64,000 bases of DNA from the NCBI GenBank assembly GCA_030696695.1, contig JAUYRP010000011.1, positions 1 to 64,000 on the forward strand, given 5' to 3'. The notes under the pieces are model-generated. The model did no database searches. It was not told the DNA's origin and worked only from the letters and a program-made list of their open reading frames with translations. This document shows positions 1 through 64,000 of this stretch, in pieces. Source of the stretch: Methylophilus sp. (GTDB lineage Bacteria; Pseudomonadota; Gammaproteobacteria; Burkholderiales; Methylophilaceae). Every line of letters starts with the position of its first letter. The stretch's first letter is position 1. The position numbers and the translations under genes were made by a program.

Positions 1-135
1 GACGTTCAGAGCGCAACGTACGATGAGCCAGATGCCGTACCAGTGCGAATTCATATACAAGTTGCAGAGCGCATCAGCTGGATGGAGCATGCGCACGAAT
101 TACCGAAGTACGATCGCTATCCACCGATTGAGTAG
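1..135 (+). CDS. C-terminal end of an unidentified protein (partial)
   Basis: An open frame runs in from the left edge and gives 44 residues ending in ...YDRYPPIE before TAG. Codon use looks coding (varied, with no rare-codon cluster), and no stop occurs in this frame from base 1. The fragment is charged and has no motif I recognise, so no function is assigned. It is on the plus strand and therefore converges with the cbpM-cbpA-trxC group that follows. Confidence 0.5.
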   Translation, partial: DVQSATYDEPDAVPVRIHIQVAERISWMEHAHELPKYDRYPPIE

Positions 136-451
136 ATGAGACGACGCCCAAAGTGGCAGTCGAGCGGATTTGAGGGAAAACCACACAGCCTGGTCACTTC
201 CACGTTGAACAACTGCTCTGTTAGCATAACGTCAAAATCCCCAAAGCTGACGTTCAATGCACATGATTTAACTAGATTGTTACCCTCTACCCATGTTCTT
301 TGATTTCTTTAATGTTATTTACTTGAGTTTTCAACTCCTCTTGAATTTGCTCTGCTGTCCACAGTGGTTTGGTCATTTCATAATCCTAAAATTAAGATGA
401 TTCTTTGTTATTGAATACTTCTCCATTGGTTTATTAAGGCTAAATCAACTA
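136..451. other. Intergenic region with one tiny open frame
   Basis: 316 bases without a convincing gene. On the minus strand, 376 to 287 reads as a 29-residue frame beginning MTKPLWTAEQIQEEL, with a weak AGGA-like site upstream. Its composition looks protein-like, so it may be a real micro-protein or the start of a decayed gene, but I found no continuation in the other frames. I see no clear terminator between the two converging genes. Confidence 0.4.
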
Positions 452-754
452 TCAGGCAATCTGCTTTCTGAGCAATGAAATCTCATCTAACAAATCCATT
501 ACCATTGCAACACCAGGTGTGTTGATTTCAAGACAACGAGATAGTCTTAATGCCTTCTTAGCTCGGCTTAATGAATCGCCCCCAAATTGCCAATCTTCTG
601 GTGAATTTCCTGTGGGGGAGAGTATTCCCTCATACACCCAAGCAATTAAATATTCATGTTCTAGACCAATTGAGTGACATAGTTCAACAGCGGTCATCTG
701 AACTTCATTTTCAACAATCGATACTTGCTCTATTTGAATATTATTTTCAGTCAT
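452..754 (-). CDS. cbpM: Chaperone modulator CbpM
   Basis: About 100 residues. The family is a small MerR-like HTH protein that binds the J-domain of CbpA and inhibits its co-chaperone activity. The sequence shows the expected pattern: an N-terminal beta strand, a segment VELCHSIGLEHEYLIAWVYEGILSP resembling a winged HTH, a W-x-F-G-GD-S-L-RA-K-ALRL core and a C-terminal helix ending LLDEISLLRKQIA. A longer frame starts inside cbpA, but the ATG at 754 gives the normal family length and lies 10 bases after the cbpA stop. It is translated with cbpA as a two-gene unit. Confidence 0.85.
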   Translation of the reverse strand: MTENNIQIEQVSIVENEVQMTAVELCHSIGLEHEYLIAWVYEGILSPTGNSPEDWQFGGDSLSRAKKALRLSRCLEINTPGVAMVMDLLDEISLLRKQIA

Positions 755-764
755 ATTTATCCCT

Positions 765-1691
765 TTAATCTTTTCTAGGGTTGAATTTAAAAGTCTTTGC
801 CATAGAGCGATAGGCTTCTTTTTCGGGTTCTGTTTCAGCTGGTGGTGTGAAAATCGCAATTACAACAAATAGGTCACCGGGTTCCTTAGCAGGAATACCG
901 CGGCCTTTTAAGCGTAATTTTCGACCTGAGTTTGAACCGGTAGGAATTTTAAGTTCGACTGACCCACTTGGGGTTGAAACAGTAACCGTTTCTCCCAGCG
1001 CTGCCTCCCATGGTGTGATAGGCAATTCCATGTAAACATCCTTGCCATCAATGCGGTATCGAGGGTTCGGTTTAAATGATATTTCTAAATACAAATCACC
1101 TGCACTTCCTTTTCCAATGCCTGGGGATCCTTGGCCAGTCAATCTTAGATGTTGACCAGCTTGAATACCTTTCGGAATGGTTATATCAAGCTTACGTTCT
1201 TGCATAAAAACTTGGCCTAGCGTGTCAAAACTAGGCATTTGAAGGGCAATAGTCTTTTTGACTCCTAGATAAGTATCAACAAGATCAATCATTACTTTGG
1301 CATGATGATCCTGACCTTTTGCATCCATTGTTGATTGTTGTCTTGATCTTGATTGTCTTCCAAACATCTCTTCAAAGAAACCGCTCTGATCTCCGGTATT
1401 GGGGTTGAATCCACTACCACTAAATTCAAAACCAGAATCCCAGTTAGGTGGTGGAGTAAAACCTTGATTACCTTTTCCTTGAGAACCTACCTGATCATAA
1501 GCTGCCCGCTTCTCTGAGTCCTTTAATACCGCATAAGCCTCACCAACCTCTTTAAAACGTGCTTCCGCTTCTGATTCTTTACTAACGTCAGGATGGTATT
1601 TACGTGCCAGCTTACGGTAGGCGACTTTAATTTCGTCTTCACTGGCTGTTCTATCAACACCAAGAACTTCGTAGTAATCTTTGAGCTTCAT
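765..1691 (-). CDS. cbpA: Curved DNA-binding protein CbpA, DnaJ-class co-chaperone
   Basis: 308 residues, a normal length. Residues 5-70 form a J-domain with the HPD tripeptide (YHPDVSKE), which stimulates the DnaK ATPase. A Gly/Phe-rich linker follows (about 75-115), then the two C-terminal beta-barrel substrate-binding domains typical of CbpA/DnaJ2. There is no zinc-finger CxxCxGxG domain, which separates it from DnaJ. It sits directly upstream of cbpM, the usual pairing. trxC lies 33 bases upstream on the same strand and may be co-transcribed, giving a small proteostasis/redox unit. Confidence 0.92.
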
Positions 1692-1724
1692 ACTTAATGA
1701 ATGTCCTTAATGAGAACTTTCTAA

Positions 1725-2159
1725 CTATTGGGCTGAATCATGGATAAGCTTATTTGTTAAATCTTGCAACTGACTTATTGATAACGCCCCACTTAATCTA
1801 ATCAGCTCTTTTCCACCAAAGAACCCAATAAGCGTTGGAATGGATTTAATATAATGTTTAGAGGCGATTAAAAGCTCTACCTCAGTATTTACTTTCCCAT
1901 AGATTACATCTGAACTATTTTTTTCAGCCCCGAGAGTAAATGTTGATGCGAAACTCTTGCATGGGTTGCACCATGGCGCCCAAAAGTCCACAAGCACAGG
2001 TTTTTCTCTCTGATTAACCATTTCATTAAAATTATTCTGACTAATCTCAATTGGCAATGAAAAAAGTGGCTTATGACAGGCACCACAATTGGGGTTTTTT
2101 GAAAAGTTTTCAACTGCCAATCTATTGGTTTTATTACAACGTGGGCATTTTATTAACAT
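1725..2159 (-). CDS. trxC: Thioredoxin 2 (zinc-binding thioredoxin)
   Basis: 144 residues. An N-terminal zinc ribbon is made by C5/C8 and C25/C28, followed by a thioredoxin fold with FWAPWCNPCK at about 59-68 as the active site. The family normally reads WCGPC; here Gly is replaced by Asn, which may alter redox potential. Zinc-ribbon thioredoxins reduce cytoplasmic disulfides and respond to oxidative stress. A cis-Pro segment (SIPTLIGFFGG) is present. Start ATG at 2159 with a GAAGAAGG-type ribosome site. A 13-bp hairpin lies 20-54 bases upstream. Confidence 0.9.
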   Translation of the reverse strand: MLIKCPRCNKTNRLAVENFSKNPNCGACHKPLFSLPIEISQNNFNEMVNQREKPVLVDFWAPWCNPCKSFASTFTLGAEKNSSDVIYGKVNTEVELLIASKHYIKSIPTLIGFFGGKELIRLSGALSISQLQDLTNKLIHDSAQ

Positions 2160-2178
2160 AGATAGACCTTCTTCGATT

Positions 2179-2213
2179 ATTTTCAGAACTTATCAAGAAC
2201 AAGTTCTGAAAAT
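2179..2213. promoter_or_regulatory. 13-bp perfect inverted repeat upstream of trxC
   Basis: The arms at 2179-2191 and 2201-2213 (ATTTTCAGAACTT and its exact complement) are separated by 9 bases. The repeat lies 20 bases ahead of the trxC start, so it is either an operator or a 5'-UTR hairpin. It lacks a T-run in the minus direction, which argues against a terminator. Confidence 0.55.
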
Positions 2214-2378
2214 ATGCCTTTATTTTCGCCAAGCTCATTGGATTTGCCTAACTTGTTTATTTTAAGGTTTAAAGAATAACGTCTTCTAAGTTTATTATGA
2301 TTGATATAAGTTAATTAAGCTGTATAAATTATCAAAGATTGTCTAACGTAGTATCTCTGCTTTGTCCACGCATCCTAG

Positions 2379-2738
2379 TATTCCTCTATGATGCCCCCAA
2401 ACGCATTAGATTCTGCATTAATATTTGCCCCAGTCGGTTCATTAATTCCTTTTGCGTTAAAAGCAAGTTCAAAAGGTGCACTTGTGGTTTGCGCAGGTAT
2501 TCATATGTCAGATATACCAAGTATCCCATATTCATTGCTATGGAGTGAGAGGGTATTACGTAGTGTTGCTAATTTGACACGTGAAGATGGCGTCAATTTC
2601 ATGAGTTTAGTTTCCCGCATACATATAAAAATGAGTACTGTTGTATATCCACTCGATCAAGCTAATCAGGCGATAAGTGATTTACGTCAAGGTAGAATCA
2701 AAGGTGCTGCAGTGTTGTTGCCAACAGCTGGTAGATAA
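2379..2738 (+). pseudogene. C-terminal fragment of a zinc-dependent alcohol dehydrogenase
   Basis: About 116 residues match the end of the zinc/NAD(P) medium-chain alcohol dehydrogenase family: PPNALDSALIFAPVG, then GALVVCAGIHMSDIP, SLLWSERVLRSVANLTR and a C-terminal QGRIKGAAVLLP. Full-length members are about 330 residues with an N-terminal catalytic zinc domain, which is absent here. A stop (TAG, 2376-2378) closes the frame just upstream. The sequence in the neighbouring frame reads LYDAP up to a C5 run at 2393, so a one-base shift there may have contributed. I read this as a decayed remnant, not an expressed enzyme. Confidence 0.7.
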
Positions 2739-2884
2739 TAAAGTTTAAGCTTGTCCCAACCTAATATAGATTCACACATAATCTTGAGAATCGATTAATC
2801 AGGTGATTGTAATGTTCAACCTTATAATTTTAAAAGGGTTAAACTTCGTATATACCACTCATTACAAAGAGAGGAAGTAAGCAC

Positions 2885-3472
2885 TTGTCGAATACTAAAA
2901 TCAAACAAATACTTGATCAAATAGCAGAACTTGAGTGTCAGTTGAGTGAGGTGATTAATCAAGAACAAACAGAAGTGATATTTCATTTTGTTGGAAAGAA
3001 AATAGAATTTGAACAATCCATCAAACGATATCATTTGAAACTAAAAAATAATTTTTTTCATTGGTTAGTAAGCAATCGTCCCCTTAATCTTATTACTGGT
3101 CCAATTATTTATTCAATGATTATTCCATTAGTAATTACAGATTTTTTTATTACTTTCTACCAAATTACTTGTTTCCCAATTTATGGGATTAATAAGGTAA
3201 ATAGATCGGATTACATCGTATTTGATCGTCAGCATTTGCACTATTTAAACTTTATTGAAAAGTTTCACTGCACTTATTGTGCTTATGGAAGTGGGATGAT
3301 TGCATATATTAGTGAGATCGTTGCAAGGACTGAACAATATTTTTGCCCGATTAAACATGCAAGAAAAGTATTAGGTACGCATGCAAGATATAAACATTTC
3401 TTAGAGTTTGGTGCTGCTCAGGATTACCAAGCAAACCTTGAGTCATATCGAAAAAGACTTAGTAAACCTTAG
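2885..3472 (+). CDS. Conserved hypothetical protein with membrane segment and cysteine motif
   Basis: 195 residues from a TTG start with GAGAGGAAG upstream. An N-terminal amphipathic/coiled region (1-65) is followed by a hydrophobic stretch LITGPIIYSMIIPLVITDFFITFYQ (about 73-97), and then a highly patterned half containing GINKVNRSDYIVFDRQHL, FHCTYCAYGSGMIAY and TEQYFCPIKHAR. I recall proteins with this pattern as a widespread uncharacterised proteobacterial family; the CxxC and later Cys could bind a metal or form a disulfide. It has no operon partners, being flanked by the dehydrogenase remnant and the ECF locus. Function unknown. Confidence 0.75.
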   Translation: MSNTKIKQILDQIAELECQLSEVINQEQTEVIFHFVGKKIEFEQSIKRYHLKLKNNFFHWLVSNRPLNLITGPIIYSMIIPLVITDFFITFYQITCFPIYGINKVNRSDYIVFDRQHLHYLNFIEKFHCTYCAYGSGMIAYISEIVARTEQYFCPIKHARKVLGTHARYKHFLEFGAAQDYQANLESYRKRLSKP

Positions 3473-3808
3473 TAGATTTAGAACTCCATTAGTTCTGTCT
3501 TGCAGAACCTCTTTAAGCGGCATGCGCTAGAACATTAACTTATTTCTTAATTTTTAAGTCCGCTTTGTCCCCATCTCGTAAATCTCCTTAGCGGACATTT
3601 ATCTTCGAAAATTACTCTATTGATTAAGTTGGTCACAATCTTTTTTGGTTGATATCAGCCAATACTTTTGTTGATATGAACCAATTTTTATTTCAGGTAA
3701 TAAATGAGCTTATTAAATCTTCATTAAAAACATAGGGTTAAATAATCAGTATAAAAAGGCATAAATATTGCAGTCAATCCGAGTCAGTTACGTGAATTAG
3801 GCTATGGA
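3473..3808. other. Intergenic region upstream of the ECF sigma gene
   Basis: 336 bases, AT-rich, no gene seen. It holds an inverted repeat with 7-bp arms (GTCCGCT at 3558-3564, AGCGGAC at 3590-3596), possibly ending the preceding gene, and the paired palindromic repeats at 3645-3684 listed separately. Confidence 0.5.
3645..3684. promoter_or_regulatory. Two 18-bp near-palindromic direct repeats, candidate operator
   Basis: TTGGTTGATATCAGCCAA (3645-3662) is palindromic at all but two positions. TTTGTTGATATGAACCAA (3667-3684) matches it at 15 of 18 positions. The 22-bp centre spacing is about two DNA turns, as expected for two dimers on one face. They lie 125-165 bases ahead of the sigma factor start. 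Confidence 0.45.
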
Positions 3809-4357
3809 ATGAATCTTTATCCTCACCATCAACAAGATACATTTTGGTACAGTCTTAACCTAAGGTGGGTATATACAGATTTATTGCGCAGTATTTATGC
3901 GCAAACTAAAAACTTTCATCTTTCGAATGATTTGCTTCATGATGCTATCGTAAAGTTTGCAGTTAAAAGCAGTATAGATCCTGTATTAGAGCCTCACGCT
4001 TATTTAAGAACCATCGTTAAAAATTCAATTGTTGATCATTATCGACATGAGGCTCATTTTGTAGATATACATGATGATATGAATCAAGAAACAAGTCAGT
4101 TTGTTAATGTTGAAGACTGTAAGATTGCCTCACCTGAGCGCATGGCTGATATCAAACAAAGAATGCAGGCATTGCAAAATATCATTGAATGTTTGCCAGC
4201 CAAATGTAGAGAAGTCTTTTGGATGTACCGAATCGAAGGCAAGACGCAGGTTGAAATCGCTAAATCAATGAACATCAGCCTAAATATGGTGGAACGCCAT
4301 ATGATGCGTGCATTGGTAGACTTATCTTTTGCTAAAGACTACCTATTAAAGCCCTGA
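3809..4357 (+). CDS. ECF sigma factor, FecI-like
   Basis: 182 residues. Sigma region 2 is at about 38-85 (LLHDAIVKFA ... HAYLRTIVKNSIVDHYR) and region 4 at about 120-172 (LQNIIECLPAKCREVFWM ... VEIAKSMNISLNMVERHMMRAL), the normal layout for FecI-type iron/siderophore sigma factors. It should direct RNA polymerase to the downstream receptor promoter when its FecR partner is triggered. Its stop overlaps the fecR start by one base (TGATG), so the two are translationally coupled. A paralogue lies at 15271. Confidence 0.9.
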   Translation: MNLYPHHQQDTFWYSLNLRWVYTDLLRSIYAQTKNFHLSNDLLHDAIVKFAVKSSIDPVLEPHAYLRTIVKNSIVDHYRHEAHFVDIHDDMNQETSQFVNVEDCKIASPERMADIKQRMQALQNIIECLPAKCREVFWMYRIEGKTQVEIAKSMNISLNMVERHMMRALVDLSFAKDYLLKP

Positions 4358-5361
4358 TGAACTTCCCGCACAAAAATATTCGAGAAGAAGCCGCAAAATG
4401 GTTTTTGAGGCTACAACATGCGGATTATGATCACCCAGATCGAACCAAATTCGAAGCTTGGTTAATGCAAAGTGCCCTGCATCAAGAGGCATATCAATCA
4501 GTATCGCAAACGTGGCAAGATTTTGATTCGCCCCAAAAAATGGACACGCTGGCGCAGGCGATGCAACTTAAAAAGTTAAATCAAGACATTAAACGGAGAA
4601 GCAAAACAAAATCGTTTGCAAAAGCCGCCTCTATTGTCGCGTTAAGTTTTTGCGCATTATTCGGTTATCAATCATGGGAACATTGGCAGCAGCAACCGTT
4701 AACGCAAGTTGCGCAAACCAGTCAGGTTGGTCACATAGCCAGCCAGTACTTATCAGATGGAAGCCACTTAACGTTAGATGCACACTCTAATGTAGAGGTC
4801 ATTTACTATCGCAATAAGCGTCTGATTAAACTAAAGCAAGGTCAAGCTGTGTTCGATGTTGTAAAAGACCAAGACCGTCCTTTCGTGGTCGAGAGTGCAA
4901 ATGCGCGTATCACTGTCATGGGTACGCGATTCTTAGTGAACATGGTTGATCAAAAAACCTATGTTGCCGTGGATCATGGCAGGGTAAAGGTGCAGCAATT
5001 AGATAGCGCTGGCAATTTGGCGGGCAATGCCATGGTGTTAACCAACGGTCAAGTCGCAGAAGTGAAGCGCAACAAATCTGCTCGCAAGCTAGACCGTAAT
5101 GCGCTCAATATGTTTGCCTTTACGAAAGGTGAACTGGTGTTTGAAGACGCAACACTGAATGAAGTGGCCGAGACTATTTCAAGGTATCGTTCAACGCCTG
5201 TGGTATCCAATATGCATCAACCGATAGGTATTACCGCGGTATTGAAAATTAAAGAGATTGAAAGCTTTATCAAATCGCTGACAGAGGTGGCTGGAGTCAC
5301 TGTCAAACATTCAGCTACAACAACAGAATTAAACCCTATCAATCCAGCACCTAAGCCTTAA
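4357..5361 (+). CDS. FecR-family transmembrane sigma regulator
   Basis: 334 residues. The N-terminal cytoplasmic domain (about 5-55, with AAKWFLRLQ and FEAWLMQS) is the family's sigma-binding part. A single membrane segment at about 86-105 (AASIVALSFCALFGYQSW) follows, then the periplasmic FecR domain (about 115-210, ending VMGTRFLVN) and a C-terminal STN-like part (GELVFEDATLNEVAETISRYR). It would sense the periplasmic signalling domain of a TonB receptor and activate the upstream ECF factor. It ends at a hairpin before the receptor genes. Confidence 0.9.
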   Translation: MNFPHKNIREEAAKWFLRLQHADYDHPDRTKFEAWLMQSALHQEAYQSVSQTWQDFDSPQKMDTLAQAMQLKKLNQDIKRRSKTKSFAKAASIVALSFCALFGYQSWEHWQQQPLTQVAQTSQVGHIASQYLSDGSHLTLDAHSNVEVIYYRNKRLIKLKQGQAVFDVVKDQDRPFVVESANARITVMGTRFLVNMVDQKTYVAVDHGRVKVQQLDSAGNLAGNAMVLTNGQVAEVKRNKSARKLDRNALNMFAFTKGELVFEDATLNEVAETISRYRSTPVVSNMHQPIGITAVLKIKEIESFIKSLTEVAGVTVKHSATTTELNPINPAPKP

Positions 5362-5400
5362 AGCTAGCGCTAGTATTTGGGTTTAATTCATATCAATTAG

Positions 5401-5428
5401 CTCCCAAAATTCTCTGGAAATTTGGGAG
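5401..5428 (+). terminator. Hairpin after fecR
   Basis: CTCCCAAA and TTTGGGAG form an 8-bp stem around a short AT-rich loop. There is no T-run after it, so it may be a weak terminator or attenuator separating the regulators from the receptor genes. Confidence 0.45.
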
Positions 5429-5547
5429 GGATCTATGCCAGAGTGATTTCTATATGAAAAATTAAATATTTTTCTAACAAGACATCAGGGATTTCTTTCC
5501 ATCTACGTCAATACAGTATTCAACCAAATTTAGTTGTGAGATTCTGT

Positions 5548-8500
5548 ATGCGATTCACCTCTTTAAGTGTTAGCCAATGTAAACCTAGTAAAATTTATGT
5601 AGCCGTGCTGTCAGCTTGTCTTGGTTTTTCAATCAGTGGCATTTCAACAAATACATTTGCGGGCGATTTAAACACTGCAATCCCCGTCACAATCAATATT
5701 CCAGCGCAACCGCTAGCTGAGGCATTAAAGCAATATGCCAAGCAATCAGGCAAAAACATTGTGTTTGATAACAGCCTGGCAAAAGGCAAGCTAGCACCAG
5801 CGGTAAAAGGCAATTATGACGAAGGTCAGGCACTAAAGAAAATATTAGAAAACTCTGGGCTAGAAGCCTCTGTAGAAGACAATACTATTGTAGTTAAGCG
5901 TGAGCGCGAAAAACTTGAAAAATCAGAAAATATCCAACTCGATAAAATTGAAGTGCGCGCTAAACGCTTTTACGAGATTGGCCCTTTGCCTGGGTTAGGT
6001 TTAACCAAAGAACAAATCCCCGGTAACGTACAAAGCATCACTGCACAAGAAATCAAAGAATCTCACTCATTAAGCATTACAGACTTAATGAACAAAAAAC
6101 TGCAATCTGTCACCGTCAACGATTACCAAGGCAACCCTTTTCAAATGGATGTGCAGTATAGAGGCTTTACTGCTGGCCCACAGATTGGTACACCACAAGG
6201 TTTATCTGTGTTCTTTGATGGCATTCGAGTCAATGAGCCATTTGGTGATGTGGTGAATTGGGACATGATTCCCATGAATGCGCTAGCAGGTGTGGATGTG
6301 TTCCCGGGCTCTAACCCCATCTTTGGCTTAAATACATTGGGTGGTGCCTTCACATTAAAAACCAAAGACGGGTTTAATAATACAGGGGTAGATGCAGAAG
6401 TGCTCACTGGATCATTTGGACGCAAACAGTTTCAAGTAGAAGGCGGAGTTAACAACGGCACCTTCGCTTTATTTGGCGCAGGCAATTTCTTTTTAGAAGA
6501 TGGGTGGCGTAAAAACTCTCCTAGTGAAGTAAATCAATTCTTTGGTAAGGCGAGTTATAGAGGTGACAAATTAGACCTTAATCTTAGCACGCTCATTGTA
6601 GGCACCGATCTTGTGGGGAACGGCTTATTGCCGAGTGAGATGTATGCAGCGAAGAGAAATGATTCGTTTACCTCCGAAGATGCTACCAAGAACAGATTGC
6701 AACAATTTCAGCTCTCTGGCGCATTTCAAGTAAACGACACGTTTAGTGTCACTGGACAAGTTTATAGAAGAGACAGCAAGCGTCATCAGACAGGTGCCGA
6801 TGTATTTACTGACTGGCCGGAGATGAGAGCAGCCAGAAGATTTCCAGAAAACGGAGAAGAGTTTACTTGTTTGTTTAAAAGTACTGCCAACCCGACGGAT
6901 GGTAGTAACCCTAATCTTTATGGGATGCCAGATTATGTGTTGATATCGACCAATTTGACTCAGGGTGAAGATTTCTTCAGCGGCGAATTCATACAAGACT
7001 ACTTTAATAATAATGGTGTAGTTGATTTGGATGTTAAATACGCCGCAAATGTAAACGCCGCACTTCCCCAATATTTTGTAGATGCCTTTAACGAGTTTTT
7101 TAACTCTACAAAAAATCTCTACGCTGCTCAAATCTTAAATCGGGATTTTGATTATATCAACCAACCAACGGGCCCAGCACTGAGTTATACCAACGGGGAG
7201 GTTTCCTACAGCGTTAATCCAGGCATATTTTCAGATTTTAACCAATTGAGAAATCCTTCATTTCCTGGCGAGAATGTATATGTAGTCGCTGGGATTGACA
7301 CCTTTTACTATGAACAGTTAGCTAATGGTGATGTGGTTAAAAACTATGTCGTAATCAAGCCGGCCATAAATATTGATACTTGCCAACCACCATCTTCATT
7401 AGAAAATACAAGTCAAGATTTCCCAGGCCCATACAATATTAGAGAGCCCGGTGCACAGTTTCCCACATTAATTGATGGTGCCTATGTGGGACAACCCGGT
7501 TATGTTCCTGGTACACCTACCGCTGTAATTACGGATAACAATATCAATCAAATCGTTGATGGAGCCTCAGTTCAGCTTAACTGGAATTTTGAAAAACATA
7601 AATTCATGGTGGGCGCTTCGATTGATGCCGCCAAAGCTAGTTATACGAATGAACAACGGTTTGGCATGTTAGATGCGAGTCGCTACGCATTTTTGGCACC
7701 TGAGTTGATTCACCCGCAATTCACTGCAGCAACTTTGCCCTTGAATAATAATGATTTCAGCGGCACCAATACCACCAAGAGCTTATATTTTAGTGAAACT
7801 TGGACCCCTACAGAAAAATGGAATTTTAATGTGTCTGGACGCTACAACGAGACACAAGCACAAAACCAAATTGCAACTCGATATGGCTTTTTTGCTTATG
7901 GCTTAGGCAACGTTTTAAATTTCCCATTTGGGCATGATACATGTACAAGTGATGAGGACTGCGAAAACACACCAACAAACTTTAGACCACCTATTAAGTA
8001 TGGCAACCTAGACGAAGCTGAAACTGAGAAATTCAGTTACTACTCATTCAATCCGTCCATAGGTGCAACCTGGCAAGCCAAAGAAAACCTCAATATTTAC
8101 GCAAATATAGCAAAGGGTGCTCGAACACCTAGCGTGGTTGAGCTGGGGTGTGCTAATGATAAAAGACCTTCAGGTGTGTTTTACGCTGATGGTAATGGTG
8201 GTACCTATGAAGTTCCAAAAAGTGTACTAGAAAACCGTCAGTGTTATTTACCCAATACATTGTCCGGCGATCCATATTTGCCGCAAATTAAGTCTACCTC
8301 GTATGACATTGGTTTGCGTGGTACCGTTGGTGAACATATGCAATGGAATTTAGGTGCCTACCAAACCGATTTAAAGGACGACATCTATTTTGTTGCAGTA
8401 GGTGATGGAATGGGTTTCTTCGATTCCATCGGCAAAACCCGCCGTCGGGGTATTGAGGCTGGGCTCTCTGGTAAGGTCAACAAATGGGGGTTTGGTGTTA

Positions 8501-9138
8501 ACTACAGTCTCACTGACGCTACATTTGAAGATAGTTTCCTAATGATTAGTGAGGATAACAACAGCTCAGTTTCAATCCCTAAGATTGGCATTAACGTGAT
8601 TAAAGTTGACCCGGGTAGCCGCATGCCAGGTGTTGCTTTGCATAACCTTAACGCCAGTTTCAGTTATGACGTGACTGAAGATTGGACAGTAGGCATGAGT
8701 GTGGTTGCGCATTCGGGTAGCTATGCCCGCGGCAATGAGAATAACAAACATAGAGTAGGCGTCACACAGTACCGAAGCATTACAGTGCCTGATGGTAATG
8801 GCAGCTTTCAAGACATCACGGTTGCGCGTCAAGTTTCAAACAATCCTGGCGTATTGCCCGGATATGCAACCTTTAATTTTCAGACCAGCTACAAATTTAA
8901 CAAAGAGTGGACTGCCTCTTTATTCGTAAACAATCTCTTTGATAAAGAATATTTCAGCGCTGGGCGACTTGGTCGTAACCCATTTTCGCCATCGATAAAT
9001 GGCGCAATTGGCCCAAGTGGCTACAACCACAACTCTGCGGATTGGCTCAGTACAAACTTTATCGCTCCCGGCGCACCCCGTGGCGTGTGGTTTAGCTTCA
9101 ATTGGCAGTTTGACCCTAATGCAAAGCCAAGTTTTTAA
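5548..9138 (+). CDS. Large TonB-dependent receptor with N-terminal STN signalling domain
   Basis: 1196 residues from ATG 5548; a GTG at 5536 would add four. After a signal peptide ending near NTFAG comes an STN domain (about 45-115, NIPAQPLAEALKQYAKQSGKNIVF), the hallmark of receptors that signal to a FecR/ECF pair. A TonB-box-like IQLDKIEVRAKRF is followed by the plug (DYQGNPFQMDVQYRGFT ... FFDGIRVNEPFGDVVNWD) and the barrel, ending in Phe (QFDPNAKPSF). Most family members are 700-950 residues; the extra length is in extracellular-loop-like regions rich in Asn, Pro and Cys. Substrate unknown. It is a close paralogue of the next gene. Confidence 0.92.
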   Translation: MRFTSLSVSQCKPSKIYVAVLSACLGFSISGISTNTFAGDLNTAIPVTINIPAQPLAEALKQYAKQSGKNIVFDNSLAKGKLAPAVKGNYDEGQALKKILENSGLEASVEDNTIVVKREREKLEKSENIQLDKIEVRAKRFYEIGPLPGLGLTKEQIPGNVQSITAQEIKESHSLSITDLMNKKLQSVTVNDYQGNPFQMDVQYRGFTAGPQIGTPQGLSVFFDGIRVNEPFGDVVNWDMIPMNALAGVDVFPGSNPIFGLNTLGGAFTLKTKDGFNNTGVDAEVLTGSFGRKQFQVEGGVNNGTFALFGAGNFFLEDGWRKNSPSEVNQFFGKASYRGDKLDLNLSTLIVGTDLVGNGLLPSEMYAAKRNDSFTSEDATKNRLQQFQLSGAFQVNDTFSVTGQVYRRDSKRHQTGADVFTDWPEMRAARRFPENGEEFTCLFKSTANPTDGSNPNLYGMPDYVLISTNLTQGEDFFSGEFIQDYFNNNGVVDLDVKYAANVNAALPQYFVDAFNEFFNSTKNLYAAQILNRDFDYINQPTGPALSYTNGEVSYSVNPGIFSDFNQLRNPSFPGENVYVVAGIDTFYYEQLANGDVVKNYVVIKPAINIDTCQPPSSLENTSQDFPGPYNIREPGAQFPTLIDGAYVGQPGYVPGTPTAVITDNNINQIVDGASVQLNWNFEKHKFMVGASIDAAKASYTNEQRFGMLDASRYAFLAPELIHPQFTAATLPLNNNDFSGTNTTKSLYFSETWTPTEKWNFNVSGRYNETQAQNQIATRYGFFAYGLGNVLNFPFGHDTCTSDEDCENTPTNFRPPIKYGNLDEAETEKFSYYSFNPSIGATWQAKENLNIYANIAKGARTPSVVELGCANDKRPSGVFYADGNGGTYEVPKSVLENRQCYLPNTLSGDPYLPQIKSTSYDIGLRGTVGEHMQWNLGAYQTDLKDDIYFVAVGDGMGFFDSIGKTRRRGIEAGLSGKVNKWGFGVNYSLTDATFEDSFLMISEDNNSSVSIPKIGINVIKVDPGSRMPGVALHNLNASFSYDVTEDWTVGMSVVAHSGSYARGNENNKHRVGVTQYRSITVPDGNGSFQDITVARQVSNNPGVLPGYATFNFQTSYKFNKEWTASLFVNNLFDKEYFSAGRLGRNPFSPSINGAIGPSGYNHNSADWLSTNFIAPGAPRGVWFSFNWQFDPNAKPSF

Positions 9139-9280
9139 TGATTCTTTAAACATTTATTTATACACAGAAAGTACAGCACAAAAAATAAATTAGATATTTC
9201 TCATTTTTTTGAGTTTGGACATCAGGGTTTTGATTGCTCAAACGATAAAGGGTATTGGCAAAGAAAATGAGGACTATCTT

Positions 9281-12200
9281 TTGAAAAAGATTAACAAGCG
9301 AGCGTTGGTGGTGGCAGTTTCCGCAGTGTTGTTAAATTCAACAAATCTGCTGGGTGCCGAGCTCAATACGCAAATTCCTATGGAACAAGATAAAACATTT
9401 ATGGCGCCAGTTACTGTCGATATTCCAAGCCAGCCGCTAGCTTCTGCCCTTGATCAGTTGGGAAAAATGGCCAATATGAATATCGCATTTCCAACAGATT
9501 TGGTGCTGGGTAAGCAATCGTCTGCCATTAAAGGCACCATGACGAGAAAAGACGCTTTGCAAAGAATGTTAGCCAAAACAGGCCTAGCGGCAAAAATTGA
9601 AGGCACAGCAGTTTATATACAGAAACTTGCAGAAAATCCAGAAGGTATCCAATTGGATAGAATTGAAGTTCGTGCCAAACGCTTTTACGAGGTTGGTCCA
9701 TTGCCAGGGCTAGGTTTAACCAAAGAACAAATTCCTGGCAACATACAGACACTAACTGCCAAAGACATTAAGGAAGCACATTCTGTAAGCATTACAGACT
9801 TAATGAATCAAAAGCTACAATCAGTCACTGTCAATGACTATCAAAGCAATCCATTTCAGATGGATTTGCAATACCGAGGATTTACAGCCTCACCACAACT
9901 AGGTACCGCTCAGGGCATTTCCGTATTTCTTGATGGCATTCGTGTGAACGAGCCGTTTGGGGATGTTGTGAATTGGGACATGATTCCCATGAACGCGCTT
10001 AGTAGTCTAGATATCTTCCCTGGCTCCAATCCCGTGTACGGCTTAGGCACTCTTGGCGGTGCGCTTTCCATGCGTACTAAAAGTGGTTTCGATGGGCAAA
10101 GTCTAGATGCAGAGGTGTTGGCTGGTTCTTTTGGACGTAAACAGTTCCAAATTTCAGCTGGTGGTAACAATGGTGTGATTGCTGGTTTTGTATCTGGAAA
10201 CTTTTTTCTAGAAGATGGCTGGCGAGACGACTCTCCAAGCAAGGTCAATCAAGTATTTGGTAAAGCTGAATGGCAAAACGAACGTACGCGCCTAGGCTTG
10301 TCCATGCTTTATGCAGGCAATAAACTCACTGGCAATGGACTGCTTCCGCAACAAATGGTTGATCAGAATGCAAAGCAGGTGTACACCTCTCCTGATGAAA
10401 GCAAAAACGATTTGCTGCAATTCCAGTTATCTGGTGTATGGGATGTGACCGATACTTTTAATATCACCGGTCAGATTTACAATCGAAAGAGTAAGCGTAA
10501 GAGCCACACCTCTGATGTGAACGAAAACTTTGGAGGAGACGATGACATCCCAGCAACCGCGAGTACCAGAGATCGAAGTCGGCAGTTATTGCCAGGATTG
10601 CCAGACATTAACCGTGACGGTCTACCAGACTATAACGATTATCCAATGAATGTGGCAGCTGATGCGAATTACAATCCATTGGCAAGATATGTTGACCCAG
10701 TGACTGGTGTCGTGACTATTGGGGCTTGTACAGATGCTAATGACCCTTGCGCGAACAATTTAATTTATGGCAATAATTTTGGTACTCAGGCGCAATATCT
10801 TGATGAAAACAATCAATTACAGAATGTTGCTGATCAAGTTCAGGTTGCTGCGACAGACGGCTCTAGTAACCAAGTTTGGAACTGGACCTACGATCCAAGG
10901 ATAAGCAATGACTTTACAGGCCCAGGGGGTAATTTAGGACCTTCAACTATTCCTGGTGCGTTTAACGCCACTGTCTCTTCACAAGAGTATGCGAGGCTGG
11001 TGAGGTTTGCTTGGGAGAATAGGGCAGCGATGAAGGCAACCAATAATCTCTACGGATTAACCGCAGGGGTAGTCGCGACCGCAACAACTTCACATCCAGG
11101 TTCGGGTAATCTTAGTTACATTTATGACGTGGTTTCTACGGGTTCTGCAGGTGGCGTAGTTGGTGGATACACCGACTCATCTGGTTTTTTTCATGGGTAT
11201 TGGGAGTTAGGTGAACCGATTAACAGAGGCCTCTATTCTGAGTTATGTGCAATGACTGGTACAGGCAACATAGGATCAACGCCTTGTGTTAAAGACGCCA
11301 ACGGTAATTACATTTATCGCGATGGTAGGGCTGCAGCGATTGATAATGGATCAGGATTTCCATATCAAGCTACAGGCTACATAGAGGGCACGCCAACTGC
11401 TATTTTTAACGATACGCAAATTGATCAGCTGGGTAAAGGTGCTGCTTTACAGCTTAACTGGAACTTGGATGAGCACAAGTTAATGGTAGGGGGGTCGTTC
11501 GACACATCAGACAGTACCTATGACAGCAAACAGTATCTTGGATTTTTGGATAAAAATAGACATGGATATGTAGACCCTAGCCAATTAGGATGGGAGTACT
11601 CAGCCAATAGCCCAGAACGAGGTTTTGCGTTGAATGACTTCAAGGGGGATAACACTACCAAAAGCGTGTACTTTAGTGAAACTTGGACACCCACTAAATC
11701 ACTGAATATCAATGCTTCAGCACGTTTTAACCACACTGTCGTAAATAACAAGTTAGATGTGAGTAAGCTTGGCTCATTTGGCGATGTGAATAGAATTGTA
11801 AACTTACTGAACTATCCAGCTTTATGTACCGACAATAACAACGACGGCACCATAGAGGCCAGTGAGTGCCCGACGGGACTGGATGGTTATATTGTGCCAT
11901 TTGACCCAAGTTACGGTTATATGGGAGATGGCTTTTTAGGAAGTGATGGCAATAATATTCTTTCCATGGCAGCTGGTGAAAAGGAGAGGTTCAAGTACCG
12001 CTCATTCAACCCATCATTAGGGATGACTTGGCAAGCACAAGAAAATTTGAACTTGTATGGCAACTGGAGCCGTGGTGCTAGAACGCCTACTACCATTGAG
12101 CTGGGCTGTGCTTTCGATGATAGTCCAGTCTTTGATGGCTACGATAGCGATGGTAACCCTAAGTACGCTAAGAGAACTTGGCGTGAGCGACGTAGCTGCA

Positions 12201-13087
12201 ACCTACCTGGGGCAATGTCAGGAGACCCGTATTTAAAGCAAGTGCGGTCTAAAAGTCTGGAGTTTGGTGCAAGAGGACTGTTAACTGAGGACATTGAATG
12301 GAATGCTAGTATTTATCGCACGGATTTAACCGATGATATTTACTTTGTCTCTGTCAATGCGACTCAGAGCTATTTCCAAAATATTGGCAAGACTCGCCGC
12401 CAAGGGTTGGAAATGGGTGTAAAAGGGAAAGTTGGCAAAGCTAGCATAGGTCTTAACTACAGTTTGACTGACGCTACCTTTCAATCAGAGTTTACCTTGG
12501 CGAGCCCAAACAACAGCAGCGCTGGCAGTGTTTATGACATAAGTTACGATAAAGAAGGCACGTTTGAGCAAATCAAGGTAAAGCCAGGTAATCGTATGCC
12601 AGGCATTCCACTGCACAATCTAAATGCTAACTTCAGCTACGATGTGACAGACCAATGGAATATTGGACTCAATATGATTATGCATTCAGAGGCCTTTTTG
12701 CGCGGCAATGAGAACAACAAACACAAGGCTGGCCCTGCATCACCAATTACCGGGCCTATATGCGGGGGGTATCTGTGTACGATCGAACGCACTGGTTTCG
12801 GCGAGGGGAAAACAGCTGGTTATACCGTATTTAACTTTCAAACTAGTTATAAAATTTCCCCCGAGTGGATTTTTGGTATGCAAGTGAACAACTTGTTTGA
12901 TAAGGAATATGCAAGTGCAGGCAGGTTGGGTCTGAATGCATTTTCTCCTTCCATTCGTGGAGTAATCGGAGAGAGTGGTTTTAACTACAACAGTGCAGAT
13001 TGGCAAGGTAGCAGTTTCTTAGGAATTGGCGCACCAAGGTCGGCATTTTTTACCTTGAGTTATCAGTTTGTGCCTAAACCGCTATGA
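9281..13087 (+). CDS. Second large STN-type TonB-dependent receptor, tandem paralogue
   Basis: 1268 residues from a TTG at 9281, chosen because TGAGGA lies 7 bases before it and the product then begins with a good signal peptide (MKKINKRALVVAVSAVLL); an upstream in-frame TTG at 9209 would add 24 residues. The layout matches the previous gene: STN domain, IQLDRIEVRAKRFYEVGPLPG, plug with FLDGIRVNEPFGDVVNWD, then a very long barrel. Segments are near-identical to its neighbour while the loops diverge, which fits tandem duplication followed by specialisation for a related ligand. It ends PKPL rather than in the usual aromatic residue. Confidence 0.9.
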   Translation: MKKINKRALVVAVSAVLLNSTNLLGAELNTQIPMEQDKTFMAPVTVDIPSQPLASALDQLGKMANMNIAFPTDLVLGKQSSAIKGTMTRKDALQRMLAKTGLAAKIEGTAVYIQKLAENPEGIQLDRIEVRAKRFYEVGPLPGLGLTKEQIPGNIQTLTAKDIKEAHSVSITDLMNQKLQSVTVNDYQSNPFQMDLQYRGFTASPQLGTAQGISVFLDGIRVNEPFGDVVNWDMIPMNALSSLDIFPGSNPVYGLGTLGGALSMRTKSGFDGQSLDAEVLAGSFGRKQFQISAGGNNGVIAGFVSGNFFLEDGWRDDSPSKVNQVFGKAEWQNERTRLGLSMLYAGNKLTGNGLLPQQMVDQNAKQVYTSPDESKNDLLQFQLSGVWDVTDTFNITGQIYNRKSKRKSHTSDVNENFGGDDDIPATASTRDRSRQLLPGLPDINRDGLPDYNDYPMNVAADANYNPLARYVDPVTGVVTIGACTDANDPCANNLIYGNNFGTQAQYLDENNQLQNVADQVQVAATDGSSNQVWNWTYDPRISNDFTGPGGNLGPSTIPGAFNATVSSQEYARLVRFAWENRAAMKATNNLYGLTAGVVATATTSHPGSGNLSYIYDVVSTGSAGGVVGGYTDSSGFFHGYWELGEPINRGLYSELCAMTGTGNIGSTPCVKDANGNYIYRDGRAAAIDNGSGFPYQATGYIEGTPTAIFNDTQIDQLGKGAALQLNWNLDEHKLMVGGSFDTSDSTYDSKQYLGFLDKNRHGYVDPSQLGWEYSANSPERGFALNDFKGDNTTKSVYFSETWTPTKSLNINASARFNHTVVNNKLDVSKLGSFGDVNRIVNLLNYPALCTDNNNDGTIEASECPTGLDGYIVPFDPSYGYMGDGFLGSDGNNILSMAAGEKERFKYRSFNPSLGMTWQAQENLNLYGNWSRGARTPTTIELGCAFDDSPVFDGYDSDGNPKYAKRTWRERRSCNLPGAMSGDPYLKQVRSKSLEFGARGLLTEDIEWNASIYRTDLTDDIYFVSVNATQSYFQNIGKTRRQGLEMGVKGKVGKASIGLNYSLTDATFQSEFTLASPNNSSAGSVYDISYDKEGTFEQIKVKPGNRMPGIPLHNLNANFSYDVTDQWNIGLNMIMHSEAFLRGNENNKHKAGPASPITGPICGGYLCTIERTGFGEGKTAGYTVFNFQTSYKISPEWIFGMQVNNLFDKEYASAGRLGLNAFSPSIRGVIGESGFNYNSADWQGSSFLGIGAPRSAFFTLSYQFVPKPL

Positions 13088-13152
13088 ACGAGTTAACAAT
13101 GTTATTACTCATTTATATTAATTACCCATAATAATAGAAAAAAAGGACCTCT

Positions 13153-13806
13153 ATGCTCTTCCAACTCCCCAGCATCATCGATAGCGTACTCATCCTACTC
13201 GCCCTCATGTCTATCGTGGTATGGGGAGTCGTCATCCATAAATGGGTGAGCTTCTACCAACTCAACAAACGCAATCACCTGTTCTTAGAAGAATTCAACC
13301 AAGCAGAAGACCTCCAGCATGTACGTGCTAATACCAAACTCACCGATGGCAGCTTGGCAAGGATTTGCCAAGCTGGCTTGGATGAATGGAAACGTTTACG
13401 CCTCAGTGTCAACGCATTTAACCATGACGACAGAAAAGAACTGGTCACCGCTGTACTTAAACAACAAGCCCATATCGAACAATCCCATACAGAAAAAGGA
13501 CTCGCTATACTCGCCAGCATTGGCTCTACCGCCCCCTTTATTGGTTTGTTTGGTACGGTATGGGGCATCATGCATGCGCTCAAAGACATCTCCAGCAAAG
13601 GCTCCGCTGGACTCGATGTCGTCGCAGGCCCAATAGGGGAGGCCCTGATTGCCACCGGTATTGGTATTGCCACTGCAGTACCTGCCGTACTCGCTTACAA
13701 CTACTTCCTCAGACAACTCAAAAGCTCCAATGCCCAAATAGAGAACTTTGGCATTGCATTTCACTACCTCATCGTGAAATCTGGCATGGGGGCCAAACTA
13801 CCATGA
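13153..13806 (+). CDS. exbB: ExbB-type proton channel subunit
   Basis: 217 residues with an AAAAAAGGACC ribosome site. A first membrane segment at about 10-32 is followed by a long cytoplasmic domain and then two membrane segments containing GLAILASIGSTAPFIGLFGTVWGIM and EALIATGIGIATAVPAVLAYNYF, the MotA/TolQ/ExbB signature. With ExbD it turns proton flow into the motion of TonB that energises outer-membrane receptors. Its last four bases overlap exbD (ATGA). Its position right after the two receptors implies a dedicated energiser. Confidence 0.93.
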   Translation: MLFQLPSIIDSVLILLALMSIVVWGVVIHKWVSFYQLNKRNHLFLEEFNQAEDLQHVRANTKLTDGSLARICQAGLDEWKRLRLSVNAFNHDDRKELVTAVLKQQAHIEQSHTEKGLAILASIGSTAPFIGLFGTVWGIMHALKDISSKGSAGLDVVAGPIGEALIATGIGIATAVPAVLAYNYFLRQLKSSNAQIENFGIAFHYLIVKSGMGAKLP

Positions 13807-14219
13807 GCATGTTACTCAGCAATCAAGAAGACCAAGTCATGAGCGAAATCAACGTCACCCCACTGGTCGATGTCATGCTGGTATTACTCACCGTGTTTAT
13901 TGTGACCGCACCCTTACTCATGAATGCAGTCTCCGTCAAACTGCCGCAAGCCAATGCTGAAATAGCAAAGACCGAACCCAAGACCTTACAACTTAGCATC
14001 TCCGCACAAGGCGAGATCACCCTCAACACCACCCCCATTACCATCACTGCACTTAGTGACGAACTCAATATGCTCAAAACCAGTACAGACCCTGCCATTG
14101 AAATCTATGCAGATGAACAAGCCGCTTATGGCACTGTGGCTAAAGTCATGGCGGCTATACAACGTGCCAACATCACCAAGTTTAGCTTTGTGATGTTGCC
14201 AGAAGCGGTTAGCCCTTAA
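13803..14219 (+). CDS. exbD: ExbD-type proton channel subunit
   Basis: 138 residues from the ATG overlapping the exbB stop. A short cytoplasmic start (MSEINVTPLVDVMLVLL) carries the membrane-embedded Asp (LVDVML) required for proton transfer. One membrane helix and a periplasmic domain of ExbD/TolR type follow. A longer frame starting within exbB is out of frame with it and is not real. It works as part of ExbB-ExbD-TonB. Confidence 0.93.
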   Translation: MSMLLSNQEDQVMSEINVTPLVDVMLVLLTVFIVTAPLLMNAVSVKLPQANAEIAKTEPKTLQLSISAQGEITLNTTPITITALSDELNMLKTSTDPAIEIYADEQAAYGTVAKVMAAIQRANITKFSFVMLPEAVSP

Positions 14220-14281
14220 TTGACGCAACTGTCTACCTTCAAACGTAGCTAGCCTCAGCCTTTATATTCATTACACGCACC

Positions 14282-15115
14282 ATGCATACTTACCACCAAT
14301 CATTTCTTGTGACCACGCATGACAACGAAGACCAATCTCTAGTGTGGGCATTAATCGCCTCCATGCTATTGCATATCGCCATTGCATACGTCTTTCCTTA
14401 CTTTAACCAGCAGAGCCTACAACCACGCAGTACCAGCATACAGATCGAGTTAAACCCGTTACCAGAACAACCCACACCTGCACCAACACAAACGACAGTA
14501 CCATCAACGGCACTACCTGAACCAACCAAACCGATTCCACCCACTCCAGTGACCAAACTACCCAAAGCGAAGACAGTGCGTCCAGTACTCGCCACCCCCA
14601 CACCTGTAACTGATCCAAGCTATCAAATCCCTGTAGAACAATCGAATGAAACACCACCAGACACACAGGAAGAATCACCCCAAAAACCACAGCCAACACA
14701 ACCAGCACATACTCAGACTACTACCACCCCAACACAGACCCAAACAGCACTTACCAACACGGAGCCAGTCACATCTAGCAATTCATCACTAGCCGTGGCT
14801 CGATCCAGTGAAGTAGCGACCTCAGATGAAGTATGGGATGGTTATGGCAAAGCCTTGGCTGCCATGGTGAATAAACTCAAACAGTACCCGACCATTGCAA
14901 TAAGACGCCATTTGGAAGGGGAGGTGCAAGTGATTGCCAGTTTTAAGCAAGGCAAACTCATTTCAGTGGAATTAGCAGAAGCGAGTCAACACCAAGTGTT
15001 GAATGAAGAAGCAATTAGAACGATTAAGAAAGCGATTGAGCAGGTAGCGTTACATGCCAATTTAGAGCGTAAGACTTTTACGGTGACAGTGCCAGTGGGG
15101 TTTAAGTTGGAGTAG
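14282..15115 (+). CDS. tonB: TonB energy transducer
   Basis: 277 residues. An N-terminal anchor at about 20-40 (VWALIASMLLHIAIAYVF) keeps a His inside the helix, as in TonB. It is followed by a long periplasm-spanning linker rich in Pro, Thr and Gln (about 55-165) and a C-terminal domain at about 185-277 (YGKALAAMVNKLKQYP ... LEGEVQVIASFKQGKLISVEL ... TVTVPVGFKLE) matching the TonB_C fold that grips the receptors' TonB boxes. It completes the dedicated exbB-exbD-tonB set and is followed by a strong palindrome. Confidence 0.92.
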   Translation: MHTYHQSFLVTTHDNEDQSLVWALIASMLLHIAIAYVFPYFNQQSLQPRSTSIQIELNPLPEQPTPAPTQTTVPSTALPEPTKPIPPTPVTKLPKAKTVRPVLATPTPVTDPSYQIPVEQSNETPPDTQEESPQKPQPTQPAHTQTTTTPTQTQTALTNTEPVTSSNSSLAVARSSEVATSDEVWDGYGKALAAMVNKLKQYPTIAIRRHLEGEVQVIASFKQGKLISVELAEASQHQVLNEEAIRTIKKAIEQVALHANLERKTFTVTVPVGFKLE

Positions 15116-15160
15116 TAGGCATGTTTGTTTATTGCTGAAACAGAGTTGGTTGTAATTGTT

Positions 15161-15204
15161 GGTTGTATACAAACAGATGTGGTTGTATACAACCGCATCT
15201 GTTT
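15161..15204. promoter_or_regulatory. 34-bp near-perfect palindrome plus upstream core copy
   Basis: 15171-15204 is a palindrome with 17-bp arms (16 of 17 complementary) meeting at GTATAC. It is followed by ATTTTGTC, so it can fold as a terminator for tonB. The core GGTTGTATACAA also occurs at 15161, exactly 20 bases before its copy at 15181. Such spacing of TTGTATACAA palindromes fits an operator for the second ECF gene, for example of GntR type. Confidence 0.5.
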
Positions 15205-15270
15205 ATTTTGTCAATAAAAACAAACACTTAAATTTACTTTATGTTGGCATTGTATTTGCAGTAGTTGTGT

Positions 15271-15771
15271 ATGGACAATCAATTAATGTGGGGTGGAATA
15301 AATTTAAGTTGGGCTTATTCCGAACTGCTAAACAGTATTACATTTAAAACTACGTGTGTTCAACGCTCGCGCGATATTTTGCATGATGCATTAATACGAT
15401 TCGCAATATCTAAAAATCCGCAGCGTGAGGAATCGCCGCATGCCTATTTGAGGGGAATAGTTTCACATTTATTGATTGATGAATATCGATACCACTCAAA
15501 GTTTATTTCATACGATGCTGAAGCAATCACACAGCAGGATTTTGCACATTCGCCAGAGCAATTGGCTGAAATCAAAGAGCGTTTATTTCAACTGCAAAGA
15601 ATTGTGGACAGTTTACCGGCCAAATGTCGCCAAGTGTTTTGGCTGTTTCATGTGGATGGCACTAGCCACAAGGAAATAGCAAGCATGCTGAATATTAGTG
15701 TGAATATGGTTGAACGTCATATTATTCGCGCAATGTTAGATTTGCGCGCTGCTAGACAACTAATTCTTTAA
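15271..15771 (+). CDS. Second ECF sigma factor, FecI-like
   Basis: 166 residues from ATG 15271; a TTG two codons earlier is possible. It is a paralogue of the sigma gene at 3809, sharing LLHDA/ILHDALIRFA in region 2, SLPAKCRQVFWLF and NISVNMVERHIIRAMLDL in region 4. It is followed 8 bases later by its own FecR. No TonB receptor follows, so its target genes must be the tandem receptors upstream or loci elsewhere. Confidence 0.88.
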   Translation: MDNQLMWGGINLSWAYSELLNSITFKTTCVQRSRDILHDALIRFAISKNPQREESPHAYLRGIVSHLLIDEYRYHSKFISYDAEAITQQDFAHSPEQLAEIKERLFQLQRIVDSLPAKCRQVFWLFHVDGTSHKEIASMLNISVNMVERHIIRAMLDLRAARQLIL

Positions 15772-15779
15772 TTCACGAT

Positions 15780-16751
15780 ATGACTGCCCAAAACATAAGT
15801 GAGAGTGCTGCCCGTTGGTACATACGCATGCGTTCTGCAGAGCCTGATGATCTAATACGCAGTCAGTTTGAAGCATGGGTGTTGTCAAATCCAAAACACA
15901 GAGAAGAGTACGCAAGCATTGCAGAAACAATGCAAGATTTAAGCGCAAACGACAAATTAAAAGCGATTGCGGATGCTTTAGAGCAAGAACGATTCTTATC
16001 GCGAGAGAGTCGCAAACATAAACTCATGAAAACAGCTGTGAGCTTAGGTGTTTTTATCGTCGTTGGTTTGGTTTCATTGTTTACCGTCAACCAATATGAG
16101 CAATGGCAATCTCAACCGTTGTTACAAATTGCTAAAAGTAATCCTGTTGGTCAAATTTCTAAGCAAACATTAGAAGACGGTAGCCAAGTCACCTTAAGTG
16201 CTAAGAGTGAAATGCAAGTCACATACTATCGCAATCAACGTCATGTATTACTTAAGCATGGTGAGGCGATTTTTGAAGTGGTGAAAGATGCAGACCGTCC
16301 ATTTGTAGTAGAAACAGATCATGCAAAAGTGACTGTGTTAGGTACTAAATTTGCTGTGAATAAATTAAGCAAATTAGTGCGGGTGAGTGTTGATCATGGC
16401 CGTGTGAAGGTGGAGTCTAAATCTCCGCAAAGCACAATCTTTCTCACCAATGGCCAGGTGGCTGAAATAATGCCAAACAAGACAAGCGTAATGGTAAAAA
16501 GAAATGCAAGCGATGCATTTGTATTTCAGCAAGGTAAGCTGATATTTGTAGGTGCGGACGTATATGAAGTTGCAGACACTTTATCTAGATACAGAAGTAA
16601 GCCGCTTAGCGCACAAGGCAAAGCTAACCGCAATATATCTGCTGTGATTAACATCAAGGATTCAGAGCAGTTTCTGCAAGGGTTAAGCAATATTGCGTCA
16701 GTTAAGCTTGAGCAAAACGGACTTGAAACAATATTGATATCTAACGATTAG
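15780..16751 (+). CDS. Second FecR-family sigma regulator
   Basis: 323 residues. It has the same order as the first FecR: an N-terminal sigma-binding part (ESAARWYIRMRSAEP, FEAWVLSNPKHREEY), a membrane helix at about 88-106 (AVSLGVFIVVGLVSLFTV), a FecR domain ending VTVLGTKFAVN and a C-terminal STN-like part (GKLIFVGADVYEVADTLSRYRS). It presumably controls the ECF factor directly upstream. The next gene is HU, so this surface-signalling pair is an orphan with respect to a receptor. Confidence 0.88.
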   Translation: MTAQNISESAARWYIRMRSAEPDDLIRSQFEAWVLSNPKHREEYASIAETMQDLSANDKLKAIADALEQERFLSRESRKHKLMKTAVSLGVFIVVGLVSLFTVNQYEQWQSQPLLQIAKSNPVGQISKQTLEDGSQVTLSAKSEMQVTYYRNQRHVLLKHGEAIFEVVKDADRPFVVETDHAKVTVLGTKFAVNKLSKLVRVSVDHGRVKVESKSPQSTIFLTNGQVAEIMPNKTSVMVKRNASDAFVFQQGKLIFVGADVYEVADTLSRYRSKPLSAQGKANRNISAVINIKDSEQFLQGLSNIASVKLEQNGLETILISND

Positions 16752-16843
16752 TTGGTGAGAACGCTTTACTGGTTGGCACATCACGCTATACCAAGCAAAG
16801 TAAGGGTTCGATGTCATTCAACAATTAACAAATTGGAGTGCAA

Positions 16844-17116
16844 ATGAATAAATCAGAATTAATTGCAGAAATCGCAACGCAGGCAGGTATCACTAAAGCA
16901 GAAGCAGGCCGAGTGATTGATGCCACTACATCCGCTATTACAGACTCCCTCAAGAAAGGCGAAGCCGTTACCTTGATTGGCTTTGGTACTTTTAAAGTAA
17001 GTAAACGTGCTGCTCGCACAGGCCGTAATCCACGCACAGGTGCAGAACTGAAAGTAGCTGCACGCAATGCACCAGCATTCACAGCTGGTAAAGCACTTAA
17101 AGACGCAGTGAATTAA
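16844..17116 (+). CDS. hupB: DNA-binding protein HU
   Basis: 90 residues from ATG 16844, with TTGGAGTG just upstream; a GTG two codons earlier is unlikely. It is a canonical [13 protein letters not shown] at the start, the [24 protein letters not shown]-binding arm at about 46-66 and a C-terminal ALKDAVN. HU is an abundant nucleoid protein that bends DNA and assists replication, recombination and repression. The beta-subunit symbol is given by similarity of the N-terminus. Confidence 0.93.
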
Positions 17117-17229
17117 TCTTTAACCTTATCAAAAAGGGTTGCTAATCAAACTTAGTGACCCAATTCTCTTCACAGGCCTCAAATAATTTAATTATTGGAA
17201 GGTTGCTTGGGAAAAACTTATCAGCTCAA

Positions 17230-17255
17230 GGTCTGCTATGTCCCCAAAGCAGACC
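17230..17255. repeat. 8-bp perfect inverted repeat between hupB and integrase
   Basis: GGTCTGCT and AGCAGACC surround a 10-base loop. There is no T-run on either strand. It lies in a 215-base gap with no other visible feature. It could be a weak terminator for the converging genes or a remnant of an element end. Confidence 0.35.
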
Positions 17256-17331
17256 ACATAAATGTGTCGTATACGACAATAAATTACCTTAAAAAGCTGT
17301 TAGCCAACTCCTTGAGTTTCTTTTCGTCTAA

Positions 17332-18609
17332 CTACCATCCACAATACTCTTGCCAGTTTAACTTTTCAATCACATTGGTTTGGATAGATTTCAGACTCAA
17401 AGCCTCTCGGCCATATACCTTATTATGAACACCGCCACCTTTATCATGACCTGTATACTGGCATTGATGAGCAAATGGCACCTCTAATTGATTCATGTGG
17501 TCAATAATTGTGTGCCTGAAACTGTGAAATACTTTGTTATCATCAATTAGGCCAATCTTATTTTTATATTGCGTAAACCACTTGCTTGGAGCGGCACCAT
17601 AACCATTTTGAGCACTTGGTGTGATGTCAAATAACATTTCCTTGCCCGCTCTTTTTCTCATTTCAGCTAATTTCAATAAGCCTAATTTTTCTAAAGCGGG
17701 GTGTATAGGAATATCTCTCGGACTTGCATCTGTTTTGGTGCCAGGTAAGTGCATTACGTTTAAACCGGACTTTAAATAGATATGTTCTGTCTTTAAAGAC
17801 GCTATTTCACCAATACGCGCGCCTGTATATAAGCCAATCAATGGAATGTAGAAATGCCATGGCTTTTTTGCATGTTCGATGAGACTATCAAAGATTAATT
17901 TCAGGTCATTGTTATTTAAATATGACCAGTGTTCACCTTTGGCTTCAATTTTAAAAGTTAGAGGGGTGGGGGAGTGATTTCTGCTTGGACTTGAAGCCCA
18001 GGCCGAGTAAGAGCGTATGAAGCTTAGATCGCGCTTAATAGTTGTTTTTGCTACTTCCTTTAATCTAGCAGGTAGCCACTTGTTTTCAATAACTTCGTCA
18101 TTTAACTGTTCTGCAAGAAAATCATGACCAAGTAATTCTAATAGACCATTAAGAGTCGAAATAGCCATTTTTTTTGATTTTTCGGCTTGACTACTTTTTG
18201 ACAACTCAAAAATATAGTCTTTTATCGAATCTACTAATTTAATAACTGTTTTTGTAGAAGTATCTGGAAAAGGGTAACTTGATCTATTTTTTAATTGTGC
18301 TTGTGCCATAACAAGCATAACTAACGCATCTTTTGCACGTTCATGATCTTCTGGTGACCCGTCAGTTGTGATTTCCATACCATCTGAATTTGATTTGATA
18401 GTATAGCCTTTGATTTTTTTTAAATCCATGGCTGAAATTGTAGCACCTAGAGAATGTGCAGCAATAGTCGCAACGGATAAATCACGTGTCCTTAACGATA
18501 CTCTCTTATCTATCCCTCCACGCTGTAAGCGCAAGTAATAAATACCATGACGTGACTTAACTAATCGAGATGTTAGATTCAATTTCAACAGTGACACTAG
18601 CAGTGACAC
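17332..18609 (-). CDS. Tyrosine-type site-specific integrase, tRNA-Glu associated
   Basis: 425 residues from a GTG start. The catalytic set is complete: R265 (TGARIGE), H362/R365 (HSFRH), H388 (TGHD) and nucleophile Y399 (KVYGR). An N-terminal SAM-like core-binding domain (about 120-210) precedes it, and an Arm-DNA-like start resembles P4/DUF6538-type phage integrases. Its 5' end is 55 bases from the 3' end of tRNA-Glu, the classical position for an island or prophage integrase using the tRNA 3' end as attB. No phage structural genes are seen nearby, so the element may be reduced or extend to the left. Confidence 0.9.
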   Translation of the reverse strand: MSLLVSLLKLNLTSRLVKSRHGIYYLRLQRGGIDKRVSLRTRDLSVATIAAHSLGATISAMDLKKIKGYTIKSNSDGMEITTDGSPEDHERAKDALVMLVMAQAQLKNRSSYPFPDTSTKTVIKLVDSIKDYIFELSKSSQAEKSKKMAISTLNGLLELLGHDFLAEQLNDEVIENKWLPARLKEVAKTTIKRDLSFIRSYSAWASSPSRNHSPTPLTFKIEAKGEHWSYLNNNDLKLIFDSLIEHAKKPWHFYIPLIGLYTGARIGEIASLKTEHIYLKSGLNVMHLPGTKTDASPRDIPIHPALEKLGLLKLAEMRKRAGKEMLFDITPSAQNGYGAAPSKWFTQYKNKIGLIDDNKVFHSFRHTIIDHMNQLEVPFAHQCQYTGHDKGGGVHNKVYGREALSLKSIQTNVIEKLNWQEYCGW

Positions 18610-18663
18610 TACTGATTCGACGACTCTTAAAAAATGACTTTAAAATCAAAGGCTAAGATAAAT

Positions 18664-18739
18664 TGGCGTCCCCACGGGGATTCGAACCCCGGTCGCCTCC
18701 GTGAAAGGGAGGTGTCCTAGGCCTCTAGACGATGGGGAC
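18664..18739 (-). tRNA. tRNA-Glu (UUC)
   Basis: The 76-base cloverleaf reads GTCCCCATCGTCTAGAGGCC... on the minus strand, with anticodon TTC in the loop of the CCTCC...GGAGG stem region, T-loop GGTTCGAATCC and an encoded CCA end. Its 3' end faces the integrase gene and is the probable attachment site. Confidence 0.95.
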
Positions 18740-18808
18740 CTAAGAAATTACAACTCAAGCATTTTACTATAGTTTGATTAAACCTAACATACGATTTATT
18801 CAATTTTT

Positions 18809-18884
<76 letters not shown>

Positions 18885-18990
18885 TTACACCACTAACAGT
18901 GGGCTCTTTAAATCTGCTTCAATTCAAAGAAGGCGCAATATTAAAGACGGGCAGAGGAGTTGTCAATGTTTTTTCTAAGAATAACGAAAA

Positions 18991-19437
18991 TTAGCCGCGA
19001 ATGTTAGATTGCGCAGAGAATTGCAATAAATCAACGAGTGGTTTTGGCTGCCAGCCTTCTTGACGATGCTCTGCCACTACATTGGTGAATACACCGCCAC
19101 GTACGAAAAATTTAGAAGTCACACGCATGAATTTGGGGTGTGTCGCAGCAACTAAGTCATCCAAAATCCGGTTAGTCACCGCTTCATGGAAACAGCCTTC
19201 ATCACGGAAAGACCACATGTAAAGTTTCAGACTTTTTAATTCCACACAAAGCTGATCAGGGATGTAATCCAAATAAATCACTGCAAAGTCTGGCTGCCCT
19301 GTTTTCGGACACAGACATGTGAACTCAGGAATCTCCATATGAATATGAAAATCTCTATTAGGATTTGGATTCGGGAATGTTTCCAGTTGTTTAGTCGGTT
19401 GCGCTGTGGGTTTTGCGCCTAAAGATTCGTTGTGCAT
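18991..19437 (-). CDS. queF: NADPH-dependent preQ0 reductase QueF (short type)
   Basis: 148 residues, the length of the single-domain (YkvM-type) QueF. It reduces the nitrile of 7-cyano-7-deazaguanine to preQ1 for queuosine synthesis in t[16 protein letters not shown] holds the nucleophilic Cys (C43) and the catalytic Asp (D50). The [30 protein letters not shown] block (about 68-97) is the QueF signature for NADPH and substrate binding. It stands alone, divergent from smc. Confidence 0.93.
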
Positions 19438-19512
19438 AAGAAGGGCAGTTTTTACTGAAAAAAAACGTTATTATAACGCTTAAAATTTTAAACCATCATC
19501 ATCCATATTGCT

Positions 19513-22500
19513 TTGCGCTTAACTCATCTAAAACTTGCTGGATTCAAATCGTTTGTTGATCCCACGACTATTCATTTACATGGTCAGCGCGTGGGTGTGG
19601 TCGGTCCAAACGGTTGCGGAAAGTCCAACGTGATGGAGTCTGTGCGTTGGGTGTTAGGTGAATCCTCTGCTAAAGAAATGCGCGCAGATGCAATGGATGC
19701 TGTGATTTTTAATGGCTCATCCAATCGTAAACCTATTTCTCGGGCAAGCGTAGAGCTTATATTTGATAACAGCATGGGTGGAGCCAGTGGCGAGTGGAAT
19801 CAATATGCAGAGATATCTGTAAAGCGTGTCATTGAGCGTGAGAAGGGCTCAAGTTATTTTATTAATAACACGGCAGTACGTAGACGTGATGTGGCTGATT
19901 TATTTCTAGGCACTGGGTTAGGTGGTCGTGCTTACGCCATTATTGGGCAAAATACTATTTCAAGAATAGTAGAGGCCAAACCAGAAGAACTTAGGATTTT
20001 TTTAGAAGAAGCCGCAGGCATCAGTAAATATAAAGAGCGCAGACGAGAGACGGAGCTACGCTTACGCGATACGCGAGAAAACTTAACGCGTGTTGAAGAT
20101 ATCTGCCGAGAGCTACAAAAGACTATCAATAAACTCGAATCGCAAGCCATTGTGGCAGAGAAATTCCATGCGCTGCAGACTGCGTTGAAACATGCAGATG
20201 GTCAATTGTGGTTATTAAAAAAACGGGATGCTGGCCGAGATTGGGACAAAACCAAGGCGAACGTTGAAAAGTTAGCCAATCAGCTTGAGGCGCAAATCGC
20301 TTTGCTTCGCGGTAGCGAAAATCAACTAGAGACTACTCGTCAAGCGCATTATGCCGCCAGTGAGGGTATTAATAAGGCGCAAGCGACCTATTATGAGTCG
20401 AATGCTGAAGTGGCGAATCTTGAAAACCAGCTAAGACAAACCGAAGAAGCGCGAGAGCGCATGCGAGTGCAGTTGCAGCAGTTGGAATCTACCTTAGCAA
20501 GAAATGCACAGCAACAGCAGATGCTAGAGCAACAACTGGCAGAAAAAGCAGCAGAACTAACGCAAATTCAAACAACATCCGAGCAAGCCAATAGCGGCCT
20601 GCAGTTGCTAATGCAAGGTTTGCCAGAGAAAGACGCAGCTTTGAAAGAGGCAATAACGCAAGCAAGCACCAGTCAGCAAGCGCTGATGCAAGCCAAGCAG
20701 CGCATTCAAATTGAACAGAACAACGTGCAGTATCTTTCGCAAAGCCTTCAAGAGATACAGCAACGCATTTCGCAATATGTACAAACATTAACTGGTTTGA
20801 CTAAACCAGATTTGACCGAGCTTAATGCACATGAGCAGCAGCAGGTGCAACTACAAACCGCCATCCAGCTACAAGAGCAGCTTGTACAACAATCACAGCA
20901 AGCAGAGGCTTCGCATCAGACTCAGCTTCAAGAGGCACGCCAAGCGTTGCTAAATGCTGAGCGCGCTATGCATCAGGCAGAAGCAGAGGCACGCTCGTTA
21001 GAGAAGTTGCAGCAGTCGCTGAATCAAGAAGCCCAGCTATCGCAATGGCTCAATAAGTCTGGTCTAGAAAAAAATGCCCGTTTATGGGAACAAATCAATA
21101 TAGATCCAGCTTGGCGTGCTGCGCTCGAATCGGTGTTAGGTGCCAAACTCAATGCGCTGATTGCAGACAAACCAGCGCAGCAACGTCCCCCAAGTGCGTT
21201 GGTACTAGGGTTTGCTGGTATATCGAGCAATAAAACACTGATTCATCATGCGAAGCTCACCCCGCTTATTTCATTCATCAGCACAAAAGAAGCCACGCTC
21301 AATGGTGTTTTGAGTGATTGGCTGGCGGGTGTATATGTGCTGGACGATGATGCCAAGTTAACGAATTACTTAGCTAAATTAAATCCTGGTGAATGTCTTG
21401 TGAATGCATTGGGCGACATTTATACAGCGAATAGCGTAACTTACCATGGTGCACAAACGCAGCTACAAGGCGTGTTGGAGCGTCAGCAGCAATTAGAGTC
21501 AGTGAAGGCACAATTGCCCAATCTGCAAGCGTTGGTGGATGACTGTAAGCAGCGGCAAGCAAAGCATGAACAAGCGCTGCATCAAATTAAACAGCAACAG
21601 CAGCAAGAAGCTGCGCAGTTACGCAAACTCATTACAGAGCTGCATGCCGCACAATTAAATGTGTCTCGCTTAAAGCAATCTCATGAGAACGCCCTTCAGC
21701 GAGAGACTTCTATCCACCAAGAAAAACAAGCTGCACAACATAAGTTAGAAGAAATCACCGCAAATATTGATCAAAAGCAACAGGCGCTGAATCAGTTGAT
21801 TGCGGAAGTTCCAAAGCTGGAACAGCAGGCGAATGCTCATTTAAGTGCAAAACAACACGCTGAAAGCGCCTATTTTGCTTTGCGTGACGACATCCAAAAA
21901 GCTGAAAAAACACATCAGGAGTTTGTGTTTAATTTAAAGTTGATAACTAATATAATCAATGAGTTAAATAATAAATTAAAAGTTAACTATGAAGAAAAAT
22001 CAGCTTCATTATTGCGGCAATCTGAGACGGAATCAACGCTTACACTGACACCGATGGAAACACTGAAAGCCAATTTATTGGCAGCAGTGAATCAAAAACA
22101 AATCGCAGAAGCTGCGTTGGCTTCAGCACGTAATCACTTGGCAGAACAAGATGAAGCGTTACAAACGCAAGAACGCTTGCGCCTGCAACATGAGCAGCAA
22201 CTGCACCCACTGCGAGATGCATTGGAGCAAAGCCGTTTAAAAGAGCAAGAGGCGCGCTTACATTTTGAGCAGTGTTTAGCTGGGCTTCAAGAAAACGGAT
22301 TACCTGAACATGTGCTAGCTGAAGGATTGGCAAATACGGTAAAAACCAGTGAATTGGCCAATAAAACCATGCAATTACAGCGCGAGATTGATGCATTGGG
22401 CGCAGTCAATCTGGCTGCAATTCAAGAGTTAGCGGTTGAGAAAGAACGTAAGGTGTACTTGGATAGCCAGATGTTGGACTTGTCTCAAGCTAGCCAAACT

Positions 22501-23010
22501 TTAGAAGATGCTATCCGTAAAATTGATAAAGAAACGCGCGGCAAACTACAAACCACTTTTGATGAAGCGAATCGAAATTTTAATGAGCTTTTCAATGTGT
22601 TGTTCGGGGGCGGGCAAGCCAAGCTTGAACTGCTCGGTGAAGAGATTCTAGATACTGGTATTCAAGTCTTTGCTCAGCCTCCAGGCAAAAAGAACACAAC
22701 TATTCAGTTACTTTCTGGTGGCGAGAAAGCGTTAACCGCGATGGCTTTGGTGTTTGCATTGTTCCGCTTGAATCCTGCGCCATTTTGTTTAATGGACGAA
22801 GTAGATGCGCCGTTGGACGATAGCAATACAGAGCGCTTTTGTAGTTTGGTCAAAAAAATGTCCGAACGCACGCAGTTCTTATTTGTTTCGCATAACAAAA
22901 TCACTATGGAGATGGCACAGCAGTTGATTGGGGTGACCATGCAGGAGTCAGGAGTATCAAGGATAGTGGATGTAGATATAGATGCTGCAATGCGCATGCA
23001 GGCTGCTTAG
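19513..23010 (+). CDS. smc: Chromosome segregation ATPase SMC
   Basis: 1165 residues from a TTG start (MRLTHLKLAGFKSF, the normal SMC start). Walker A (GPNGCGKSN, about 31-39) is in the N-terminal half-head. Long Gln/Ala-rich coiled coils at about 165-500 and 650-980 flank a hinge near 515-645. The C-terminal half-head has the ABC signature LLSGGEKAL and Walker B FCLMDEVDAPLDD. SMC dimers with ScpAB organise and separate chromosomes. smc followed by zipA and ligA is a common betaproteobacterial order. Confidence 0.96.
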   Translation: MRLTHLKLAGFKSFVDPTTIHLHGQRVGVVGPNGCGKSNVMESVRWVLGESSAKEMRADAMDAVIFNGSSNRKPISRASVELIFDNSMGGASGEWNQYAEISVKRVIEREKGSSYFINNTAVRRRDVADLFLGTGLGGRAYAIIGQNTISRIVEAKPEELRIFLEEAAGISKYKERRRETELRLRDTRENLTRVEDICRELQKTINKLESQAIVAEKFHALQTALKHADGQLWLLKKRDAGRDWDKTKANVEKLANQLEAQIALLRGSENQLETTRQAHYAASEGINKAQATYYESNAEVANLENQLRQTEEARERMRVQLQQLESTLARNAQQQQMLEQQLAEKAAELTQIQTTSEQANSGLQLLMQGLPEKDAALKEAITQASTSQQALMQAKQRIQIEQNNVQYLSQSLQEIQQRISQYVQTLTGLTKPDLTELNAHEQQQVQLQTAIQLQEQLVQQSQQAEASHQTQLQEARQALLNAERAMHQAEAEARSLEKLQQSLNQEAQLSQWLNKSGLEKNARLWEQINIDPAWRAALESVLGAKLNALIADKPAQQRPPSALVLGFAGISSNKTLIHHAKLTPLISFISTKEATLNGVLSDWLAGVYVLDDDAKLTNYLAKLNPGECLVNALGDIYTANSVTYHGAQTQLQGVLERQQQLESVKAQLPNLQALVDDCKQRQAKHEQALHQIKQQQQQEAAQLRKLITELHAAQLNVSRLKQSHENALQRETSIHQEKQAAQHKLEEITANIDQKQQALNQLIAEVPKLEQQANAHLSAKQHAESAYFALRDDIQKAEKTHQEFVFNLKLITNIINELNNKLKVNYEEKSASLLRQSETESTLTLTPMETLKANLLAAVNQKQIAEAALASARNHLAEQDEALQTQERLRLQHEQQLHPLRDALEQSRLKEQEARLHFEQCLAGLQENGLPEHVLAEGLANTVKTSELANKTMQLQREIDALGAVNLAAIQELAVEKERKVYLDSQMLDLSQASQTLEDAIRKIDKETRGKLQTTFDEANRNFNELFNVLFGGGQAKLELLGEEILDTGIQVFAQPPGKKNTTIQLLSGGEKALTAMALVFALFRLNPAPFCLMDEVDAPLDDSNTERFCSLVKKMSERTQFLFVSHNKITMEMAQQLIGVTMQESGVSRIVDVDIDAAMRMQAA

Positions 23011-23065
23011 TCGGCTGTTTTAGGAGTATGATATGCGTAGTTTAATCGTAAGGTATAAATAGTAA

Positions 23066-24406
23066 ATGTCAGATTTGCTCATCATTTTAGTTGTATTGGG
23101 GGCGCTCATCGTCGTAGGTGTAGTCATCTTTAATTGGTGGCAAGAAAAAACCTTTCGCAACCGAATTGCTAATGATTTCAAGCCCTCAAAGCGTGATGTA
23201 TTGATTGAAGATTTTCAGGTCAATACCGAGAGCTTTAGGCAGGAGCGTATCAAGTATTCAGCTAAAAACAAGCAGGAACCTAGCTTGGATGATTTCTCTG
23301 AACGTAATATTGCGCAACGCAAAGAGCCTGTGTTCGATGAAGTGGATGAGGAGTTTGAAACAACACCACAAAGCACTTTTCAGGAGTATTCAAATGACGT
23401 GGGTGAGGCAACAAAGCTAACGATAGAAGACATCGCAGCAGAAGATATTGAAGCGTTTAGCAGTGCAGGGCATCATGTTCAAGCTACAGAGACAGTATCT
23501 ACGCTCGCTGATACACCAGAAATAGCGCACGAGCAATTCACCAAATCATCTACCTATGTCATTGATGAAGTCTCTATCCCTGCTGAATTACATGCGCAGG
23601 TGGATTTAATCGCATTATTATTTGCAGCCATCCCCATCGCGCAATCTAAAGTCATTGGACTAGAATCTCAATTTAAAGAGTTCCCAGAACGCACGTTTGC
23701 CTACGGACTTACTACGCAGAATGAATGGATATCAGTACGCGACAGCAAGCCTGACCATACCTTTACGCAAATTGCGTACAGCCTACAGTTGGCCGATCGT
23801 GGCGGCGCCGTCAACAGAGCCACGTTGAATCGCTTTCAGCATATGGTGGAAACCATTGGGCTTGATTTGAGTGCACATGTAGAGTGGCAGGGTGCGGGCG
23901 ATCCATTGAACAATGCCACAACACTTGACCAGTTTTGTATTGAAGTCGACAAAACAGTTGGCTTTCATTTGCTGGCCAACAACGGTGCAAGTTTTCATGC
24001 CACTAAATTGCGCGGTCTTGCGGAAGCGCAGGGACTCAGTTTGGGTAACGATGGTCGCTTTCATCACAATCAAACCGTACCACCTTATCAATTAGAATTT
24101 GCAGTTAAAAACTATGAAGGTAACGCCTTTAGCGCCAGCATGCTCAAATCATCGGTGATGCACGGGGTGACTTTTCAATTGGATATTCCTACCGTTAAGA
24201 ACAGTGCAGACGTGTTTGACAATATGGTCCAAGTTGCTAAATCAATGGCAAAGAGCTTGGATGCAAGCATAGTGGACGATAACAAAAAAATGCTTGGTGA
24301 TATTCAACTTGAGAAAATCCGCCAACAACTCAAAGTGATTAACGCGACCATGATTGCAAAAGGTATTATTCCAGGTAGTCCTCACGCGTTACGCCTATTT
24401 TCGTAG
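23066..24406 (+). CDS. zipA: Cell division protein ZipA homologue
   Basis: 446 residues. An N-terminal membrane anchor at about 4-25 (LLIILVVLGALIVVGVVIFNWW) is followed by a charged, acidic linker to about residue 170 and a C-terminal ZipA-like FtsZ-binding domain (about 200-440, with RGLAEAQGLSLGNDGRFHH and MLKSSVMHGVTFQLDIPTV). ZipA tethers FtsZ rings to the inner membrane. The C-terminal domain is more divergent than enterobacterial ZipA, as usual in betaproteobacteria. It ends 12 bases before ligA. Confidence 0.85.
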   Translation: MSDLLIILVVLGALIVVGVVIFNWWQEKTFRNRIANDFKPSKRDVLIEDFQVNTESFRQERIKYSAKNKQEPSLDDFSERNIAQRKEPVFDEVDEEFETTPQSTFQEYSNDVGEATKLTIEDIAAEDIEAFSSAGHHVQATETVSTLADTPEIAHEQFTKSSTYVIDEVSIPAELHAQVDLIALLFAAIPIAQSKVIGLESQFKEFPERTFAYGLTTQNEWISVRDSKPDHTFTQIAYSLQLADRGGAVNRATLNRFQHMVETIGLDLSAHVEWQGAGDPLNNATTLDQFCIEVDKTVGFHLLANNGASFHATKLRGLAEAQGLSLGNDGRFHHNQTVPPYQLEFAVKNYEGNAFSASMLKSSVMHGVTFQLDIPTVKNSADVFDNMVQVAKSMAKSLDASIVDDNKKMLGDIQLEKIRQQLKVINATMIAKGIIPGSPHALRLFS

Positions 24407-26587
<2,181 letters not shown>

Positions 26588-26588
26588 A

Positions 26589-27506
26589 ATGAAAAAACTA
26601 GAAAATACATTCACTATTACTTTTACTGCATTGTTATTATTAAACTTTAATGTTGTAGCGGCAGAAGTGGATCCACAAATTATTGCCTGCAACAGCGCGT
26701 TAAACAAACAACAGTATGAATCTGCAATTACAAAAGCAAATGCCGCGATTAAGCAAAAAGAGCTGGCTGCGCAAGGCATGATGTGTAAGGGCCGTGCACT
26801 ATTGGCACTAGGTAAAACTGACGAAGCCAAGGCAGAGTTTATCGAGGCGGATAAAAGGGCGTCGAATGATTTTGACAAAACTGTAGCTAATTTGCTGATT
26901 GGTAATTTAGAGAAAGAGCAGCAAAACTACAAAGAAGCGATTAAGTTGTACGAAAAAAGCTTGGCATTTGCGCAAAAGGACGACAATCGTAACTTTACGC
27001 GTGTAAGTTACAATTTACTGGGCGATACCTATGGGTTATTAGCTGAATATCCAACCTCATTAAAATTCCTTGAGGAAGGTGAAAAGTTAGCGATGAACGA
27101 TAATGAACGTGCGGATAGTTACGAACGTATTGCTGCAAATTATCAGTCACAACAACGGTTCGATGAGGCCATTGCGTACCAGATTAAGGGTATCGCCATG
27201 CAGCAAAAAGCTGGCACGCTAGATCAGTATGCAGAGGCCAATTTAACGTTGGGCCATCTCTACACACAAAGCAAAGACTTCACCAAAGCGGAAGCCACTT
27301 TGAACAAGCTACTAAAGTTTAGTCAAGACAATGGCGGCGCTTATTACGAGGCCAAAACCAATATATATCTAGCACAAGCCAAGTTTGCGCAAGGTGATGA
27401 TTCAAGCGCGAACGATTTACTTGGACAAGCTCAGACGATTGCAGAGAAAATTCAAGCCACTGATTTAACAGCGCTTATTGATGCTACACAAAAAAGTAGT
27501 AATTAA
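26589..27506 (+). CDS. Secreted tetratricopeptide repeat protein
   Basis: 305 residues from ATG 26589, directly after the ligA stop; a longer frame reading back into ligA is not real. The N-terminus (KLENTFTITFTALLLLNFNVVAAE) is a signal peptide. The rest is made of TPR helices (for example YKEAIKLYEKSLAFAQ, RFDEAIAYQIKGIAM, DFTKAEATLNKLL). Such proteins usually scaffold periplasmic complexes. No specific partner can be named. It is probably translationally coupled to ligA. Confidence 0.75.
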   Translation: MKKLENTFTITFTALLLLNFNVVAAEVDPQIIACNSALNKQQYESAITKANAAIKQKELAAQGMMCKGRALLALGKTDEAKAEFIEADKRASNDFDKTVANLLIGNLEKEQQNYKEAIKLYEKSLAFAQKDDNRNFTRVSYNLLGDTYGLLAEYPTSLKFLEEGEKLAMNDNERADSYERIAANYQSQQRFDEAIAYQIKGIAMQQKAGTLDQYAEANLTLGHLYTQSKDFTKAEATLNKLLKFSQDNGGAYYEAKTNIYLAQAKFAQGDDSSANDLLGQAQTIAEKIQATDLTALIDATQKSSN

Positions 27507-27570
27507 TCGTAAGTCATTTCTATAAATCACGACTAAGGTGTAAGCGCATTAACTTTGAAGGTGATTTCTC

Positions 27571-28614
27571 ATGATTTTAGACAACAACAAACGTAACCCA
27601 AGCAACATCGTATCCTCTGAAATCACCCCACGTGAGGTGTTTGAAAACCGTCGCCAGTTTATAAAAGCTGCCGGTTTTGGCTTGGCTGCAGGCGCGTTGT
27701 CTACATCATTTTTAGCACAAGCTGCGACAGTCGTGGGTGGAGAAACCAAAGGCGACGGCGTGTTGATCGGGCGTGCAAACGCAAAGAATCAAACTACCAA
27801 AGCTACTAAACTAGAAAAGATACCAGCTTATAAAAAGACCAACTACGGTAGCGATGAAAAGCTCACAAGCTACGAAGATGTCACCACCTATAACAACTTC
27901 TATGAGTTTGGCACTAGCAAATCAGATCCCGCCATTCATTCCACACTGTTTAAACCTCGCCCCTGGAGTATCAGTATTGAGGGCGAAGTTAAAAAAGCTA
28001 AGACCATTTCCATAGAAGATTTAATGAAACTTGCGCCACTAGAAGAACGCATATACAGAATGCGTTGCGTAGAAGGCTGGTCTATGGTGATTCCATGGGT
28101 TGGCTTGCCATTAGCAAGCTTGGTAAAATGGGCAGAACCTACAGGCAATGCCAAGTATATTGAGTTTGTTACAGCTAACGATCCCAAAACCATGGATGGC
28201 GTACGTGTGCCCGTGTTGGATTGGCCATATGTTGAAGGATTGCGTATGGATGAAGCCACACATCCACTTACCTTATTAGCTGTTGGCTTGTATGGCGAGG
28301 TCTTGCCTAATCAAAATGGTGCGCCAGTGCGCTTGGTGGTGCCTTGGAAATATGGATTTAAAGGCGCTAAATCCATAGTCAAAATTCGTTTTGTAGAAAA
28401 AATGCCACTCACTACATGGGTAAAAGCTGGCCCTAGTGAATATGGGTTCTACGCCAATGTTAACCCGCTCGTAGAACATCCACGCTGGACGCAATCCTCT
28501 GAAAAGCGCATAGGTGCAGGGTTGTTTGCTGGTCGTATTAAAACAAAAATGTTTAATGGATACGATGAAGTAGGGCAGATGTACGCTGGTCTGGACCTCA
28601 GAAAAAACTTCTAA
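27571..28614 (+). CDS. msrP: Periplasmic methionine sulfoxide reductase, molybdenum subunit MsrP
   Basis: 347 residues with AAGGTGA before the start. A Tat signal ([19 protein letters not shown], about 27-45) exports the folded molybdopterin enzyme. C166 in YRMRCVEGW is the molybdenum ligand, and the oxidoreductase fold with [17 protein letters not shown] is conserved. MsrP repairs oxidised methionines in envelope proteins using electrons from MsrQ. It is followed 4 bases later by msrQ. Periplasmic Met-repair fits a cell with many Met-rich copper proteins, though this gene is part of the core region. Confidence 0.94.
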
Positions 28615-28618
28615 ACCT

Positions 28619-29218
28619 ATGTATGCGCAACGCATCTTTTACGCCAAATGCGTCATTTGGGCATTGGCGTGTATGCCTATCATTCGCCTCATTTGGTTAG
28701 GTGTGAATGATGACCTCACTGCCAACCCTGTAGAGTTTGTTGAACGCTCTACTGGCACATGGGCGCTCATATTCTTGCTGCTGAGTTTAAGTATGACGCC
28801 TATACGCTTGCTCACTAAGCAAGTCTGGCAAATTCAGCTCCGACGTCTATTAGGGCTGTGGATGTTCTTTTATGCTTGTCTACACATCACCACATATGTT
28901 TGGCTAGATTACAGCTTTGTTTGGTCAGATATCGCTAAAGACATCATCAAACACCCTTATGTGATTGTTGGTTTCATAGCTTTCTTACTCACCATTCCTT
29001 TGGCAGCTACTTCAAATGCTGCCATGATCAAGCGTCTGAAAACTAAATGGAAGCTACTGCACAAAGCGGTGTATCTCATTAGCATATTGGCTATATTGCA
29101 TTTTTGGTGGTTGGTTAAAAAAGATGTGACCGAGCCATTTTATTACGCGAGCGTACTAGTGGTATTGCTTGGTATACGCGTCTACTTTTATCTTAAAAAG
29201 GTCAATAATCAAGTGTAA
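28619..29218 (+). CDS. msrQ: Haem-binding membrane subunit MsrQ
   Basis: 199 residues with about six membrane helices, of the ferric-reductase-like b-haem family. Histidines suited to haem ligation lie in FYACLHITTYVWLDY and KLLHKAVYLISILAILHFWW. It passes electrons from the quinone pool or flavin to MsrP. The four-base gap to msrP shows one operon. Confidence 0.92.
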   Translation: MYAQRIFYAKCVIWALACMPIIRLIWLGVNDDLTANPVEFVERSTGTWALIFLLLSLSMTPIRLLTKQVWQIQLRRLLGLWMFFYACLHITTYVWLDYSFVWSDIAKDIIKHPYVIVGFIAFLLTIPLAATSNAAMIKRLKTKWKLLHKAVYLISILAILHFWWLVKKDVTEPFYYASVLVVLLGIRVYFYLKKVNNQV

Positions 29219-29276
29219 GGTTTTAGTTATTTGGCCGACCAATGGTTAAGCAAATACTTATACAAAGGGAGCCAAT

Positions 29277-29789
29277 ATGCAAGCCATTACCTACATCACC
29301 GCATTATATCAAACCATCACTAAAGAGCTTAACTGCATTGGTTCTTGGTTTTCTCCACTCATCCTTAGGCTATTTGTTGCTTGGGAATTTTCAGAAGCGG
29401 GTTTTGAAAAGTTAAACGGTACCAATTGGTTCGCCGACATAAATTTTCCCTTTCCATTTAATTTATTACCGCCAGATATCAGTTGGGCTATGGCAACTTT
29501 TTTTGAGGTGGTTGGCGCCATTGCCATTGCTTTTGGCTTAGCAACACGTTTCTTTGCTGTTTCATTATTTATCCTGACCATCGTAGCGATTGCCGCAGTG
29601 CATTGGCCAAGCGAGTGGAATACTTTTGGCGAGTTATTCCAAGGCTACCGATTTACCGATAAAGCTGGAGATGGCTTTGGCAATTACAAATTACCATTAA
29701 TTTATATGATTGCATTACTGCCATTGATTTTAAATGGTGCTGGAAAGCTCAGTTTAGATTACTTGGTTAGAAAGGTACTGATCAAGTAA
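29277..29789 (+). CDS. DoxX-family membrane protein
   Basis: 170 residues with four predicted membrane helices. The DoxX pattern is visible in LILRLFVAWEFSEAGFEKL (about 26-44), MATFFEVVGAIAIAFGLATRFFAVSLFILTIVAI and the C-terminal LIYMIALLPLILNGAGKLSLDYLV. Family members are linked to membrane redox and thiol stress, but the exact role is not established. An AAAGGGAG ribosome site precedes it. It lies 58 bases after msrQ and may be co-transcribed. Confidence 0.82.
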   Translation: MQAITYITALYQTITKELNCIGSWFSPLILRLFVAWEFSEAGFEKLNGTNWFADINFPFPFNLLPPDISWAMATFFEVVGAIAIAFGLATRFFAVSLFILTIVAIAAVHWPSEWNTFGELFQGYRFTDKAGDGFGNYKLPLIYMIALLPLILNGAGKLSLDYLVRKVLIK

Positions 29790-29840
29790 TCTTATCTAAA
29801 TGCTTCAAGCGGGCTGTATTAATAATAGATCGACAAACGT

Positions 29841-29865
29841 AATAAAACGCGAAGGCGGTTTTATT
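29841..29865 (+). terminator. Hairpin after the doxX-type gene
   Basis: AATAAAAC and GTTTTATT form an 8-bp stem with an inner GC pair pair-and-bulge region. The T-rich 3' arm is followed by ATTATCG. It is a plausible, weak intrinsic terminator for the msrPQ-doxX group and marks the probable end of the core region. Confidence 0.45.
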
Positions 29866-30077
29866 ATCGTCGTATTGAAAAAGAGAAATTGCATCTGGCT
29901 GAACTTGGCAGCTGTCAGGTGTGTGTAAAGAGGTACTGCAGGTATTTGTCTAGCTTGAGGGTTGCCAGGAATATCAGCCGTGTGATCTGTGTGTGTTGGG
30001 TATTCAACAGTTTCAATTCGATTTTATGTAAATACACTTGTGTTTTACACTTGTGTATTATCAGATAGGGGTTAACT

Positions 30078-31359
30078 GTGAAAATAAGCCGTTCTCAAGA
30101 TGATTTAAAAAAATTACTTCAAGATAATATTTCAAATCTTATTGATTCATGTATTAGTTTTGACCACGGTGACAGGGCTAAAGGTCAAGTAATAGCGATG
30201 CTACTTAGAACTCTCCTACATCATGCTGTGCCAAAAAGTACAAGTTATTCACTTTTGGAGCAGATGTCTCTGCGTACTGGTAATTGGTATGCTATGGAAG
30301 CACCTGTACACGTAATGCAAGACATAGATACTTGTACTATTACCTATTGGAATTTTGGTAGTGGTGGAGTGAGTGCCGAGCCAAACTTCAATATGTTTCA
30401 AAATATCACAAAAAAAGACTTTAAGCTTTGGTGGAATGATCCTGTCGCTAATAGTCAAATCCACGGTTCATATAGTAGACAAGACTTTGTAACTGCAGTT
30501 GCAAATCAGGATGGCGCACATATTGCGCCTAAAATTTTTCAGAAATACGCAGCTCTAAAAGATGGGACTTTTGTTTCCAACATTCAAGCTACAGTCGGTG
30601 GTGTTCAGAGCCATATTCCTGATTTACATTACGCCGGAGTTAGACAAATTGCGCATGAATTGTTAATTACTTTGATTGAATCTTGCCCCGACGCTTTTAA
30701 GAAACAATATTCACCTAAGACTAAAATCGAACACATTGAAATGCAACGTGATCTGAAAGTTATTTCTGAATTTAAAAATGATCCTGATAAGCTAAATGAT
30801 TATGGTGTATTTGTGCAAACTAGATTCAATGATCTAGATAGGGCCTTGAGATTTTACTTACTTGCATTGGATGTAAATCCAATCCATAAGCATGCACTAG
30901 GCAATGCAGCATTAATCTACGGCAAACTACAAAAAAATGCTCATGCAGACGATTTTTTTCAACGTGTCTTAGCTATAGATCCTAATGATTGTAATAACTT
31001 AGCTAAATATGGGATGCTACTTACAAAAGTGCATAATTTAGACGCAGATCAATACTTTATCAAAGCACTCGAACTTGATGAGTTTCACCCTCTAGCTTTA
31101 AAAAATTACCCAGTTTTTTTTAACATATGTGAAAGGTGACACTGTATCTGCGGAGAAGTACTATAAACTGGCTTTGGAAAAATACCCAGATGATGTGAAT
31201 ACTCTCAATAACTATGCGATATTCCTTGAGAGGATTAAAAAAGATTTAATTCAGGCTGAAAGTTTTTATCAGAAAGCTTTGAGCATTGATCCTAACCATC
31301 AAAATGCAATTTCTAATTACAAAGCTTTCAAAAATGATATAACTAAGAATCCAATGTAG
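30078..31359 (+). pseudogene. TPR protein with unknown N-terminal domain, split by a frameshift
   Basis: Frame one (30078-31139, 353 residues) has an uncharacterised N-terminal domain (about 1-215, with TGNWYAM, FKLWWNDPV and ANQDGAHIAPKI) and then TPR units (about 255-345). It stops after NYPVFFNICER. A second frame continues the TPRs to 31359 (GDTVSAEKYYKLALEKYPDDVN ... YQKALSIDPNHQ). Removing one T from the T8 run at 31114-31121 gives VFLTYVKGDT and a continuous protein of about 426 residues. It could be a real frameshift, a slippage-expressed gene or a sequence error. Function unknown. Confidence 0.7.
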
Positions 31360-31388
31360 TCACTTCGTTAAACAATCTTATGTAAAAC

Positions 31389-31413
31389 AAAAGCCACTGT
31401 ATTAGTGGCTTTT
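31389..31413 (+). terminator. Intrinsic terminator after the TPR gene
   Basis: AAAAGCCACT and AGTGGCTTTT form a perfect 10-bp stem around a 5-base loop, and the T-rich tract TTTTTTGTTTG ends the structure. The symmetrical A/T arms could make it work in both directions. Confidence 0.85.
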
Positions 31414-31871
31414 TTGTTTGCTTTAAATTGAGCACCTTCTGAATCTTGGTATAAATACAATTTAACATAATATACATTATGCGAAGTAATGTGCGGTAAA
31501 TAAAAGAGGTTGCACCCCTTGATAATCATGTTTAAAGTCCTCGTAACTAATTCCATGACTATTTCGTAAGTAATTAAGCTACATCACCCTTTGTCCAGTA
31601 TGTCAAAGAATTAGTAGTCATATTTGAGACGCATCAATACTCAATCTAACCTGAAAATAACATCAATCTAATTTATGTAGATTGAAAATAATAAAAATAA
31701 ACTCAATAAGATTAAAATTAGGTTAAAAGTAACTTCTTGTCGATATGTATCAAGATTAGTTAACATATGTCCAAATGTATCACTTTTAGTTACCCCACTT
31801 ATGAAAGCTTGTTTCTAAAACATATTAAGCGCAATATTAAAGATAGTGCATCCTTTTACTAAGGATAATAA
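31414..31871. other. AT-rich intergenic region ahead of the recombination module
   Basis: 458 very AT-rich bases with no gene seen. They contain an inverted repeat with 8-bp arms (TCAATCTA 31663-31670, TAGATTGA 31678-31685) and two imperfect 20-base direct repeats listed separately. The region looks like an element end or recombinase-binding zone. Confidence 0.45.
31745..31794. repeat. Two 20-base direct repeats with 30-base period
   Basis: Copies at 31745-31764 and 31775-31794 share ATGTATCA...TTAGTTA.C and match at 16 of 20 positions. The spacing is about three DNA turns. Candidate arm-type or regulator sites for the recombinase gene 78 bases downstream. Confidence 0.4.
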
Positions 31872-32987
31872 ATGAAACGTTTTTCAATAAGAGACGCTAA
31901 GTCAAACAGCTTTCAGGAAGTTTTTCTTTCTTCCATAACGCCAGAACTAAATGGAAGTTCAGGTAGGTTTCGTGCCCCAAAAAAGTATAAACTGATTACA
32001 CCATCTAACGATTTCGAGGCAATATCTGCATTTTTGCTGATGCATTCCCATAGCGCTAATACTTTTAGAGCATATGAGAAACAATTAACCAGGCTACATA
32101 TGTGGGCGGTTATGAAGGCTGGGATAGCATTATCTTCGATGACACTTGAGCATTATCGCAATTATATAAAATTCATGAGTGAGCCTGACGATGATTGGTG
32201 TGGTCCGCGTACTACTATTGGCACATCAGGTTGGCGGCCATTCCAACCAAAGAAATATGATGCAAATAATAATCTCATAAAACCACCAATATCTTCGCTA
32301 ATTACTGCAATAGCAACTATCAATTCATTTATAGATTGGCTTTGCAATGGTGGCTATTTAATAGGCAATCCACTCAAAATCATTAAATCTGAGTTCATTA
32401 ACAAAAACCCTCCAACAACACGAGAGGTTGATAGAAATTCTAATTATTTCGATAAAAATAGCTTCATCAGCTTAAAGCAAACACTAGAATCAATGCCAAG
32501 ACAGACTATTTGGGATATTCACAATTATGAGGTTAAAAGAATACTACTATCGTTGATTTATAACTTAAACGCTAAAACTGCGGAGATTTCAAGCGCCAAA
32601 ATGTCCAACTTCATTGAAGTAAATGGGAAATGGTATTGGATTCTTGATAGGAAAAATATTAATGTGGATAGCATATCGTTGAACAAAGAAATGCTAGACA
32701 ACTTAAAACGATGGAGGCTTCACTTACATCTTTCTGAGTTGCCAGACAGGAACGATATGATGCCCCTACTGCCACCTGTAAATAAAAGCTGTAAACCATT
32801 GCATTGTCGTGGAGGCTTAGGCCCAAGAAGAATAACTGATTTACTGCGCGAATTAATTTTAGCAACTTCAAAAACTATAGCGATTACTAATCCGGATAAG
32901 GCATTGCAGCTCCAATTTGCAACTTCACATTGGATTAGATATACGAAACTACGCGAAATTGCTAGCCTAAAAAAAATATCGTTTTAA
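31872..32987 (+). pseudogene. Degenerate, truncated tyrosine recombinase
   Basis: 371 residues, starting at ATG after AAGGATAATA. It is a diverged relative of the intact recombinase at 34081: the core-binding half aligns (TFRAYEKQLTRLHMWAV; SFIDWLCNGGYLIGNPL), as does the catalytic half. The first catalytic Arg is replaced (YNLNAKTAEI where the intact copy has YITGMRVSEV). HWIR is kept, but the protein ends 13 residues later, so the LGH and nucleophilic Tyr are missing. It should be unable to cut DNA. The long frame is intact, so it may persist as a DNA-binding partner or be recently decayed. Confidence 0.75.
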
Positions 32988-33006
32988 ACCAAAGCAACAA
33001 ATTACA

Positions 33007-33939
33007 TCATTTTTTCTGAAGGGCTTTTAGCAATTTATTTTCCGTAGTTTTTAATCGCTTGTTTAGTTCGATTCTATCAATTTTGAGGCTTTCAATCTGG
33101 CCCTCATATAACCCAACTTTATTATTTAATAAGGTATTTGTTTTATTCAGACTGGCAATTTCTTTGATATTTGCTGATTGCTCGGATTGCAACATGTCGC
33201 TCATTTTGTTGAGATCTTTTTGCAGAGATAATGCCCTTTGTCGATACCGATCTATATCAATTAAATACTTAGACTCATGTAACTTGAAGCGCTCTTCTGA
33301 TTTATCCATTAGATTGCTAATTTTAGTAATTTCAGCTCCAAATCCTTCTCTGGTGCTAATTAATAAGGCTTTCAGATGCTCGTATTCATTTTCAAGCGTT
33401 TTAAGCGACTTTTCTTTTTCAGTCAAGGTTAGGGTATTAACCTGACGTAAATTTTCACTCTCAGATAGGCGATTTAACGCGTTTTTCAGCTCAGCTTGTA
33501 TTTCATGTAACGTAAGCTCGATATTAGATGTTTTTTGTTCTGCCGTTTCAGATTGCAATTTATATTGATCAATTTCAGCGGTCGCATTATCGACTAATTC
33601 TGAAAATCCAGCTTGAGCAGCTTTTTGAGCCTCATTCCATAAGTTGGCAATGAGATTTCCGGCTAGAGCAGCAATATTTTCAGGAATGTCCGGACGTTCG
33701 ATTCGAACGCGGCTTTTCTCACGCAGTTCTAACCAAAATTTATTCAGTGCTTCAGCCGGCGCTGACATACTTCCTCTTCGCACGTATTGATATAACTTAT
33801 TGGCCGTAGGTGTAATACCGTAGCGGAAAAATAACAGTACACAAACCTCTCTATAGATATCTTTTGTGTCTGCAAACTGTGTTTTCAATGTATCTATTTC
33901 AGTTTGAAGCTGCTGTTCGTTGATAAAGGCTGTGTTCAT
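33007..33939 (-). CDS. KfrA-like DNA-binding coiled-coil protein
   Basis: 310 residues. The N-terminal 110 residues resemble the KfrA N-terminal DNA-binding domain (YGITPTANKLYQYVRRGSMSAPAEALNKFW). The remaining 200 residues are an almost unbroken coiled coil rich in Glu, Lys, Leu and Gln. KfrA proteins are plasmid autorepressors that can aid partition. Here it lies between two tyrosine recombinases, divergent from the intact one, and shares with it a 141-base promoter region holding two palindromes that are likely operators. Role in controlling or architecturally assisting recombination is inferred. Confidence 0.8.
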   Translation of the reverse strand: MNTAFINEQQLQTEIDTLKTQFADTKDIYREVCVLLFFRYGITPTANKLYQYVRRGSMSAPAEALNKFWLELREKSRVRIERPDIPENIAALAGNLIANLWNEAQKAAQAGFSELVDNATAEIDQYKLQSETAEQKTSNIELTLHEIQAELKNALNRLSESENLRQVNTLTLTEKEKSLKTLENEYEHLKALLISTREGFGAEITKISNLMDKSEERFKLHESKYLIDIDRYRQRALSLQKDLNKMSDMLQSEQSANIKEIASLNKTNTLLNNKVGLYEGQIESLKIDRIELNKRLKTTENKLLKALQKK

Positions 33940-33982
33940 GATGTTAACTCAAAAGTTAGAATTAAATAATACAACATATAAC

Positions 33983-34039
33983 ATTGTAAATACAATTATT
34001 AGTGACTAATATTTGACATTATTACTCTAATGTCAAATA
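33983..34039. promoter_or_regulatory. Two palindromes in the KfrA/recombinase divergent promoter
   Basis: ATTGTA-AA-TACAAT at 33983-33996 and a second repeat with 11-bp arms (TATTTGACATT 34010-34020, AATGTCAAATA 34029-34039) separated by 8 bases. Both lie between the divergent starts at 33939 and 34081, where KfrA-type repressors are known to bind. Confidence 0.6.
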
Positions 34040-34080
34040 ATATCTAAACTTACGATTTTAAAAGTATTGAGACCTGAAAA

Positions 34081-35271
34081 TTGACTTTGCAGACTAAATT
34101 AACTGTTATACCGGCAGGCGCCACGATTGATTCCGTTAAGCTCTCTGCCGAGTTTGATGGCAGCAATGGTGTTAACCGCGCTATCGGTATCCGCCCCCAG
34201 ATTACTGCCAATACTGATGCTGATGCAATTAAAGTATGGCTAGCTCGTTATCTCGATACCAAAACCACTTTCGACAGTTATCGTAAAGAAGCTGAACGGC
34301 TGTTGTTGTGGTCATTAATTGAACTTAGGAAGCCGCTATCATCATTAAGCCATGAGGATTTTCTGCTATATCAACGATTTCTGGGTGATCCGCAACCAGC
34401 GGAACGATGGATTATGACCAAACGCAAGGTGGCTAGAGAAGATCCCAAATGGCGGCCGTTTGCAGGGCCCCTCTCCCCCACCAGTCAGCGACAAGCTATC
34501 GTTATCTTGAATGGTATGTTTTCTTGGTTAGTGAATGCAGGATACCTGGCTGGAAATCCATTATCTTTATCCAGGAATCGTCAACGCAAGGCCAAACCTA
34601 GAGTTACACGGTTTCTAGATGAGGATCTATGGAAGGAAGTAAAGTTGACGATTGACAGCATGCCGCGAGAAACTAACCGGGAACGGGAACATTATTATCG
34701 GGTGCGGTGGTTATTCTCGTTGTTATATATCACCGGCATGCGCGTTTCTGAAGTCACGCAAAATACCATGGGCGGATTTTTTAGCCGAAAAGACAAAAGT
34801 AGTGAGTCAAGGTGGTGGCTGGAGATTACGGGGAAACGTGATAAAACTCGCATTGTGCCGGCTACGAATGAGCTAATGCTCGAGCTAAGTCGTTACCGTC
34901 GTGAAATGGGACTCGGTCTAAATCCAATCGAAGGAGAAGCAACACCCCTATTGTTGCCTATTGGCGGTAAGCAACGTGCAATGACTAGGAGCGCAGTCCA
35001 TTTGATACTCAAACAAACTTTCAACAGCACAGCAAAGCGTTTACAAGAGAGAGGAGCTGATTTTATAAGTCAAGTTGCTAGACTAGAAGCCGCTTCAGCT
35101 CATTGGATGCGACATACTGCCGGTTCGAATATGACATCTGGTGATATGGATATCAGGCATATTCGAGACAATTTAGGACATGAGTCTATTAGTACAACAA
35201 ATAATTATCTACATTCTGAAGATGACAAACGTCACCAGGATACTGAAGAGCACCATAGATTAAATTGGTAA
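34081..35271 (+). CDS. Tyrosine-type site-specific recombinase (intact)
   Basis: 396 residues from a TTG start. The catalytic residues are all present: R221 (GMRVSEV), K252, H341/R344 (HWMRH), H367 (LGHES) and Y376 (NNYLHS). An N-terminal core-binding domain spans about 45-165. It differs from the tRNA-linked integrase at 17332 and belongs with the degenerate copy at 31872. It converges with the E2-E1-JAB gene, leaving only 13 bases between stops, so the recombination module and the conjugation operon are physically joined. Confidence 0.9.
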   Translation: MTLQTKLTVIPAGATIDSVKLSAEFDGSNGVNRAIGIRPQITANTDADAIKVWLARYLDTKTTFDSYRKEAERLLLWSLIELRKPLSSLSHEDFLLYQRFLGDPQPAERWIMTKRKVAREDPKWRPFAGPLSPTSQRQAIVILNGMFSWLVNAGYLAGNPLSLSRNRQRKAKPRVTRFLDEDLWKEVKLTIDSMPRETNREREHYYRVRWLFSLLYITGMRVSEVTQNTMGGFFSRKDKSSESRWWLEITGKRDKTRIVPATNELMLELSRYRREMGLGLNPIEGEATPLLLPIGGKQRAMTRSAVHLILKQTFNSTAKRLQERGADFISQVARLEAASAHWMRHTAGSNMTSGDMDIRHIRDNLGHESISTTNNYLHSEDDKRHQDTEEHHRLNW

Positions 35272-35284
35272 AAATAGATTTTGC

Positions 35285-37537
35285 TTATTTGGAGACTGCG
35301 CAAATTAGGCCATCTGGAGTCCATACAAGAGAAACACACGGAAGTCCTCCAGAAAACTCAGCTATGTTTTTTAGCGTATTACGATCAATCTGAGAATGAG
35401 CTCCTCCCATAGGATGACTATGCCAAGTTCCAATAAATTGTAGGTATGAAAGTGAATTTTGATTGGCTAATAATAGGTTCTCTTGTAAACCCTCTATACC
35501 CAGTATAAATTTAGTAGGCTGTCTAATACTGTCAACAGGCGCATCTACCAATCCTGCAATTAAAATGGTCCTAGTTTGAAAAGAAATTTTCCCAACTAAT
35601 GCACCGCCTGTTTCATTTTTACCCCATTGTTGTACATCTGCATAAATTGCAGCTGCTACATGATCAAGAATGCGTATCTCCCAACCATCGTCCTCTGTAA
35701 CATTTAATACTGTGGTATTTCCCAACTCATTTGTTATCCATAGCATGCTCAAGCCATCTGCAACGCCGTAAGCTAGACATCCATTCTTGGGGAACCCTTC
35801 AGTGAGCCATTTTTGAATCTGCATGGCAGTTATTGCGGCAGATCTAGATATTACGGCATCAGACATTTGAGAAGTTATTGAGCTGCAATTTACTCCTGTG
35901 AATACCCTCGATAAGTCGTTGCCATCATTGGCTATAGCCTCTCTAAGTTGAGGGTGAAAGCGACAGGAGTCAAATAGATAAGCAGTTAAGTCATCAACTC
36001 TACTAGATCTATTTACCCCCTCCAATAGCACTATGGCTGCATTACCTTGACCAAACATCATTGCTCTTGATAACCGAACATTCGAAGCATTTAATGCAGT
36101 AGAAACAGTCTCAGATGTAAGTACTTTTAATGAAGCTGTAGTGTCAACTATTAATGCTGCTGTATCTGGAATTACTTCTTTAAACTTTTCGGGGTTGAGC
36201 ATGACTTCTACTCCATCCTCGACAAAATCTTTAGCTTTTATATGTGATAACGTAATAAAAGCTGTGCGCATTAACGATACTTTGTAAGGATTAAACCATC
36301 CGGACAATGGGTCAATCAAAGCATGTCGTGCAAGGTTATGTGGATAAATGAACTCATTGTCCACGAAGCTCATATTGCCGAATCCAGCTCGCCCTAAGTG
36401 AAGAGCAATTTTAGAACCTAAACTTCCGCAACCAAACATGATTATTTGCTGTGAAAGATCATTTTTTTCGTAGCCAGATGTTAATGCAAGTAATTGGGGA
36501 CTTAAATCATGAGCATGAAATGCAGGTTCAACAGTGATTTTCTTCTCCAAAGGTTTATCAACTGAGAACGTAAAATGTACGACATATGGTAATAATTCCA
36601 TATTTCTACCACCACTACCTATCAAGGGTTGTGGCCTGTATACGCCTAGCACTACGATTGCACATACTCCATATTTCCAGCTCGCTGGGTTAGATGGGTT
36701 TTGTAAAATACTTCTTAAGTAGAAATCTTGTATTTTTTTGTCGAGAGCACTGCGGTCAATCCCAAACGATTCTACTTTCTTTAGCAGTGAGTCATAATCG
36801 AAAACCGTTTCAGGCTCATACTGTGAGTAAACCTGAAATTCATTATTCTTTTGTGCTGCACAAATGAAAAAAGTCAACGTATTACCTTCTTGAATTTCAC
36901 CGTTACTGGAAAATTTTTTTTGGTTAAATACTAGGTCATCATTATTCTGAATAGAGGGATACAAAGAACCGACGATTCCCACAGGCATGGCAATGTATTG
37001 AGTCGGGGCACTGAGTATGCTACCGTCGATTGGTATGTTTTTTTGAACTTCTTCTGCACTAAATATAATTGTTGATGGAGAAGAGTCTCTTCGAGTTGGC
37101 TCCCACCCTTGATTTGCATCAATTAATGTATTGGACGCAGCTTTGTGTAACCATAATATAAGTTGATCAATAATATAATCTAACCCACCTTGATGGAAAG
37201 CCTCATCAAGTGAACCTTCTACTAAGCAAGGAAGCACAAAGCCCTCTGGTTGATAGGGATTGATGTGGGGTAGATTTAAAGGAAAATCTTTTCTAAGTAA
37301 AACTATTGGTGATCTAACTGGATAATCTTTGCCAAAAACTAACAGGCAGTTTTCTTCAGAATATACCCCCGTAATTGATATACCTTTACTTTTTGCTCTA
37401 CTTGGCAAATCCACTTTGACCGTAATTTCGAAAGTCGTAGCTTCATTTGTAACTTCTGAGATTTTGACGTTTGCCAATCCCATATGTTGACACAGTTGAC
37501 TATATGCATCAGAAATTACTTGTGTCATTTTAACCAT
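35285..37537 (-). CDS. E2-E1-JAB fusion: ubiquitin-like conjugation and deconjugation enzyme
   Basis: 750 residues with three recognisable modules. (1) Residues about 1-150: an E2-like fold, with SPIVLLRKDFP and LPHINPYQPEGFVLPCL, where C104 is the candidate catalytic Cys. (2) About 360-600: an E1/ThiF domain with nucleotide loop GCGSLGS (369-375), D393 and HNLARH (400-405); C551 in GVNCSS is the candidate thioester Cys. (3) About 620-750: a JAB/JAMM peptidase with E642 and the metal motif HSHP...S..D (H706, H708, S715, D718). One chain could activate, transfer and remove a C-terminal-glycine modifier, as Cap2 and Cap3 do jointly in type II CBASS. Its start overlaps the upstream gene by 8 bases. 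The region between modules 1 and 2 is unassigned. Confidence 0.85.
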   Translation of the reverse strand: MVKMTQVISDAYSQLCQHMGLANVKISEVTNEATTFEITVKVDLPSRAKSKGISITGVYSEENCLLVFGKDYPVRSPIVLLRKDFPLNLPHINPYQPEGFVLPCLVEGSLDEAFHQGGLDYIIDQLILWLHKAASNTLIDANQGWEPTRRDSSPSTIIFSAEEVQKNIPIDGSILSAPTQYIAMPVGIVGSLYPSIQNNDDLVFNQKKFSSNGEIQEGNTLTFFICAAQKNNEFQVYSQYEPETVFDYDSLLKKVESFGIDRSALDKKIQDFYLRSILQNPSNPASWKYGVCAIVVLGVYRPQPLIGSGGRNMELLPYVVHFTFSVDKPLEKKITVEPAFHAHDLSPQLLALTSGYEKNDLSQQIIMFGCGSLGSKIALHLGRAGFGNMSFVDNEFIYPHNLARHALIDPLSGWFNPYKVSLMRTAFITLSHIKAKDFVEDGVEVMLNPEKFKEVIPDTAALIVDTTASLKVLTSETVSTALNASNVRLSRAMMFGQGNAAIVLLEGVNRSSRVDDLTAYLFDSCRFHPQLREAIANDGNDLSRVFTGVNCSSITSQMSDAVISRSAAITAMQIQKWLTEGFPKNGCLAYGVADGLSMLWITNELGNTTVLNVTEDDGWEIRILDHVAAAIYADVQQWGKNETGGALVGKISFQTRTILIAGLVDAPVDSIRQPTKFILGIEGLQENLLLANQNSLSYLQFIGTWHSHPMGGAHSQIDRNTLKNIAEFSGGLPCVSLVWTPDGLICAVSK

Positions 37538-38717
37538 GAGGTCGAGGAGTCTGAGTCGATGTGGTGATGATTACCGCTTTTTTTGTCGTTTCTTTTTTAG
37601 GTGGAGGAGAAACTCCCTCTGTAGTTACAGTAAAAACTAAAGGTTCAACAGCATTAGAATTGGGATATTCACCAGTACAATAAAAGTCGCCCTTAGCTTT
37701 TTGGGTAATGTTCAAATATTCTGTTTTAGCCCGAATGCATGGTGGATCAGTGTCATCGTCTTTAATTGGTTTGCTACTAGCTACTATCACGGCGCCATTT
37801 TTAGTCTGGGATAAGGCATTTCTTGCGTCTTCATCAACTTTAGCCTTTTCTTTCATTTCAGACCAACTATCATATGATAAAGAGTGCCACGAACAATGAT
37901 GTGGTGTTTGTAATAAATCGTATTCAAATACTTGAGGTTCATGTTTATGGCGGCTCCATAAACAATTCCATATAAATACTTCGGCATCTCCGCCAGTCAA
38001 AAAGTTAGCGCCTACTGGATTCAAATTATCTGCAGCTAATGTAAAATTTATAATTACACTGGACTGATTTTTAGCTAAGCACTCCTCTTCTTCTTCCGTA
38101 TCTTCTGGGTCAAGTGGTGCAATTAAATGTGCAGAAAAGTAAAGAGAGGTTTTTCCTGCGATACTATTAAAATGACTGTCCCTGAGCCGTAAAATGGGTC
38201 CGAGATCATCTGTTTTCCCGTCTATATCTTTTCCCATTATCTGAATTCTATCGCCATCAGGAACAACAAAACCTTTATCCCGATTAGCTTTAACTCTTCT
38301 TCTGGCTTCTGTTGCCCACGCTGAGGCATCATCGGATAAAACATGATTTTTACTGGCTCGTCGGAAAACAATGGGTGATGACCACATTTCCTTGATAAGA
38401 ATTCGTTTGTCTTTATCCTCTTTATCATCGTCAGGGTAATCTGCTATATGACCCATATAAAAGTGCTTTATTAGGCCCCGGCAATGGTCCGCGTCTGGAT
38501 GGCTTAGAAGAAATGCGTCAACATAAGGCCTCCCATGTTCATCAGTCTTTAATTTTTCACGTAGATCTTTTGCTACATCTCGAACATCTATATCAGGATT
38601 ATCCGCATCAGCACGTATATTTACATCAATTAGCAGCGTTGTTTCTTCGGCATCCCCAAAACGAATCAATGTCATATCTCCGTTATCTACTGGGAAAAAT
38701 GTGATGGTAGTAGCCAT
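37530..38717 (-). CDS. ComEC-type metallo-beta-lactamase-fold protein with glycine-ended tail
   Basis: 395 residues with AAGGAT before the start. LLSHPDADHCRG (71-81) is the HxDxDH form of the MBL metal motif seen in ComEC/Rec2-like hydrolases. D244 (TGGDAE) and QTPHHCSWHS (270-279) supply later ligands. The family cleaves nucleic acid or phosphoester substrates, but this member's substrate is unknown. The last 35 residues are Pro/Thr/Lys-rich, apparently disordered, and end in PRPHG. A free C-terminal Gly on a flexible tail is what an E1/E2 enzyme attacks, so this may be the modified protein. It is translated with the fusion enzyme (8-base overlap). Confidence 0.83.
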   Translation of the reverse strand: MATTITFFPVDNGDMTLIRFGDAEETTLLIDVNIRADADNPDIDVRDVAKDLREKLKTDEHGRPYVDAFLLSHPDADHCRGLIKHFYMGHIADYPDDDKEDKDKRILIKEMWSSPIVFRRASKNHVLSDDASAWATEARRRVKANRDKGFVVPDGDRIQIMGKDIDGKTDDLGPILRLRDSHFNSIAGKTSLYFSAHLIAPLDPEDTEEEEECLAKNQSSVIINFTLAADNLNPVGANFLTGGDAEVFIWNCLWSRHKHEPQVFEYDLLQTPHHCSWHSLSYDSWSEMKEKAKVDEDARNALSQTKNGAVIVASSKPIKDDDTDPPCIRAKTEYLNITQKAKGDFYCTGEYPNSNAVEPLVFTVTTEGVSPPPKKETTKKAVIITTSTQTPRPHG

Positions 38718-38726
38718 TTTTTATCC

Positions 38727-39434
38727 TTATTTGACTATGTTATATGAATATGAGGTAAAAACTTCCCAAACGTATAGACGAAAGAATTTAAGGTATCGTA
38801 ATGTTAATCCGAATCCTAATAATAGAGCTGCTATAGCCCAGTTCAGGTTTTCTGTAGGGCCCTCTCCATAACGATACGACCAATACAATAGTCCGCTATC
38901 CAGAAATGCTACAAAAGCTACATTTCTACAAAAACCATATAGGTTAAGGAAGTTATCAAGTCTACTAGCAACTGTTGGAATGCATTTCACCTCTGTGAAT
39001 GCTATAACAAATAATGCCTCCCCTGATGCATTGATGCCCTTTGTATTAGCTTTTTCAAGTATTGAATTTTTTACTTCATCAGGTAGCGCTTTGAAATACC
39101 CAGGAAGAAAAAATCTAATTAGTCGACATGCCGTAGGTTGACCGAACAAAGTGTTTCTTGGATAACCAAGAACTGAACCTACTACTATTTTTTCTAAAAG
39201 AAAAGACGAGGCACTCGCAACAAGCTGCCCTACAGTGTAAGCGCTGGATATCGCTATTATTGATTGTATTATGGTCCATTTATCACGGTTTAATAAACCC
39301 AACATTGCCACATAATCAATCACAAACAAAAGTAAAAATCCTGCGGATAAATATGCCCAAAAATCATATGAAGTAAATGGTATTTTTTGATCCAAAATTT
39401 TCTCCCGTTTATCTATACTTGTTATGTTAAACAA
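38727..39434 (-). CDS. Multi-pass membrane protein, first gene of the conjugation operon
   Basis: 235 residues from a TTG start; no better in-frame ATG lies upstream. There are two hydrophobic segments near the N-terminus (DFWAYLSAGFLLLFVIDYVA, about 25-45; a region about 54-80) and two near the C-terminus (VAFVAFLDSGLLYWSY and WAIAALLLGFGLTLRYL), with a soluble middle of about 100 residues. The start PFTSYDFWAYLSAGF resembles a common uncharacterised membrane family. It ends 9 bases before the MBL gene, so the three genes form one operon. A membrane effector or anchor role is inferred from this context only. Confidence 0.7.
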   Translation of the reverse strand: MFNITSIDKREKILDQKIPFTSYDFWAYLSAGFLLLFVIDYVAMLGLLNRDKWTIIQSIIAISSAYTVGQLVASASSFLLEKIVVGSVLGYPRNTLFGQPTACRLIRFFLPGYFKALPDEVKNSILEKANTKGINASGEALFVIAFTEVKCIPTVASRLDNFLNLYGFCRNVAFVAFLDSGLLYWSYRYGEGPTENLNWAIAALLLGFGLTLRYLKFFRLYVWEVFTSYSYNIVK

Positions 39435-39460
39435 TTATTTTCTTTCATGAACAACCGCCC

Positions 39461-39495
39461 CGCTACCGGATACTCTTAACTCAATAATGGTAGCG
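39461..39495. repeat. Inverted repeat upstream of the conjugation operon
   Basis: CGCTACC (39461-39467) and GGTAGCG (39489-39495) face each other across 21 bases, in the 136-base gap between the operon start and the cadA-like stop. It may be a terminator arm for cadA transcription or an operator for the operon. Confidence 0.4.
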
Positions 39496-39570
39496 AACCA
39501 CATTTCATTGCTTGATATCCCCGCCATGTGAATGTCAACCTAACATTTTTTGTGTAATTAGCATTATTAT

Positions 39571-41979
39571 TTAGCTTCGTCTTAGCAAGCGCAACCCATT
39601 AAATACAACAATCAAGCTTGCCCCCATATCGGCAAATACCGCCATCCATAGCGTCGCTATTCCCATAAAAGCAAGTATCAGAAACACTGCTTTGATACTT
39701 AGAGCAATAATGATGTTTTGCTTCAAAATACCCGCTGCTTTAATACTTAATCGAATGAAATGTGGAATTTTTCGTAAATCATCATCCATTAAAGCGACAT
39801 CTGCTGTTTCTAACGCTGTGTCAGTACCAGCAGCTCCCATCGCAAAGCCAATACTGGATTTAGCTAACGCAGGTGCATCGTTAATACCGTCACCTACCAT
39901 TCCTACCGTGCCATATTTGCTTAACTCTTTATTAATGACAGCTAGCTTATCTTCAGGCAATAAATTACCTCTGGCATCATCAATCCCAACGCTTTTAGCA
40001 ATTGCTTTTGCTGTGAGGTCATTATCTCCGGTAAGCATTAAGGTGCGAATCCCTAAGGCATGTAATTCAACAATCGCTTGACGACTAGACTCTCGTACTG
40101 TGTCAGCCACTGCAATCACAGCGAGTGGTGTTGTTTCATTACTTATAATGACAGCTGTTTTGCCTTCGGTCTCCAGTTTGTTTAATGCGGCTTCTGTAGC
40201 CTCATTGCATATGCCTAATTCTTCAATCAAACGATGGTTACCTAAGAAATACCATTGATTGCCTATGCGCCCTTTGACGCCACGTCCAGTAATAGCTTCA
40301 AAGTCAGTAATTTCTTCTAAGACCAATTTAGATTGCAATTTAAAATAATTACTGAGTGCAGCTGACACGGGGTGATCTGAGCGGCCAGCTAATGTACCCG
40401 CTAATTTAAGTGCCTGACTTTCATTGCCACTTAAAGACACTATGTCTGTTACAACCGGCTTACCTTGTGTAATCGTTCCGGTTTTATCCAGTGCTAACGA
40501 TTTAAGTTTACGACCTTCTTCCAGATAGATGCCACCCTTAATTAAAATGCCCGCTTTTGCTGCTGCAGCTAGACCGCTAACCACTGTGACTGGTGTTGAA
40601 ACCACTAATGCACATGGGCAAGCAATGACTAGTAACACCAGCGCCTTATAAATCCATGGCATCCAGGCTAATCCAAATAAAAGTGGCGGCATAATGGCAA
40701 TACCCAAGGCGATAACAAATACGATGGGCGTATATATTTTGGCAAAGCTATCAACAAAACGTTGTGTTGGCGCACGGCTGCCTTGCGCATCTTCGACCGC
40801 GCGAATGATGCGTGATAATGTTGAATCGGTTTGTACTGCAGTAATACGGTACTCAAAAGAGCCAGTTTCATTAATGGTGCCCGCAAACACTTTGTCACCT
40901 ATAGCTTTGGCGACCGGTATGCTTTCACCGGTAATTGGCGCTTGATTTACTGCAGATTGCCCTTTCGTCAATTCTCCATCTAATGGAATGCGCTCACCTG
41001 GTGCTACACGGGCAATCATGTCTATACTGATGGTTGCCGCATCCATTTCTTGCCACGTGCCATCTGGCTGTAAAACGTTTGCCTTATCAGGCGTCATTTC
41101 CATCAAGCCACGAATAGCATTACGTGCGCGATCCAGCGATAAAGCTTCAATCATCTCAGCAAGGGTAAAAAGTATCATGACCATGGCTGCCTCTGGCAAC
41201 TGCCCAATTAAAACTGCACCAGTAACAGCGATTGCCATTAATGCATTAATGTTTAAATTGAAATTTTTAAGCGCAATCCACCCTTTTTTATAGGTGCCAG
41301 TACCACTCACGGCAATAGCAAAAAGTGCCAATACCACTACAGGCCACGACTTCTCAGATCCGCCAGTCCAGACGATTACTTCGGCTAAAATGGCCGCGAT
41401 ACCACCAAGGCCTAATAACCACCATTTTTTTTGGGAATTTGGAGGGGGGATATTATATAATTGCGCTTGTACAGCTGTTGCTATTAATGGTACTGCATGC
41501 ATGTCTATGGCAATTAATGCCTGCCTAATGGCGTCAGTCTTGACTAAAGTGTGCGTGACCGTTAACTTACGTTGCATTAAATTGAAATCTAGCCCAGTAA
41601 TACCTTCCATCGTGGACAACTTATTACGAATCAATGCTTCTTCGGTTGGGCAGTCCATGTTGTTGATGATAAAAATGGCTTGGTAGCTTCCTGATAGAGG
41701 CTTAGCAGCATATTCGACTGCAGGCTCCATATCTAATGCCACGACTGCTGCAATAATGGATTCAGTATCTTTCAAATGATGTCTTACAGTCAGCTTGCGT
41801 TGTATTAGATTAAAATCAAGACTATCAATACCCTTCATCCCCTCAAGCTTATGTCGTATTAAAGACTCTTCTGTAGGACAATCCATTTTCTCAATGCGTA
41901 GTACTAAAGTGTTCACCCCCCCCTTATTAGAAGGGTTTACTTCTACAGGCGATATAGACTTGTTGTTATTCTCGCTCAT
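39571..41979 (-). CDS. cadA: Cd/Zn/Pb-exporting P-type ATPase with two N-terminal metal domains
   Basis: 802 residues. There are two N-terminal HMA-like domains (about 25-90 and 100-165), each with MDCPTEE in place of the usual CxxC, a feature of CadA/ZntA/PbrA pumps. About eight membrane helices follow, with CPCALVVSTP as the transport site, DKTGTITQG as the phosphorylated Asp and [12 protein letters not shown] as the hinge. It expels divalent soft metals into the periplasm. It lies downstream of an FTR1-type gene, as PbrA-like pumps do beside PbrT, so Pb(II) is a possible substrate. A second, more distant P-ATPase is at 62306. Confidence 0.92.
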   Translation of the reverse strand: MSENNNKSISPVEVNPSNKGGVNTLVLRIEKMDCPTEESLIRHKLEGMKGIDSLDFNLIQRKLTVRHHLKDTESIIAAVVALDMEPAVEYAAKPLSGSYQAIFIINNMDCPTEEALIRNKLSTMEGITGLDFNLMQRKLTVTHTLVKTDAIRQALIAIDMHAVPLIATAVQAQLYNIPPPNSQKKWWLLGLGGIAAILAEVIVWTGGSEKSWPVVVLALFAIAVSGTGTYKKGWIALKNFNLNINALMAIAVTGAVLIGQLPEAAMVMILFTLAEMIEALSLDRARNAIRGLMEMTPDKANVLQPDGTWQEMDAATISIDMIARVAPGERIPLDGELTKGQSAVNQAPITGESIPVAKAIGDKVFAGTINETGSFEYRITAVQTDSTLSRIIRAVEDAQGSRAPTQRFVDSFAKIYTPIVFVIALGIAIMPPLLFGLAWMPWIYKALVLLVIACPCALVVSTPVTVVSGLAAAAKAGILIKGGIYLEEGRKLKSLALDKTGTITQGKPVVTDIVSLSGNESQALKLAGTLAGRSDHPVSAALSNYFKLQSKLVLEEITDFEAITGRGVKGRIGNQWYFLGNHRLIEELGICNEATEAALNKLETEGKTAVIISNETTPLAVIAVADTVRESSRQAIVELHALGIRTLMLTGDNDLTAKAIAKSVGIDDARGNLLPEDKLAVINKELSKYGTVGMVGDGINDAPALAKSSIGFAMGAAGTDTALETADVALMDDDLRKIPHFIRLSIKAAGILKQNIIIALSIKAVFLILAFMGIATLWMAVFADMGASLIVVFNGLRLLRRS

Positions 41980-42045
41980 GATGTTTCAACTTTGCCCAAA
42001 ACAGATACGATTTCGGTGTTTTCAAATGATATGTCGAACATAATA

Positions 42046-42831
42046 TTAAGACCGAGCTTTCAGGGATGTTAAATTTTTCAAGTAGCTCCATGCAAACATT
42101 GCTAGAGGAATGATCAGAAGGCTGTAACTTAACCACACCCCATAGGTTCCGTCAGGTCCTAACGGTTCAGTCATTTCGTGCCAGTATGCATTATCCAATC
42201 CAGGCAATATATTAGCTTCACTGAACTCATGAAATGCATAGATGAATAGCTGAATTGCAAAAAGCATAAGAAAGATACCAGTGATCTTAAAAACGAGGCT
42301 CACATTGATGTGCTTGCCAAATTTAGCCCAAAGCATCGCAACCGAAACCGCTGCCAACACCCCGCCGCATGCGCTTAATAAAAGCATGAGCTTGCTTTGA
42401 AAACTTGCTAAGACTGCTATCAAAGTTGCGGCTTCAATACCTTCCCGCCCAACCATAAGTAGAGCAAAAGTAAAAATGCCGGTCTTAATCAAAAAAGACT
42501 CTTGTTCAGTCAGTGCTTGTAGTTTAGTCCTGATTTCCTCTCCCATTTTTTTACCATGTCGTATCATATGGACAACACATAAAACAATCAGAACGGCAGC
42601 TACAAGCGCCATCAACCCTTCCCATACAGGTGAAAAGGTGCCGTACTCTGCTAAATAATAACCAAGTGCGATCGCTAATGCGACAGCAACAAAAGTGCCG
42701 TAAAGTAAAGGCGGTACCAGTTTATGATTATTAGTTTTCCTCAGAAAAGTCAGAGCTACAACGATGATAAGTAAGGCTTCTAAGCCCTCTCGAAAGGTAG
42801 TCAAAAATGTAGCTAACATATATGGATCCAA
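42046..42831 (-). CDS. FTR1-family iron/lead permease
   Basis: 261 residues with seven predicted helices. The two REGxE motifs of the family are present: FREGLEALL (about 14-22) and GREGIEAATL (about 128-137). FTR1/EfeU proteins import iron; PbrT, used in lead resistance, is an FTR1 relative. This one has only the permease domain and no EfeO or EfeB partners. Being between czcD and a CadA/PbrA-like ATPase, it is more likely part of a lead-type module than of iron acquisition, but this is inference. Confidence 0.85.
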   Translation of the reverse strand: MDPYMLATFLTTFREGLEALLIIVVALTFLRKTNNHKLVPPLLYGTFVAVALAIALGYYLAEYGTFSPVWEGLMALVAAVLIVLCVVHMIRHGKKMGEEIRTKLQALTEQESFLIKTGIFTFALLMVGREGIEAATLIAVLASFQSKLMLLLSACGGVLAAVSVAMLWAKFGKHINVSLVFKITGIFLMLFAIQLFIYAFHEFSEANILPGLDNAYWHEMTEPLGPDGTYGVWLSYSLLIIPLAMFAWSYLKNLTSLKARS

Positions 42832-42973
42832 TAGAATTTAAATGTATGAATAATTTCAAAATTAAGTAAGATTAGTTTTTGCTAAAAAGATATTTCAACA
42901 ATCGATGCTAAAAAGTTAGGCATTAATAAAGCATTAAATGGACTTACTTAAGAACTGCCATAGAGGGACTGTA

Positions 42974-43906
42974 TTAGTGATCATGTTCATGCAGCGCATG
43001 TTTACTATCAATAAAAGTGCACACTTCAGCCTGACTACACAAAATAGTCTCGCACTGCAATGTAGTGTGCGTAATAGAGAACTTCTCAGAAAGCTTAGCT
43101 TGAAGAGTGTCAATAAGCATTGGCGATTCAACAGTTCCATCCATCAAAATATGGGCTGTTAAGCTGTTTTTACCACTTGTAATACCCCATAAATGCAAAT
43201 CATGTAAGCTAACTACACCCTTCTGATTCAAAATTTCTTTTTCCACTTCTTCAATATCAATACCTAGTGGGACACCTTCCAACAGTAGGTTTAGACTTTC
43301 TTTGAGCAATACCCATGTCCTGGGTAGTACCCACAAGCCGATTCCAACAGCAACTACAGTGTCTACCCAAGCCCACCCTGTAAAGTAAATGATAACGCCG
43401 CCCAAAATTACGCCAACAGATCCAATTAGGTCACTCCAAACTTCTAAATAAGCGCCTTTTAGATTTAGGCTACTATCTTTGCCTGCACTTAATAATCGGA
43501 TACTAATAAAGTTGATTATTAGTCCTAGAATAGCAATTAAAATCATGCCGACTGATTGGACTTCCACTGGACTACGAAATCGTTGCCAAGCTTCATACAG
43601 GATATAAATTGCAACGCCGAAAAGCAGGAGTGCATTTAAAGTTGCGGCTAAAATTTCAAATCGGTGATACCCGTAAGTTCGATACTGGTCCGCAGGTTTC
43701 CTTGCTATTCTCACGGCAGCTAACGCTATCCCTAGCGCCGCAGAATCGGTAAACATGTGGGCTGCATCGGACAACAGCGCAAGACTGTTCAGGAAAAATC
43801 CGGCAGCAGCTTCAGCAATTAGGAAAGTCGTGGTTAAAGCAAAAGCAATCCATAATATTTTTTCATTTTGCGTACTTGGTAACGCATGGTTGTGTTCTGC
43901 ACTCAT
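42974..43906 (-). CDS. czcD: Cation diffusion facilitator CzcD-like
   Basis: 310 residues with six membrane helices. The metal site residues are visible in SDAAHMFTDSAAL (about 48-60) and YLEVWSDLIGSVGVI (about 153-167). The C-terminal cytoplasmic domain (about 210-300) is His-rich at the end (HALHEHDH). CzcD exchanges Zn, Co or Cd for protons out of the cytoplasm and feeds the RND pump. Its start overlaps the czcA stop by four bases (ATGA). Confidence 0.92.
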   Translation of the reverse strand: MSAEHNHALPSTQNEKILWIAFALTTTFLIAEAAAGFFLNSLALLSDAAHMFTDSAALGIALAAVRIARKPADQYRTYGYHRFEILAATLNALLLFGVAIYILYEAWQRFRSPVEVQSVGMILIAILGLIINFISIRLLSAGKDSSLNLKGAYLEVWSDLIGSVGVILGGVIIYFTGWAWVDTVVAVGIGLWVLPRTWVLLKESLNLLLEGVPLGIDIEEVEKEILNQKGVVSLHDLHLWGITSGKNSLTAHILMDGTVESPMLIDTLQAKLSEKFSITHTTLQCETILCSQAEVCTFIDSKHALHEHDH

Positions 43907-46900
43907 GAGTAATCTCCCACCATATTTGTTGTTTTCGATTTAGATTTTGGTTGATTAACCAGTCTGTATAGCATTGGCAATACCAGTAAAGTCAGTATTG
44001 TCGATGACAAAATACCACCGATTACTACGGTTGCAAGTGGGCGTTGCACCTCAGCTCCTGTGCCAGTTGCAATAGCCATTGGTAAAAACCCTAGAGAAGC
44101 CACTAATGCAGTAATTAATATCGGGCGCAATCGATTTAGACTACCTTCTTGAATCGCGATATCGAGTGGTTTGCCTTCAGCGATTAGGCCTCTTATAAAA
44201 GTAATCATCACTAAACCGTTTAAAACGGCGACTCCAGATAATGCAATAAATCCAACACCAGCTGAAATTGAAAGTGGAATTCCGCGTAAATATAAAGCTA
44301 AAACACCGCCAGTTAACGCAAACGGAATGCCTGTGAATACAATTAATCCATCTTTTAGGTTGTTGAACATCATATAAAGCAAGATGAATACTAAAAGTAA
44401 AGAAATTGGCACAACAATTTGTAAACGTTTACTAGCTGATTGCAACTGCTCAAAAGTACCGCCCCAATCGATCCAATAACCAGCAGGTATTTTTATCTCC
44501 TGTTGGATACGTTGCTGTGCTTCTGCAACATAGGAACCTATATCACGATCACGTACGTTGGCCGTTACCACAACATTTCTCTTACCATTTTCACGACTAA
44601 ACTGATTGGGGCCAGGCGCTATATCAATGGTTGCAACTTCACCAAGCTGTAAATAAACAGGTATATCGTTGTCATTAGCTATTTTTATGGGTAAACGTTT
44701 AAAACTATCCATATCGGTTCTTAGTGCATCCGGTAGCCTTACCACAATATTAAACCTACGGTCACCCTGAAACACTATACCCGTTTCTTTACCATTCATC
44801 GCAGTAGCAATGGCGTCTTGTACTTGAGTTATATTAACTCCTAGCCTTGCTATCTTTTGGCGATCAATATTGACCGTAAGTATCGGTAAACCTGTAGTTT
44901 GTTCAACCTTTATGTCTTCACCGCCTTGAATTTTGGACAATATTTCAGAAATTTCTTTGGCAGTAGTATTCATCACTTCCATATCATCGCCAAAAACTTT
45001 TACCGCCACGTCGCTACGTACGCCAGAAATTAGTTCGTTAAAGCGCATCTGAATTGGCTGCGTAAACTCATAATTATTGCCTGGCACATTGCTTACCGCC
45101 TTCTGAATTTGAGCAGTTAATTCATTTTTGCTTAAATTAGGATCTGGCCATTCTGATTTTGGCTTTAGCATAATAAAGTTATCTGCAACATTGGGCGGCA
45201 TTGGATCAGAAGCAATCTCCGCAGTACCTATTTTGGCAAAAATCGTATCTACCTGAGGAAACGATTTAACGGTATGTTCAAGCTCCTTTTGCATCTCAAC
45301 TGCTTGAGAAAGACTAGTGCCTGGTATACGTAAGGCATGCAGGGCAATATCACCTTCGTTTAGACTAGGTACAAATTCGCTACCCATGCGTGTGGTCAGT
45401 AAAGCACTGAGTACAACTGATGCAATGGCAAGTGTTAGCACCAGTGCTTTATTGTCCATTACTTTGTTATAAACAGGTAGATATCCCCGTTTCGCTAAAC
45501 GAATCAAATACTGTTCTTTTTCATCCACTTTTCCGTTAATAAAAACCGCAACTGCAGCAGGAATGAATGTGACAGAAAACAACATAGCGCCTACTAAGGC
45601 TATCACCACGGTTAAAGCCATCGGATGAAACATTTTTCCTTCTACGCCAGTTAAAGCAAAAATGGGTAGATAAACCACCATAATGATGAGCTGACCGTAA
45701 ATTAATGGCTTTCTTGCTTCTTTAGCAGCCTCAAACACCTCTGAAAAACGTTCTGAACGTGTCAATGGTCGACCTATTACACCTTGCGCATGGGCAAGTC
45801 TACGCATACAATTTTCTACAATAACTACTGCACCATCAATGATAATGCCGAAATCCAATGCGCCTAAACTCATTAGATTTGCACTTACTTTAGCGGTGGC
45901 CATGCCAGTAAAAGTAAATAACATGGATAACGGAATAACCAGCATAGTGATAATGGCCGCGCGAATATTACCCAAGAAAATAAATAGAATGGCGATGACT
46001 AAAAGCGCACCTTCTAATAAGTTTTTCTTAACTGTATTGATGGCTTTATCAATTAGGATAGTTCGATCATAAACAGTATTCGCGACAATGCCTGCAGGTA
46101 AAGATTTATTGATCTCAGCTAGTTTTTTTTCTACGGCAGCAGATACTGTACGGCTATTTTCACCTGTGAGCATGAATACCGTTCCCAGTACTACTTCTTG
46201 GCTATTCTCAGTAGCGGCTCCGCTTCGTGCCTCTTTTCCGATCATTACCTCTGCGACGTCTGAAACTCGCACAGGTACACCCTCTTTAGCACTGACCACT
46301 ATATTGCTTATATCCACCATGTCCTTCACTTGGCCAGGTACACGGATCAAATATTGTTCACCTGACTTTTCAATAAAACCTGCGCCCATGTTGGCATTAT
46401 TATTTTCTAAAGCGGTGACTAAATCCTCAATTGAAAGACCCCTAGCTGTCAGCTTTTCAGCTGAAGGTGCGACTTGATATTGCTTAACATAACCGCCAAT
46501 TGTATTAATCTCATTTACACCTGGAACGTTGCGTAATTGAGGTTTAATAATCCAATCTTGTACCTCTCTTAAATCCATTGGGGTATAAGGTGTTTTATCA
46601 GGTTTTAAAGCGCCTTCTTTCGCCTCAACAGTCCACATAAAGATCTCACCTAAGCCAGTAGATGTAGGCCCCATTTCAGGCAAAATGCCATCAGGTAGCT
46701 TCTCTTTGGCTTGCTGAATGCGTTCGCTAACCAATTGCCTTGCGAAGAAAATGTCGGTACCTTCCTCAAAAATAACCGTCACTTGAGAAAGACCATAACG
46801 AGAAATGGATCTTGTTTGTTCTAATTTAGGCAACCCAGCCATCACGGTTTCTATAGGGTAGGTGATTCGCTGCTCAGTCTCTAATGGCGCATAACCAGGA

Positions 46901-47058
46901 GCTGATGTGTTAATTTGAACTTGTATATTGGTAATATCTGGTACCGCATCAATTGGTAGTTTTTGGTAGCTAAACATACCTAACACAGCAATAGCTAAGA
47001 CCATTATTAAGGTTAACCATCGTTGATCAATTGCAAATCGAATTATCTTTTCAAACAT
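43903..47058 (-). CDS. czcA: RND heavy-metal efflux pump CzcA
   Basis: 1051 residues from ATG 47058, preceded by AAAGGAG; an ATG 11 codons upstream lacks such a site. It is a full HME-RND transporter with twelve helices and two large periplasmic loops. The helix-4 motif DFGIIIDGAVVIVEN is that of the Zn/Co/Cd class (HME1) rather than the Cu/Ag class. With CzcB and CzcC it forms a trans-envelope proton-driven pump. The gene order C-B-A-D on the minus strand matches known czc operons. Confidence 0.95.
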   Translation of the reverse strand: MFEKIIRFAIDQRWLTLIMVLAIAVLGMFSYQKLPIDAVPDITNIQVQINTSAPGYAPLETEQRITYPIETVMAGLPKLEQTRSISRYGLSQVTVIFEEGTDIFFARQLVSERIQQAKEKLPDGILPEMGPTSTGLGEIFMWTVEAKEGALKPDKTPYTPMDLREVQDWIIKPQLRNVPGVNEINTIGGYVKQYQVAPSAEKLTARGLSIEDLVTALENNNANMGAGFIEKSGEQYLIRVPGQVKDMVDISNIVVSAKEGVPVRVSDVAEVMIGKEARSGAATENSQEVVLGTVFMLTGENSRTVSAAVEKKLAEINKSLPAGIVANTVYDRTILIDKAINTVKKNLLEGALLVIAILFIFLGNIRAAIITMLVIPLSMLFTFTGMATAKVSANLMSLGALDFGIIIDGAVVIVENCMRRLAHAQGVIGRPLTRSERFSEVFEAAKEARKPLIYGQLIIMVVYLPIFALTGVEGKMFHPMALTVVIALVGAMLFSVTFIPAAVAVFINGKVDEKEQYLIRLAKRGYLPVYNKVMDNKALVLTLAIASVVLSALLTTRMGSEFVPSLNEGDIALHALRIPGTSLSQAVEMQKELEHTVKSFPQVDTIFAKIGTAEIASDPMPPNVADNFIMLKPKSEWPDPNLSKNELTAQIQKAVSNVPGNNYEFTQPIQMRFNELISGVRSDVAVKVFGDDMEVMNTTAKEISEILSKIQGGEDIKVEQTTGLPILTVNIDRQKIARLGVNITQVQDAIATAMNGKETGIVFQGDRRFNIVVRLPDALRTDMDSFKRLPIKIANDNDIPVYLQLGEVATIDIAPGPNQFSRENGKRNVVVTANVRDRDIGSYVAEAQQRIQQEIKIPAGYWIDWGGTFEQLQSASKRLQIVVPISLLLVFILLYMMFNNLKDGLIVFTGIPFALTGGVLALYLRGIPLSISAGVGFIALSGVAVLNGLVMITFIRGLIAEGKPLDIAIQEGSLNRLRPILITALVASLGFLPMAIATGTGAEVQRPLATVVIGGILSSTILTLLVLPMLYRLVNQPKSKSKTTNMVGDYS

Positions 47059-47102
47059 TGGAAAGCTCCTTTGAATAAACCACAGATGCAAAATTCATTA
47101 CA

Positions 47103-48692
47103 TTAATGATCATGGCTTGCTCCTGCTTTACCAATGTCTGCTTTAATCAAAAAGCTGTTTCCCGCCGCATATTTTTCCCCAGCGTTGAAGCCTTCTAATA
47201 CCTCTACGTACTTTTCATCTTGACGACCCAACTTAACCGGCCTTGCTTCAAAGTAAGTGCCATAGCGACCAAATACAACTACCTCTTCATTCAGAGATTG
47301 GACACCTTCAACTGAAATCGCCAATGGTACATCCACCTCATTTGAAGTAAGTTCAATATTGACAGGTAGGCCAGGCAACCATGTTCTATCCGGATTATTG
47401 AGAACCACTCTTGCCATCGCTGTGCGTGATTGCTCCCCAACCAATGAACCTACGTACCCGATTTTGCCAACAGTTTGAGCGTCGAAAGCTGTTGATTTAA
47501 CAACTACTTGCTGTCCAGCTTTAACCGTGATGATGTCTTTGGCATAAATGGTCATTTCAGCCCAGACTGTTGATAAGTCAGACACTTCAAATAAACTGTC
47601 AATTTCACTTACAACCTGTCCCTGACTGACCTTTTTTGAAGTGACTACACCATCAATCGGAGAGCGGATGTCATAACGCGTTTGACCAGCTCCGCCGGTA
47701 CCAGCACCTAGCGCACCTAATTTTTGCTGTACTCGACTAAGGTTGATTTCTGCTTCTTGTAAATCATTTTCCGCCTGAAGGTAATCTTGTTGAGCAGAAA
47801 TTTTTTCTTCCCAAAGTTGCTTCTCGCGTTTATAGGTTGTGCGTGCTAGCGCTACTCTTTTCTGAGCGGCTAATAAGTCACTGCGCACTTCTGCAATCAT
47901 TTGGCTAGATAGTGTCGCCAATACTTGCCCTTTACGCACTTTATCGCCCGCATTAACGCTAACTTTTTCTATTATTCCTCCCACTCTAGGAACAATGGTT
48001 ACACTTTTATCAGCATTTAGTTTGATTTCACCCTGTAATTTCAAAATGCCTTTAATTTTTGCAGGACCTGCAGTAAGCACTTCAACAGAATTTAATGTCA
48101 GTTGTTTATCAGACATTGAAATCCTGCCTTCAACTTGGCTGTATGAAAAGCTATAACTTTTATTGGTATATTGTGAGTTAAGATGCACTTCAAAAGAGTG
48201 AGGCTCCGCTACAACTTCCGCGCTTTTAAGGTAATCTTTTTCTTTAGAAAAGTTATAGCTTTCGGGTTTTCTACCCAATCGCTCTACGTTAACACTTACT
48301 TTAGATAAAGCTGGATCTAACATCTTGTCATCTAAGTAGGTATAAATTCTGAATTCTGGCGGTGTACCTTCTTCAAAAATTGTAACCTCTACACCATAGT
48401 TATCTTTTACAAATAATTTCCCGCCATGTGGGCCTCTTAAAACTTCTTCCGGTTGCGTTGCATGCTGCTTTTCATGATCTTCTGTTGCTTTCTTATCAAT
48501 GCCAGTTGATTCATCATGTGTCCCTTCTTCACTTTCTGAGTGCACTTCACCTTCAGAATGTTCTTCAGTCATCGCTTTAGGCTTTTCGGCTTTTAGTATC
48601 AATCCACCTAATACAATGCTGATAATGATGACCACAATAATTGCGATCACTTGCCCCGTTTTTTTGCTGCTTTTATTAAAATTCAATGTCAT
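47103..48692 (-). CDS. czcB: RND periplasmic adaptor CzcB
   Basis: 529 residues, long for the family. An N-terminal membrane anchor (about 14-32) is followed by a His/Glu/Ser-rich stretch (about 40-80) suited to metal binding. An extra N-terminal domain of about 120 residues (GGKLFVKDNYGVEVTIFEEG) precedes the usual hairpin, lipoyl and beta-barrel domains (VPRVGGIIEKVSVNAGDKV ... IRSPIDGVVTSKKVSQGQVV). It ends HDH. It links CzcA to CzcC and is thought to deliver periplasmic metal. Confidence 0.93.
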   Translation of the reverse strand: MTLNFNKSSKKTGQVIAIIVVIIISIVLGGLILKAEKPKAMTEEHSEGEVHSESEEGTHDESTGIDKKATEDHEKQHATQPEEVLRGPHGGKLFVKDNYGVEVTIFEEGTPPEFRIYTYLDDKMLDPALSKVSVNVERLGRKPESYNFSKEKDYLKSAEVVAEPHSFEVHLNSQYTNKSYSFSYSQVEGRISMSDKQLTLNSVEVLTAGPAKIKGILKLQGEIKLNADKSVTIVPRVGGIIEKVSVNAGDKVRKGQVLATLSSQMIAEVRSDLLAAQKRVALARTTYKREKQLWEEKISAQQDYLQAENDLQEAEINLSRVQQKLGALGAGTGGAGQTRYDIRSPIDGVVTSKKVSQGQVVSEIDSLFEVSDLSTVWAEMTIYAKDIITVKAGQQVVVKSTAFDAQTVGKIGYVGSLVGEQSRTAMARVVLNNPDRTWLPGLPVNIELTSNEVDVPLAISVEGVQSLNEEVVVFGRYGTYFEARPVKLGRQDEKYVEVLEGFNAGEKYAAGNSFLIKADIGKAGASHDH

Positions 48693-48704
48693 GATTCATT
48701 ATCC

Positions 48705-49970
48705 TTAAGGCTTAGTAACTGAATGCTCGATAACCGCACCAAGAGTGCGTTCAATCTCTGCTATAGATTGATGAGCTTCCAGTAGTGCATTGATATATTG
48801 CGATTTGGTTTGATATAACGTGCGCTGTGCATCTAGCACATCTAAGAAATTAAACTTACCTAAACTAAAGCCTCTATTGGCGGCATCGAAAGCACTTTGA
48901 GCATTGGGAAGAATGTAATTTTTGAGTGAGAGTGTTGATTGTCTGGCTGCGCTTAGTCTTTCATATTGAGTAGCTAAATTTGTTTGAATTTTATTTTTAA
49001 TTGCAACTAATTCATCTTCAGCTTTAAATTTACGGCTGACTGCCTCTTGCACATTACCCTGATTGCGATCAAAGACCGGAATTGGAATTGATAAACCGAA
49101 TAAAGCCTGATTGAGTCCAACTTCTTGGTTATTGACTACGCCCGCACTAATAGTGATATTAGGTACAGCTCTACTACGCTCAATTTTAGTTAAGGCATCT
49201 CGCGCAATGATTTCTAGTTTAGCTATTTTTACAGCAGGTGAATCATCAATTAAAGCTTGTAACTCTTCAAGATGACTGACTTCAGGAATAATGGTAACTT
49301 CACCAGTAGCACGTTCGAAGCGCGGAGCGCTTTCTCCCCATAAAGCACTTAAGCGTTTACGACTATTGTTTAATTGCGTAGTGGCTTGAATTAACTCTAT
49401 TTTTACTGATGATTCAGCAATGGCAGATTTGGTTTGTTCAACAGGTGAGCTTTTGCCTGCTTTTACACGCTTTGAGGCAACGTCTAATGCCGACTCGGCA
49501 ACTTCAACCGAAGATTGAGCAAGTTTTATTCGTTCTTGAGCTACTAATACTTCAAAATAAGCCAAGACCACGTTGGCATGAATTTCAGCCTGTTTAGAGT
49601 CGAGTTCGGCATCTGCTTTGCTGTAAAAAGCATCAGCTGCATCTATTCTAGCTTTACGCTTATTACCCAATTCAAATTCTTGATTCAACTGAAGATAAAT
49701 TTGCCGTGTAGCGCTGCGGGTGTCTTGTATAGATGTTGAAACGTAAGGATTAGGTCGAGTTGCCGCCTGTACTTTCATACCACTTAATGCCTCTCGCTCA
49801 CGCAAAGCAACTTTAATATCTGGATTTGCTTTTAGTGCTAAATCAAGTGAATCTGAAAGTGTAAGCTCTTTAGAGTCTTGCTGGACTGACTCCTGAAGGT
49901 CGGCATTATTAGCCGCCTGCAACGAAGTTGATAATAAAATAAATGATAAAAACAAATAGCAAAAACGCAT
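48705..49970 (-). CDS. czcC: Outer-membrane efflux channel CzcC
   Basis: 421 residues with TAGGAG ahead of the start. Signal peptide (FCYLFLSFILLSTSLQAA), then two TolC/OEP-type repeats each with a long amphipathic coiled-coil (SDSLDLALKANPDIKVALREREAL; FDAANRGFSLGKFNFLDVLDAQRTLY). It forms the exit duct of the CzcCBA pump. The spacing to czcB is 12 bases, consistent with a single transcript. Confidence 0.93.
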   Translation of the reverse strand: MRFCYLFLSFILLSTSLQAANNADLQESVQQDSKELTLSDSLDLALKANPDIKVALREREALSGMKVQAATRPNPYVSTSIQDTRSATRQIYLQLNQEFELGNKRKARIDAADAFYSKADAELDSKQAEIHANVVLAYFEVLVAQERIKLAQSSVEVAESALDVASKRVKAGKSSPVEQTKSAIAESSVKIELIQATTQLNNSRKRLSALWGESAPRFERATGEVTIIPEVSHLEELQALIDDSPAVKIAKLEIIARDALTKIERSRAVPNITISAGVVNNQEVGLNQALFGLSIPIPVFDRNQGNVQEAVSRKFKAEDELVAIKNKIQTNLATQYERLSAARQSTLSLKNYILPNAQSAFDAANRGFSLGKFNFLDVLDAQRTLYQTKSQYINALLEAHQSIAEIERTLGAVIEHSVTKP

Positions 49971-50058
49971 GGAATTCTCCTAAAATTAAGGTAAGAATTC
50001 AGCGAGAAAGTACTTTTTGCTAAGAAAAAATTAGATAGTTGGACGATATCTCGCTGAA

Positions 50059-50424
50059 TTAAACAGCGAGATTCCAATTGGGGCGTTCAGGTTTTAAAGG
50101 AATGATTTCAGGATAACTGTAATAAATATCAACGAAAAGAACAGGATCTATTTTTGCGTCAAAATCGGGAAAATTGACGATCATTGATTTAATACTGCCA
50201 AGGTGACAATACGGGCAGTCTGTATCAGATTCAATCTTAGAATTGTCGGTTGAGTTTTGATCAGTTACATTTTTAATATCTGTTTTTTGAGCATCATGTT
50301 TGTGCGTGTGGTGCCCTACATGATCAACTTTTACATTGCTTTCATGTTGACAATACTGAGCACCAACAACCCATGTAGATTGCATCACAAAAATTATAAG
50401 TAGAAGTTTAAAAAAATATTTCAC
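50059..50424 (-). CDS. CzcI-like small periplasmic metal-linked protein
   Basis: 121 residues. A signal peptide (KYFFKLLLIIFVMQSTWVVGA) is followed by a metal-binding look: CQHE, HVGHHTHKHD and DTDCPYCHLGSIKS. CzcI proteins are small secreted proteins encoded before czcC with His and Cys clusters, thought to modulate induction. Length, position and motifs match, but overall similarity in this family is low. It is the first gene of the czc group. Confidence 0.75.
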   Translation of the reverse strand: MKYFFKLLLIIFVMQSTWVVGAQYCQHESNVKVDHVGHHTHKHDAQKTDIKNVTDQNSTDNSKIESDTDCPYCHLGSIKSMIVNFPDFDAKIDPVLFVDIYYSYPEIIPLKPERPNWNLAV

Positions 50425-50510
50425 TCTTTACAATATCACGATGTATGAAAATTCACAAATTTTTAAATAACTAAATCTTATCAGTTCAAAATAACATTAC
50501 TTTAAAAGTT

Positions 50511-50529
50511 GATAATGATAAGTAATATT
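50511..50529. promoter_or_regulatory. Fur-box-like sequence upstream of the czc genes
   Basis: GATAATGATAAGTAATATT matches the 19-base Fur consensus GATAATGATAATCATTATC at about 15 positions by eye. It lies about 90 bases ahead of the czcI-like start, in the 197-base gap behind copB. AT-rich surroundings make chance likely. Confidence 0.3.
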
Positions 50530-50621
50530 TAAGACCCATTTTGATAATTAGAGCAAATAATTAACGTCAATTATCAGTGAATTAAAATATGGCAATTAAA
50601 TTTAATTAGTTTATTTAATTT

Positions 50622-51419
50622 TTAAAACCATAATCTAAGCCCAGTAACCAAGCTCCACCCATTCACATCTTCACCTCGGTCTCTCGCAAAATCAGCCGTT
50701 CCACCATAGCGAGACTGCCATGACACACCAACATAGGGAGCGATTTCTCTCTTGATCTCATAACGCAAACGTAATCCTAGTTCGAGATCATTCAAGCCGC
50801 GGCCTATGCCTTGATTTTTTACTTCTTGGATTGCGTAATTGATAGCTAGGCGCGGCTGTAAAATCCAACGCTGGGTTAGCAGCAGCTCATATTCCAACTC
50901 AGCTCGCGCGGAAATATCGCCTCTCTCGCTCAAGAAAGTTGCGGCCTGTACCTCAAATCGATAAGGCGCAAGTCCTTGCACGCCTAAAACTGCGTGGCTA
51001 CGTGACGGCCCATCCGTTAATGGCTTTGAGTAGCGCAGTCCTGCTTGTATATCCCAAAATGGGGCGATGAGGCGACCATATAGAAGCTGCACATCTACAT
51101 CCTCAAGCTTACCATCATAGACTTTCGTGCCTTCAGTGTAATACCAGAGCCGATTGTAATCACCGCCGATCCATCCAACCGTATTAAATCGCAACGCATC
51201 AGCATTATTATCCCCATCCGTAAGACGAGTTGTGGTGTGTTCCAATTGATCGATCAGCAAGAAACTGCGAATAGCACTATCCTCAACGGGAGGTAGTAAT
51301 CCTTGAGATGTTTCTTCAGCACTTACCAATGAGGTCATCAATGCCGTTGAAGCCAAAAGTTCGCACGCTAGTACTGTAATAGCATGGCATACTCGATATT
51401 TTTTATTTGAAGTAATCAT
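50622..51419 (-). CDS. copB: Copper resistance outer-membrane protein CopB
   Basis: 265 residues. After a signal peptide comes the CopB/PcoB barrel: GYNRLWYYTEG, LLYGRLIAPFWDIQAGLRY, LEYELLLTQRWILQPRLAINYA, LRYEIKREIAPYVGVSWQ and a final Phe (LRLWF). The Met/His-rich N-terminal segment found in many CopB proteins is nearly absent here. Its start overlaps the copA stop by four bases. It works in the outer membrane with CopA in periplasmic copper tolerance. Confidence 0.92.
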   Translation of the reverse strand: MITSNKKYRVCHAITVLACELLASTALMTSLVSAEETSQGLLPPVEDSAIRSFLLIDQLEHTTTRLTDGDNNADALRFNTVGWIGGDYNRLWYYTEGTKVYDGKLEDVDVQLLYGRLIAPFWDIQAGLRYSKPLTDGPSRSHAVLGVQGLAPYRFEVQAATFLSERGDISARAELEYELLLTQRWILQPRLAINYAIQEVKNQGIGRGLNDLELGLRLRYEIKREIAPYVGVSWQSRYGGTADFARDRGEDVNGWSLVTGLRLWF

Positions 51420-53356
51420 GACAGCACCTCACCTTTTGGGTTAGTGACTGCCACTACGCGCAACATGCCTAGCTCCATGTGGAAAAGCAAATGGCAGTGG
51501 AAGGCCCACTTGCCAATCTCGTCAGGCTTAACATCGAATGACAGCCGCTCGCCTGGCTTGACATTAATTGTGTGTTTCATTGGACGCTTTACGCCTGCGC
51601 CGTTGTCCAGCACCATCCACATGCCATGCAGGTGCATTGGGTGGTCCATCATCGTATCGTTTACGAAAGTGATTCGAAGCCATTTGCCATATTCAAAGGG
51701 AATAGGTTCTTTGGCCTCAGAATATTTCTTTCCATCGAACCCCCATATTTGCCGCTCCATATTGCCAGTAATATGTAATTCAATTTCACGTTCCGGGTAG
51801 CCTTCCGGCCCGTCTGCGGACAATCGCCGCAAGTCACCATACACTAGCACTATACGGCCAGCATCGCCCAACCCACTGCCGGGTTCGTTAATTCGACTGA
51901 CTGGCATTTCTGCAATAGTGGAATTTCCTGGGCCATGTCGATCTGGCCCATGTGGTTTAGGTAATATATTTTCAGGGTTAGCTCGTGCTGTTACCGATCC
52001 CTTATCCATACTTGGCATTGCAGGCATTGCATCTAAAGGCTCTTCCATTCCTGTCATTCCATCCATCTTGGCATCACCTTTACTTATAGGCATTTCCATA
52101 TCAGACATGGGTAATTTAGTCACCGGTGGCATTGTCATCTCGGGCATCTCATTTGCACTAGGTTTGCCTTTAGATGGCATATCCATATTCCCCATTTCAT
52201 CGCCGGACATACCCATGTCGGCCATGTTTCGAAGAGGACGTATACGACGCGCTGGGATCGGCGCACGCAGTCCATACCGTAGCGCCAGCGTGCCCGCTGC
52301 GTAACCACTACGATCCATCGTTTCAGCAAAGATAGTGTAGGCCTCTTGGGTTTGTGGTTGCACGATCATGTCGTACGTTTCAGCGGGAGCGATACGGAAC
52401 TCATCAACGGTAACTGGTTCGACGTTCTGACCATCGGCTTGTACCAGCGTCATCTTTAGCCCTGGAATGCGAACATCAAAATGCGTCATCGCACCCGCAT
52501 TGATGAAGCGAATACGGATTCGCTCACCTGGTTTAAATAAAGTAGTCCAATTCTCGTTAGCTGATTGGCCGTTAAGCAAATAGGTATAGGTGAAACCAGT
52601 TACGTCGGCTATGTCAGTAGGGTCCATACGCATCTTTGCCCACTCCATTCGATCTTTAATCGTGGCTCGCCAACCGTTCTGGTTAGCATCGCGAAAAACA
52701 TCGCCCACCGTTCGCCGATTGTAGTTGTAGTATGAGCCAAACTTCTTCATCTTCGCCAGCACGCGCGCTGGATCCTCGAAGGTCCAATCCGACAGCATCA
52801 CGATGCATTCGCTATCGTAGGAGAATGGGTCGGGTGTAATAGGGTCGATAATCAATGGCCCGTAGAGCCCCGCCTGTTCCTGATTGCCGGAATGACTGTG
52901 GTACCAGTAAGTGCCACTTTGTTGAAGCTTGAATTGATAGGTGAAAGTTTCGCCAGATAAAATACCGGCGAAACTTACCCCCGGCACTCCATCCATGTGC
53001 TCCGGAACGATAAGTCCATGCCAATGTATGGAGCTCATTTCTTCTAGTTGATTGGTCACGCGAATTGTCACAGTCTCGCCCTCGCGAAACCTTAATACTG
53101 ACCCCGGCAACAAACCATTGACCACGGTTGGTGTGGCCGCGCGCCCTACAATGTTGAGCTTACGTTTGGCGATAACGAGATCAGTGACCGAAGCGGAGCC
53201 AATCAACTTAGATTCAGCGCCAATCGCGTAGGCTGGGAAGAGCCTGTAAAACATCAACCCTGCGCCAACTGCAACGCTATTTTTCAGGAAACGCCGTCGC
53301 TGATTTAGTATCGATGCATTAATTTCAATAATTTTTTTTGCAGTGCTACTTTTCAT
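51416..53356 (-). CDS. copA: Multicopper oxidase CopA (PcoA-type copper resistance)
   Basis: 646 residues with a Tat signal (NQRRRFLKNSVAVGAGLMF, about 18-36). Copper sites are present in HWHGLIVPEHMDGVPG, TYWYHSHSGNQEQAG, HPMHLHGMWM and AFHCHLLFHMELGM, so all type 1, 2 and 3 ligands are there. An insert at about 385-465 is loaded with Met, Asp and Gly (repeats like MGNMDM, MSDMEM) that would store or sense Cu(I). It oxidises Cu(I) in the periplasm. copA-copB overlap as one unit. Confidence 0.95.
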   Translation of the reverse strand: MKSSTAKKIIEINASILNQRRRFLKNSVAVGAGLMFYRLFPAYAIGAESKLIGSASVTDLVIAKRKLNIVGRAATPTVVNGLLPGSVLRFREGETVTIRVTNQLEEMSSIHWHGLIVPEHMDGVPGVSFAGILSGETFTYQFKLQQSGTYWYHSHSGNQEQAGLYGPLIIDPITPDPFSYDSECIVMLSDWTFEDPARVLAKMKKFGSYYNYNRRTVGDVFRDANQNGWRATIKDRMEWAKMRMDPTDIADVTGFTYTYLLNGQSANENWTTLFKPGERIRIRFINAGAMTHFDVRIPGLKMTLVQADGQNVEPVTVDEFRIAPAETYDMIVQPQTQEAYTIFAETMDRSGYAAGTLALRYGLRAPIPARRIRPLRNMADMGMSGDEMGNMDMPSKGKPSANEMPEMTMPPVTKLPMSDMEMPISKGDAKMDGMTGMEEPLDAMPAMPSMDKGSVTARANPENILPKPHGPDRHGPGNSTIAEMPVSRINEPGSGLGDAGRIVLVYGDLRRLSADGPEGYPEREIELHITGNMERQIWGFDGKKYSEAKEPIPFEYGKWLRITFVNDTMMDHPMHLHGMWMVLDNGAGVKRPMKHTINVKPGERLSFDVKPDEIGKWAFHCHLLFHMELGMLRVVAVTNPKGEVLS

Positions 53357-53451
53357 AATTGTCCTTTATATTTAAACAGTTCCATGTAGCCTTCTCATGT
53401 TTGCAAAAAAGACAATGGTGGCTCTACGCCTTGCGTAAGAATACGGAAGCA

Positions 53452-54753
53452 TTACAACCAGCCTCCTTTAAATCCAGCGCGCAGCAAGCCTTTAACGATA
53501 AATGGGCAGTTGCGCATTAATTTCCACAGCAGGCCAGTACGGTAATTTTCGATCATCAAAATGATCGGTCCTTGATTGAGCCCGAAATGCCACGGTGAGA
53601 CCCACCACCCATAAGGGTTGCCAGACATTCCTGGATGCATAGGATTATAAGAGGCCTTGAACCCGTAAGAATTAAACTCTGTCAGCTTGGCTTGATGAAT
53701 GCAATGATGAAGTGCGGGCAGAACTATTTCAGGAGCGAATGGCAACGATGCGACCAATGCCCAGGGTGAAAGAGTACCATCGTCAGGTCCGTACGGTACG
53801 CCCCGCGCCACGTAATCGAAAAACTGGCGCTCAATGCCGTCTATTTTGATAGTTTCGGGGCCAGGACCTTCACTTGCGGTAATTCCCCAGCAGCATGTGG
53901 CATAGCCTTTAAACTTGAGTGGGTTTTTGATTGCGTACTGTTGTTGCACATAAGTTGCACGTCGGCTGTTCTCAAAATAGTCGATGCCTTTATCACGCAT
54001 GAATGCGTCTTGAATACCACGAAAGTCTATCCAGACATGCGAGAGTTGATGGATAAATAGTGAGCCGCCGTAAAGATATTCCTGTCCGTAACAGTGTTCC
54101 CACTGGTAAGTGGATGCCCATGCCGTATAGCTATGTTCTGGCAAAGGATAGGTCGGCGAGCCCAGCCCCAATATATATAAAAGTAGCGCCTCGTCGTATC
54201 CCTCCCATCGATATTTAATGAAACCACTTTCTGGTTTCCAGCCGTGTGTCACCGTCGTACCCTGATTTTGCGCCCATTGCCAGTCCGCGCGTCTATAGAG
54301 CGCATCAGCGAGTGTTCGAATTTCAGTTTCATCTGCTGTGTCGGCATCAAAGTAAATCCCTGCCGTCAATGCGCCTGCCAACAAGAAAGCGCTATCCACT
54401 GTTGAAAGTTCGCATTGCCAAGCACGTCGACCAGTCTGCATGTCAAGGAAATGATAGTAAAACCCCTGGTAGCCAGTCGCGTCAGGTTCGGGTCCTTGCG
54501 GACTGTTATAGAAAAAACGCAAAGTCACCAGCGTCCGCTCTACCGCAGCTGCTCGCGACATAAATCCGCGTTCTACACTAACTGGGTAGCAGGCCAACGC
54601 AAGACCTGTGGCGGCAATACTAGCAGGCCAATCTGCAGCAGTCTTGTCAATCACCAAACCATTATCAGGATTCGTCTCAAACAAAAAATAGTCGAATGTT
54701 TGGCGCTGTAAATTTTCCAATTCTGCATCTACAGTTTGGATAATGGGGTTCAT
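53452..54753 (-). CDS. Glucoamylase-family (GH144-like) protein
   Basis: 433 residues and no signal peptide. The alpha/alpha-barrel pattern is that of the glucoamylase family with endo-beta-1,2-glucanase members: QTFDYFLFETNPDNGLVIDK, STVDSAFLLAGAL, KYRWEGYDEALLLYILGLGSP, FIHQLSHVWIDFRGIQD, CCWGITASEGPGP and GPDDGTLSPWALVASLPFAPE. Absence of an export signal suggests a cytoplasmic glycan target. It is 4 bases from the ATP-grasp-like gene, so the two should act together. Their link with copper genes is unexplained. Confidence 0.8.
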   Translation of the reverse strand: MNPIIQTVDAELENLQRQTFDYFLFETNPDNGLVIDKTAADWPASIAATGLALACYPVSVERGFMSRAAAVERTLVTLRFFYNSPQGPEPDATGYQGFYYHFLDMQTGRRAWQCELSTVDSAFLLAGALTAGIYFDADTADETEIRTLADALYRRADWQWAQNQGTTVTHGWKPESGFIKYRWEGYDEALLLYILGLGSPTYPLPEHSYTAWASTYQWEHCYGQEYLYGGSLFIHQLSHVWIDFRGIQDAFMRDKGIDYFENSRRATYVQQQYAIKNPLKFKGYATCCWGITASEGPGPETIKIDGIERQFFDYVARGVPYGPDDGTLSPWALVASLPFAPEIVLPALHHCIHQAKLTEFNSYGFKASYNPMHPGMSGNPYGWWVSPWHFGLNQGPIILMIENYRTGLLWKLMRNCPFIVKGLLRAGFKGGWL

Positions 54754-54757
54754 GGTT

Positions 54758-56137
54758 TTACATCGCTTCGCGAACTTGTTCTGAGTCCGCTAAAATATCA
54801 GTGAATACTGGTGCAAAACCTCCTCTTGGGGTGCGGAAATTGGTCGTCTGACCCTGATACAGGCGCGCCGTGATAAATTGTACATCGCCGTCATACACAA
54901 AGTTGCGAACATCAAACTTGAGTGCTTGAGGTAGCTGATGATCCGCTAACAGACGCTCTCCAGGGGGCACGAGTGCTTGCGCTATATAATCCCCGGCTAG
55001 TATTTCACCCCAAACCCGTTTGGTTAATTTATCACCTCGATAAGCAGCTCTGCTTCCGAAACCTGCGGCAGGCTTGAAAAATAGTTTGCGCCGCTCTGAC
55101 CACAAGCGCTCAGCATCAGCGGGATCGACAATCTCAGTTCGAGGAATGCCGCTCAGAAGCGTTTGTACTATGTCTTCAGAAACTCCGAGCGAACGCAAAC
55201 GCTCAGGATGAGTGAGTACTGCGAAATTACGTTTGTTGGCGTAAAGTGCATGAGCACGCGGATGTGGTGTCAGAACGATGGCATTATTTAAATATGCCTC
55301 GCGCAGGACTGTGTGCTCAGGCTCTTCCAGCGTAAAGTCGGTTAGCCTGTTATACACAAGATCAATCTGTGCTTCCCCATGCCACAAAACTCCGTCGTGC
55401 AACTGCAACTCCATTGGGTCGACGATTACTGCATCAACCCCATGTTGGCGAAACAGCTGTTGAAACAGCATGAACTCGGGATAAAGATACTGGTTATGCG
55501 GGTTATCGTCAACGATAGCGATGCGTCGCAAATCCCTTTCGCCACGGGCCAGACGCCATTCGGCGAAAAACATAGTGAAGAAGGTCTGATGGAGTGCTTC
55601 AAGCGCAACTGAGCTGGTAGTCATATCGGCGACCGCGGGACAACAAGCTCTCTGCGCGCGAGCTAGTATGGCACTAAGAAGCGCGCCACCTGCATTAGTA
55701 TTGATCTCAATTAATTTAGGCTCTTTGCCGGATATATGGAAATCGTAGCTAAGGAACACACCTTGCGTACCACCTGCATCGTAGTGCGCAATCTTTGGCG
55801 CCCATTCGAGCACGACCTCTCGAAATGCAGGTAACGCAATAACTGTCTGTGCCGCACTCACGATTGCGGCCATGCGGTCCAGATGATGCCTTGACACAAA
55901 AACTGGCATAGCTGCAAATAGATGTGGGCATTTTTCTAAAATTAATGGATATAAGTCGTGCGTTTCGGGGTCCATTTCCAACTCGCGCTTGAGTGCATCA
56001 CTGTCAAGACTGATGCAGAAGCAGTTGTTATTTAATGATTCGATACCGAGTATTTCCGATTGGATATCACAGGCGGGCTGCTGCCCAGATGTGCATTTTG
56101 TTTCATAAAAAGTGCTTAAGTTCTTTGATTCAATCAT
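54758..56137 (-). CDS. ATP-grasp-like ligase of unknown substrate
   Basis: 459 residues from the ATG at 56137 with AAGGAAAACC ahead; an ATG six codons upstream has no such site. Features that look like an ATP-grasp enzyme: FLSYDFHISGKEPKLIEINTNAGGALL near residue 145-170, RIAIVDDNPHNQYLYPEF, IDLVYNRLTDF and a C-terminal FFKPAAGFGSRAAYRGDKL followed by FDVRNFVYDGDVQFITARLYQGQ. The order, with acidic substrate-type residues before the Lys loop, recalls the glutathionylspermidine-synthase-like class. The substrate cannot be told from sequence. It is coupled to the glucoamylase-family gene. Confidence 0.6.
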   Translation of the reverse strand: MIESKNLSTFYETKCTSGQQPACDIQSEILGIESLNNNCFCISLDSDALKRELEMDPETHDLYPLILEKCPHLFAAMPVFVSRHHLDRMAAIVSAAQTVIALPAFREVVLEWAPKIAHYDAGGTQGVFLSYDFHISGKEPKLIEINTNAGGALLSAILARAQRACCPAVADMTTSSVALEALHQTFFTMFFAEWRLARGERDLRRIAIVDDNPHNQYLYPEFMLFQQLFRQHGVDAVIVDPMELQLHDGVLWHGEAQIDLVYNRLTDFTLEEPEHTVLREAYLNNAIVLTPHPRAHALYANKRNFAVLTHPERLRSLGVSEDIVQTLLSGIPRTEIVDPADAERLWSERRKLFFKPAAGFGSRAAYRGDKLTKRVWGEILAGDYIAQALVPPGERLLADHQLPQALKFDVRNFVYDGDVQFITARLYQGQTTNFRTPRGGFAPVFTDILADSEQVREAM

Positions 56138-56183
56138 GGTTTTCCTTGTGGGCATTATCGATAATGGCTTGCAATTAGTATGC

Positions 56184-57092
56184 TCAATGATGTTTGATAA
56201 AGCCCGCGCCTTTGATGTCGTTCCACGAAGTCGTCTGATGACAAAGATAGCATTGATTCACTTTAGCATTAGGTTGACGCGCAATCGGCGCTGACATCAT
56301 TGAAAAGTGCATCATGTTGTGACTAGGTGGTGCTAAATGACATTGTGCGCAATTGGTCGAGCGTGGAGATGGATGACGAAATTCGGAAATAGTCCACTGA
56401 GTTGTGGCGTGACACTGAGCACAATTTGTGCCTAAGTTACCTTGATGGCGATCTTTAGTCGCGTGACAGCTGACGCAATTGAGCATAGATTCATTAGCAC
56501 CTAAGCGTGGGTGATTGACTGGCAATTCAGGCGCACTTGATGGCTCGGAGGTGACTTTGTTTGTGGAGCCATTACCTGAAGCTTGGTGCATTTCCATCTC
56601 GTTGTTACGTGAACTCGCAAGGGGTTTCTGCGCGACATTGCGAGGTAATTTATCAAATAATTTAACGATTGTTTTAATGTCTTGAATACTCAATTCTTGC
56701 TCTGATGCGCTTGCCTTTATTTGCTTATGTCCTATTTTTGCCAGTAAAGCATGATCCATCGTTGTCGGCATGCGCACAGTTCCTTGGTGTTCTACATGGC
56801 AGCCTGTACAAGTTTGAATATTTGCATGAAACGCGGTTGGCTGTCGTTGTAAAAGCGCTAAATTATTGGCGTGGCAAGCGATGCATTTCCCGGCTTCGAC
56901 GCCTTTTACTTGTGTGTGACATGCAACACAATTGTTTGAGAGCGATGCATGTGATTGTGACAGTGCACCTGGGGCTACAGCTTGTTGCCATAACGTCCGT
57001 GTTTCTGAATTGCTGGTTCCCCACTCAATGCCAATGGTAATCGCAAGGGCGACCACGGCGATGATTGCAACAAGGATCTTAATTTTGCTCAT
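56184..57092 (-). CDS. Periplasmic seven-haem cytochrome c
   Basis: 302 residues from ATG 57092, four bases after the previous stop. An N-terminal membrane anchor (KILVAIIAVVALAITIGIEW) is followed by seven CxxCH motifs: CVACH, CIACH, CTGCH, CVSCH, CAQCH twice and CYLCH. The first three and last four are separated by a low-complexity linker of about 100 residues. Multihaem proteins of this shape carry electrons through the periplasm. Together with the next two genes upstream it forms an electron route out of the cytoplasm. Confidence 0.88.
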   Translation of the reverse strand: MSKIKILVAIIAVVALAITIGIEWGTSNSETRTLWQQAVAPGALSQSHASLSNNCVACHTQVKGVEAGKCIACHANNLALLQRQPTAFHANIQTCTGCHVEHQGTVRMPTTMDHALLAKIGHKQIKASASEQELSIQDIKTIVKLFDKLPRNVAQKPLASSRNNEMEMHQASGNGSTNKVTSEPSSAPELPVNHPRLGANESMLNCVSCHATKDRHQGNLGTNCAQCHATTQWTISEFRHPSPRSTNCAQCHLAPPSHNMMHFSMMSAPIARQPNAKVNQCYLCHQTTSWNDIKGAGFIKHH

Positions 57093-57096
57093 GACA

Positions 57097-57843
57097 TCAA
57101 AGCCATCTGAGCCCGTATTGCACGCCAGCCCATATGTGCAGGGCGAGAAGCACATAAAGAAAAATGGATAGCATGATATGCAGCTTCAGTGACCAGCCGA
57201 AACAATACTTGAATATTTCATGCATGCGAACCGAGTATTCCAAGTCTGCCACAGAATCGGCGATATGCGTCACCTCAGTCGCGGCGTCACTGGCATGTGG
57301 TATAGGTGCAAATGACGCGAGATTACTCATAAGAAGAGGAGTTTTTTGAATAACGCTAGTTTCCGTTTGGGCGTTCTCCATCACCCCCCAAGCATTGTCG
57401 AGATCTCCTCTTGCAGTCTGCAAAAGAACCAATTTATCTTTGATTTCATTGGTGACAAAAGTGAGCAGATACCTAACCACAAATCCGCTCACAACTGCGA
57501 GTAGCATCACTGCAGTCAATGCAATTCCCAGCCAGCTTTCGAATTTGTGACCTGTATGAATGATCGCGAGTAGCGGGCCAATTATGCCAGCGTAAACGTG
57601 CAGGGTCATCAAAGATTGCATTGAAATGTTTGGTGTAATTCTAGTATGCAAAAAGGGGATGCGTTTTACTACCGTGTAAACGAGCGGCAGTAGCAAGAGT
57701 ACTGCACCCACTATGCCGAATACTGCACCGATTCCACTGCCTGGAAAACGTGGCGAGCGATGCAGGAAGAATCCGAGCCAAGTCAAAAGCAGGATGATGA
57801 ATACGCCAGTGACAACAATGCCTTCTTTATCTTTCTCCTTCAT
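57097..57843 (-). CDS. b-type cytochrome-like membrane protein
   Basis: 248 residues with six predicted helices. Haem-ligand candidates occur in MTLHVYAGIIGPLLAIIHTGHKFES (about 79-103) and LKLHIMLSIFLYVLLALHIWAG (about 220-241), paired as in b561 or ferric-reductase-type cytochromes. A soluble loop at about 135-200 separates the two halves. It ends four bases before the seven-haem cytochrome and starts two bases after the flavin reductase, so the three are co-translated. It probably carries electrons from the reductase across the membrane. Confidence 0.75.
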   Translation of the reverse strand: MKEKDKEGIVVTGVFIILLLTWLGFFLHRSPRFPGSGIGAVFGIVGAVLLLLPLVYTVVKRIPFLHTRITPNISMQSLMTLHVYAGIIGPLLAIIHTGHKFESWLGIALTAVMLLAVVSGFVVRYLLTFVTNEIKDKLVLLQTARGDLDNAWGVMENAQTETSVIQKTPLLMSNLASFAPIPHASDAATEVTHIADSVADLEYSVRMHEIFKYCFGWSLKLHIMLSIFLYVLLALHIWAGVQYGLRWL

Positions 57844-57845
57844 GG

Positions 57846-60050
57846 CTATGCCTCGACCTCAACAGGTCCCTTCGCCTTTGCCTGACAAGCCAGAATAATG
57901 CCCTGGGCCTTATCGTCATCATCAAGCCCATCCTCTACTGCCATTTCGACTTCGCCAGAGGCCATCTTAACTTTACAAATGCCGCAAGTTCCAACGCGGC
58001 ATGCGAATTCAATGCCAATGTTTAGTTCTTCCGATAACTCTAAAATAGTCTGATCATCATGAATTTTGGCTGACTTGTTATTTTTAAGAAATGTAATTAG
58101 CGGACCAGTTGCAGGGGTAGTAGGTTTAGCGACAGTACGGTCGGTTGCAGGCGCTGGAGCTGCTGTACCGAAATTCTCAGTCTTAATCAGTTCTGGAGGA
58201 ACCTTTAATTCAGTTAGCATCACCTTGACCGCTTCCATCATTACCTGCGGCCCGCAGATATGGACTCTGCGCGTAATAATGTTCGGAACCGCATGTACTA
58301 ACAATTCCCTACTAATGCGTCCCTGATGACCTGTCCAGTCGGTGCTTTCCGTGCGATCCATTGTCACTGTAACGTGCAGTTTCGGATTCGCTGCTTGCAG
58401 CTCAGCAATGTCTTTAGCAAAAATAAATTCTTCTGGAGTACTACACCCATATATAAAGAAAATATCTCCTGGCCACGACCGTTCCGTCAAATAACGCGCA
58501 ATACTCATCAGAGGCGTGATCCCTACGCCGCCTGATATAAGCACAATACTTTCCGCCTCTGCTCCTGTAAATGCAAACCGCCCTACGGGACCACCCGCCT
58601 CAATCTCGTCGTCAACTTTAAGCAAATCAACAATGTGTCTAGATACTGCACCCCGTGGTTCTCGTTTCACTGTCAAATCTACATATTCTCGCCGCGTTGG
58701 GGAGGAGGATATTGAGTAAGATCGGTTCATTCTTGCCCCACCAATCGAGAAAGAAAGGTTGAGAAACTGACCAGGCAAAAAGGTGAAAGGCAAGACACTG
58801 CTGTTAGATGCAGGTATTAGACGCAGGGTTTTTACGTTCGGCGTTTCACTAATAATACTCCCCACCCTTAACTGCCCGCGCCAATTAGCAGTTAACGGCA
58901 ACGTCAATTCATATGCATTTAAAGTGATAGTTGACAATTTAGAGTTTGGGCTCATCGCCTGAGACTTTTTTATAGGGGGCGACTTTGGACTAGTAAGGTC
59001 AGTAAGTGGCGCTGTGGGCTCTACGGTGCTTTCATCTTGTGGTACTAGTGGAGGGGATGGACTAGTTGATTTTCCACCAAGTGGTGGTGATGCTCCAGGT
59101 GGTGGCGATTCAGAATCCTGTTTGATACGGCCGAAGAGGTTTTCTGCTCGACGCATTTTTAAAAAGTACATGACGACCATTGCAAGTGCGAAAGCAATAA
59201 GTAGTCCCATTGTGAAAAGGTGTAAAGGCGTCACGCCCCTCAGAAAATCAGGGCCGTCGTTTGTAATGGTAGTATCAAGATTCATTTCGCGTTGGAACCA
59301 TTGTGCGGCAACACTCTTCGGGGGAGCTCCCTCGATAAGAAGCCGATGCGCGGCCACACCGCTTGCTATCAAACCTAAACTATCGCGAGATTGCTGAAGT
59401 GCTCGCTCGGTTGCTTTGATATCGCTTATTTGTAACGCTTTCGACAAGCTGGCATGCGCTTTCTGGAATTCAAGCGTACCTTTGTGAATACTCTCTTGGG
59501 AGAGACGTTCTACTTCGAGTCGAGCATCGTGGGTCCATGCGGGCAGACTCATCAAGAATGGATATAGCTCTTTGCGAGATGCCCCAACTCCCCCGCAACA
59601 ACCCTCAGTGCTGTTTTGCATGCCCGTAGCCATCATGTCTTTCATCATTTTTTGCATGCCCTCCATCATTCCCGCCGCCTTCATCGGCGGAGCTGGCATT
59701 GATGTAGATTCTTGAGGAAGATTTTGCTCAGGCCCCGGGATACCCATCAGCGCAGCATCTGGGCTCGTAGCATCCAGAGTTGGACTAATCGGTGCATTAC
59801 TATTTGGTGGGTTACTTGAGGGCTGATTACTAGATGGTGTGTTACTAGATGGGGTGTTACTAGGAGCAACAGCGGGGTGATGAGACTCATGTTCACTTTG
59901 ATCCAACTGCGCATTTGCTGTTGATATTCCTAATATAATCGCCAACATTGCCATGCAAACAATTCGTATAGTTTTGATGTCCGACTGAACTATTAACAGT
60001 TTAAAAAGATTACGTTCCTTAGAAAGTAACATCATATGAATAGTTATCAA
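57846..60050 (-). CDS. Membrane-anchored FAD/NAD/2Fe-2S reductase with periplasmic Met/Cys-rich domain
   Basis: 734 residues, an unusual fusion. A signal-type helix at about 28-47 is followed by a Pro/Ser/Asn linker and a Met-rich head (GMMEGMQKMMKDMMATGM, GCCGG at 150-154). A helical region runs to about 270, then a second membrane helix (276-298). The C-terminal half is a ferredoxin-NAD reductase: RSYS (443-446) for FAD, GGVGITP (507-513) for NAD, CGP (599-601), then a plant-type 2Fe-2S domain with C684, C689, C692 and C722. NADH would be oxidised in the cytoplasm while the head lies outside. The true start among several early Met codons is uncertain. Confidence 0.82.
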   Translation of the reverse strand: MITIHMMLLSKERNLFKLLIVQSDIKTIRIVCMAMLAIILGISTANAQLDQSEHESHHPAVAPSNTPSSNTPSSNQPSSNPPNSNAPISPTLDATSPDAALMGIPGPEQNLPQESTSMPAPPMKAAGMMEGMQKMMKDMMATGMQNSTEGCCGGVGASRKELYPFLMSLPAWTHDARLEVERLSQESIHKGTLEFQKAHASLSKALQISDIKATERALQQSRDSLGLIASGVAAHRLLIEGAPPKSVAAQWFQREMNLDTTITNDGPDFLRGVTPLHLFTMGLLIAFALAMVVMYFLKMRRAENLFGRIKQDSESPPPGASPPLGGKSTSPSPPLVPQDESTVEPTAPLTDLTSPKSPPIKKSQAMSPNSKLSTITLNAYELTLPLTANWRGQLRVGSIISETPNVKTLRLIPASNSSVLPFTFLPGQFLNLSFSIGGARMNRSYSISSSPTRREYVDLTVKREPRGAVSRHIVDLLKVDDEIEAGGPVGRFAFTGAEAESIVLISGGVGITPLMSIARYLTERSWPGDIFFIYGCSTPEEFIFAKDIAELQAANPKLHVTVTMDRTESTDWTGHQGRISRELLVHAVPNIITRRVHICGPQVMMEAVKVMLTELKVPPELIKTENFGTAAPAPATDRTVAKPTTPATGPLITFLKNNKSAKIHDDQTILELSEELNIGIEFACRVGTCGICKVKMASGEVEMAVEDGLDDDDKAQGIILACQAKAKGPVEVEA

Positions 60051-60097
60051 TTTTTTTCAAAATGCTACATTTACGAATCGGCAAGTTTTGTTTTAAA

Positions 60098-60928
60098 CTA
60101 CATATCAGACATTGGAGCAGGCTCATTCATTGGGGTCGGCATTGGTGTACTGCTATTAGCAGGAGCAGGCATTTTACCTGTCGACGACATGGTACCGAGC
60201 AATGATGCACGCTGATTACTAGTAAGGACTTTGCCAGCCTCCCCAACCGCACGAATAAATGCTAGCCGTTGATCACCACGAAGCTTTTCAATTGATCTAA
60301 CTTTCGAGTCTATTTTGCTTGCATCTGGAGTATCTGCTGCTGTTAAGGTCCAAAGCATCTGTTCGCTATCCTGAATGCGACGATTGAAATTCGCCCGATC
60401 AAGTAATGCTTTTTCTTTTAATCGATTTAAAGCTGATTGTTGCTGAATAGAAAGTGTTATGTGCTGCGGATGATCAAGAAAAAAACCGGTTGATCCAATG
60501 TGATATAAATGTGATGCGCCTGGAAAACCTGGCAGCTGTGAATTCGGTACCATTATTTTCATGCTTGGCTTCTGTATTGATTCCCCCATACAACCCATCA
60601 TGCACGAATTAGGTGTCGACGCCATTGGGTCTTGCATGCTGTTGGGCGAATCAACTGCAGACATGGCATCATCAGGTGGCATATTGCCACTCATATTACC
60701 CATCCCACCTTTCTTCTTCATTTTCATCTCCTCCATTTCATCCATCATGGCTAGATGAAAATTCGAGACTATTAATTTTGAAGCAGAATGTGCACTCCAC
60801 AACTCTTGCGCATTATTACCTGTCCTCAATGAATGCTGTTGATTGAGCAAATCCAACTCATTCGCGGACGTATTTGAGGTAAAAAAGATAATTGAAACGA
60901 GTAAAGAAATCTGTATTGAAGTTTTCAT
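60098..60928 (-). CDS. Met-rich periplasmic metal-binding protein
   Basis: 276 residues with a signal peptide (SIQISLLVSIIFFTSNTSA). It has two Met-rich stretches (MMDEMEEMKMKKKGGMGNM near 61-80 and MPTPMNEPAPMSDM at the end) plus CMMGCMGE. The middle (LDHPQHITLSIQQQSALNRLKEKALLDRANFNRRI) resembles the helical CpxP/Spy/CnrX-type metal-sensing or chaperone fold. It is the gene next to the reductase and likely hands over or buffers copper. Function inferred from composition and context. Confidence 0.65.
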   Translation of the reverse strand: MKTSIQISLLVSIIFFTSNTSANELDLLNQQHSLRTGNNAQELWSAHSASKLIVSNFHLAMMDEMEEMKMKKKGGMGNMSGNMPPDDAMSAVDSPNSMQDPMASTPNSCMMGCMGESIQKPSMKIMVPNSQLPGFPGASHLYHIGSTGFFLDHPQHITLSIQQQSALNRLKEKALLDRANFNRRIQDSEQMLWTLTAADTPDASKIDSKVRSIEKLRGDQRLAFIRAVGEAGKVLTSNQRASLLGTMSSTGKMPAPANSSTPMPTPMNEPAPMSDM

Positions 60929-61301
60929 GATGCAAATCCTTAAAATGATCTATTCATGATATCTAAAGAACAAGAAAGAAATTTTGATATCATCAAGATG
61001 GATTTCTTCCGTTGTAGGGCTTCATAAACTTCTAAAAAATAAAAATCAGCCTATTAAAAGTTGTAATTAAAACTATTTGAAACGTAATATTTAAAGTCTA
61101 AAAGTGCTTCATTTAAAAGATTCAATACAAGTGAAGATTTAGCTAATATATATATGAAAAATTATTTTTTAGAATATATTTTATAGCTCTTAGATTAAGC
61201 TTTTAATCAAAAATGATAATGGATGTTGGGAAAAATGAAATTAACTTATTAATGTCATAACCTAAATTCAAGTTCTTAATTTAACACCCACCATCTAAAT
61301 A
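60929..61301. other. Intergenic region between two Met-rich protein genes
   Basis: 373 AT-rich bases, no gene seen. A short palindrome TTGATATCATCAA at 60984-60996 lies 56 bases ahead of the downstream start. It resembles an FNR half-site pair but with three rather than four bases between, so it is not called as such. Confidence 0.4.
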
Positions 61302-61682
61302 TTACTTTTTATGCATGGGCATTTCACTCATATTCATTAATAAGTGATGCTCACTCATCATCTGTTCCATCATCTGGTCCATCAGTTTTTGATGCTCATT
61401 AATCCAATCCTCATGCTCCTGCATAGTCATGCCAGCTTTAGGTTTCATAGCTTGCATACTTTTCATTGATTCATGCATCATCTTCATGTGCTCACCCATG
61501 AGTTTCTGACGTTCAACTCCTTTTGCAGCTTCTGCTTGTTGTAGTATTTGCTTAGATTTAAGCACTTGTTGAGTAAGTTGACGCTGATTATTGTCTTGAC
61601 CGGCAAGTAAAGGTGTTGAAAGAAATCCAAATGAGCTTACGATCAGAATGGCAATTAATTTGTTAACTTTGTGGTTGGTCAT
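61302..61682 (-). CDS. Small Met/His-rich periplasmic protein
   Basis: 126 residues. A signal peptide (KLIAILIVSSFGFLSTPLLAG) precedes one helical domain with KLMGEHMKMMHESMKSMQAM, MTMQEHEDWINEHQKLMDQMMEQMM and a terminal SEMPMHKK. The density of Met and His at helix spacing suggests Cu(I)/Ag(I) binding. I know of no firm family function. It lies between a copper P-ATPase gene and the redox group, downstream of a long promoter region. Confidence 0.7.
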   Translation of the reverse strand: MTNHKVNKLIAILIVSSFGFLSTPLLAGQDNNQRQLTQQVLKSKQILQQAEAAKGVERQKLMGEHMKMMHESMKSMQAMKPKAGMTMQEHEDWINEHQKLMDQMMEQMMSEHHLLMNMSEMPMHKK

Positions 61683-62305
61683 GATAAAAACTCCTTAAAA
61701 ATACGAAAAATATAAAATTTCAGTTAATTTATTGATGAGTCAATAATGGAGAACTTTTAGTTACTTGTTCTGCTTTAAGTTTGATGATTACTACATAGCA
61801 ACATTGACCAATGGAAAGGTCAGGCAACTAGTAAATGCAATTCCTTTAATATCTCCTCAGATTTAAATAAATCAAATTAGGCTTCAGTTGAAATAGTATC
61901 CAAACTTGTTTCAAAATTTATTGATCTACATCAATGGATACACAAATAATTACTAGCTATGTAAAATTTATGAATTCGATGAATGTTTAGAATAGAAAAA
62001 AGCGTCTTAATGCACAGTCTGCTTATAAAAGTAAGAAGTCTGTGGGTTAACACGCATAGTTAATTTAAATAGTTGCAATTCAATTTCGGTGCTTAAATTC
62101 AAACTTTAAAAATTGAATATGCATAGATAGCTTTAATTGATTTATAAAAAAAGATCGAGATTAAACAGCTAATAGGAAAGGGTTAGTAAGATATACCAGA
62201 GAAAATCTGAAGATTTTTTAATTACATAAATGCAATCTGGAATGTGATAGCTACCAATAAAAGATCTGTATCGCCATTAATAAATTTAAATTTTAGAAGT
62301 TCAGT
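61683..62305. other. Long AT-rich regulatory region
   Basis: 623 bases without a gene, between the end of the P-ATPase gene and the small Met/His-rich gene. Besides a perfect FNR-type palindrome (61921-61934) I see no terminator with a T-run and no MerR-type dyad that I can support. Confidence 0.5.
61921..61934. promoter_or_regulatory. FNR/Anr-type binding site
   Basis: TTGATCTACATCAA is an exact match to the FNR/Anr consensus TTGAT-N4-ATCAA. It is 239 bases ahead of the only downstream start on the minus strand (61682), so the transcript would have a long leader. It could link the copper genes to low-oxygen conditions. Confidence 0.55.
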
Positions 62306-64000
62306 TTAGGAGTCAGATTTTCTCAACCGTAAAGCATTTGTAATCACAGAGAAAGAACTTAAACTCATTGCAAGTGCTGCAATCATGGGCGACAGTAACC
62401 AACCGGTAAATGGATAAAGAACACCCGCCGCCAGTGGCACACCCAGTGCATTATAGACAAATGCAAAGCCCAAGTTTTGCTTCATATTGACGATGGTCTG
62501 TTCTGATATAGCCCGTGCTTGAGCTATACCACGTAAGTCACCTTTAACAAGTGTGACTTGAGCACTGTTCATCGCAACATCAGTACCTGTTCCCATCGCA
62601 ATACCAACATCTGCTTTCGCTAATGCAGGTGCATCATTAATACCATCTCCCGCCATCGCTACTACATGCCCTTCACGTTGTAATTTATCTACCAAGGCTA
62701 ATTTATCAGCAGGCTTTACCTCACCATGAAATTCTTCGATGCCTAACTTAGCTGCAACTGACTTAGCAGTGAGTTGGCCATCCCCTGTTGCCATAATGAC
62801 GCGCATGCCTGAAGCTTTTAAAGTAGATAATGCTTCTAATGTGCTTTCTTTGATTGGATCTGATACTGATAGTAACCCAGCCAACTTGTTATCTACAGCT
62901 AGATACATGACGCTAGCACCCGTGGTGCGCAATTCATCCGCTTGTATTTTTAATGGCTCGATTTGCACGTTCAGCTGATCCATCAGCGCAGTATTTCCAA
63001 GCGCCAATTGTTTACCACTAACCCTGCCACGCACACCAATGCCTGTGCTGGACTCAAAGCTGTCAACTTTATCAATCACTAAACTTTTTTCACGCGCTGC
63101 TTTAACAATTGCATCGGCTAAGGGATGCTCACTACCTTGATCAAGACTAGCGGCTAATCTTAGAATTTCGTCTTCAGTGTAACCCGACAAAGCTACCGCG
63201 AGATTAAAACGTGGTTTGCCTTCGGTCAATGTCCCCGTCTTGTCTACGATCAAAGTATCTACCTTGCGGAAATTCTCAATGGCTGCAGCGTCGCGAAATA
63301 ACACGCCTTGTGATGCAGCTTTACCAGTGGCGACCATGATAGACATAGGTGTTGCCAATCCAAGCGCACAAGGGCAGGCAATAATGAGTACCGCCACTGC
63401 GTTGATTAGACCAAACACCCAACTGGGTTCGGGGCCAAAAAATCCCCATATAAAAAAAGTGATGAGCGCAATACTGACGACAGCAACCACAAAGTAGCCT
63501 GCCACTTGGTCAGCCATGCGTTGCATAGGCGCTTTTGAGCGTTGCGCTTGCATAACCATTTGTACAATACTGGCCAATACTGTTTGTGAGCCCACTTTTT
63601 CAGAACGCATGATTAATGCGCCGCTGGTATTCATCGTTGCGCCAATAAGTTTATCCCCAACCCCTTTCGAAACAGGCATAGGTTCGCCAGTGAGCATAGA
63701 TTCATCCACTGCACTTTGACCTTCTGTAACAATGCCATCAACAGGGACTTTTTCACCAGGACGAATGCGTAACAAGTCACCAACATGAACATGTGTGAGT
63801 GCAATATCTTCTTCAACTCCGTCCGCATTTATTCTGCGGGCTGTTTTAGGCGATAAACCAAGTAAGGATTTAATTGCTGCAGACGTTTGTGAGCGCGCCT
63901 TCAGTTCTAAGATTTGGCCAAGTAATGTTAACGAAATAATCACTGCTGCTGCCTCAAAGTAGACGGCTACGCGACCCATCGCCATAAAAGATGCTGGGAA
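62306..64000 (-). CDS. copA: Copper-translocating P-type ATPase (partial, 5' end outside window)
   Basis: 564 residues of the C-terminal part are visible; the frame is open through base 64000 (FPASF just before the first in-window Met), so the N-terminal metal domains are cut off by the edge. Present: [16 protein letters not shown] actuator, [11 protein letters not shown] transport motif, [11 protein letters not shown] phosphorylation site and [12 protein letters not shown]. The [10 protein letters not shown] form and helix ending fit Cu(I)/Ag(I) pumps rather than Cd/Zn pumps. It removes copper from the cytoplasm. The same symbol is in use for the multicopper oxidase at 51416, which is unrelated. 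Confidence 0.93.

Follow-up and report, generated by a model that had tools for sequence, protein, structure and literature searches.

What do a flavin reductase and two cytochromes do among copper-resistance genes, and what would they reduce? The question is raised by the window analysed here, a stretch of 64,000 nucleotides from a Methylophilus sp., in which the minus strand from position 60050 to 56184 encodes a reductase, a membrane cytochrome b and a cytochrome c (the trio), with gaps of 2 and 4 nt calculated from the ORF coordinates. A first-pass annotation had read these genes as an NADH-to-periplasm electron chain inside a copper operon. An ORF check found all three to be real, and Pfam matches and motifs fit a reductase, a predicted b-type membrane cytochrome and a seven-haem cytochrome c. 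The three modules that fit such a chain stand; copper as the substance reduced is not settled.

A three-gene cassette in a metal-resistance island

The trio sits within a metal-resistance island of nearly 40 kb, whose genes share one strand and reach beyond contig position 77 kb (Table 1). Its copper setting is larger than first described, with CopA, CopB, a copper P-type ATPase and two CusA/CzcA pumps (TIGR00914, over cut-off). The island also holds a DUF305 protein and a second multicopper oxidase that falls below the TIGR01480 cut-off.

Table 1. Features of the trio and its surroundings, in window coordinates
Feature	Coordinates	Strand	Basis
CopB/PcoB outer membrane protein	50622..51419	minus	PF05275 E 1.2e-79
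CopA/PcoA multicopper oxidase	51416..53356	minus	TIGR01480, 792 bits
Glucoamylase-family protein	53452..54753	minus	PF10091 E 3.8e-83
Protein of 465 aa with no match in Pfam, immediately downstream of trio	54758..56155	minus	ORF
Periplasmic cytochrome c with seven haems and a membrane anchor or signal at its N-terminus	56184..57092	minus	seven CXXCH; Pfam Cytochrome_C7, Cytochrom_c3_2
Predicted membrane cytochrome b of five helices, with two HX13H (H82/H96, H222/H236) and invariant H28, H99	57097..57843	minus	alignments, AlphaFold, profile match
Reductase with signal peptide, Met-rich helical head in the periplasm, single TM helix, Pro-rich linker and, in the cytosol, FAD/NAD and 2Fe-2S domains (predicted)	57846..60050	minus	Pfam, AlphaFold, Foldseek
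Metal_resist-like periplasmic Met-rich protein, recurrent partner	60098..60928	minus	PF13801 E 3.2e-06, 27.8 bits vs cut-off 29.2
Small secreted Met/His-rich protein	61302..61682	minus	ORF; weak family matches only
Copper-translocating P-type ATPase	62306..64000, gene continues to contig position 64678	minus	TIGR01511, 587 bits, over cut-off

Of 279 relatives found, we kept the 80 loci most similar to the query, so that close relatives weigh heavily among the contexts; Legionella contributes 13 of the 80. All three genes are present in every one of these best 80 loci, in constant order and on a constant strand; the trio is therefore a genuine cassette, beyond chance. A marker for the Metal_resist-like protein, chosen post hoc, is found in 44 of the 80. 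A scan for promoters and terminators gave 22 and 11 sites, no better than shuffled sequences (means of 26.3 and 12.5), and we therefore make no claim about transcription units.

Between the trio and CopAB lie the 465-residue ORF, with a homologue in 5 of the best 80 loci, and the glucoamylase-family gene (PF10091).

Cofactor motifs and predicted structures

The reductase matches FAD_binding_6 (PF00970), NAD_binding_1 (PF00175) and Fer2 (PF00111), all above cut-off, which bears out the FAD, NAD and 2Fe-2S motifs reported at first pass. Its AlphaFold model contains a hairpin (residues 142–208), a helix (243–278) and FNR/ferredoxin parts. The best Foldseek match is phthalate dioxygenase reductase (E 2.6e-22), and 18 of the 31 solved relatives listed have NADH in their names. 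A helix followed by K-M-R-R leads us to place the FAD/NAD domain in the cytosol. The ORF starts at a TTG; an alternative ATG at 59954 would, in our reading, give a better-looking signal peptide.

The periplasmic head had been described as Met/Cys-rich. The Met part of this description holds, with M100, M103, M104 and M108 kept in 89–98% of the 44 aligned rows on which conservation in the head was scored, whereas the Cys pair of the window copy is absent from the conserved residues. H22/H25/H26 are further conserved residues of the type that binds copper. In 12 of the best 80 loci the reductase is spread over two ORFs, and in the four of these that were inspected (L034, L037, L038 and L048) the break falls in the linker, so that the head with its transmembrane helix and the flavoprotein appear to be separable modules. 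The idea that the head is a copy of the upstream Metal_resist-like protein was unsupported (hhalign prob 0.5).

The cytochrome b has no Pfam or NCBIfam assignment over cut-off; Ferric_reduct (PF01794) is not matched, and the sole Pfam hit, DUF4396, lies under cut-off. Six histidines are invariant among 62 aligned sequences. Two HX13H motifs occur in 55 of 55 rows. Of two further motifs of PCC3 inner membrane proteins, SGXXG on helix 4 and WX3HX13H, the first (as SG..G) is seen in 33 and the second (as W...H.{13}H) in 43 of the 55, the window copy reading SGFVV at the former. The AlphaFold model (pLDDT 86) has five long helices plus one short. By hhalign the protein matches four PCC3-like inner membrane proteins adjoining 27-haem cytochromes (prob 99.1; 20 shuffled and one reversed control reached at most 17), and from gene content and two studies (PMC5566968; PMC10734462) we read these four as PCC3 inner membrane proteins. 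Foldseek returned nothing at E 0.001 or better among PDB folds, with SpNOX (8qq7) at rank 8 (E 0.59), and a PDB sequence search gave three weak matches with unrelated names. VIA-align fold matches (Z up to 9.9) were rejected: they pair mainly the long helices of residues 103–248 with unrelated long-helix proteins, and the tool's own note calls such Z values common for helical models.

The cytochrome c starts at 57155 in the ORF list; the start supported by alignment is the ATG at 57092. CXXCH motifs lie at residues 55, 70, 95, 206, 224, 248 and 281, and exactly seven are present in 87 of 88 cytochromes c, in line with the seven haems first counted. A PDB sequence search found one tetrahaem protein (E 0.00036). 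H258/M260/H262/M265 are conserved residues of copper type; these and the conserved Met and His residues of the reductase head may instead be haem ligands. The host has ResB and a CcmH match was not found, which points to system II for c-haem attachment.

Copper genes around the trio in other genomes

The first-pass annotation had named a trio occurring mostly away from metal genes as the pattern that would speak against it; the loci do not show this pattern. A copper marker (multicopper oxidase, CopB, heavy-metal P-ATPase, DUF411, four-helix Cu or CusA) is present at a 60-bit cut in 51 of the best 80 loci, and in 38 of the 48 among them of at least 20 kb; the profiles behind these counts derive from the very sequences under study (window, plasmids and neighbour clusters), and with the P-ATPase marker copper pumps cannot be told from those for other heavy metals. 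At E 1e-5 a strong copper marker is found in 52 of the 80. The 29 of the best 80 loci lacking any copper marker at the 60-bit cut speak against a copper-only role, although they lie in part on short contigs. In a less biased sample, with L034 as the centre of the draw left out, a strong copper marker was found in only 6 of 11 loci.

A chance rate was obtained for the multicopper oxidase only: the 39 genomes to which 40 of the best 80 loci belong, 246.5 Mb in total, contain 178 matches to TIGR01480 at E 0.001. The oxidase occurs in 26 of these 40 loci against 0.58 expected, about 45-fold over chance, where the expectation leans high because fragments were counted separately. For scoring the loci themselves, another profile from this family was used. 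The association of trio and oxidase is far above chance and is not universal.

The trio occurs under ten phylum labels, many from MAGs, and also on plasmids. The cytochrome b tree requires 15 phylum changes for ten groups, against a least possible 9 and a shuffled mean of 40.9; the labels are therefore mostly clustered, with some mixing. MAG contamination can add changes; mobility is supported more firmly by the copies on plasmids.

A candidate electron conduit and its possible acceptor

Judging from the encoded motifs and the predicted topology, the three proteins very probably form one inner-membrane electron conduit. Electrons would flow outward from NADH, presumably in preference to NADPH, to the FAD of the reductase's cytosolic part, from there to its 2Fe-2S cluster, then to two stacked b haems in the five-helix protein, with H82/H222 as the inner and H96/H236 as the outer pair, and on to the seven-haem cytochrome in the periplasm, each protein presumably carrying its full set of cofactors. 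He et al. connect a pair of b haems with two HX13H motifs, one on helix 3 and one on helix 5 (PMC5566968). In plan the conduit would resemble a ferric/cupric reductase (NOX/FRE) that is divided between two chains and extended by a haem wire; eukaryotic FRE and STEAP haem reductases are described as reducing Cu(II) too (PMC7558416). The missing Ferric_reduct match and the missing significant PDB fold match for the cytochrome b count against this plan.

The conduit would most likely reduce periplasmic Cu(II), either free or on Met/His-rich island proteins. The resulting Cu(I) could be managed by Met-rich carriers and Cu(I) pumps, and the Met-rich head of the reductase, next to the conduit, would act as a binder or sensor of copper. 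We put copper as the main acceptor at somewhat less than an even chance. The explanation as a whole, an NADH-driven transmembrane reductase on the ferric/cupric plan with a heptahaem end and periplasmic Cu(II) as its likeliest acceptor, is one that we favour tentatively, just short of even likelihood. Multicopper oxidases are thought to oxidise Cu(I), and this opposite reaction, if carried out by the neighbouring oxidases, counts against cupric reduction. A bolder version is rather unlikely: that the trio is a mobile NADH-driven transmembrane cupric reductase, in which a split ferric-reductase-type core feeds a heptahaem cytochrome and sets the periplasmic Cu(II)/Cu(I) state, travelling with copper-resistance genes under ten phylum labels.

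Other possible roles for the conduit

The main rival is NADH disposal in low-oxygen islands, which we regard as possible and on the doubtful side. The conduit would be an overflow valve for low-oxygen or dormant cells, reoxidising NADH from stored glucans or fermentation with whatever acceptor is available (metal ions, hydrogenase, or O2 through the multicopper oxidase), and copper genes would co-travel because of shared stress islands. Glucan and dehydrogenase genes do lie near some trio copies: with the cut at 60 bits, 33 of the best 80 loci have glucan or pentose-phosphate markers, 30 have GDH or AdhP, and 39 have copper genes together with genes of these types, the sugar markers being post hoc. 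In L070, what we take to be Xfp-AckA (phosphoketolase/acetate kinase) sits directly upstream of the reductase, and homologues of both occur in 4 of the best 80 loci; genes that we take to be N-ATPase-like are near the trio in all 13 Legionella loci among the best 80; and [NiFe]-hydrogenase genes adjoin it on an Alteromonas plasmid and in L044. Some copies that neighbour hydrogenase, Xfp-AckA or sugar genes show no strong copper marker within the flank retrieved, which counts against a copper-only role. However, the energy and sugar markers were picked after the loci had been seen, a background rate exists for the multicopper oxidase only, and the roughly 45-fold oxidase link, the Met-rich head and the Metal_resist-like partner point to metal.

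It is improbable that the heptahaem cytochrome feeds the CopA/PcoA multicopper oxidase, a quinone-free periplasmic NADH:O2 route that would keep up respiration when copper poisons the main chain. He et al. propose PcoAB as a porin-multicopper oxidase electron conduit, but regard PcoA chiefly as an enzyme that oxidises Cu(I) or Fe(II) (PMC5566968). At E 1e-5 the oxidase marker is present in 43 of the best 80 loci, but missing from the fetched flank in 37.

More improbable still is an inward chain, from a periplasmic donor (H2 via hydrogenase, Fe(II) or Cu(I)) through the cytochrome c to cytosolic NAD+, much as models of PCC3 have electrons enter from a donor outside the cell and end in the quinone pool (PMC5566968). 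Hydrogenase neighbours some trio copies, but hydrogenase subunit markers match only one genome locus among the best 80 and one plasmid record among 8. NAD+ reduction by Fe(II) or Cu(I) is, moreover, uphill near neutral pH.

Least probable is that the chain feeds repair of copper-damaged, oxidised periplasmic proteins (MsrP-like or thiol systems), the MsrP-like form of which had been offered at first pass and finds no support here: MsrQ is likewise driven by a cytosolic flavin reductase, but an hhalign comparison of the cytochrome b with a single sequence, the putative MsrQ-like protein of the window, gave no profile similarity (prob 0.2), a putative MsrP/MsrQ-like pair already lies at 27571–29218, apart from the trio, no MsrP-like ORF was recognised by eye beside the trio, and no repair family was found among the 20 cluster representatives scanned from 47 neighbour clusters listed.

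Models of copper resistance contain pumps, binders and oxidases, and hardly a dedicated periplasmic reductant. If cupric reduction is the true role, the trio would supply copper islands with an enzyme on which the reduction of Cu(II) could be tested; if NADH overflow is, an energy-side function would be concealed in metal-resistance plasmids.

Comparison with known systems

The claim that no described copper system has this exact set is not contradicted in the limited literature searched, yet parts of the set are known from two papers: PCC3-type inner membrane proteins (PMC5566968) and orf1/cyt of an Alteromonas hydrogenase operon (PMC3102683).

Like the trio, the FRD group (FRE, NOX and STEAP) has two HX13H helices for two b haems, a cytosolic FAD/NAD domain and outward flow; the trio differs in its separate chains, its added 2Fe-2S cluster and heptahaem cytochrome, and its lack of a Pfam Ferric_reduct match. 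MsrPQ, in which a cytosolic flavin reductase serves a membrane haem protein and a periplasmic partner, has the same overall layout, with no sequence relation detected. RclA is linked to pyridine nucleotides and, unlike the trio, is not a membrane haem chain. It is a Cu(II) reductase of E. coli, the copper being intracellular according to the title of the report (PMC7527725). CcoG, as described in PMC7558416, is like the trio a bacterial membrane-bound redox protein and reduces Cu(II); it has two 4Fe-4S clusters and a donor that is not known, whereas the trio has flavin, 2Fe-2S and haems. Pfam finds no Fer4 domain in any trio protein, which sets the trio apart from the 4Fe-4S polyferredoxin type of CcoG.

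The HynSL operon of the Alteromonas macleodii Deep ecotype runs orf1/cyt/orf2/hynD/hupH/hynS in the passages describing it (PMC3102683). The plasmid locus L023 runs cytochrome b, cytochrome c3, a 1224-nt ORF, endopeptidase, hydrogenase expression protein and small subunit; this order matches, and by it we identify orf1/cyt as the trio cytochromes b and c. Those passages present Orf1 and Cyt as products of hydrogenase-operon genes, dispensable for maximal activity in E. coli, and do not name the reductase (PMC3102683).

The clusters that He et al. (2017) group as "Other multihaem cytochrome c" share with the trio an inner membrane protein of the shorter kind, with five helices and two HX13H, as well as a multihaem cytochrome, mostly one more redox protein and, with two exceptions, the lack of a porin; they differ in placing the inner membrane protein downstream of the cytochrome (PMC5566968).

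PCC3, as treated by He et al. (2017; PMC5566968) and in the Gallionellaceae study (PMC10734462), combines a periplasmic multihaem cytochrome c with an inner membrane protein that has five helices and two HX13H. The cytochrome b shares this build, and its profile homology is to the PCC3-like proteins found here. The periplasmic cytochrome has seven haems in the trio and 21–27 in PCC3 (PMC5566968). Unlike PCC3, the trio lacks an extracellular cytochrome, no further ORF with at least two CXXCH being present in the window or in contig 60–80 kb; no large porin of PCC3 type was recognised by eye among the ORFs, CopB being an outer membrane protein of another family; the operon has a dedicated FAD/2Fe-2S reductase; and the setting is copper islands rather than iron-oxidiser clusters. 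He et al. proposed a quinone link for PCC3 (PMC5566968). The PCC3-like inner membrane proteins found here, homologous to the cytochrome b, also adjoin an NAD(P)H-type flavoprotein with 4Fe-4S; a corollary of the mobile cupric reductase, if it is true, is that PCC3-type conduits would be wired to NAD(P)H, not quinones. A membrane family without annotation is linked in this way to PCC3 conduits, which suggests a route by which electrons may enter or leave PCC3.

A reductase–cytochrome b–cytochrome c cassette in a metal island

The three genes recognized in the first-pass annotation, encoding an FAD/NAD/2Fe-2S reductase, a b-type membrane cytochrome and a heptahaem cytochrome c, are present as described at 60050–56184 (Table). 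Downstream (3′) of the cytochrome c, the window ORFs encode, in order, a 465-residue protein without a Pfam match, a glucoamylase-family protein, CopA and CopB. On the 5′ side, same-strand genes extending past the window encode a small protein rich in Met and His, a copper P-type ATPase, an 83-residue metal-binding-like protein, a DUF305 protein, a second multicopper oxidase, an outer membrane factor-like protein, a DUF2231 protein, a monohaem-type cytochrome c and a CusA-type pump set; where a family match was lacking, the name is our assignment. With metal genes on both sides, the trio lies within a single metal island of nearly 40 kb whose genes run in one direction.

Three further regions of the window were noted (Table). 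The sigma factor/FecR-like pairs and TonB-receptor-like genes have an ExbBD/TonB-like set between them, and the E1-like/JAB-like protein, possibly part of a ubiquitin-like or defence operon, adjoins what we take to be a metallo-β-lactamase-like gene and tyrosine recombinases.

Features of the window and of other loci carrying the trio or weak relatives of its cytochrome b
Feature	Position	Strand	Remark
Metal_resist-like Met-rich periplasmic protein	60928–60098	minus	first gene of the 5′ to 3′ series
Reductase	60050 or 59954 to 57846	minus	two candidate starts
Cytochrome b	57843–57097	minus	3′ of reductase
Heptahaem cytochrome c	57092–56184	minus	3′ of cytochrome b
Second CusA/CzcA pump set	43.9–50 kb		family match
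P-type ATPase of Cd family	39.6–42 kb		family match
Large protein, presumably joining E1-like and JAB-like parts	35285–39434		by eye
Integrase-like gene adjoining two tRNA genes	17332–18884		likely island insertion site
Two sigma factor/FecR-like pairs, two large TonB-receptor-like genes	3809–16751		by eye
Trio directly adjoining [NiFe]-hydrogenase genes (structural or maturation)	L044 3603–11541; L023 7064–18717		L023, Alteromonas plasmid
Further trio copy	L020 12241–15514		Bradyrhizobium BTAi1 plasmid
Single-chain Ferric_reduct plus FAD/NAD reductase	L088 11663–13138		Pfam; directly after cytochrome c
PCC3-like clusters	L108 6756–11122; L109 5496–9853; L111 5907–10032; L112 5615–9920; L113 4477–7311		

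Architecture of the three proteins

The reductase scores over the Pfam cut-off for FAD_binding_6, NAD_binding_1 and Fer2. Among solved structures its closest sequence relatives are benzoate dioxygenase reductase, a P450 reductase and NADH-cytochrome b5 reductase, and of the 31 such relatives listed 18 have names that include NADH. In the fold comparison phthalate dioxygenase reductase comes nearest. In the model a helical hairpin (142–208) and a long helix (243–278) are followed by a low-confidence Pro-rich linker and then the flavin domain. All 44 reductase rows conserve two residues of the membrane helix, H245 at its start and R269 close to the inner end. Two ORFs 5′ of the cytochrome b match the reductase profile in 12 of the best 80 of 279 loci, and in the four such loci read (L034, L037, L038 and L048) the split point is the linker. 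An extra ORF 3′ of the trio also matches the reductase marker in L038, L042, L097 and L098, and the Bradyrhizobium plasmid copy has a short reductase gene starting beside an IS3 transposase.

The cytochrome b is modeled with five long helices and has six invariant histidines (H28, H82, H96, H99, H222 and H236), with two HX13H motifs in all 55 rows. Of these, H82, H96, H222 and H236 are the predicted b-haem ligands, while H28 and H99, with H245 of the reductase, are a possible third site. From the charge pattern, H82/H222 would lie close to the cytosolic side and H96/H236 close to the periplasmic side. A further, predicted periplasmic domain extends the C terminus of the cytochrome b in seven loci (L058, L059, L061, L064, L074, L094 and L096); in L061, the one fusion locus scanned, it is DUF547 by Pfam.

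Besides its seven CXXCH motifs, the cytochrome c has seven non-motif histidines invariant in 48 rows (H48, H89, H102, H114, H216, H240 and H258) and three more kept at 0.90–0.94 (H262, H301 and H302), sufficient for seven distal haem ligands with some to spare. Across the same rows M112, M260 and M265 are kept at 0.90 or above, and an H-x-M-x-H-x-x-M stretch is kept in 42. Exactly seven motifs occur in 87 of 88 cytochromes c (from the best 80 of 279 genome loci and 8 plasmid loci); the exception has four and is, in our reading, the shortened ORF of L103.

The cassette is intact, rare and widespread

A collection of 84,980 genomes yielded 279 cytochrome b relatives, of which the best 80 were kept as loci. 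All 80 have the three genes in unchanged order and strand, and, measured between stop-to-stop frames, the reductase–cytochrome b spacing is at most 20 nt and the cytochrome b–cytochrome c spacing at most 100 nt in 76 loci each. Among 72,556 plasmid records, cytochrome b and cytochrome c, counted separately, each gave 52 matches, and the trio was present in all eight records read.

In draws made independently of similarity, cytochrome b was found at E 1e-20 in 6 of 397 other genomes of the host's phylum, presumably Pseudomonadota, and in 9 of 294 genomes of the phylum of L034, apparently Planctomycetota, with L034, the centre of that draw, counted among the nine; six of the nine matches had E below 1e-90. 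One hundred relatives of the host gave 12 matches at E 0.001, one of them strong (E 1e-130, 79% identity) and the others weak and PCC3-like. The cytochrome b tree carries ten phylum labels, many from MAGs, and isolates or their plasmids have the trio in at least Pseudomonadota, Planctomycetota, Verrucomicrobiota and Bacteroidota. Non-pathogenic carriers include Variovorax sp. WDL1 and a Sphingobium strain. The cassette is thus rare in most lineages yet very widely distributed.

Copper genes and other neighbours

At E 1e-5, the best 80 of 279 loci contained markers for multicopper oxidase (43), Metal_resist (44), CopB (17), heavy-metal ATPase (17) and CusA (16). At a 60-bit cut, a strong copper marker (multicopper oxidase, CopB, heavy-metal P-type ATPase, DUF411, four-helix Cu or CusA) was present in 51 of these 80, in 38 of the 48 of at least 20 kb, and in 28 of the 38 left when Legionella is excluded. 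For 40 of the 80 loci (39 genomes), multicopper oxidase occurred in 26, against 0.58 expected from those genomes' own content. Eleven less biased loci comprised six from the host's phylum (L122–L127) and five from Planctomycetota (L103 and L128–L131). Six (L122, L123, L125, L127, L130 and L131) had a strong copper marker and three (L126, L128 and L103) other markers only; in L124, marker profiles over the fetched locus found nothing beyond the trio, and the 5.9-kb contig of L129 carries just the trio. Of the NADH-to-periplasm chain in a copper operon that had been proposed, the modules and the copper setting stand; the loci that lack copper markers speak against a copper-only role.

Among the same best 80 of 279, at the 60-bit cut, glucan or pentose-phosphate markers occurred in 33 loci, GDH or AdhP in 30, and copper together with any of these in 39. 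AckA and Xfp homologues were found in four of the 80; in L070 the order is Xfp-AckA-reductase-cytochrome b-cytochrome c-DUF1622, the first two names being our assignment. All 13 Legionella loci (L073, L085, L086, L087, L091, L093, L095, L099, L100, L101, L102, L104 and L105) have, 5′ of the trio, an operon that we take to be N-ATPase-like, one subunit of which has a Pfam ATP-synthase match. Most also have glutamate dehydrogenase or multicopper oxidase markers, an unusual energy-plus-metal island.

The hydrogenase neighbours in two loci (Table) suggest that in the periplasm the heptahaem cytochrome can also work with other partners. By gene order, the Alteromonas plasmid cytochromes b and c would correspond to orf1 and cyt of the AltDE hydrogenase operon. 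The AltDE study cites earlier work in which the hydrogenase reached maximal activity in E. coli without Orf1 and Cyt; its own assays used methyl viologen (PMC3102683), which would bypass a natural partner. Hydrogenase and metal resistance genes share one island on Alteromonas plasmids, and the trio goes unnamed in the sections consulted (PMC4781885, PMC8478169).

Proposed electron route and acceptor

We propose an outward route in which electrons would pass from NADH through FAD, 2Fe-2S, two b haems and seven c haems to a periplasmic acceptor, most likely Cu(II). The copper setting, the reductase's own Met-rich head and the H-x-M-x-H-x-x-M stretch conserved in the cytochrome c all point to copper, as does the parallel with the eukaryotic FRE/STEAP cupric reductases (PMC7558416); the case is weakened by the adjacent Cu(I) oxidases and by those loci in which no copper marker was found. 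The main rival is disposal of NADH under low oxygen, kept alive by the glucan/pentose-phosphate, GDH/AdhP, Xfp-AckA, hydrogenase and N-ATPase-like neighbours. The two readings are compatible in part, provided that copper is one acceptor among several.

Comparison with porin-cytochrome clusters

PCC3 clusters pair a periplasmic cytochrome, with a median of 21 haems, with a conserved five-helix inner membrane protein that bears two HX13H motifs (He et al. 2017, PMC5566968); a second study gives haem counts of 21, 24 and 27 (PMC10734462). The weak cytochrome b relatives in the host's family and order adjoin cytochromes with 24–27 CXXCH motifs (five loci inspected), which fits PCC3 clusters. A cytochrome b profile built from four of these sequences matched the trio's own cytochrome b profile at probability 99.1 (E 9e-19), compared with at most 17.0 for 20 block-shuffled controls and 0.4 for the reversed one. 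The trio is not itself PCC3: its cytochrome c has seven haems rather than a median of 21, and no second multihaem cytochrome (two or more CXXCH) was found in the window or in contig 60–80 kb.

In the four PCC3-like loci scanned (L108, L109, L111 and L112), an opposite-strand 4Fe-4S/pyridine-nucleotide flavoprotein adjoins the cluster and is a candidate for the true electron partner of the PCC3 inner membrane proteins. He et al. proposed a quinone link (PMC5566968); the trio's dedicated reductase and the flavoprotein of the PCC3-like loci would suggest pyridine-nucleotide wiring instead.
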